From a virus, in IMG/VR virus record IMGVR_UViG_3300023180_005952, positions 1 through 24,402 of that record: a stretch of DNA of 24,402 bases, one strand, 5' to 3'. The position numbers and the translations under genes were made by a program. Positions 1-24,402 of this stretch are shown here, in pieces. Position 1 is the first letter of the stretch, and every line of letters begins with the position of its first letter. The notes beneath the pieces are model-generated. The model had not been told where the DNA came from. It saw nothing but the letters and a program-made list of their open reading frames with translations, and did not search any database.

Positions 1-105
1 TGTTGCCTTTGTATTCAAAGGTCGTTGAATTTCCTCAAGCAGTTTCTTTTTCTGCGTTTGGTCTGGATGCATGTATTTGCAGGCGAAGCCTATACGTTTA
101 ATCAT
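1..105 (-). CDS. uvsE: UV damage endonuclease UvsE/UvdE, N-terminal part (cut by window edge)
   Basis: The 35 visible codons begin MIKRIGFACKYMHPDQ and continue with a lysine-rich helix and EEIQRPLNTKAT. This matches the start of the UvsE (UV DNA damage endonuclease, TIM-barrel) proteins I know from marine T4-like phages. The enzyme nicks DNA 5' of UV lesions in an excision-repair route. The catalytic residues lie beyond the window. ATG at 105 is chosen because the family starts within a residue or two of the RIGFACKY strand. No Shine-Dalgarno precedes it, and a perfect promoter -10 box ends only 6 bases upstream, so the transcript is probably leaderless. The upstream HNH-like gene ends 18 bases away on the same strand. 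Identification rests on recalled family resemblance over a short stretch. Confidence 0.75.
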   Translation of the reverse strand, partial: MIKRIGFACKYMHPDQTQKKKLLEEIQRPLNTKAT

Positions 106-111
106 GTAATT

Positions 112-140
112 ATTATACCTGAATTAGTTATCATTGTCAA
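112..140 (-). promoter_or_regulatory. Sigma70-type promoter for uvsE
   Basis: On the minus strand TTGACA (140-135) is followed by exactly 17 bases and TATAAT (117-112), a perfect consensus match. The -35 box lies inside the last codons of the HNH-like gene. The expected transcription start falls at about 104-106, on the uvsE ATG (105). Confidence 0.85.
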
Positions 141-642
141 CTGTTTTAGATAATTCATATTTTAGCAGATACAACATTTGCATTAGTGTTGCATTGTTTC
201 TGTATCTGTTTGCCAAATTACTCATGACCTGAAAGTTTGATAGATCATAAAGTTTTGTTCCGCCTCGACTTTGTTGATCTATGTGATCCATGCTAGGTCG
301 AAACAGATCATGATTGGTAGAATGATGTTTTCCTAACCCATAATCAAGCAGTGTTCCAAAAACAGGACATCGATCGGGTGCATGATGATATAACTCTACA
401 GGATCGACACCATAACGATTTCCGCTATGGCACCAAATCCATTTAAGATCCTTATGCTTTAAGAAATGCTCATACAGTTTATAAGAGCCGCCGTGTGTGG
501 CAGGATCATATGATAAAAAGAACTCCTTATTCCTAATTTGTTCTTCTATTTTGTCCTTGTCCTTGATAGGAATAGCGCCGGGGAGAACGCTAAGATTCTC
601 CCCTAACGTTTCTATCAAATTGTTAAACTGTGACTGCTTCAT
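124..642 (-). CDS. HNH-endonuclease-like phage protein
   Basis: About 172 residues. The C-terminal half has the layout of small phage HNH-type proteins: a CP-x-G segment (CPVFGTLLDYG), then RPSMDHIDQQSRGG with the DH pair, then a Leu-Ser-Asn-Phe-Gln-Val-Met-Ser segment leading into LANRYRNNAT. The family binds and nicks DNA with one metal ion. Whether this copy is an active nuclease, a homing-type element or a DNA-binding protein cannot be told. I chose ATG 642 because GAGG stands 6 bases before it; the frame is also open to an ATG at 672, which would deepen the overlap with the ParB-like gene upstream from 20 to 50 bases. The end carries the -35 box of the uvsE promoter. It is probably co-transcribed with the ParB-like gene. 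Confidence 0.65.
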   Translation of the reverse strand: MKQSQFNNLIETLGENLSVLPGAIPIKDKDKIEEQIRNKEFFLSYDPATHGGSYKLYEHFLKHKDLKWIWCHSGNRYGVDPVELYHHAPDRCPVFGTLLDYGLGKHHSTNHDLFRPSMDHIDQQSRGGTKLYDLSNFQVMSNLANRYRNNATLMQMLYLLKYELSKTVDNDN

Positions 643-2029
643 CTTCTTCCTCGAATTCATAATCAGCATCATTAAATTCCTGCTGATTGTATTCTTCCGA
701 GTCTAGACGATCCCACTGTTTATTGTCCATGATCAATACAGGATTGATTACGTATTCAACTGTGGTACCATTCTTACGAACTACGGGAGGAAGTTCAATT
801 TTTAATTGGCTCTTGCTGTTCAATCCTTCTGGATGAGTACGATAGTAATCATAGTTAAGGATCATGCTACGAAGAGCACTTGCAATCATAAACGGAAAAC
901 TTTCCTGTCGTCCTCGGAAATCGTCCGAATCCTTAGGATATGTTCTTTGAATAAGTTTGCGTAGATCTCCCCAAAGCGTTCCATTACCATTAGAACGATT
1001 AGGAGTGGTTGTTCGATCTGGATAGTATGCTTGGATGGCATTTACTAATTCAGATTCTAACTTGCGTAACTCTGTAGGACTGTAGTCGTGATTCTTAGTG
1101 TAATACCACATGAGTGTACAAACACCCCACACAGTTGCATGATCTAATTCACCATTACCCCATGCTGTTCGAACTGTTCGAATCGCACGTTTGAAAATGT
1201 CTTCACCATACTGTCCACGATAATCATAGAGTTTCTCAGCACGGTTACAACTTCCAGCACTCTTAGGAGTACCTTGAGTCGCAATGGCAAATGCTTCTTG
1301 TTCTGCAAGTTCGTTAAATAAATTTAGATAAGGTGCATCACCTGCCTTTGCAGGAAAGCCTTCACGCTCCATTGCTTGGGCACGATAAACCCGAACCTTA
1401 TAATCATCGTACCATTCAGTACGCTTGTTAGAAATGTTACGAGCACCAAACTGATTGGCATTATCACTCTTGTTCTTGCTCACAATGTATGTTGCAGGCA
1501 ATACACGAGCACCAACTAATGCTCTTGAGCAGGTAGCGTGTTGTGAATCGTTAACATCTAGTGTACCATCCTCGTCCTTACGACCGTGGGCAGGATCACA
1601 TAATTTAGTATCCCATTCAACTAGAATGTCCTTGATGATGTGTGCCACATCAATGTTACGTTGTACGTTATAATCGATGTAAACATTATCCCATTCGAAT
1701 TCTTCTGCGCCCTGTACACGCTCACTTTCAATGAAGTAAGGAAGATTGTAACCGTAGAAAATGCTCTTGCCAGTGCTAGGATCGATACTATCTCTCATAA
1801 CCCTAAGAACTTCTTTTACTACATTTAGGAATGGTTGACGTTTGGGCATGAAGCCCGAACAATCAATTACTTTAGTTTTTAAGCCTTTAATAAGTTCCTT
1901 CAAATCTCCGTCGGGCTGACCCGCTAGACTTGTAAGTCCCTTAGTTCTTTCTTCGATAGGACCAAAGATTCGTTCAAGATCATCCCCAAACTCATCAAGT
2001 AAATCCTCATGATAGAAACGTTCACTCAT
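623..2029 (-). CDS. ParB/sulfiredoxin-fold (DGQHR-like) protein
   Basis: 468 residues. Residues about 117-185 resemble the ParB-N/Srx fold: YNVQR, then VAHIIKDILVEWD, then DVNDSQHATCSRALVG, which takes the place of the usual DGQHR-xxA-xxx-G, then VLPATYIV. The Gly and Arg of DGQHR are changed to Ser (162) and Ala (165), so nucleotide-binding or nuclease activity of ParB/DndB-like relatives cannot be assumed. The rest is not recognisable. The C-terminus is strongly acidic (EEYNQQEFNDADYEFEEEDE), which often suits a DNA-mimic or protein-interaction tail. The start is supported by GGAGG 7 bases upstream. It is transcribed from its own promoter (2103-2075) and overlaps the HNH-like gene by 20 bases, suggesting coupled translation. 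The fold assignment is moderate; the function is unknown. Confidence 0.6.
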   Translation of the reverse strand: MSERFYHEDLLDEFGDDLERIFGPIEERTKGLTSLAGQPDGDLKELIKGLKTKVIDCSGFMPKRQPFLNVVKEVLRVMRDSIDPSTGKSIFYGYNLPYFIESERVQGAEEFEWDNVYIDYNVQRNIDVAHIIKDILVEWDTKLCDPAHGRKDEDGTLDVNDSQHATCSRALVGARVLPATYIVSKNKSDNANQFGARNISNKRTEWYDDYKVRVYRAQAMEREGFPAKAGDAPYLNLFNELAEQEAFAIATQGTPKSAGSCNRAEKLYDYRGQYGEDIFKRAIRTVRTAWGNGELDHATVWGVCTLMWYYTKNHDYSPTELRKLESELVNAIQAYYPDRTTTPNRSNGNGTLWGDLRKLIQRTYPKDSDDFRGRQESFPFMIASALRSMILNYDYYRTHPEGLNSKSQLKIELPPVVRKNGTTVEYVINPVLIMDNKQWDRLDSEEYNQQEFNDADYEFEEEDEAVTV

Positions 2030-2074
2030 ATTTTAGCCTCCATAGTGCCTTTAGTTGTTTAACAATATGTCTAT

Positions 2075-2103
2075 ATTATAGCAATATTATAGTGATTTGT
2101 CAA
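2075..2103 (-). promoter_or_regulatory. Sigma70-type promoter for the ParB-like/HNH unit
   Basis: TTGACA (2103-2098), 17-base spacer, TATAAT (2080-2075), all on the minus strand. It lies 11 bases after the FkbM stop codon and about 45 bases before the ParB-like ATG, leaving a leader with a GGAGG ribosome site. A second TATAAT lies inside the spacer, 11 bases upstream of the -10. Confidence 0.85.
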
Positions 2104-2114
2104 CCTTAATGTGT

Positions 2115-3167
2115 TTATTGGAAATCAAAAAGACTTTCAAAAGTGTTGTTTTTCTGCTCCATTGCACCATAATCGGTTGATTGATGTACTTCCATAGGTA
2201 CAAACAGTCTGTCCATGTATTTTGGAATTTGGACATGTGTCATTCCAAGATCCTTGCCCCAATGCAGATTAGCCTGTTCCTTGTTCATGGGTCGCCTAAT
2301 CGCACAAACGCAGGTGTAGTTCAAATCCTTAAAGAAGTTGTACAAGTCCTGAGGATTGTATCCAAACAATTCACACTGCCTAGGAACGATCTCAACCTGT
2401 ACGCTTGGACGATATTTCTTGATTGTTTGCTCTGCACCCTGAATTACCATCAATTCGGATCCTTCAACATCAATTTTAATTGCATCAACATCCTCAAAAT
2501 TATAACTGTCGATTGTTCTTTTTGGAACATTAACCAATTGTTGGCTCTTTCTTAATTTTACATCCTGTCCTTCTGGAACAACATGATTGTGTCCTCCGTG
2601 ATCCAAATGATCGATGATGTCTATGGAACCTGTATTTGTGTTTGACAGGGCAACATCATGAACAGTAATATTTGCTTTAATGTCCATTGACTGTGGCACT
2701 CCTTTATAGATGTACCAACTTCCCTCAGAAGATTCGTCCCTATATAGAGATCCTTCCTCGTCAGTTCCTTTCCAATAAACACCCTTAAGATTTTGTTTCT
2801 TAGCAATATCAATGTTTGCTCTTAGCATTTTAAGAGTTGTTGGAGTGGGCTCAAATGCTTCTACGTTCTGTGCCCATTCGCCGTATGCTATTGTATTATT
2901 ACCAACATTCGCACCAACATCAATTATGCGCCTTGCATTTGGATATATTGTTCGAATTAGTCTTGAATTATTTCCTTGATAATAAACGTTGTTTCCGCTA
3001 AACCTAGGTCCTTGCAAGTTGTCATGTGCAAGAAGCCAATAGCATCTACCAAATTTATTAATTACTAAACGGAAGTTAGGATCTTGAAATAGACCGCTTG
3101 TTTCTTTAAACCCGAAGTTTTGTTCAAATTCAGTCTCCGAGATAACTGCTGTAATTTTCTGTGGCAT
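2115..3167 (-). CDS. FkbM-family SAM-dependent methyltransferase
   Basis: 350 residues. Class I methyltransferase motif I is IIDVGANVGNNT (about 81-92), followed by the acidic loop VEAFEP (about 102-107). The FkbM hallmark VDAIKIDVEGSELMVIQGA sits at about 227-246 and is followed by RPSVQVEI. FkbM enzymes O-methylate sugars or other hydroxyls; in phages they usually accompany glycan or envelope-modifying genes. That fits here, because the next unit upstream holds kdsA, a glycosyltransferase and a phosphomannomutase-like gene. The N-terminal 75 residues are an extension of unknown role. ATG 3167 has AGGAG 6 bases upstream. It has its own promoter and stands as a single-gene unit. The acceptor is unknown. 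Confidence 0.85.
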   Translation of the reverse strand: MPQKITAVISETEFEQNFGFKETSGLFQDPNFRLVINKFGRCYWLLAHDNLQGPRFSGNNVYYQGNNSRLIRTIYPNARRIIDVGANVGNNTIAYGEWAQNVEAFEPTPTTLKMLRANIDIAKKQNLKGVYWKGTDEEGSLYRDESSEGSWYIYKGVPQSMDIKANITVHDVALSNTNTGSIDIIDHLDHGGHNHVVPEGQDVKLRKSQQLVNVPKRTIDSYNFEDVDAIKIDVEGSELMVIQGAEQTIKKYRPSVQVEIVPRQCELFGYNPQDLYNFFKDLNYTCVCAIRRPMNKEQANLHWGKDLGMTHVQIPKYMDRLFVPMEVHQSTDYGAMEQKNNTFESLFDFQ

Positions 3168-3211
3168 ATGTTTCTCCTATCATGTAAACAGATTATGCTC
3201 TATTTTCTTAT

Positions 3212-3240
3212 ATTATATATGTAATTTATTTTTTTGTCAA
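3212..3240 (-). promoter_or_regulatory. Sigma70-type promoter for the FkbM gene
   Basis: TTGACA (3240-3235), 17 bases, TATAAT (3217-3212). The TGA stop codon of the upstream phosphomannomutase-like gene (3239-3237) is part of the -35 box itself. The leader to the ATG is about 45 bases and ends with AGGAG. Confidence 0.85.
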
Positions 3241-3944
3241 GAAGAAATAGACTTTAATATTTCCCAGGCATCTTTCCAATCTTTAATATTGTAGCAAACG
3301 CCTAGATCTTTATTAATAATTTCTTTCTTTAATGGATAATCATTTCCTTCCGGATGCATTGCATCGCCAAAGAAATGTATTTCGTCTTTTGGATCAAAGT
3401 CTCTTAGTATTTGAGATTTGTTATGGCCCTTTGGAAAAATATCAATACCTGTTTCTCCACCCACTCTTGCTTCCATGTCAGGAAACAGCGTATTAAATGC
3501 TTTTGCAATTCTGTTTCTTTCGTTTATTCTTACATCGTGTTCGATGTACAGTTTTCTTTCACCTAGTGTAGCATTTCTACCTACTACGCTAAAATTAACC
3601 ATACCGGGACGATGTTCGAAATGTAAACCTGTTCGTAATACAAATTCACTCTCGGTCAAACATGTTGTTAAAAAATCAGCAGCAGATTCTGTCAATTCCC
3701 AATCGCTGGTATAAACATTTTTATCCTGTTCCCATACAGAACTTCCCGAACAGTTATAAACTCTAACAGCAAAATTATAAACAACAGAACCAACCTGTTC
3801 CAGTGTTTTACTCTTATCGCTTCCTGTTACTAGATATGTGTTATGCTGTTCTTGGAACTTAATAAACCATTTTTGAAATTCGGGATCAATATTTCTCCTG
3901 CTAGGAGTGAGAGTCCCATCGACATCGAATATAAAATGTTTCAT
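3237..3944 (-). CDS. HAD hydrolase of the eukaryotic-type phosphomannomutase (PMM) family
   Basis: 235 residues, close to the roughly 245 of eukaryotic PMM. HAD motif I is FDVDGT (Asp7 nucleophile, Asp9 acid/base). The cap region carries PGMVNFSVVGRNA, matching the GMxNxSxxGR signature of PMM1/PMM2, and is followed by VGGETGIDIFPKGHNKSQIL, matching the GGxxxxDxFPxGxxK segment. HAD motif IV is FFGDAMHPEGND. True PMM enzymes interconvert mannose-6-phosphate and mannose-1-phosphate, feeding GDP-mannose; a plain sugar phosphatase is the alternative. It starts on a TAATG overlap with the 2OG-oxygenase gene upstream and is the last gene of the queD-kdsA unit, beside glycan genes. A eukaryotic-type PMM is unusual in a phage. 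Family call strong, substrate inferred. Confidence 0.75.
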   Translation of the reverse strand: MKHFIFDVDGTLTPSRRNIDPEFQKWFIKFQEQHNTYLVTGSDKSKTLEQVGSVVYNFAVRVYNCSGSSVWEQDKNVYTSDWELTESAADFLTTCLTESEFVLRTGLHFEHRPGMVNFSVVGRNATLGERKLYIEHDVRINERNRIAKAFNTLFPDMEARVGGETGIDIFPKGHNKSQILRDFDPKDEIHFFGDAMHPEGNDYPLKKEIINKDLGVCYNIKDWKDAWEILKSISS

Positions 3945-4468
3945 TATAGCCTCTTAATTTTTTCTAAGAAGAACAACATGCATAATCTAGATTGTTCCCC
4001 TTCACCGAATAAATTCATAGCAGAATGATATTCTTGTGCGTTGTATGCTATTAATCTATTATACTTGTTGCTCATTACAACATCAGGAAAATATTCTTCG
4101 TTAATTTTTCTATACGTTTGTGTACCGCAATCCATCGGAGCGTCGGGTGATAAAAAAACTATTCCTGCGGTAATTGCTTTGTCTTGATGAACTTTGTCCT
4201 CAATCCATTGAGAATCTTTCTTATCCTGTTCGCGTGTTTGATGAAAGTAAATTGGCCCCTCATATTCATAATTTGCATGACCGTAGTATTCTAAAATAAT
4301 TTTAGAACATATTTCGTTATAAAAATCAATATTAATTTCATGCAAGGGTTTTGATCTTATTCCTTCGAAGAATTGATGCGGCTGTCTTGGCTGATAATCT
4401 AATGCCAATGCAAAATTTCTTACAGCATTAGGGTCATCAAAAAAATTATCAACTACTATGGTTTTCAT
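3944..4468 (-). CDS. 2-oxoglutarate/Fe(II)-dependent oxygenase-like protein
   Basis: 174 residues. A double-stranded beta-helix oxygenase is suggested by VHQDKAITAGIVFLS (His94-x-Asp96), then CGTQTYR, then NRLIAYNAQEYHSAMNLFG (distal His148) and Arg161 in QSRLCMLFFLE, which would hold 2-oxoglutarate. That gives the HxD...H...R layout of prolyl-hydroxylase-like oxygenases. It overlaps the upstream glycosyltransferase by ATGA (4 bases) and the downstream PMM-like gene by TAATG, so the three are translationally coupled. The substrate is unknown; a sugar nucleotide, a glycan or a protein side chain are all possible. Family call moderate to good. Confidence 0.65.
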   Translation of the reverse strand: MKTIVVDNFFDDPNAVRNFALALDYQPRQPHQFFEGIRSKPLHEINIDFYNEICSKIILEYYGHANYEYEGPIYFHQTREQDKKDSQWIEDKVHQDKAITAGIVFLSPDAPMDCGTQTYRKINEEYFPDVVMSNKYNRLIAYNAQEYHSAMNLFGEGEQSRLCMLFFLEKIKRL

Positions 4469-5277
4469 TTCCAGTTCTCTAATACTACCTTATCTTGCAC
4501 GATTCCAGGATTAGGATCTCCATGAAAAACCATAATGGAACAATCATTAGGAGCCACCACATCATTATTAATTGACGTAAACTGTCGAACACCGTTTATT
4601 ACTTGTAGTTCGGATCGATTTCTAATTTCCCATTTATAGCTCTGTATCCATGCTTCTGGCCAGAACTTAATTCTATCTCTAGCACACTTCCAGGTCCAAT
4701 CTTGATCTCCGTGCATTCTCATTGCTACATCCGGACTTTGTTTAAATTGATCATAGATGTGCTTTTGCGTTCCGTGTACCCAACTCATTACACTGCTGTT
4801 TAGATATTTCCAATCTCTGTGAAATTTTCTGTTAAAGTCTCGAATACCCATGAATGTGTTGCCACTAATTTGTGTAAGTTTATCTATATTATTGCAGATA
4901 ACAACATCTAAATCCATGTATAGTATTCTTCCTTTAAGAGGAAGAGAAGGATCAAACATGTGAACTTTGTGCCACCATCCTTTTCCGTATCCTTGATTTT
5001 TCTGAATTATTAATTCAACATCCTTGATTGGATGCGGATCATCTGTGAGACAAAAAATTCTATGAGGAACAGTTATATTCCTCTTTATCATGTTTCTTAA
5101 TTTTTCTACGTATTCAATGGAGTACTTGTTACCAAACCTTACGCATAATATTACTGCTTCGCTATCAGATAGGGGTACATCAGGTGAGAATTTTTTTAAT
5201 CTTGCCTGTTCTTTTTCAAATTGTCTTTGAAGTTTGTAAGCCTTCCTTTGTTCCTTAGATAGATTTTCCGGATCCAT
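4465..5277 (-). CDS. GT-A-type glycosyltransferase-like protein
   Basis: 270 residues. After a Lys/Glu-rich N-terminal helix (about 1-30), a Rossmann-like start AVILCVRFGNKYS is followed by PHRIFCLTDD, then GRILYMDLDVVICNNID with a DLD (122-124) standing as the DxD metal/nucleotide-sugar motif. Further on are HGDQDW and a late IMVFHGDPNPG, as in GT8-like and related phage transferases. It would move a sugar from a nucleotide donor; donor and acceptor are unknown. AGGG stands 10 bases before ATG 5277, 12 bases after the kdsA stop. Its place between kdsA and the PMM-like gene suggests a shared glycan pathway. Confidence 0.7.
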   Translation of the reverse strand: MDPENLSKEQRKAYKLQRQFEKEQARLKKFSPDVPLSDSEAVILCVRFGNKYSIEYVEKLRNMIKRNITVPHRIFCLTDDPHPIKDVELIIQKNQGYGKGWWHKVHMFDPSLPLKGRILYMDLDVVICNNIDKLTQISGNTFMGIRDFNRKFHRDWKYLNSSVMSWVHGTQKHIYDQFKQSPDVAMRMHGDQDWTWKCARDRIKFWPEAWIQSYKWEIRNRSELQVINGVRQFTSINNDVVAPNDCSIMVFHGDPNPGIVQDKVVLENWK

Positions 5278-5289
5278 TCATTCTTTTCC

Positions 5290-6063
5290 CTAATTTTTGT
5301 AAGCATATTTAACGATATCATCAACGACTTTTTCGAAGTCATGTAGATGCAAAGCATTGGGTCCATCGCTTGGTGCATTATCCGGATCCTTGTGAACTTC
5401 TAAAAAGAAGTTTGTCACACCCATTGCAGATGCAGCGCGAGCCAACCCAGGAACATACCCGCGATTACCGCCACTGCTAGAGCCCATACCTCCGGGTTTT
5501 TGAACGGAGTGGGTAATATCATAAACAATGGGAACGTTATAATTGTCAAGCATAAACTGAAGACCAGTGAAGTCAGTGACCAAAGTATTATATCCAAAAC
5601 TTGTTCCCCTTTCTGTTAGCCATACTTCTTTTGCACCCTCTGTCTTTCCTATAATGCCTTCGGCATCCCACGGTGCTAGAAATTGACCCTTTTTAATATT
5701 AATTACTTTACCAGTTTCTACTGCCTTCCTAATAAGATCAGTTTGTCTACATAGAAATGCTGGTATTTGCAAAACGTCAACAGCATCATTCCATTCTTTC
5801 ACGATATGATCTATTTGATTAACATCATGAACGTCAGTAAGAGTTTTTACATCTTCCTTGTATTTTATGAATTTAAAATCCTTGAGTGTTGCATCCATGC
5901 CAACACCACGCTTGCCATTGATGCTTGTTCTGTTTGCTTTATCATAACTGGCCTTGAAATAGTATTCAATTCCGTGTTTGTCGCACACACGTTTGCATTC
6001 TCTGGCGATTTCAATACTCTGGACTAGTGTTTCGTGCTGGCATGGTCCTGCAATAATTCTCAT
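5290..6063 (-). CDS. kdsA: 3-deoxy-D-manno-octulosonate 8-phosphate synthase
   Basis: 257 residues, near the family's usual length. All hallmark segments are present: AGPCQHE at the start, YYFKASYDKANRTS, TDVHD, LQIPAFLCRQTDL, INIKKGQFLAP, GTSFGYNTLV, DITHSVQKPGG, SSSGGNR, and FLEVHKDPDNAPSDGPN. KdsA condenses phosphoenolpyruvate with arabinose-5-phosphate to give KDO-8-phosphate for lipopolysaccharide. Cys8 in AGPC, with the later His, Glu and Asp, marks the metal-dependent class (Aquifex-like) rather than the E. coli class, which has Asn there. GAGG in the end of queD lies 5 bases before ATG 6063, so the two genes are tightly coupled. A phage copy could alter host KDO/LPS or make a KDO-like sugar for a phage glycan. 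Confidence 0.93.
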   Translation of the reverse strand: MRIIAGPCQHETLVQSIEIARECKRVCDKHGIEYYFKASYDKANRTSINGKRGVGMDATLKDFKFIKYKEDVKTLTDVHDVNQIDHIVKEWNDAVDVLQIPAFLCRQTDLIRKAVETGKVINIKKGQFLAPWDAEGIIGKTEGAKEVWLTERGTSFGYNTLVTDFTGLQFMLDNYNVPIVYDITHSVQKPGGMGSSSGGNRGYVPGLARAASAMGVTNFFLEVHKDPDNAPSDGPNALHLHDFEKVVDDIVKYAYKN

Positions 6064-6528
6064 TTACGCCTCGTATATCGCAGAGTTGGCACCGTGCTCA
6101 TAGCACTCTACGCTTTTTACTCTTACCGTTGGGTTAAGAGCAGTTCCATCATCCTTTGACTTTTGAATGATCTCTGCCATCTTATAAAATGCCATTTCAG
6201 CAAAACGTTCTGCACCCACTGCCGGAACGACTCTCACGTCTGCTACATGACTCGGAAGACTCTCAAGCAAATCTTTTTCTGGATCATCAGCGGCAATTAC
6301 CGTTGTGTGATCAAATGTGTCTTCCAGCCAATTCTTAAATTCCTTGAGTCCACCAAAGTCCATTACCCAATTGCGTTCATCGAGCGAATCACATTCAAAG
6401 ATCAATTTAAATCCTAGACTGTAACCATGCAATAGTGAACAGTGTGAGTGTGTGCTACGCCACTGTCTGAAACAGCAAGACAGACCCCTGTCGTTGCCAT
6501 AATTTTTAGTTGAATAAAATTTTCCCAT
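6064..6528 (-). CDS. queD: QueD / 6-pyruvoyl-tetrahydropterin synthase-like enzyme
   Basis: 154 residues with the PTPS/QueD fold signature: HSHCSLLHGYSLGFKLIF (about 27-44, Cys30 and His34), MDFGGLKEFKNWLE (56-69), FDHTTVIAADDP (Asp73, His74) and the closing VECYEHGANSAIYEA with the conserved Glu. QueD makes 6-carboxy-tetrahydropterin from dihydroneopterin triphosphate, the first deazaguanine step. The usual CxxxHGH zinc motif reads C-SLL-HGY here, so one His ligand is replaced by Tyr36. A QueC-like PP-loop protein lies at 21,450-22,190, so deazaguanine chemistry is plausible. AGGAG stands about 7 bases before the ATG. It follows a possible 21-residue leader ORF and heads the sugar operon. 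Confidence 0.85.
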   Translation of the reverse strand: MGKFYSTKNYGNDRGLSCCFRQWRSTHSHCSLLHGYSLGFKLIFECDSLDERNWVMDFGGLKEFKNWLEDTFDHTTVIAADDPEKDLLESLPSHVADVRVVPAVGAERFAEMAFYKMAEIIQKSKDDGTALNPTVRVKSVECYEHGANSAIYEA

Positions 6529-6530
6529 TA

Positions 6531-6596
6531 TTATCTCCTATAGTTAATAACGGCGGCAGAATTAGAAGGGTTGACGCCAAGTCCTGTGTTAAACAT
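6531..6596 (-). CDS. Possible 21-residue leader peptide before queD
   Basis: ATG 6596 opens 21 codons (MFNTGLGVNPSNSAAVI then NYRR) ending with TAA 2 bases before the queD ATG. Its last codons contain the queD ribosome site AGGAG. The ATG lies 7 bases after the -10 box of the queD promoter, so it would be read from a leaderless mRNA. There is no Shine-Dalgarno for it. It may be an attenuator, a translational-coupling leader or chance. I do not recognise the peptide. Confidence 0.35.
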   Translation of the reverse strand: MFNTGLGVNPSNSAAVINYRR

Positions 6597-6603
6597 AAAA
6601 CTA

Positions 6604-6632
6604 ATTATACGATCTATTTAGGCAAAGGTCAA
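6604..6632 (-). promoter_or_regulatory. Sigma70-type promoter for the queD-kdsA-glycan unit
   Basis: TTGACC (6632-6627), 17 bases, TATAAT (6609-6604). The -35 box is made of the TTG ACC (Leu-Thr) codons near the end of the upstream gene. The leader to queD is about 70 bases. It would drive queD, kdsA, the glycosyltransferase, the oxygenase and the PMM-like gene. Confidence 0.82.
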
Positions 6633-7226
6633 GTTCTTGGTTACCAAAACTTCAAATGTGACATTAGGATATCGCCATTTTTTTGGTAGAACCCAATCCT
6701 TAGTATTTAGGACCTTAAATTTTGTATCAGGAAAACTTTCAAATACCTTTCCAATCTGGTATTCCCAATACGAATGGTCAATGGGTTTACTATTTTTATC
6801 GGAATAGTTAAGTGTTCCTTTGTATATGTTATTAACCTTTTCATCTATTCCATAAAGATCAAACCCTATAAGAGTTACATCGTTATCAAGATTGGCCGCT
6901 AACAATACGGCATATGGACCACTCCCCCAATGTATTGGATTGTCTATTTTTGCTCTGCTGGTATCGTATGGAAGATCAGGAACCTGATGAATTCTCTTGT
7001 CCTTCTTGATCTTTCTAAAATATCTAAACCAATCGGGCCTTACATAAATTTTTGAATTATCTGCATTGCTGTGTTCTATTGCTTCTTCAACCATTCTTCT
7101 GTCACAGCATACTAAATGATCAACGGCAATATCTCTAATCAAGGCATTGCACCCTACGATTACGTTACTTCTGTCTAGATTGATTTGCTGTCGGCTCTGG
7201 CCGTTGCCAACTACGAGGACAGGCAT
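6618..7226 (-). CDS. Phage-conserved Rossmann-like protein, possible sugar transferase (MptE/sialyltransferase-like)
   Basis: 202 residues. It opens with MPVLVVGNGQS followed by VIVGCNALIRDIAVDHLVCCD, a pattern of GxGPS-type Rossmann folds found in DUF115/MptE-like proteins and some phage sialyltransferase-like enzymes. The middle has WGSGPYAVLLAAN, then DVTLIGFDLYGI, YKGTLNY and HSYWEYQIGKVFESFPDTKF. Similar small proteins occur in marine T4-like phages, but I know no proven function. It starts 4 bases after the tail-fibre-like gene, whose last codons hold AGGTAGG as ribosome site, so it is probably expressed late with it and might modify a virion glycan. Confidence in the gene is high, in the function low. 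Confidence 0.6.
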   Translation of the reverse strand: MPVLVVGNGQSRQQINLDRSNVIVGCNALIRDIAVDHLVCCDRRMVEEAIEHSNADNSKIYVRPDWFRYFRKIKKDKRIHQVPDLPYDTSRAKIDNPIHWGSGPYAVLLAANLDNDVTLIGFDLYGIDEKVNNIYKGTLNYSDKNSKPIDHSYWEYQIGKVFESFPDTKFKVLNTKDWVLPKKWRYPNVTFEVLVTKNLTFA

Positions 7227-7230
7227 TTGC

Positions 7231-8046
7231 CTACCTAATGTTGCCGAATGGTGCCCAAACTCCAGGGTTGCCGGCTTTTACACATACCCATCCAATCTGT
7301 CCATTTACAACTGGATTGGAGTTCCATGTTATGTCGCCCACATTATAAGTTCCACCCTTAGGTGGCTCAGAACCTTTGATGTGTAGTGATCCGTTAAACT
7401 TGATTGATCCACTTACGTGAAGATCAACTTCTGGATCAGGATTGTTTACACCAATGGCCATTTTTCCTGAAACTTTTACGTTGTTCTTGATTTTTACATC
7501 GCCGCCTGCCGTAACTGTTAATCTTGTTTCGTCGTCAGTTTTAATATCAAGATCGTGGCTGGCGAAAGTTCCAATGTATCCTCTTGTGAAGTCGTCTGTT
7601 CCTATACCAACTTCTATTCCATCTTCTGCCACGCTTAGTGCAGAATTTGGTTGATCAGTTCCTATTCCTAATCTATCACTACCTGAATCATAAAACAGAT
7701 ATTGATTAACTGTCATGGATCCATCTACGATCAGACCCTTTAGTCTACCAACTTCTTTTAGATTACTCTTGGTAATGCTTGCACCTAAGCCTTCTTCGTC
7801 AAGTGCTTTTACACCATTAATTTGTAGTTCTTTTCCCTTGGCAATGTCAACATGCTCTGAAATAAAGATTCTATCTGGCTCACCAAACAGTGCAATCTGT
7901 TTTGTATAGTCATTACCTGCCCAAAATAAGCCCTTGCCATGTATTTTGTCCTTAAAGGTAATACTAGCATGAGAAAGAGTTTGCTCATCTTCCGTAAGTG
8001 CTATTTTAAGTGCTTCTAGTGCTTGATTAAGATGTTCTTTGTTCAT
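7231..8046 (-). CDS. Tail-fibre-like virion structural protein
   Basis: 271 residues, Gly/Asp/Asn-rich and beta-repeat-like. It contains two copies of the GIGT motif of phage fibre proteins (DRLGIGTDQPNSALSV and EVGIGTDD) and the related AIGVNNPDPEVDLHVSGSIKFNGS. The C-terminal module, GTYNVGDITWNSNP...GQIGWVCVKAGNPG-WAPFG, is a common end piece of marine phage fibre and baseplate proteins. It is expected to be in the virion, at a fibre or its tip, possibly in receptor binding. ATG 8046 has no Shine-Dalgarno; a late box ends 5 bases upstream, which supports late expression of a structural gene. The sugar-transferase-like gene follows. Confidence 0.72.
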   Translation of the reverse strand: MNKEHLNQALEALKIALTEDEQTLSHASITFKDKIHGKGLFWAGNDYTKQIALFGEPDRIFISEHVDIAKGKELQINGVKALDEEGLGASITKSNLKEVGRLKGLIVDGSMTVNQYLFYDSGSDRLGIGTDQPNSALSVAEDGIEVGIGTDDFTRGYIGTFASHDLDIKTDDETRLTVTAGGDVKIKNNVKVSGKMAIGVNNPDPEVDLHVSGSIKFNGSLHIKGSEPPKGGTYNVGDITWNSNPVVNGQIGWVCVKAGNPGVWAPFGNIR

Positions 8047-8051
8047 ACTAC

Positions 8052-8059
8052 TATTTATT
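8052..8059 (-). promoter_or_regulatory. T4-late-type promoter box before the tail-fibre-like gene
   Basis: AATAAATA on the minus strand, matching the T4 late box TATAAATA in 7 of 8 positions and the NATAAATA form reported for marine T4-like phages. Five bases separate it from the ATG, so the start of transcription should be at or next to the start codon. Confidence 0.65.
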
Positions 8060-8089
8060 CTTTTTTAGCAAAAGACTTCGCTAGAATCT

Positions 8090-9364
8090 TTAATATACTG
8101 CTATTAAGACAGTTTCAGGGTTGATTCTACCGTTCATTTTAACTGGAGTTGTTGTTAATTTCTCAAACCAGTTTTCAAACTTCTTGCGGGTATTTAAACT
8201 CTTAACTTCCTGTAGTTGATCCATGGGTTTACGAAGTGTGCATGCCACGCTTTTTTCTTCATCGTATCTGGCGATGGTAGTTCCTTTTACGTTCAAACCA
8301 CTTCCTTCTCTGCCCACACCTGTTGGATCTTCTACTGATGTATAGTATATTCCAAGTTTTCTTGTCTTGGCATTGAATACTACCAAGCAGGTTGCACCTA
8401 CTAACTTTGCTGGAGGTATGCTGGATACCGCATACTTTTCATCGGAAATTTTGTATTTCAGTTTCTTAACAATTTGTTCGGGTGCTTTTTTCGCTATTTT
8501 TCTTGGCTTACGATTGGCTTTGCTTTCTGCAATTATGGCATCACACGACGAAGTGATTAAAATTATAAAATCATGAAGTTTTTTAATCTGCTTCTTGTCA
8601 TAGTGTGCATATCCTTCCTTTAGTTGCTGTGCATGATCCTTTTCTTCGTCGGTCATGTTAGCGGTGCTAGGAGGATTTAATAATTCTTTATATTCATTTA
8701 ATTGAGGGAGATAATCATTGATCAAAATTCTAGCGTGTGGTTGTTTGCATTGTTGGGCTCGCAATTTTTTGGTTATTTCGATGCCTTTAAAGTCCGTGAT
8801 CTTGCCCTCAAGAAAATCGTCAAAAGCCTGTTCAATAAACTCGCTCATTATGTTTGCCTGTTCACGCATTCTCTGTTGAATTGTGGGAACGTATTTTTCC
8901 AATACCTTTGCTTTTTCTTCTTCCTGTTTCTTTTCTTCTACGATCTGCTCACCTCGATTAAGAGCAACTTCAATTCTTTTCTTGATGAATTCTGAAGAAG
9001 GCTTCACGTTGCCAGTGGTTCCTGGCAGTGTTTGCCAATGTTCGTCATCCTTTGGGTTGAAGTCTGGCATGCCAGCATTTATCATATTGCATAAAATTGC
9101 TGCTGTTGTGCTAATTTCGTATGTAGGAGCGGCCTTGCACGTTTTAATATCTTCCTGGCTATAACCATTATTTTCCATCCACGTCCAAACGGCAGGCATC
9201 AAATCAGCAGTTTGATAGTTATCATAATACCAACGATGGGCACCTTGCTTAAAACGGTGATATTCCGCACCGGTCATTTCTTCCCAGCCAGTCCAATCGG
9301 GTGCTTTAAGTTTTGCTCCTCGCCTAACTTGTGGTGTTGCTCTTGCTTTTTTTCTAGCCGCCAA
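8090..9364 (-). CDS. Conserved marine T4-like phage protein, function unknown
   Basis: 424 residues. A basic N-terminus (MAARKKARATPQVRRGAK) precedes a Trp/Tyr-rich region (WTGWEEM, WYYDNY, WTWMENNGYS) and MPDFNPKDDEHWQTLPGT. A Glu/Lys-rich stretch at about 128-155 is probably a coiled coil. The C-terminal part has YAVSSIPPAKLVGATCLVVFNAKTRKLGIYY. I have seen this layout in marine T4-like phages annotated only as hypothetical. The start is a TTG at 9364, supported by AAGGAG 10 bases upstream; no ATG is better placed. It has its own promoter. A basic, helical protein could bind nucleic acid, but that is a guess. Confidence 0.8.
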   Translation of the reverse strand: MAARKKARATPQVRRGAKLKAPDWTGWEEMTGAEYHRFKQGAHRWYYDNYQTADLMPAVWTWMENNGYSQEDIKTCKAAPTYEISTTAAILCNMINAGMPDFNPKDDEHWQTLPGTTGNVKPSSEFIKKRIEVALNRGEQIVEEKKQEEEKAKVLEKYVPTIQQRMREQANIMSEFIEQAFDDFLEGKITDFKGIEITKKLRAQQCKQPHARILINDYLPQLNEYKELLNPPSTANMTDEEKDHAQQLKEGYAHYDKKQIKKLHDFIILITSSCDAIIAESKANRKPRKIAKKAPEQIVKKLKYKISDEKYAVSSIPPAKLVGATCLVVFNAKTRKLGIYYTSVEDPTGVGREGSGLNVKGTTIARYDEEKSVACTLRKPMDQLQEVKSLNTRKKFENWFEKLTTTPVKMNGRINPETVLIAVY

Positions 9365-9394
9365 TTTTAGTTTGCTCCTTCAACAAAAAAATAA

Positions 9395-9423
9395 AGTATA
9401 TGACGATATATATCATTTGTCAA
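9395..9423 (-). promoter_or_regulatory. Sigma70-type promoter for the 8090-9364 gene
   Basis: TTGACA (9423-9418), 17 bases, TATACT (9400-9395). It begins 7 bases after the stop codon of the 80-residue gene. The spacer contains the 10-base palindrome GATATATATC (9405-9414). Confidence 0.8.
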
Positions 9424-9429
9424 GAGATT

Positions 9430-9672
9430 TTACTTTTTTCCGAGTAATTTTAAATTCAAAACGAAATTTTCAACAAGAAGTTTTACAATAATTGCCTTGT
9501 CTGCCATAGGTTCGTTATCCATTTCTAGAACACTTGCGGCAAACATTCTGTATGCTTCTTGTTCAGAAATATTCAGTTCTCCCCAATCAATAGGATCAGC
9601 AATTTCTGCTTCCATGGCAATACTCACTAGATCCTCTACTAATTGATTGTGTGGTTGTAAAAAATCATTCAT
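9430..9672 (-). CDS. Small acidic protein, function unknown
   Basis: 80 residues, mostly helical in appearance: HNQLVEDLVSIAMEAEIADPIDWGELNISEQEAYRMFA then a hydrophobic C-terminal helix (VKLLVENFVLNLKLLGKK). No motif recognised. The ATG lies 3 bases after the stop of the 196-residue gene, so it is the last gene of the Hc1/thyX unit. Similar small proteins accompany thyX regions in marine T4-like phages. Confidence 0.7.
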   Translation of the reverse strand: MNDFLQPHNQLVEDLVSIAMEAEIADPIDWGELNISEQEAYRMFAASVLEMDNEPMADKAIIVKLLVENFVLNLKLLGKK

Positions 9673-9675
9673 AAT

Positions 9676-10266
9676 TTAGTCCCATAAGTTTTCATAATAC
9701 TTGCCAAATAATCTAAATCCGTTAGAGATACGATCTTGTTCTTTTTCTTGTTCAGATCTATCATCAAAACGCATAAACACATCATCCTTGTTTGCCTTGC
9801 AATCAAATGCGTGTATCATTTCATCCAACACCCAATCCCACCGCTTATGCCAGTTGTCGTCAGTATCCCAATCATTCTTTTTAGGAGGAGCAGATGTTGA
9901 ACGTAGATGTTCTGGCACATCTTTGTCATCTACATCCGGCGAGCCGTGTTTAGTTTCCTTTAGTTGGATAAGCATAGGTAGGATAATAGGAGCAAGTGTA
10001 TGATCCATACTCCAAGTATCCCAACGGTCAATGCGTATCTTTATTTTTTGTGTGCGTTTGTCTAAAAAATAATTTATAGGTGTATAACAAACCTGCAAAA
10101 AATCTTCTAATTTTTCACGCCACACTTCAGCAAAAGGTTCTGTCTTACCAGGGCCTAATCCTTTAGGACCATATTCAGGCCAATCAAACCCGTATTTCTT
10201 TTGCATATAATTTGTATAGATGTTAGACGTTAGTCTACTTGGATAGTTTGAAATTTTAATCTTCAT
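9676..10266 (-). CDS. Conserved phage protein, function unknown
   Basis: 196 residues, rich in Trp and Asp. It starts MKIKISNYPSRLTSNIYTNYMQKKYG and has a central RIDRWDTWSMDHTLAPIILPMLIQLKE, then DDNWHKRWDWVLDEMIHAF and a closing NGFRLFGKYYENLWD. Proteins of this layout recur in marine T4-like phages as hypotheticals. The ATG overlaps the end of the 63-residue gene by 11 bases. No catalytic motif is visible. Confidence 0.75.
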   Translation of the reverse strand: MKIKISNYPSRLTSNIYTNYMQKKYGFDWPEYGPKGLGPGKTEPFAEVWREKLEDFLQVCYTPINYFLDKRTQKIKIRIDRWDTWSMDHTLAPIILPMLIQLKETKHGSPDVDDKDVPEHLRSTSAPPKKNDWDTDDNWHKRWDWVLDEMIHAFDCKANKDDVFMRFDDRSEQEKEQDRISNGFRLFGKYYENLWD

Positions 10267-10447
10267 CGTAACTTACTACCTTTATGTTTCCTTCCTTTCC
10301 TTGAACAGTGAATGCTTCTGCATATTCAAATGCTGTTTCTACATCGTCGAATAGAATAGGCTTTAACACCCAATCACACTTACCAGTATCTTCAGTTACA
10401 AAGATCCAATCGTCTTTACCATCGAGGCATATCATAATAGCAAACAT
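10256..10447 (-). CDS. Small protein, function unknown
   Basis: 63 residues. The pattern MFAIMICLDGKDDWIFVTED, then LFDDVETAFEYAEAF and NIKVVSYDED, looks like a small alpha/beta fold. It starts on a TAATG overlap with the upstream 102-residue gene and overlaps the next gene by 11 bases. It sits in the middle of the Hc1/thyX unit. Confidence 0.68.
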   Translation of the reverse strand: MFAIMICLDGKDDWIFVTEDTGKCDWVLKPILFDDVETAFEYAEAFTVQGKEGNIKVVSYDED

Positions 10448-10755
10448 TATTCAGCCCACCTTATCTTCTTTCCATAGTGTGTTTCAAACTGTTTAATTAG
10501 CGTATCATAGGGCACAAGTTCTTCTGTTGTCAAGTCCCAAAGATAATCTCCTAGTGCATTCCAATCTTCCGTGTGCATGGGTGCAACACTGTATTCGTCC
10601 CAGCCGTCATATCCTTGTTTAGTGTCATCACGAATGTCAATGCGTCCAGCGGAGTAGTTAATTTTCGTTGATACACCGTCTGCTTCCAACAGTCCACGCT
10701 CTTCATACCAGTGAAGATTAATTGGACCCATCCAATTAGTGCTGTAGGTGATCAT
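10447..10755 (-). CDS. Small protein, function unknown
   Basis: 102 residues, with YSTNWMGPINLHWYEERGL, a short acidic/Tyr segment (GYDGWDEYSVAPM) and DWNALGDYLWDLTTEE near the end. No known motif. It starts on an ATGA overlap with the BPSL0761-like gene and ends on a TAATG overlap with the 63-residue gene, so it is part of a coupled series. Confidence 0.68.
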   Translation of the reverse strand: MITYSTNWMGPINLHWYEERGLLEADGVSTKINYSAGRIDIRDDTKQGYDGWDEYSVAPMHTEDWNALGDYLWDLTTEELVPYDTLIKQFETHYGKKIRWAE

Positions 10756-10967
10756 TTAAAATACTCCGGATCCCATTCTCCAAACACCGTTGGTGCCTGT
10801 TGGCTTGCCAGTTCCATGTAATACTTGCCTGGATAATGTCGCAAACAACGATATGCTTGTTTTCTAATTTCTTTAGGCACACGAGGTGTTACCTTGGGAT
10901 CCATTAGATCCTTTAGAAACTGTTCAGTGTGTAATACTGCGTTTTTACGTTCAACTGGTAATGTCAT
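10752..10967 (-). CDS. BPSL0761-like small protein
   Basis: 71 residues from ATG 10967. MTLPVERKNAVLHTEQFLKD, then PRVPKEIRKQAYRCLRHYP, resembles the BPSL0761 family of bacterial and phage small proteins, whose role is unknown. The frame is open upstream to a TTG at 11,069, but ATG 10967 has GGAG 8 bases before it and matches the family's N-terminus, so the longer form is unlikely. The region before it holds two small hairpins. The 3' end overlaps the next gene by 4 bases. Confidence 0.65.
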   Translation of the reverse strand: MTLPVERKNAVLHTEQFLKDLMDPKVTPRVPKEIRKQAYRCLRHYPGKYYMELASQQAPTVFGEWDPEYFK

Positions 10968-10990
10968 CGTGAAATCTCCATGCATCGCAA

Positions 10991-11026
10991 ACCGGGCATC
11001 CCGGTGAATATTCCGAACATCTCGGA
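10991..11026. repeat. Two adjacent small inverted repeats in the gap before the BPSL0761-like gene
   Basis: ACCGGG-CAT-CCCGGT (10991-11005) is a perfect 6-bp stem with a 3-base loop. TCCGA-ACATC-TCGGA (11012-11026) is a 5-bp stem. GAATATTC, a palindrome, lies between them. They occupy the only gap of about 100 bases in the Hc1/thyX unit. Neither is followed by a T run, so they are not classic terminators. Confidence 0.5.
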
Positions 11027-11072
11027 CCAAACAACCTACGAGTATAAATCCAACTAATGATTCTGTCAAGCA

Positions 11073-11501
11073 TCAGAAGTCATCCTTTAGGACACGTTGC
11101 TTTCGTGATAAGCCTGAAATGATCTGATACTGCTCCCATGCCTTCTGTGCGGCAGGACTGCGCTCATTTGGAGGAACAGAGCAATCCAACCAATGGTAGT
11201 TCATTCTGGGAGGATGGCTGCCAAACTTTCGCGGTTGGTGCAGTTTGCCGTTGTCGTATAATTGGATGGCAACATTGCGATAGATTTCTTCAACGTTAAC
11301 TACGCCAGTGTCATCTTCTGCTGTTGACCATTCTGCATTGCTCCAGCCACCATAACGATAGCCTTCCCAAATCTGTTCCCATTCATCATCAATGTGTGGA
11401 TTGAAATCCGTGCGGGCAATAATTACTAGAATGTCTTCATAATCCACACGACCTTCAACGAGGTCACGAAGGCACCTACTGAATGACAAACCTACTTTCA
11501 T
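11073..11501 (-). CDS. Conserved phage protein, function unknown
   Basis: 142 residues. It starts MKVGLSFSRCLRDLVEGRVDYEDILVIIARTDF and has GYRYGGWSNAEWS, then KFGSHPPRMNYHWLDC and PPNERSPAAQKAWEQYQ. Recurs in marine T4-like phages without a known role. GGAGG lies 4 bases before ATG 11501, just after the thyX stop, giving tight coupling. No catalytic motif recognised. Confidence 0.78.
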   Translation of the reverse strand: MKVGLSFSRCLRDLVEGRVDYEDILVIIARTDFNPHIDDEWEQIWEGYRYGGWSNAEWSTAEDDTGVVNVEEIYRNVAIQLYDNGKLHQPRKFGSHPPRMNYHWLDCSVPPNERSPAAQKAWEQYQIISGLSRKQRVLKDDF

Positions 11502-11510
11502 ATAGCCTCC

Positions 11511-12170
11511 TTAGACTAATTCTTCTGCTAGTGGGAAAATTTCCGCTATTACTTTTGCACAGGCGTGTGCAATTTCCATATGTTCTTTTTGTGTTCCGTT
11601 TGCGCCACGCAGTTCAATATAGTGAATCCACGAACGCAGAGTTCCGTTCATATATAGTCTTGTCTTTGTAAGTCCTTCTGGTAATACAGCACGGGCCTGT
11701 TCCTTGGCTATACCATTTTTAATTGCCCATTCGTATGCTTCTTGCGCGATATTAATAACACGCTGTTGCTGTTGTTCCCAATGTGTCTGTAATTGAACAT
11801 CTTCAGTTTCGATAGAATTTTGACGATTTTTTTCATCCTGTAATCTTGCTTCTCGTTTTGTAAATTGATCACCGAACTCTGCCGGATCAGCGTAACGCTG
11901 ACTGAACTCTTGGAAACTAAACGAACGATGTCGCACAATTTGATGTGCTATATCACGTGTGGTATCAATTTCTAAACAAGCACTTACCATTTCAAGTGGC
12001 GACCAGTGTGCGTGTTTGATCAGATACTTGATCAGTTTTTCTGATGTTTCCTTGTTCATTTGATTAGAAGGGTTGCTTACCCTTGCACAGTAAGCAATTA
12101 ATTCTTGGCAGTTATTTAGATCCATCTCCTTCGGAGCCTGTGAATGAGAAATTAATTTTACATTAGTCAT
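11511..12170 (-). CDS. thyX: FAD-dependent thymidylate synthase ThyX
   Basis: 219 residues, the usual ThyX length. The signature RHRSFSFQEFSQRY (80-93) is intact. Around it are YCARVSNPSNQ, HWSPLEMVSACLEIDTTRDIAHQIVRH, ARAVLPEGLTKTRLYMNGTLRSWIHYIELR and a C-terminal HMEIAHACAKVIAEIFP. It makes dTMP from dUMP with methylene-tetrahydrofolate and NADPH, supporting phage DNA synthesis. The ATG at 12170 overlaps the end of the 67-residue gene by 8 bases and fits the family's N-terminal LIS strand. It is transcribed from the Hc1 promoter with nine other small genes. Confidence 0.96.
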   Translation of the reverse strand: MTNVKLISHSQAPKEMDLNNCQELIAYCARVSNPSNQMNKETSEKLIKYLIKHAHWSPLEMVSACLEIDTTRDIAHQIVRHRSFSFQEFSQRYADPAEFGDQFTKREARLQDEKNRQNSIETEDVQLQTHWEQQQQRVINIAQEAYEWAIKNGIAKEQARAVLPEGLTKTRLYMNGTLRSWIHYIELRGANGTQKEHMEIAHACAKVIAEIFPLAEELV

Positions 12171-12366
12171 CGTCTTTTATTCCTTTTAATAGTCTAACTC
12201 TATGCTGTAACCAATCAATTGCTGTGTAAATGTGTCCAGTATCATGTGGTTGTATTTGGCTTTTCGCATATTTGATTTCGTCTTCCAGAACACCAATTCT
12301 CATGATGTCTCGGAATAATTTGTTTTTGTCCTTAGAAGTTTGGTCCCTTTTTCTCGTCCTCGTCAT
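12163..12366 (-). CDS. Small phage protein, function unknown
   Basis: 67 residues. The conserved-looking part is RIGVLEDEIKYAKSQIQPHDTGHIYTAIDWLQHRVRLL, preceded by a basic stretch that overlaps the upstream gene by 35 bases. The true start could be the ATG at 12303 (46 residues); neither has a clear ribosome site. Small proteins with this PHDTGHIYTAI pattern are familiar from marine T4-like phages. Overlaps thyX by 8 bases. Confidence 0.68.
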   Translation of the reverse strand: MTRTRKRDQTSKDKNKLFRDIMRIGVLEDEIKYAKSQIQPHDTGHIYTAIDWLQHRVRLLKGIKDDD

Positions 12367-12754
12367 CTAATTCGCATAACCTTTCCAAATGCTTGTAATG
12401 TTCGTATGCTTTTTGTAGTGCTTCAAATTTTTCTAGTTTCTTGGGATCCGGTTGTAGGATCGCCATACGCTTTTCCATTGTGTCCATGAATGTCTTTAGG
12501 CTTCTATTACCAATCTTGATGTCTGCATCTTCTGGAACAGTAATGTTGCTATCGTATTCCCATTCCATATCAGTTCCCGTATTGAGTGAACCAGTGTTTA
12601 TCGTGAACGTTCCTGAATTGATATCGGATACATAATCATCACTCATGCTACCATCATGACCATTTAGGGTTATGGTGCTGGTAGTTGTGGAACCAGCACC
12701 ATAGGTAGTATAACTTGGATCAAGCGTTATCGTAGTTGGCTTGTCATCATCCAT
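12332..12754 (-). CDS. Conserved T4-like phage protein, two-part, function unknown
   Basis: 140 residues in two parts: a Thr/Ser/Gly-rich N-terminal half (about 1-65) that looks like a flexible or beta-rich spacer, and a conserved-looking C-terminal part, DIKIGNRSLKTFMDTMEKRMAIL, then PDPKKLEKFEALQKAYEHYKHLERL, likely a helical hairpin. The second part resembles small proteins found near structural or replication genes of marine T4-like phages. The ATG overlaps the end of the Hc1-like gene by 8 bases. Function unknown. Confidence 0.72.
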   Translation of the reverse strand: MDDDKPTTITLDPSYTTYGAGSTTTSTITLNGHDGSMSDDYVSDINSGTFTINTGSLNTGTDMEWEYDSNITVPEDADIKIGNRSLKTFMDTMEKRMAILQPDPKKLEKFEALQKAYEHYKHLERLCELDDEDEKKGPNF

Positions 12755-12941
12755 TCATCTTGGCCTCTTTGCGAGAGTTTTTAGTATCAGTAATTTCTTT
12801 ACGTCTTTCCTTGATCGCTTTGGCCATTTCTTGTAATGCTTTTCTAGCACGGGTTCCAGCAGCGCCGTTGCCTGCTTCAAATTTCTCATCTTCAGCAAGG
12901 AATGTTTCCATTGCCGCTTTGATTGTTTCTGTATTTGACAT
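12747..12941 (-). CDS. Histone H1-like (Hc1-type) small protein
   Basis: 64 residues, lysine/arginine-rich at the C-terminal half. KFEAGNGAAGTRARKALQEM, then KAIKERRKEI, resembles the chlamydial histone Hc1 pattern (GNKAA-x-R-x-R followed by a basic helix). A DNA-binding or nucleoid-modulating role is inferred from that. GGAG stands 9 bases before the ATG. It is the first gene of the long thyX unit, directly behind its promoter and a leader hairpin. Confidence 0.68.
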   Translation of the reverse strand: MSNTETIKAAMETFLAEDEKFEAGNGAAGTRARKALQEMAKAIKERRKEITDTKNSRKEAKMNG

Positions 12942-12964
12942 TATTTTTTCTCCATGTAAATATC

Positions 12965-12982
12965 GTTGTATTTAAACACAAC
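12965..12982 (-). promoter_or_regulatory. Dyad at the start of the Hc1 leader (candidate operator or mRNA hairpin)
   Basis: GTTGTA-TTTAAA-CACAAC: five perfect pairs plus one G-U-type pair around a TTTAAA palindrome. It begins 3 bases after the -10 box, so it spans the expected transcription start and first bases of the leader. Confidence 0.45.
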
Positions 12983-12985
12983 ACT

Positions 12986-13014
12986 ATTATATAAGCCTTA
13001 AACGCGGTTGTCAA
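12986..13014 (-). promoter_or_regulatory. Sigma70-type promoter for the Hc1-thyX unit
   Basis: TTGACA (13014-13009), 17 bases, TATAAT (12991-12986). The leader to the Hc1 ATG is about 45 bases. It is divergent from the plus-strand late box that starts 12 bases away, so this is the early/late divide of the window. Confidence 0.88.
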
Positions 13015-13025
13015 GCATAAACGTG

Positions 13026-13033
13026 GTTAAATA
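13026..13033 (+). promoter_or_regulatory. Late-promoter-like box before the first radical SAM gene
   Basis: GTTAAATA, one change from NATAAATA, followed by 8 bases and ATG 13042, which has no Shine-Dalgarno. The same spacing is seen before the PP-loop gene at 21,450. Confidence 0.5.
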
Positions 13034-13041
13034 TGCATATA

Positions 13042-14022
13042 ATGAACGATTTTACTCTTATACCTTTCCAAAATATTGTTCGATTTGGACAGAAGACCAT
13101 GTTGGATCAACCTTTGTTCAATGTTAGTTGGATATTGGGAAGGTTCTGTAATTATAAATGTTCATACTGTTGGCCCTATGCAAATACTGACAAACCGGAT
13201 CATTTGGATCTTGAAGTATACAAGAAAACGATAGATGAAATCAAGAGGCAGTCTAGAGAAAATGGATTTACAGATTTCCATTTTAGTTTCAGTGGTGGCG
13301 AGCCTACTGCCTACAAACACTTTGGAGAACTCATAGAGCATTACTGTAGTGATACAGAAGCACCTTACCAAAGCATACATTTAACCACTAATCTATCTCC
13401 AGCCGGCAAGTGGTGGGACAAATTTATAACCAACACACAAAAATTGCAAAGGAAAAGCATAACGGCAAGTTTCCATGCAGAATTTGCGGATGAAAAACAA
13501 TTCGGCGATAAGTGTTTGCAACTGATGAAGGCCGGAGTGTTTGTTACGGTTAATCAGGTCATGGTTCCTGAAAAGTTTGATGAATACTACGAACGCTGTA
13601 GCAGGCTTGCTGAAAGAGGAATTAATGTTACACTGAAACCCCAAAGCGATCCGACAGCAAGTTTCATAGTCGACGGTTACACTGAAGAACAAATTGAAAA
13701 AATGCAAACTAATTTTCCACAGAATAATCAGGGTGAAAAATTGTTACAAATGTATTTCCAAGATGCCAAGGGCAACGATTACGGAATGGACCAGGCAGAA
13801 AGAATGAATGCTTTTGGATTTAATAAGTTTAAAAATTGGACATGCGCAGCAGGGCATCAAAGTTGCGTTATAAGGGGGGTTGAAGTTAAAAGGGCATATA
13901 GTTGTGCGGAACAGCCTTTAGGCACGCTTACAGACGGTTTTACGCTGTTTAAAGCACCATCTAAATGCATTACTGACACCTGTGTTAGCAGTGCTGACTC
14001 AAAGATACCAAAATACCTATAG
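13042..14022 (+). CDS. Radical SAM protein (CNYKCSYC type) with C-terminal Cys cluster
   Basis: 326 residues. The radical SAM 4Fe-4S motif is CNYKCSYC (Cys36, Cys40, Cys43), followed by FSFSGGEPTA (GGEP at 85-88, SAM binding) and IHLTTNLSP. The C-terminal part has further cysteines, in NWTCAAGHQSC, YSCAEQPLGTL and CITDTCV, suggesting an auxiliary cluster as in SPASM/twitch enzymes. It is a paralogue of the enzyme at 23,414-24,307. Reaction unknown: such enzymes often modify peptides or proteins. I prefer ATG 13042 to the ATG at 13033, because the latter overlaps the late box. The 3' end overlaps the convergent radical SAM gene by 6 bases. Confidence 0.85.
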   Translation: MNDFTLIPFQNIVRFGQKTMLDQPLFNVSWILGRFCNYKCSYCWPYANTDKPDHLDLEVYKKTIDEIKRQSRENGFTDFHFSFSGGEPTAYKHFGELIEHYCSDTEAPYQSIHLTTNLSPAGKWWDKFITNTQKLQRKSITASFHAEFADEKQFGDKCLQLMKAGVFVTVNQVMVPEKFDEYYERCSRLAERGINVTLKPQSDPTASFIVDGYTEEQIEKMQTNFPQNNQGEKLLQMYFQDAKGNDYGMDQAERMNAFGFNKFKNWTCAAGHQSCVIRGVEVKRAYSCAEQPLGTLTDGFTLFKAPSKCITDTCVSSADSKIPKYL

Positions 14023-15267
14023 ATTCTTAAATATTGGAAAAGACTTTCTAAAATCTAATCCTCTCGTTTTATCAAGTGCTTCGCAGTAGTCTACGAACTG
14101 TGGCAAAAGATCTGTTCGATCAGCGTCCGTCATATGTTTTATTGTAACATCCTTAATTTCTCTAAAGGATTTTTGAAACTTCTCATCCAAATCATTTCCA
14201 TAGTTTTCTAAATCTTCCACTATCTTATCCTTTATGTCTTTTGGTAACACCTGTATGGAAAGGTGATTAGGATATACTAGAGGCATCATGTAGAACAAAT
14301 AATCTTTGGTTGGATCATTATAATGAATTTTCTTATATTTAGATTTTAATTTCCAGTCAATGATATCCTTTAGGTAAGGAACATTGAGTGCATTCAATGT
14401 AAGATTAATTGTGCAATAGATATTATCGTGTGTGCTATTCTCTATTAGATCTAATTTGGAAATCATTTCGTTCCACTTAATTGGATATCGAATGTATTCG
14501 AGTTGTTCACCGATTCCATCTATGCTTAATAGAAGTTTTACGGATCTAAATTTGCTCCATAGTTCCATCACTTCCTCGGTTAGATAGGATGCGTTGGTAT
14601 TGTAACTTAACATAATATTCTTGTTAATGCCCCTTTCTATTAGAGATTGTAAGAATGGTATGTGTGCCTTTGCTAGTAAAGGTTCACCGCCTGCAAAATT
14701 AATCCTTTCTAGGTCATCAGTAAATTCCATTATGCCTTCGATGTTTTCAAACTCCTTTGACCATTTGAAACTTTCAGACTTGTATTCGTTTATTCTAGAA
14801 GTTAGATGTTCCTTATTACCTTCTTCATTAACTTCCTTTAGCATTTTCTTTTCTTCAGCAATCCACGAAGTGCTAAATTGGCTATTACACATAACGCATT
14901 TAAGATTGCAGGTATTGTTAAAACGAAGATCCAAAAATTTAACCTTTGCATCTATGGATCCATCTTCCTTGAGTTCATTGTATAGGTAATCATAATGACC
15001 ATACCTATCATTCATCTGTTGCCTATAACTCTTTATTCCAAGATCCTCATCCTTCCAACACATGCTGCACACTTCAGGTCGGAGTCCTCTTTCAATATCC
15101 AATCTTGTTTTCTTGTGCTTGGGACTGTTGAGCATGCTCGTAAGATTCCTGTCACCTATTTTAACAGGCTGATCCTTAAAGTCCAAACTATTACAGCATA
15201 GATTAACCGACCCATCCGTGGTAATTTGGCTATGCATGTATTGTAGAATGCACCGTTTCTGTATCAT
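14017..15267 (-). CDS. Twitch-domain radical SAM protein (N-terminal auxiliary domain)
   Basis: 416 residues. The N-terminal twitch-like module has Cys6, CC (24-25) after TTDGSVNL, then CSMCWKDEDLG (Cys67, Cys70). The radical SAM core follows with NNTCNLKCVMC (Cys120, 124, 127) and NFAGGEPLLAK (GGEP 193-196), then YNTNASYL and LSIDG. This order (auxiliary cluster before the SAM cluster) is that of the twitch-domain radical SAM family found in phages. Substrate unknown. ATG 15267 has AAGG 10 bases upstream; the frame also has a TTG one codon earlier. It stands alone on the minus strand, convergent with the gene at 13,042 and divergent from 15,296. I see no promoter for it. Confidence 0.87.
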   Translation of the reverse strand: MIQKRCILQYMHSQITTDGSVNLCCNSLDFKDQPVKIGDRNLTSMLNSPKHKKTRLDIERGLRPEVCSMCWKDEDLGIKSYRQQMNDRYGHYDYLYNELKEDGSIDAKVKFLDLRFNNTCNLKCVMCNSQFSTSWIAEEKKMLKEVNEEGNKEHLTSRINEYKSESFKWSKEFENIEGIMEFTDDLERINFAGGEPLLAKAHIPFLQSLIERGINKNIMLSYNTNASYLTEEVMELWSKFRSVKLLLSIDGIGEQLEYIRYPIKWNEMISKLDLIENSTHDNIYCTINLTLNALNVPYLKDIIDWKLKSKYKKIHYNDPTKDYLFYMMPLVYPNHLSIQVLPKDIKDKIVEDLENYGNDLDEKFQKSFREIKDVTIKHMTDADRTDLLPQFVDYCEALDKTRGLDFRKSFPIFKNL

Positions 15268-15278
15268 CAATAGGAATC

Positions 15279-15286
15279 CTTAAATA
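15279..15286 (+). promoter_or_regulatory. Late-promoter-like box before the 15,296 block
   Basis: CTTAAATA, one change from NATAAATA, followed by 9 bases and ATG 15296, again with no Shine-Dalgarno. It would start the long plus-strand block to 20,002. Confidence 0.48.
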
Positions 15287-15295
15287 ATTACATAT

Positions 15296-16279
15296 ATGTA
15301 TAAGATTACTGACATTCGCAGTATTCATTTTGAAATAACCAGCAAGTGCCAGGCACGCTGTCCTATGTGTCCTAGAAGGATAAACGGTGGACCCATGAAT
15401 CCTGGTGTTGTTCTGCACGAAGTCGATCTTGGAACATTCGTTAATTGGTTTCCAAGAGATTTCGTGAAACAGTTAAAGCATTTCAATATGTGTGGTAACC
15501 TGGGCGATCCTCTCGTGGCAAAGGATACCATCGAAATATATAGATACCTAAGAGAAACTAATCCTGAGATGACCTTACAGATGCATACTAACGGAAGCGG
15601 TAGGAACAAGGAATGGTGGGAAGAACTTGCCTCTCTTAAGGTAAGGATAGTATTTGGAATAGATGGATTAGAGGATACGCATGCCCTGTATAGAATAAAC
15701 ACTGACTGGAATAAAGTGATCGAAAACGCAAAGACATTTATTGCCGCAGGCGGTGATGCAAGATGGGACATGCTGATATTCCAACACAATGAACACCAGG
15801 TTGAAGCATGCGAAAAACTATCAAGAGAACTTGGCTTTAGTCTATTCATGAAAAAACACACAACGAGATTCCGTGACGGTAAACTTGATGTTCTTGATGA
15901 CAATGGCAGACCCGTTAACATTTTATATCCAACGGAATACAGCAAGTCAGTAATTGAAAAGGTGGAAAGCGCCAAGAACGAAATTAAACCTGTTATTACC
16001 TGCAAGGCCGTAAAGGACAGCCAGATGTATGTTGGAGCAAACGGAACGGTAACTCCCTGCTGCTGGCTTGACCAGGAATGGTATCCGGCACACGCACCAA
16101 GCAGAATAGACTACATGGACAAGATAGGCATGTGGCCAAATCTAAATGTAAACAGCCTTGAGGACATATTCAATAGTGGATACTTTGATAGGATAAGCGG
16201 TTGTTGGAATTCAACCGGACTCAAGGAATGTTCCAAGCAGTGCGGAAGTTTTGATAAACTAAACAAGCAGTTTGTATAA
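15296..16279 (+). CDS. Radical SAM/SPASM-type protein
   Basis: 327 residues. Radical SAM motif CQARCPMC (Cys18, 22, 25), then NMCGNLGDPLVAK in the SAM-binding position and MHTNGSG. The C-terminal SPASM-like region has VGANGTVTPCCWLDQEW, then GCWNSTGLKECSKQC. SPASM enzymes usually act on ribosomal peptides or protein side chains. The GGEP motif is replaced by GNLGDP, as in several SPASM relatives. First gene of a block that continues with a methyltransferase (TAATG overlap), the DUF2061 protein and the OM barrel. Function inferred from family only. Confidence 0.85.
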   Translation: MYKITDIRSIHFEITSKCQARCPMCPRRINGGPMNPGVVLHEVDLGTFVNWFPRDFVKQLKHFNMCGNLGDPLVAKDTIEIYRYLRETNPEMTLQMHTNGSGRNKEWWEELASLKVRIVFGIDGLEDTHALYRINTDWNKVIENAKTFIAAGGDARWDMLIFQHNEHQVEACEKLSRELGFSLFMKKHTTRFRDGKLDVLDDNGRPVNILYPTEYSKSVIEKVESAKNEIKPVITCKAVKDSQMYVGANGTVTPCCWLDQEWYPAHAPSRIDYMDKIGMWPNLNVNSLEDIFNSGYFDRISGCWNSTGLKECSKQCGSFDKLNKQFV

Positions 16280-16887
16280 TGAAAATAGACATTGAAGATA
16301 TAAAATTTTGGATGGATGCAATTCGCAACAGCGAGGATTCCAAGCGAACACTTGAAAGTTTCTGGGGAGGACAGTTGCAGAGCAAGACTTGGTTAATAGA
16401 TCATCTTGAAAAAGTTTCAAGCAGCATTACCAATGCCAATATCGTAATACACGGTGGATGGAATGGAGTATTGGCCAGCATGCTGTTTAATAGCAATCTT
16501 GGAATTAGGCACATAACTAGCGTGGACATAGATCCTGGCGTTAGAGAAACGGCACTTACCATGAACAAGCGATATGAAATGGAAGGAAGATTTTCGGCAG
16601 TCACGGCAGACATGACCGATTATGATTATGATGCGGACATCGTAATTAATACGAGTTGCGAACACATCACACAGGTGCAGTATGATCAGTGGTTGGAAAA
16701 TGTGCCAGATCGTGCTACAATAGTTTTACAAAGTAATAATTACATTATAGACGAACATATTAACTGTTCAGATTCACTCGAGGATTTTATCCAAAAAAGC
16801 AAGTTGTCAAAGATAAGATACCAGGGTGTCTTGGAACTGCCAAAGTATGATCGTTATCTTTTAATAGGAGACAAAAGTGGACAGTAA
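16279..16887 (+). CDS. Class I SAM-dependent methyltransferase-like protein
   Basis: 202 residues. The Rossmann SAM site reads NIVIHGGWNGVLASML, followed by the acidic strand ITSVDIDPGVRETAL; then TADMTDYDYDADIVINTSCEHI, with the post-II segment where the acceptor would bind. A GGWNG loop stands in place of the commoner GxGxG. The substrate is not visible from sequence. It begins on a TAATG overlap with the SPASM enzyme and overlaps the DUF2061 gene by 11 bases, so it may act on that enzyme's product. Confidence 0.7.
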   Translation: MKIDIEDIKFWMDAIRNSEDSKRTLESFWGGQLQSKTWLIDHLEKVSSSITNANIVIHGGWNGVLASMLFNSNLGIRHITSVDIDPGVRETALTMNKRYEMEGRFSAVTADMTDYDYDADIVINTSCEHITQVQYDQWLENVPDRATIVLQSNNYIIDEHINCSDSLEDFIQKSKLSKIRYQGVLELPKYDRYLLIGDKSGQ

Positions 16888-17284
16888 CACAAGGACTGTA
16901 GTAAAAACTTTATCATACAGGACTGCCGTTGCGGTAAGCATTTTCCTTGCAGCATTGGCAATGAATTATTCAGCAGGATTTGGATTGACATTTGTGGTAT
17001 TATCATACACTGTTGGATTTGCATCATTTTGGATACAGGAAAAACTGTGGAACATGGTAAGTTGGCAAAGAATCGAAAACAACGACACAAGAATTAGATC
17101 CATAGCAAAAACGGTAACTTGGAGATTGTGGTCAATGTTTGTTCTATTCGTGCTTGGCATGATTCTTGGTTTGAGTTCAGCACACGCACTTGAATGGACA
17201 ATTGTTACAAATATACTATTCATCGTTGTTCATTATACACACGAGAGAATATGGAACTTAATTACATGGGGAAAACTTTTATGA
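16877..17284 (+). CDS. Tandem DUF2061 inner-membrane protein
   Basis: 135 residues made of two copies of the DUF2061 unit. Copy 1 runs RTVVKTLSYRTAV to WIQEKLWNMVSW (about 6-58); copy 2 runs RSIAKTVTWRLWS to YTHERIWNLITW (about 73-133). Each has two hydrophobic helices, so four membrane segments are expected, in the inner membrane. The role of DUF2061 is unknown. The start is a GTG at 16877 with AGGAG 6 bases before it. The stop overlaps the next ATG as ATGA, coupling it to the outer-membrane barrel. Confidence 0.85.
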   Translation: MDSNTRTVVKTLSYRTAVAVSIFLAALAMNYSAGFGLTFVVLSYTVGFASFWIQEKLWNMVSWQRIENNDTRIRSIAKTVTWRLWSMFVLFVLGMILGLSSAHALEWTIVTNILFIVVHYTHERIWNLITWGKLL

Positions 17285-17844
17285 AAAAATTAATGCTGTC
17301 ATTGGCAGTAGCATTATCAATCACGACTTCGGCAAGTGCTGATAGTTTTACGCTCGGAACGGGTTATGGCAAGGAAAAGATCACTGACACACTAAGCGTT
17401 GATCTATTCCAGGTGCAGGGTCTGTATAGATTTGATAGCGGATTAACACTGGGCGGAATGATGATGAAAGGATTTCCTGACGTCAACGGAGTTGCAAACG
17501 AGGATCGTTATGAAGCAATTCTTGGTTACACAACGAGAGTAAATGACTTTTCACCGTATGCATTTGTCAGTAAGGGTATTAGAGATTATCTTGATTCACC
17601 AAAGGCATCGGTTGATTATTATACGGTAAAGGTGGGAACAAAATATAATCTCACTGATAAGATTTATACGGATGTAAATTACAGATTTAGGGATACCGAC
17701 GATATTGCCTGGCAGACAAACACATACACTGCTGGCATCGGCTATAACATAACACCAAAATTAAGCGTGGGCATCAACAGAGGTTGGCAGCGTGGTGATT
17801 ATGATTCCGAAATTACATCAATCAATTTCATTACGAGATTCTAA
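17281..17844 (+). CDS. Outer-membrane beta-barrel protein with signal peptide
   Basis: 187 residues. A clear Sec signal MKKLMLSLAVALSITTSASA ends at an ASA-D cleavage site (after residue 20). The mature part alternates polar and hydrophobic residues with Tyr/Gly-rich strands (YTTRVNDFSPYAFVSKG, VDYYTVKVGTKYNL, TYTAGIGYNITPKLSVGIN). It ends in NFITRF, a terminal Phe like the sorting signal of outer-membrane proteins. The size suits an 8-stranded barrel. ATG 17281 is chosen over upstream in-frame starts because of the signal peptide and the ATGA overlap. As a phage gene it may alter adsorption or exclude other phages. I do not recognise its closest family. Confidence 0.82.
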   Translation: MKKLMLSLAVALSITTSASADSFTLGTGYGKEKITDTLSVDLFQVQGLYRFDSGLTLGGMMMKGFPDVNGVANEDRYEAILGYTTRVNDFSPYAFVSKGIRDYLDSPKASVDYYTVKVGTKYNLTDKIYTDVNYRFRDTDDIAWQTNTYTAGIGYNITPKLSVGINRGWQRGDYDSEITSINFITRF

Positions 17845-18965
17845 TGCAGATATATCGAGAGGGAAATTATTTAGATTATTCGAACAGGGTCGAACACTAC
17901 AAGAAGGCACTGAAAGATAATACCGTAGTAATCGAATCTCTCGATCACGTAGAACACATAGCATTATACATTGCCTGGCAGGAAGTGGGAGGACGCATAC
18001 TCGTTAGGGCGCCGATGCTCCCTGTCAAGCAAAAGGAAGAACTTGATTTGCGTCTTGCGGAACAGACAGCAACGGATTGTGTGTTCCTGCATACCAGCGG
18101 AACCACAGGAAGTCCTAAACTTGTTTCGTTTGATAAACAAGAATTTGATAGAATTATAAAAAAATCCGAACAGCATCTAGACTGGAGCAATGATACAAGT
18201 TGGTTAAATTTTATTCCAGCATTTACTAGTGGGTTTTGGCATATAGTATTACCAGCAATAGTAAAACACGATTGCAAGATTGTGTTGTCAAGCAAACAGA
18301 CCCTGAAGGATGATTTTGCCACCGATGTTAATTCAACAATATTCGTTCCAGGCCTAATTGATCAGATGCGTGCAGGTAATTTAAAATTACCATTACACAA
18401 GTTTCACATGATAGCGTCCGGTGCGAGCCAACTGTTATCAAGGCACGCTGAATATATCTTTGACAATGGTTGCAGAGTTTTCAATCACATATACGGAACA
18501 ACTGAGATTGGTAGCCCTATGCTTGGACACAGAACCTATGGCATAGACGGAACAAATTGTTGGCTGGAAATTGATGAGCGTTGTAGAATAGCAGATAATG
18601 AATTGGTGTATAATGACATACACACTGCTGATCTATTTGAAGTCAAGGGCAACCTAATTAGATTCACGGGAAGGTCAAACGACATAGTAAAGATTAATGG
18701 TTACCAATGTAGTTTATTATCCATAGAAAATCACCTCGAGGAAATGGGTCTTGGCGACTGCCTAGCAATACCAAAGAATAAGGCAGGAAGTGATTACATA
18801 GAACTGATGCACACCGAAGGAACACCCGACAGAAAACAAATCAAGGAAATGCTAACACCATATCTTCCACCCTGCAACATTCCATTAAAGTATATCAAGA
18901 CCGAAAGCATTCCAAGAAATGCTCTAAACAAGAAGGTAAGAAATGCTGTTCAGGCAGATCTATAA
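17844..18965 (+). CDS. Adenylate-forming (AMP-binding, ANL) ligase, short form
   Basis: 373 residues with the ANL motifs in order: TSGTTGSPK (84-92, P-loop), NHIYGTTEIGSP (YGTTE 217-221), TADLFEVKGN (Asp263), FTGRSNDIVKINGYQ (Arg277, Lys283) and PRNALNKKVRN (Lys363, the catalytic lysine position). It should adenylate a carboxylic acid, then pass it to CoA, a carrier or an amine. Family members are commonly about 500 residues; here the part before the P-loop is roughly 80 residues shorter, so the acid site may be small. No carrier domain is attached. Starts on a TAATG overlap with the OM barrel and overlaps the GNAT-like gene by 23 bases. Acid and acceptor unknown. Such a ligase is rare in phages. 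Confidence 0.9.
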   Translation: MQIYREGNYLDYSNRVEHYKKALKDNTVVIESLDHVEHIALYIAWQEVGGRILVRAPMLPVKQKEELDLRLAEQTATDCVFLHTSGTTGSPKLVSFDKQEFDRIIKKSEQHLDWSNDTSWLNFIPAFTSGFWHIVLPAIVKHDCKIVLSSKQTLKDDFATDVNSTIFVPGLIDQMRAGNLKLPLHKFHMIASGASQLLSRHAEYIFDNGCRVFNHIYGTTEIGSPMLGHRTYGIDGTNCWLEIDERCRIADNELVYNDIHTADLFEVKGNLIRFTGRSNDIVKINGYQCSLLSIENHLEEMGLGDCLAIPKNKAGSDYIELMHTEGTPDRKQIKEMLTPYLPPCNIPLKYIKTESIPRNALNKKVRNAVQADL

Positions 18966-19518
18966 GGATGATCCACTATTACCCGCATTCATGGAAGAGT
19001 GTGGCAACAGAGGATTCCATAACAACACATCAATAGAAAAATTAAAGTTTGATTACTTTGATCATGTTTATTTCTTTGCAGGAATAGAAGATGATGCAAT
19101 AAAGGTATTCAGCGGAGTTCACGAGTTTTATGTTGAAGGACAGACCTATTGGCGCTGTGGATTTAGAGGAGCAACGATAGATGCTGATCAGAAGATGAGC
19201 CGCAATCTAAGAATAAACTCTCTTAACTTTGGCATAAACTATTATCTACAGATGCAATACATAGAAAGCCTGCATGGTCCATCTAACTTTGTCCATACTT
19301 CAAACGCACCAGAAAGTATTGACGGTGCTGGTAGGAGCCATGCCGTTGATAGATTAATGAAGCGTGGTGTTAAAGGTGTTACGCTGCTTGAAGAAAATTT
19401 TGAATATCTTTATACCAAACAGAATGTATGGCTATTGGACAAGGATGTATGGAAACAGGATTTCGATAAGTATCATAAGGATAATCATATAATAAATGTT
19501 CCATCAATTAAAATTTAA
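18943..19518 (+). CDS. GNAT-like acyltransferase candidate
   Basis: 191 residues. A pattern of FAGIEDDAIKVFSGVHEFYVEGQTYWRCGFRGATID followed by a helix with SRNLRINSLNFGINYYLQ is reminiscent of the GNAT fold (strand, strand, helix), and the C-terminal GVTLLEENFEYLYTKQNVWLL of phage relatives. No textbook acyl-CoA loop (Q/RxxGxG/A) is visible, so the call is weak. ATG 18943 has AAGG 6 bases upstream and overlaps the ligase end by 23 bases; such coupling would suit an enzyme using the ligase product. Confidence 0.45.
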   Translation: MLFRQIYKDDPLLPAFMEECGNRGFHNNTSIEKLKFDYFDHVYFFAGIEDDAIKVFSGVHEFYVEGQTYWRCGFRGATIDADQKMSRNLRINSLNFGINYYLQMQYIESLHGPSNFVHTSNAPESIDGAGRSHAVDRLMKRGVKGVTLLEENFEYLYTKQNVWLLDKDVWKQDFDKYHKDNHIINVPSIKI

Positions 19519-20002
19519 AGAAGAATTAATTAGAGACGCTGACAAAATAATCTCTCTTTATAACTCATACAAAAAAGATTCAACACCGTGGATGGAACCC
19601 GAACACTACAACAAGGGTTGGAACTACATACCTTTCAAAATGTTTGATCAAACAATAATTGATTGTGGCCTGGATTATCTCACAAACAATTGCACGGTAA
19701 TTACATTTTCAATAATGGAGCCTGGGACACAGATATATCCTCACAGTGGATTTAAAGAATATTCAGAAAAAATAATTAGATATCATTTTTGTATATCTGA
19801 TGCGGTAGATAGTGGTTTCAAAACCAATAATGAAGAAATAATATACAAAAAGTTTGATGGCTTTGGATTTGACGATCACGAAATACACAGTGCCTATAAT
19901 AACGACAGCAATGAACGTATAGTTTTATTATTTGATGTTCCTAGAATAGGCAGTCCTGTGGATGTAAAAATTCCTAAAGATTTAGAATCTATTTTAAATT
20001 AA
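19496..20002 (+). CDS. Asp/Asn beta-hydroxylase-like 2OG oxygenase
   Basis: 168 residues. EPGTQIYPHSGFKEYSEKI (His83), then RYHFCI (Arg95, His97), GFGFDDHEIHSAYNNDSNERIVLLFDVPR with His131 and Arg141, gives the layout of the aspartyl/asparaginyl beta-hydroxylase family (cupin-type Fe(II)/2-oxoglutarate enzymes). Relatives hydroxylate Asp/Asn in peptides or act in natural-product routes. It overlaps the GNAT-like gene by 23 bases; an AAGGA lies 13 bases upstream, a weak ribosome site. Its 3' end overlaps the convergent radical SAM gene by 9 bases. It closes the 15,296-20,002 block. Confidence 0.78.
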   Translation: MFHQLKFKEELIRDADKIISLYNSYKKDSTPWMEPEHYNKGWNYIPFKMFDQTIIDCGLDYLTNNCTVITFSIMEPGTQIYPHSGFKEYSEKIIRYHFCISDAVDSGFKTNNEEIIYKKFDGFGFDDHEIHSAYNNDSNERIVLLFDVPRIGSPVDVKIPKDLESILN

Positions 20003-21406
20003 ATCAGCAAGTTCCGGAAATGTTTCCGCAAAGTTTGTTTGCCTTATCAATTCCATCTTTGTAATATAGTTCTTGAAGTTAGGCAGTAGATTTGTCTTAT
20101 CCTCGCTGTTCATGAAATCCAACACGCCTTCATATCTTCTCCAGCCATAGGGGTTAAGTTTCCAGAATGCATCATCCTGCGTGTAGTTGTCCCAGAGCCA
20201 TTGCTTCAGTTCCGCAAAACGCTGTTCGACATCTTGCTTGTGTTCCTTGGGTAGCAATCTCATCTCGAGGAAGGTTGGCATGTATACGAGATGAATGTTT
20301 ACTATTCCTCCGCCTATTACTAATCCTTCTTTGTTTGTTCTTGTGTTTATCTTTTTATATTTTTTGTTAATCTTCCACTTTACGAATTCTGGTAGGTGCT
20401 TGATGTTTAGTATGCTTAGGCACGTGGCAATCGTAACATCTATGTTATCAGGGGTATCGTCAAGTAGATCAAGATTGCGTTCAACTGTTTCCCAATCACT
20501 CGGATATCTAATGAAATGATTTCTTTGATCTGTTCCATCAAGGCTGAATCCAACCTGCACTCTCTTGAAGTGTTTCCATAGGTCAATTATTTCCTCATCA
20601 ATCAACAGTCCGTTGGTATTGTATCTTAGCACTATGTTCTTTTCATGGCCCTGCCTAATAATCTCTTCTATGAACTGTTTGTGTTCTCTGATCATTAGAG
20701 GCTCGCCGCCAGCAAAGTATACCTGCTTGATGTTTGGTATCTGCTTATACATTTCTTCCCAGAACTGGGGATTCTCGTGCCACTTGTTATTAAAGTTCTT
20801 TCTTTCCCAATGCATCTGTCCATGAATAACCTTGTCATCGGTAAGTTCCTTTAACTTATAGTAGTCGCCCACCCACTTGCTTGAATCGTGTGGACTGCAC
20901 ATGATGCATTTTAGATTGCAGGTATGTCCGAGCCTTAGATCAAGATAGTGTATCCTTTCAGGAGCAGTTCCGTCCTCGAGTGTTTCACGTATTAGTTCCT
21001 GTATGTCAACGTTTTCGTCCTGCCAGTAATTGTGTTCCCAAATCCTCTTGCTGCTTATGCCCTTGGCTTCCTCAGTAAAACACTTCTGGCAACTCTCTGG
21101 TATCTTGCCAGCCATCATGTTTTTTCTAACGTCCTTCATGTATTGGCTGTTCCATGCTTCCATTGGAGTTTGGTTTCCAAAGTTTGCATGCTGACCATCT
21201 GAATCCTTGATTATTCCTATGGTCGGGTTTATTCCAGCACCACTAGCATTTGCTCCACAGCAAAGTCGCATATCTCCGTTTGGCCTTGTAGCCATATGTA
21301 TCCAAGGCAGAACGCAAAAAGTTGGACTGTTTGATTTGTCCTCTATGTCCTTTTGCCAATCTGCGAGTTGCTTGTTATCGTGATTCTTCCAAAAATGTTC
21401 TGTCAT
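19994..21406 (-). CDS. Twitch-domain radical SAM protein
   Basis: 470 residues, the longest of the three twitch-type enzymes. Twitch module: FCVLPWIHMATRPNGDMRLCC (Cys31, 49, 50) and CQKCFTEEAKGISS (Cys106, 109). Radical SAM core: HTCNLKCIMC (Cys163, 167, 170), YFAGGEPLM (GGEP 233-236), YNTNG and FSLDG. The C-terminal part includes the IYKKINTRTNKEG-like basic region and NLLPNFKNYI. As for its paralogues, the substrate is unknown. It lies alone on the minus strand between plus-strand blocks. No Shine-Dalgarno precedes ATG 21406, and I see no -10/-35 or late box. Its end overlaps the hydroxylase gene by 9 bases, so transcription beyond it would be antisense to the ligase block. Confidence 0.88.
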   Translation of the reverse strand: MTEHFWKNHDNKQLADWQKDIEDKSNSPTFCVLPWIHMATRPNGDMRLCCGANASGAGINPTIGIIKDSDGQHANFGNQTPMEAWNSQYMKDVRKNMMAGKIPESCQKCFTEEAKGISSKRIWEHNYWQDENVDIQELIRETLEDGTAPERIHYLDLRLGHTCNLKCIMCSPHDSSKWVGDYYKLKELTDDKVIHGQMHWERKNFNNKWHENPQFWEEMYKQIPNIKQVYFAGGEPLMIREHKQFIEEIIRQGHEKNIVLRYNTNGLLIDEEIIDLWKHFKRVQVGFSLDGTDQRNHFIRYPSDWETVERNLDLLDDTPDNIDVTIATCLSILNIKHLPEFVKWKINKKYKKINTRTNKEGLVIGGGIVNIHLVYMPTFLEMRLLPKEHKQDVEQRFAELKQWLWDNYTQDDAFWKLNPYGWRRYEGVLDFMNSEDKTNLLPNFKNYITKMELIRQTNFAETFPELADLI

Positions 21407-21433
21407 ATTAATTTTTGCGCCAAGTTACCCATC

Positions 21434-21441
21434 AATAAATA
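21434..21441 (+). promoter_or_regulatory. Late-type promoter box before the PP-loop gene
   Basis: AATAAATA on the plus strand, 8 bases before ATG 21450, with no Shine-Dalgarno. It has the same sequence as the box before the tail-fibre-like gene. Confidence 0.62.
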
Positions 21442-21449
21442 CTACTATT

Positions 21450-22190
21450 ATGCACAGCAATATTTATAATACCCCTAACCAAGACATGTCAGGTGTGGCA
21501 GTGCCGTTTTCCAATGAGTGGAAATCCGTTGCCATAATGGTTAGTGGAGGAGCCGATAGTGCATTATTGTCTTACATAATTTGCGATCACATACGCAGTA
21601 ATGAACTGGCCTGCGGTGTTCAATTAATAAGTGCAATACGCTGTTGGAAAACAAGACCATGGCAGAGATACAACAGCATAGAAGTTTATGGATACCTGAA
21701 GAATAAGTTTCCAGAAATACATATTGATAGGAATGAAACATACATTGCACCTGCATTTGAACACGGGCAGGACAAGAAATTATATACAGATGAATGGGGT
21801 AACCTTGCTCCTGGTGATAGCGTGCATCTTACGTCCTATGCAGAATATGTGTGTAGTAAGAAAAAGGTTCCAGCAGTATACAACGCTGTGACTAAGAATC
21901 CACCAAAAGATGCTGTTCCAGAAGGACTTGCACACAGATACAATCCAAGGGATGGAAACATAACCTTTAGAGATAGTGTAGTCGTAATACAGCCTTTCAA
22001 GCATTTGGATAAGAAACAGTTATATAAAATTTACAGACAGAATGAAATAATGGATCTCTTTAACATCACAAGAAGTTGCGAAGGAGAATTCAAGGATCTG
22101 GATCACACAAATTATGAACCACACCAAGAAGTTCCCACATGCGGAGAATGCTTTTGGTGTAGAGAAAGAAACTGGGCAATTAATGAATAG
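21450..22190 (+). CDS. PP-loop ATPase, QueC-like (ExsB family)
   Basis: 246 residues. The PP-loop is VSGGADSALLS (SGGxDS, ATP pyrophosphatase). The C-terminal end has SCEGEF, then CGECFWCRERNWAI, i.e. the C...CxxCxxC zinc knuckle and Arg of QueC, the enzyme that makes 7-cyano-7-deazaguanine (preQ0) from carboxydeazaguanine. The sequence between the PP-loop and knuckle is diverged from bacterial QueC, so the substrate may differ. A QueD homologue is encoded at 6,064-6,528, but I see no clear QueE. First gene of the block running to 24,307; it overlaps the next gene by 8 bases. Confidence 0.75.
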   Translation: MHSNIYNTPNQDMSGVAVPFSNEWKSVAIMVSGGADSALLSYIICDHIRSNELACGVQLISAIRCWKTRPWQRYNSIEVYGYLKNKFPEIHIDRNETYIAPAFEHGQDKKLYTDEWGNLAPGDSVHLTSYAEYVCSKKKVPAVYNAVTKNPPKDAVPEGLAHRYNPRDGNITFRDSVVVIQPFKHLDKKQLYKIYRQNEIMDLFNITRSCEGEFKDLDHTNYEPHQEVPTCGECFWCRERNWAINE

Positions 22191-23421
22191 CAAGACGTTC
22201 TGCATATACCCATTTACTGGTATGGTAACGAGAGAGGATGGTGCACTCAAACCATGCTGTCGTGCGGAACCAATTGGTTGGATACAGAACGAAAGTCTTG
22301 AACAGGCATGGAATAATGAAAACATGCAGGAACTAAGGCGCAAGGTTCTCAATGGAGAGCGTCCCGTTGAATGCACGAGTTGTTGGATGCTGGAATCACA
22401 GGGCGTGGAAAGCCTAAGGCAGCGTGGGCTGAAAACACAGGAACTGAGAAATGAAACCAAGGAACACAATACCATAATGCCCTATGAGTTTCCCGTGTTG
22501 GAAGTTAAACTAAACAATCTTTGCAATCTAAAATGTAGAATGTGCAATCCACTTGACAGCACGCAGTGGAAGGATTGGAATGATGTAAGCGATTACTACA
22601 AGAAGGAAAACAACTATCTATACGACACCGTCAAGAAACTAAATCTTGAAAAGGGTAGATACATAGGACTGTTTGATGATAATCCTAATTGGTGGGAAAG
22701 TTTTAAAAAGATTATACCACACCTAAGAATAGTTGAGTTTGGTGGTGGTGAACCCCTAATGGATCCACAGCACTATGAGATACTGGAAATGCTCAGCGAG
22801 CATGGTAACAACATTGAATTAAGATATGCTACCAACGGAACCACTCTTGGCATCAAGGGAGATAGGAACATACAGCAGTATTGGCCTAAGTTTAAGAGCG
22901 TTGTGGTTAACGTGAGCATTGATGGAATACACAATGTCTACGAACACATAAGAACTAACGGAAAGTTTGATGACGTAAGGAATAACATTCAGGAGATTAA
23001 GGCAATACCAAACGTAACAAGGATAGTTGGTAAGTTTACGGCACAAGCAGGAAACATACTACACATGGCCGAAACTGCTGAATACTTTATCGATACTATG
23101 AAAATTCCTTTCTTTAGCCATAGAGTTTCCTATCCCAATGTTCTAAGCGTGCAGGTATTGCCTAGGGAAATTAAACAGATTGCACAGCAGAGAATAGAAA
23201 ATTTTATAGATAGATTTAGCACACTGAAGAATCAAGAACTGTATGGTTATAATCTAAAAGAAATAGTGATACCCAATCTAAGAGATACAATTACGTTCAT
23301 GAATGCAAAGGATCACAGCCATGCATTTAAGGACTTTCTTGAATTTAATTATAGATTGGACAGCAGAAGAAATGGTAATAGCATATTAGATGTCAACCCG
23401 GAGTTTGAAGATCATGCATAA
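22183..23421 (+). CDS. Twitch-domain radical SAM protein
   Basis: 412 residues from ATG 22183. Twitch module: FCIYPFTGMVTREDGALKPCC (Cys7, 25, 26) and CTSCWMLESQGVES (Cys64, 67). Radical SAM core: NNLCNLKCRMC (Cys114, 118, 121), EFGGGEPLMDP, YATNGT, VSIDG. The frame is open to an ATG at 22,114, but 22183 matches the family, which starts just before the first Cys. It overlaps the PP-loop gene and the following radical SAM gene by 8 bases each. Unlike its two paralogues it is on the plus strand and in an operon. Substrate unknown. Confidence 0.88.
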   Translation: MNSKTFCIYPFTGMVTREDGALKPCCRAEPIGWIQNESLEQAWNNENMQELRRKVLNGERPVECTSCWMLESQGVESLRQRGLKTQELRNETKEHNTIMPYEFPVLEVKLNNLCNLKCRMCNPLDSTQWKDWNDVSDYYKKENNYLYDTVKKLNLEKGRYIGLFDDNPNWWESFKKIIPHLRIVEFGGGEPLMDPQHYEILEMLSEHGNNIELRYATNGTTLGIKGDRNIQQYWPKFKSVVVNVSIDGIHNVYEHIRTNGKFDDVRNNIQEIKAIPNVTRIVGKFTAQAGNILHMAETAEYFIDTMKIPFFSHRVSYPNVLSVQVLPREIKQIAQQRIENFIDRFSTLKNQELYGYNLKEIVIPNLRDTITFMNAKDHSHAFKDFLEFNYRLDSRRNGNSILDVNPEFEDHA

Positions 23422-24307
23422 GATTACCAGCAGATGGGGACACCAAAACAGCCTAAGCGTTATGTGGAATCTTGGAAAGAGATGCAACTATGATTGCTCC
23501 TATTGTCCGGCAAGCATACACGATAACCATAGTCCACACACGGACATAGAGATACTAAAGAATACGGTTGACAAGATATGTGAAACTGATAGGTCCGTTA
23601 GATTTACATTTACCGGAGGAGAGCCAACGGTGCATCCAAGGTTTGAGGAACTGTTACAATATCTTAGAGCAAGAGATGTTTCCTGGGTTAGCCTAACAAC
23701 AAATGGAACGAGAACGGCCAAATGGTATTTGGATAATGAACAGTATTGGAATCATATACTGTTTAGCCTGCACTATGAATCGGATTATCAGCGAGTGGTT
23801 GATACGATACTTGAATATAAGAAACAAGGGCAAAAAATGTTTTTCGTAAACGTAATGGCACATCACGAATACATGGATGCCGTTAGAACCACTGTTGATC
23901 TATTCGATGCACACGAAGTAAAATATGCAGTAAGAAGAATACGCTGGGGAGACATTGATCACGATATCTTTGACGACAACAAATATTCAGAGCAAGATCT
24001 TGAATGGATATTGTCCAAGGATGCCACTGCTGACCCTAACTGCTTGATAGATGATACAGAATTAATGCACGCCAACGATGTAATTAAACAGCACCTTAAT
24101 CAGTTCAAGGGATGGAAGTGCAGCATAGGACTTGAAAGCCTAATGATTAATTGGGATGGTGATGTGCATCGTGCAACCTGTAGAGTGGGCGGAAGCATGG
24201 GTAATATCTATGACGGAACGTTTTCACATCCCGAGTCAACAATTATCTGTGATAGAAACTATTGCACCTGTGCAGCAGATATCTTTATAACGAAAGTAAA
24301 GACCTAA
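23414..24307 (+). CDS. Radical SAM protein (CNYDCSYC type)
   Basis: 297 residues. CNYDCSYC (Cys24, 28, 31), FTFTGGEPTVHP (GGEP 68-71) and SLTTNGT. C-terminal cysteines occur in GWKCSIG, RATCRVGGSMGN and CDRNYCTCAADIF, likely an auxiliary cluster. It is a paralogue of the 13,042-14,022 enzyme in core and C-terminal layout. Start at ATG 23414 is supported by GGAG 10 bases upstream and an 8-base overlap with the twitch enzyme; an ATG at 23,390 is also in frame. The 3' end overlaps a possible minus-strand frame. Reaction unknown. Confidence 0.87.
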   Translation: MHKITSRWGHQNSLSVMWNLGKRCNYDCSYCPASIHDNHSPHTDIEILKNTVDKICETDRSVRFTFTGGEPTVHPRFEELLQYLRARDVSWVSLTTNGTRTAKWYLDNEQYWNHILFSLHYESDYQRVVDTILEYKKQGQKMFFVNVMAHHEYMDAVRTTVDLFDAHEVKYAVRRIRWGDIDHDIFDDNKYSEQDLEWILSKDATADPNCLIDDTELMHANDVIKQHLNQFKGWKCSIGLESLMINWDGDVHRATCRVGGSMGNIYDGTFSHPESTIICDRNYCTCAADIFITKVKT

Positions 24308-24401
24308 GAGATTTTTCTAAACAATCAAAGTATTCGTCATCTGCTATAATAGGCATGGCTATGATAAACCTTCCAGGATTATAAATATTCAATTCCATTC
24401 C
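24285..24401 (-). CDS. Edge open frame, possibly an AlgH/YqgE-like N-terminus or the end of a longer gene
   Basis: 38 codons open to the window edge, ending in TAA (24287-24285). From an ATG at 24398 it reads MELNIYNPGRFIIAMPII, then ADDEYFDCLEKS. FIIAMP-x4-D-x2-F recalls the N-terminus of YqgE/AlgH (FLIAMP-x3-D-x2-F), but the rest does not match, so it would be a remnant. Alternatively it is the C-terminal end of a gene starting beyond the window. It overlaps the radical SAM gene by 23 bases, as in the other convergent pairs. Confidence 0.35.
   Translation of the reverse strand, partial: GMELNIYNPGRFIIAMPIIADDEYFDCLEKSLRSLLSL
24380..24387 (+). promoter_or_regulatory. Exact T4 late box TATAAATA near the right edge
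   Basis: TATAAATA on the plus strand, about 70 bases after the last radical SAM stop. No ATG follows within the 15 bases left in the window. It may serve a plus-strand gene just outside, or be chance in an AT-rich stretch. Confidence 0.3.
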
Positions 24402-24402
24402 G

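Follow-up and report, generated by a model that had tools for sequence, protein, structure and literature searches.

Gene content of the island and its surroundings

The window analysed here is a 24,402-nucleotide stretch of the virus record IMGVR_UViG_3300023180_005952. Its right-hand part is occupied by an island of 13 genes at 13,033-24,307, six of which encode radical SAM proteins scoring above the Pfam cut-off:

2115-8046, minus strand: sugar-type genes adjoining a fibre-like protein (left flank)
13033-14022, plus strand: rS1, radical SAM (PF04055, 55 bits; alignment A1), orthologues in viral contigs and Bdellovibrionota; core
14017-15270, minus strand: twA, N-terminal twitch/SPASM and radical SAM (NF033640, 354 bits; PF13186 and PF04055)
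15296-16279, plus strand: rS2, radical SAM and C-terminal SPASM, NLGDP in place of GGEP (PF04055, 44 bits; PF13186); core
16279-16887, plus strand: MT, Rossmann-type methyltransferase-like (weak PF13649, E = 0.008); core
16877-17284, plus strand: DUF2061 membrane protein (PF09834, 34 bits); accessory
17266-17844, plus strand: outer-membrane beta-barrel, likely start (PF13505, 29.6 bits, cut-off 28.7); accessory
17844-18965, plus strand: LIG, short adenylate-forming (ANL) ligase (PF00501, 38.5 bits, cut-off 29.9); accessory
18943-19518, plus strand: GNAT-like candidate (no Pfam match at E = 1); accessory
19496-20002, plus strand: AspH-like Fe(II)/2-oxoglutarate oxygenase (PF05118, 48.3 bits, cut-off 22.6); accessory
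19994-21406, minus strand: twB, N-terminal twitch/SPASM and radical SAM (NF033640, 406.4 bits; alignment A3); core
21450-22190, plus strand: PP, QueC-like PP-loop ATPase (Pfam 19.3 bits, just below the cut-off of 22; PHROG QueC-like, E = 5e-7)
22114-23421, plus strand: twC, N-terminal twitch/SPASM and radical SAM (PF13186, 34 bits; PF04055, 49 bits); sub-module
23390-24307, plus strand: rS3, radical SAM with a C-terminal Cys cluster (PF04055, 57 bits); sub-module

An earlier note on this DNA had set the limits of the island at 13,042 and 24,307, of which the end holds, while the first open reading frame already opens at 13,033. Its count of six CxxxCxxC proteins among the thirteen, five of them with GGEP, was correct (the sixth is rS2), and all six exceed the gathering score of PF04055 (37-58 bits vs 29.5). 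The three proposed twitch-then-SAM genes indeed carry PF13186 N-terminal to the radical SAM domain, and the extra cysteines that had been claimed are found in all six proteins as auxiliary-cluster domains or additional C-terminal Cys. In rS1, the most conserved core gene, four C-terminal cysteines (271, 291, 312, and 317) are invariant and form a probable auxiliary cluster. In a 200 kb relative, G001, the radical SAM motif occurs in 8 of 41 island proteins but in only one of the 171 others (Fisher p = 8e-6), so the density of these genes is not a product of chance. The island genes are under purifying selection, with a dN/dS of about 0.1 for rS1; in the other genes, synonymous sites have reached or nearly reached saturation, and pN is 0.09-0.25. 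Scans of the window against Rfam and for tRNAs found nothing, and the window as a whole had no near-identical match in the phage collection.

The nearest sequence matches of the radical SAM proteins in the PDB are weak and generic. Both twA (353.7 bits) and twB (406.4 bits) far exceed the curated cut-off of 170 for N_Twi_rSAM (NF033640), a family without assigned reaction whose members are encoded here within a fixed operon that also holds MT and two further radical SAM proteins; twB has 158 viral matches. AhbD heme b synthase (TIGR04545) was rejected as an identity, as rS2 and twB reach 19.8 and 27.9 bits against an NCBIfam cut-off of 500, and the other NCBIfam radical SAM equivalogs likewise score below cut-off. 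Searching solved structures with a twB profile returned a single match, the cytosylglucuronate decarboxylase BlsE (7vob), which is weak (E = 0.003) and limited to the radical SAM core, though BlsE does perform radical SAM chemistry on sugars as is proposed below for the island.

Among the remaining genes, the ligase and hydroxylase named earlier were upheld by Pfam and the methyltransferase weakly so; the DUF2061 gene (16,877) and the beta-barrel gene (about 17,266) had been overlooked. The barrel reading frame opens at 17194, and a signal-peptide-like N terminus makes a start at about 17266 likely. MT carries the conserved motifs INTSCEH and QSNNY (alignment A5, which includes Bdellovibrionota), and its profile matched no solved structure. 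The closest solved relatives of LIG are amino-acid adenylation domains. The fold of the GNAT-like candidate could not be confirmed; hhalign (98.7%) shows the protein to be a homologue of phage family 18, whose members match FeeM/GNAT weakly (E = 0.008-0.16).

The left flank encodes an FkbM methyltransferase, a phosphomannomutase-like protein, a GT8-like protein, a KDO8P/DAHP synthase, a PTPS/QueD-like protein (6064-6528, PF01242), a 202-aa protein that may resemble GT42 or Maf, and a fibre-like protein. The gene order from the phosphomannomutase to the fibre is preserved in the loci L129, L132, L136, L138, and L140.

A recurrent core in phages and Bdellovibrionota

The earlier note had proposed ligase, GNAT-like, AspH-like, and PP-loop genes as the diagnostic set, and by locus prevalence this set is not a recurrent one. 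Ligase, GNAT, and DUF2061 are found in 0/21 viral loci anchored on rS1 and, in loci anchored on twB, solely in G001 and in copies of the window phage from further samples, while the AspH gene of the window type recurs in the closest relatives only and twA is confined, among twB-anchored loci, to the window phage's own copies. Instead, rS1, MT, rS2, and twB recur as a unit, with all four present on one strand and within five genes in 20 of the 21 rS1-anchored loci (MT in 21/21), several viral loci being near-copies of one another. The independent set anchored on twB (n = 26) contains rS2 in 26, MT in 25, and rS1 in 23 loci. The genes twC, PP, and rS3, which travel together, are present in 22-25 of these 26 loci but only in 8-9 of the 21 anchored on rS1. 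Anchoring on twB thus overstates their prevalence, and we therefore restrict the label "core" to rS1-MT-rS2-twB. The earlier note had also stated that scattering of the genes as single copies in related phages would defeat a pathway reading; no such scattering was seen, and the pathway-like island is real.

A small GT-A-fold protein (family 5) lies beside the core in 16/21 rS1-anchored loci and is absent from 5/21. Its AlphaFold model (pLDDT 91) has a GT-A fold, and the PDB matches listed by Foldseek are all sugar-handling and nearly all GT-A glycosyltransferases, the best being WrtF, RmlT, ppGalNAc-T, SunS, and TarS (E down to 4e-5, TM-scores of 0.3-0.5 with high rmsd). A fused member of the family matches Glycos_transf_2. 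We consider family 5 a GT-A-fold protein by its predicted structure and a putative glycosyltransferase. A PHROG scan of ten neighbouring families gave no match, and the PLP-like family A6 has only weak matches among solved structures, one of them an aminotransferase. In the syntenic contigs G001, G296, and G297, the island lies between fibre-like structural genes and beside genes for UDP-sugar dehydrogenases, GT-like, and SGNH-like proteins.

Phage rS1 sequences form one clade, and all core-bearing contigs that contain a capsid gene belong to one lineage of large, marine, T4-like phages related to Rak2 and PA5oct. The window itself has no capsid gene; that of G001 shares 67-70% identity with those of Rak2/PA5oct-type phages and 37% with that of HTVC008M. 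With so distant a capsid and no core in the HTVC008M annotation, we rejected an identity as an HTVC008M-like pelagimyophage. A tblastn search of 50,697 phage records with rS1 and PP found no match. Two tRNAs in G001 and none in G296 give no clue to the host.

A nearly identical set of genes is present in Bdellovibrionota chromosomes, among polysaccharide genes and without phage fibres. Homologues were found in 17 of the 291 Bdellovibrionota genomes sampled, and the bacterial loci with usable flanks (n = 18) contain twB in 17 and rS2 in 16 cases. Adjoining the bacterial core are genes for a Pfam glycosyltransferase 2, GDP-mannose dehydratase/epimerase, an AT3-SGNH acyltransferase, and AsnB. A glycosyltransferase of any kind occurs in 15/19 bacterial core loci compared to 1/19 control regions of such genomes (p = 7e-6), counted with a GT2 HMM trained on six core-locus proteins (leaving these six proteins out, the count is 11 vs 0); at 4/19 loci no glycosyltransferase is within reach. 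The common core may point to Bdellovibrionota as phage hosts or gene donors, and a host from this group would account for it.

What the island may make

We tentatively favour, at somewhat less than even chances, a phage glycan-modification pathway in which the radical SAM enzymes and MT remodel a sugar that glycosyltransferases then place on a cell-surface or virion glycan. The near-identical block in predatory Bdellovibrio-type bacteria suggests an unusual, decorated sugar on the surface of virus or cell as the probable product. The recurrent unit, mostly with the GT-A gene, favours this pathway and weakens ligase-centred and protein-decorating readings. The glycan reading is further supported by the glycosyltransferases and other sugar genes beside the bacterial core, by the surroundings of the island in G001, G296, and G297, and by the window's own left flank; the weak, generic PDB matches of the radical SAM proteins and the loci lacking a glycosyltransferase or the GT-A family count against it. 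Of the earlier interpretation, the pathway-like island stands, while the proposed ligase-activated acid and protein target have lost ground.

On an activated or lipid-linked sugar as substrate, the radical SAM enzymes and MT would perform hard-to-reach C-H epimerisation, dehydration, decarboxylation, or C-methylation. The glycosyltransferases would then put the modified sugar on a virion glycan or on an envelope glycan of the infected cell, which in the latter case could alter the surface or exclude rival phages. The window's extra cassette (DUF2061, barrel, LIG, GNAT-like, and AspH-like genes) together with twC-PP-rS3 might add an acyl or amide decoration: LIG would activate a carboxylic acid for transfer by the GNAT-like protein, PP might amidate or adenylate a carboxylate, and the AspH-like oxygenase would hydroxylate.

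The main rival, which we regard as rather unlikely, is that virion proteins (of tail fibres or baseplate) or a host protein are the targets of the radical SAM enzymes, oxygenases, and PP and are also glycosylated by the glycosyltransferases. Peptides are frequent substrates of SPASM/twitch radical SAM enzymes, for which action on peptides and proteins is at least as common as action on sugars. In G001, G296, and G297 the island has fibre-like genes on its flanks, in the window such genes are 5 kb away, and this neighbourhood also fits protein modification. AspH-like oxygenases of other subfamilies occur in 24/26 twB-anchored loci, and the QueC relatives QatC and Cap9, of which QatC shares long Cys spacing, HP, and ExG with PP, attach deazaguanine to protein N termini (PMC13329287). 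However, no single target-protein family was seen travelling with the core, PP is missing in 13/21 rS1-anchored loci, and the Bdellovibrionota core has polysaccharide genes and no phage fibres around it.

It is improbable that the product of the core is a free, diffusible metabolite (a nucleoside analogue, siderophore-like compound, or redox cofactor) that serves in infection or competition. A mix of ligase, methyltransferase, oxygenase, and radical SAM genes is typical of natural-product clusters and the relatives of LIG would fit, but genes for a carrier protein, a synthase, condensation, or export are missing from the window, the ligase is absent in nearly all relatives, and the link to glycosyltransferases is strong.

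We give very little credence to a 7-deazaguanine (preQ0-type) pathway that would serve phage DNA or tRNA and use QueD-like, QueC-like, and QueE-like radical SAM enzymes, for which the window offers a PTPS/QueD-like gene and the QueC-like PP. The PP-loop assignment of the earlier note was right insofar as PP is QueC-like, yet it is not QueC. The PP-loop SGGxDS of the QueC superfamily (PF06508; QueC, QatC, Cap9) is present in 18/18 PP sequences and the predicted fold is a PP-loop fold closest to QueC by TM-score (2pg3; AlphaFold/Foldseek), whereas a profile search of solved structures found no match and the canonical motifs C(x)8CxxCxxC, YxQxHxxE, VPxRN, and YPDC are each found in 0/18. PP instead has a divergent C(x)20CxxCxxC and motifs of its own, W[KQ][TS][RK]PW and SCEG. 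It also differs from QatC, as the exact C(x)19CGxCxxRR is found in 0/18 and its identified neighbours are radical SAM, MT, and GT genes as opposed to qatA/B/D. Among ten core-bearing contigs, which are possibly fragments, QueC scores above cut-off in none and PTPS in two; QueE models fall far under cut-off on the two radical SAM proteins where they are listed, and all six have the auxiliary features described above. None of the genes noticed was of the TGT (DpdA) type. The motifs and the missing genes speak against the canonical QueC/preQ0 pathway.

Least credible is a RiPP cluster whose precursor peptide is hidden or encoded far away. Several of the twitch/SPASM radical SAM proteins are maturase-like and weakly similar to peptide maturases, but the island, in which the earlier note had seen no precursor peptide gene, leaves no space for one (largest gap 43 bp inside the island and 91 bp ahead of it), no RRE/PqqD domain was reported in island proteins at E <= 0.1, no maturase equivalog exceeds its own cut-off, and the core is linked to glycosyltransferases.

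Relation to known systems and significance

Sugar-acting radical SAM enzymes such as DesII and BtrN are known. In line with the earlier note, no described phage pathway with such content was found in the literature searched. The nearest likeness is the host recognition cluster of pelagimyophages and cyanomyophages, a large variable island with LPS/glycosyltransferase genes that T4-like marine phages carry close to their tail fibres (PMC7029224); however, it concerns HTVC008M-like phages, and its description includes neither a conserved core nor a bacterial counterpart or mechanism. Studies of marine viromes repeatedly list radical SAM genes, either with no function attached (PMC7029224, PMC7150976) or with questionable names such as ahbD (PMC9301287). 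Placing many of them in a single conserved operon that includes a glycosyltransferase and has a counterpart in bacteria makes a testable pathway out of a gene list, and the Bdellovibrionota homologues offer an experimental route because the core is absent from isolate phages.

In its widest form, our proposal is that a radical SAM-methyltransferase-GT-A pathway common to a large marine phage lineage and predatory Bdellovibrionota performs novel sugar chemistry with which phages remake the host surface or glycosylate their virions, and this we advance as a possibility with considerable doubt. If true, phages would here show their first pathway resting on several cooperating radical SAM enzymes, and should its product be a surface glycan modified by radical chemistry, the finding would have a bearing on phage exclusion and predator-prey recognition.

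Gene content and recurrence of the island

Thirteen tightly packed genes occupy bases 13,033-24,307 of the window, an IMG/VR virus record. Six of the encoded proteins exceed the Pfam cut-off for radical SAM enzymes, and twA and twB are clear members of NCBIfam NF033640, far above its cut-off. The earlier note had listed six radical SAM genes with ligase, GNAT-like, hydroxylase, methyltransferase and PP-loop genes, an accurate description that nonetheless overlooked two genes and included a GNAT call that we could not confirm.

Genes of the window
13,033-24,307, first half: radical SAM gene rS1, twitch-type radical SAM gene twA (minus strand), radical SAM gene rS2, methyltransferase-like gene MT, DUF2061, outer-membrane beta-barrel
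13,033-24,307, second half: ANL ligase (LIG), GNAT-like candidate, AspH-like oxygenase, twitch-type twB (minus strand), QueC-like PP-loop gene PP, twitch-type twC, radical SAM gene rS3
2115-8046, minus strand: sugar-type genes with a fibre-like gene (FkbM, PMM-like, GT8-like, KDO8P/DAHP synthase, PTPS/QueD-like, 202-aa protein)

The barrel ORF (17194-17844) opens within DUF2061, and a signal-peptide-like start at around 17266 is more likely than that at 17194. The presence of a phage-encoded outer-membrane protein inside the island suggests a role at the envelope.

The island reflects neither chance nor decay. In G001, a relative of 199,810 bases, the CxxxCxxC motif is found in 8 of 41 proteins from the island versus 1 of 171 elsewhere, and the contrast is similar in relatives G296 and G297. 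The dN/dS of rS1 is about 0.1; between the window and locus L003, synonymous sites of LIG, twB and rS3 are saturated and pN is 0.09-0.16. In two other metagenome contigs, L001 and L002, these genes recur with proteins 100% identical to those of the window. Richer examples than the window exist: at L083, L055, L040, L045, L065 and other loci, up to 13 CxxxCxxC proteins fall within about 21 kb.

Among 26 twB-anchored loci with wide flanks, rS2 was found in all 26, MT, twC and rS3 in 25 each, rS1 in 23 and PP in 22; ligase, GNAT, DUF2061 and barrel occurred in one, AspH and twA in none. Because twB had itself selected these loci, we recounted from rS1 (21 wide loci), recovering MT in 21, rS2 and a twB-family member in 20 each, a GT-A-fold family in 16, twC, rS3 and PP in 8-9 each, and ligase or GNAT in none; near-copies (e.g., L141, L142 and L144) make independent cases fewer than these counts. 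The four commonest genes share one strand and span at most five genes in 20 of the 21 loci, most often ordered rS1-MT-rS2-twB. On these counts, rS1-MT-rS2-twB is the core and is usually preceded by a GT-A enzyme; twC-PP-rS3 makes up a sub-module, and the ligase cassette is confined to close relatives of the window.

Genomic setting and lineage

G001, G296 and G297 are syntenic, with the island flanked on both sides by fibre-like structural genes and neighbored by UDP-sugar dehydrogenase and, as read from sequence, GT-like and SGNH-like genes. Separately, G001 encodes (72150-74738, locus L010) an 862-aa protein with two radical SAM domains, a fused twitch-type enzyme pair. In the window and five further loci (L129, L132, L136, L138 and L140), thyX instead adjoins the core, with fibre-like, QueD-like, KDO8P-synthase, GT8 and PMM genes further out; the PMM-to-fibre order is kept in all five at 50-77% identity. 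The window's 24,402 bases contain no capsid gene. All six core-bearing contigs that include one share a capsid (81-100% identity) that is 67-70% identical to those of PA5oct, MIJ3, Paride and Phosso, and the window probably belongs to the same lineage.

A counterpart in Bdellovibrionota

A profile scan for rS1 across one genome per GTDB species yielded 20 bacterial loci, 18 of them titled as Bdellovibrio/Bacteriovorax-type or Oligoflexia (including L121, a mere fragment), one only as "bacterium" (L105) and one as "Rickettsiales" (L114). Within the phylum, 17 of 291 sampled genomes encode rS1. These loci look chromosomal. Most have twB and rS2 next to rS1; eight include MT and about ten the GT-A family, and L103 also encodes a QueC-family PP-loop protein above the Pfam cut-off. 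In a maximum-likelihood tree, all 51 phage rS1 sequences form one clade (100/99) apart from bacteria; given this single clade, an old transfer between phages and bacteria followed by descent within phages is the probable history.

At L114, in a MAG titled Rickettsiales MED657, a series of about nine radical SAM genes has the rS1 relative as its last member; this MAG may be mislabelled, or the contig wrongly binned. Some phage and some Bdellovibrionota core loci (L091, L093, L102 and L103) also share a PLP-like family of fold type I, in which an S-x-S-K motif (SLSKG-type lysine) is invariant.

Previous work reported radical SAM cassettes in a pelagimyophage host recognition cluster (PMC7029224), radical SAM genes enriched in viromes from the Tasman Sea (PMC7150976) and ahbD calls in marine phages that we consider doubtful (PMC9301287). 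In the literature searched, which covers few subscription papers, radical SAM genes of marine phages receive only passing mentions, and the radical SAM core, the operon that it forms and the counterpart in Bdellovibrionota seem not to have been described. Phage islands of glycan genes near tail fibres are a known kind.

Possible substrates of the core

PP carries SGGxDS in 18 of 18 sequences, none of which has the canonical QueC motifs, and its cysteine pattern C(x)18-29CxxCxxC is reminiscent of QatC without matching it exactly (motifs from PMC13329287). Its model (pLDDT 87) matches PP-loop enzymes: QueC ranks best by TM-score, and E-values put the sulfur transferases NcsA and TtuA at the top. 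The most likely reaction of PP would be adenylation of a carboxylate that is then amidated, or else insertion of sulfur. The family (e.g., window 21450-22190) forms a virus-specific branch of the QueC superfamily with its own motifs WKTRPW and SCEG, which is not among the described subfamilies in the literature compared.

SPASM/twitch enzymes often use peptide substrates, QatC and Cap9 act on proteins, and fibres lie close to the island, which keeps modification of virion or host proteins alive as an alternative reading, at a fairly low probability. Synthesis of a free small molecule is improbable, a deazaguanine product very much so, and a RiPP slightly more remote still.

The small family-5 protein beside the core is predicted to adopt a GT-A fold (AlphaFold pLDDT 91), and nearly all PDB matches of this model are glycosyltransferases (WrtF, RmlT, ppGalNAc-T, SunS and TarS), at modest TM-scores. 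Of 19 bacterial core loci, 15 include a glycosyltransferase, versus 1 among 19 control regions taken from genomes of this kind (p = 7e-6); that one control match is itself a family-5 pair. Moreover, bacterial locus L118 is a typical polysaccharide locus with a GDP-mannose dehydratase-like epimerase, AsnB, GT2 and an AT3-SGNH acyltransferase. The core is thus associated with glycosyltransferases, and based on this fold, this enrichment and this locus we tentatively propose that it constitutes a glycan pathway, whose substrate, reactions and destination we infer with the same caution.
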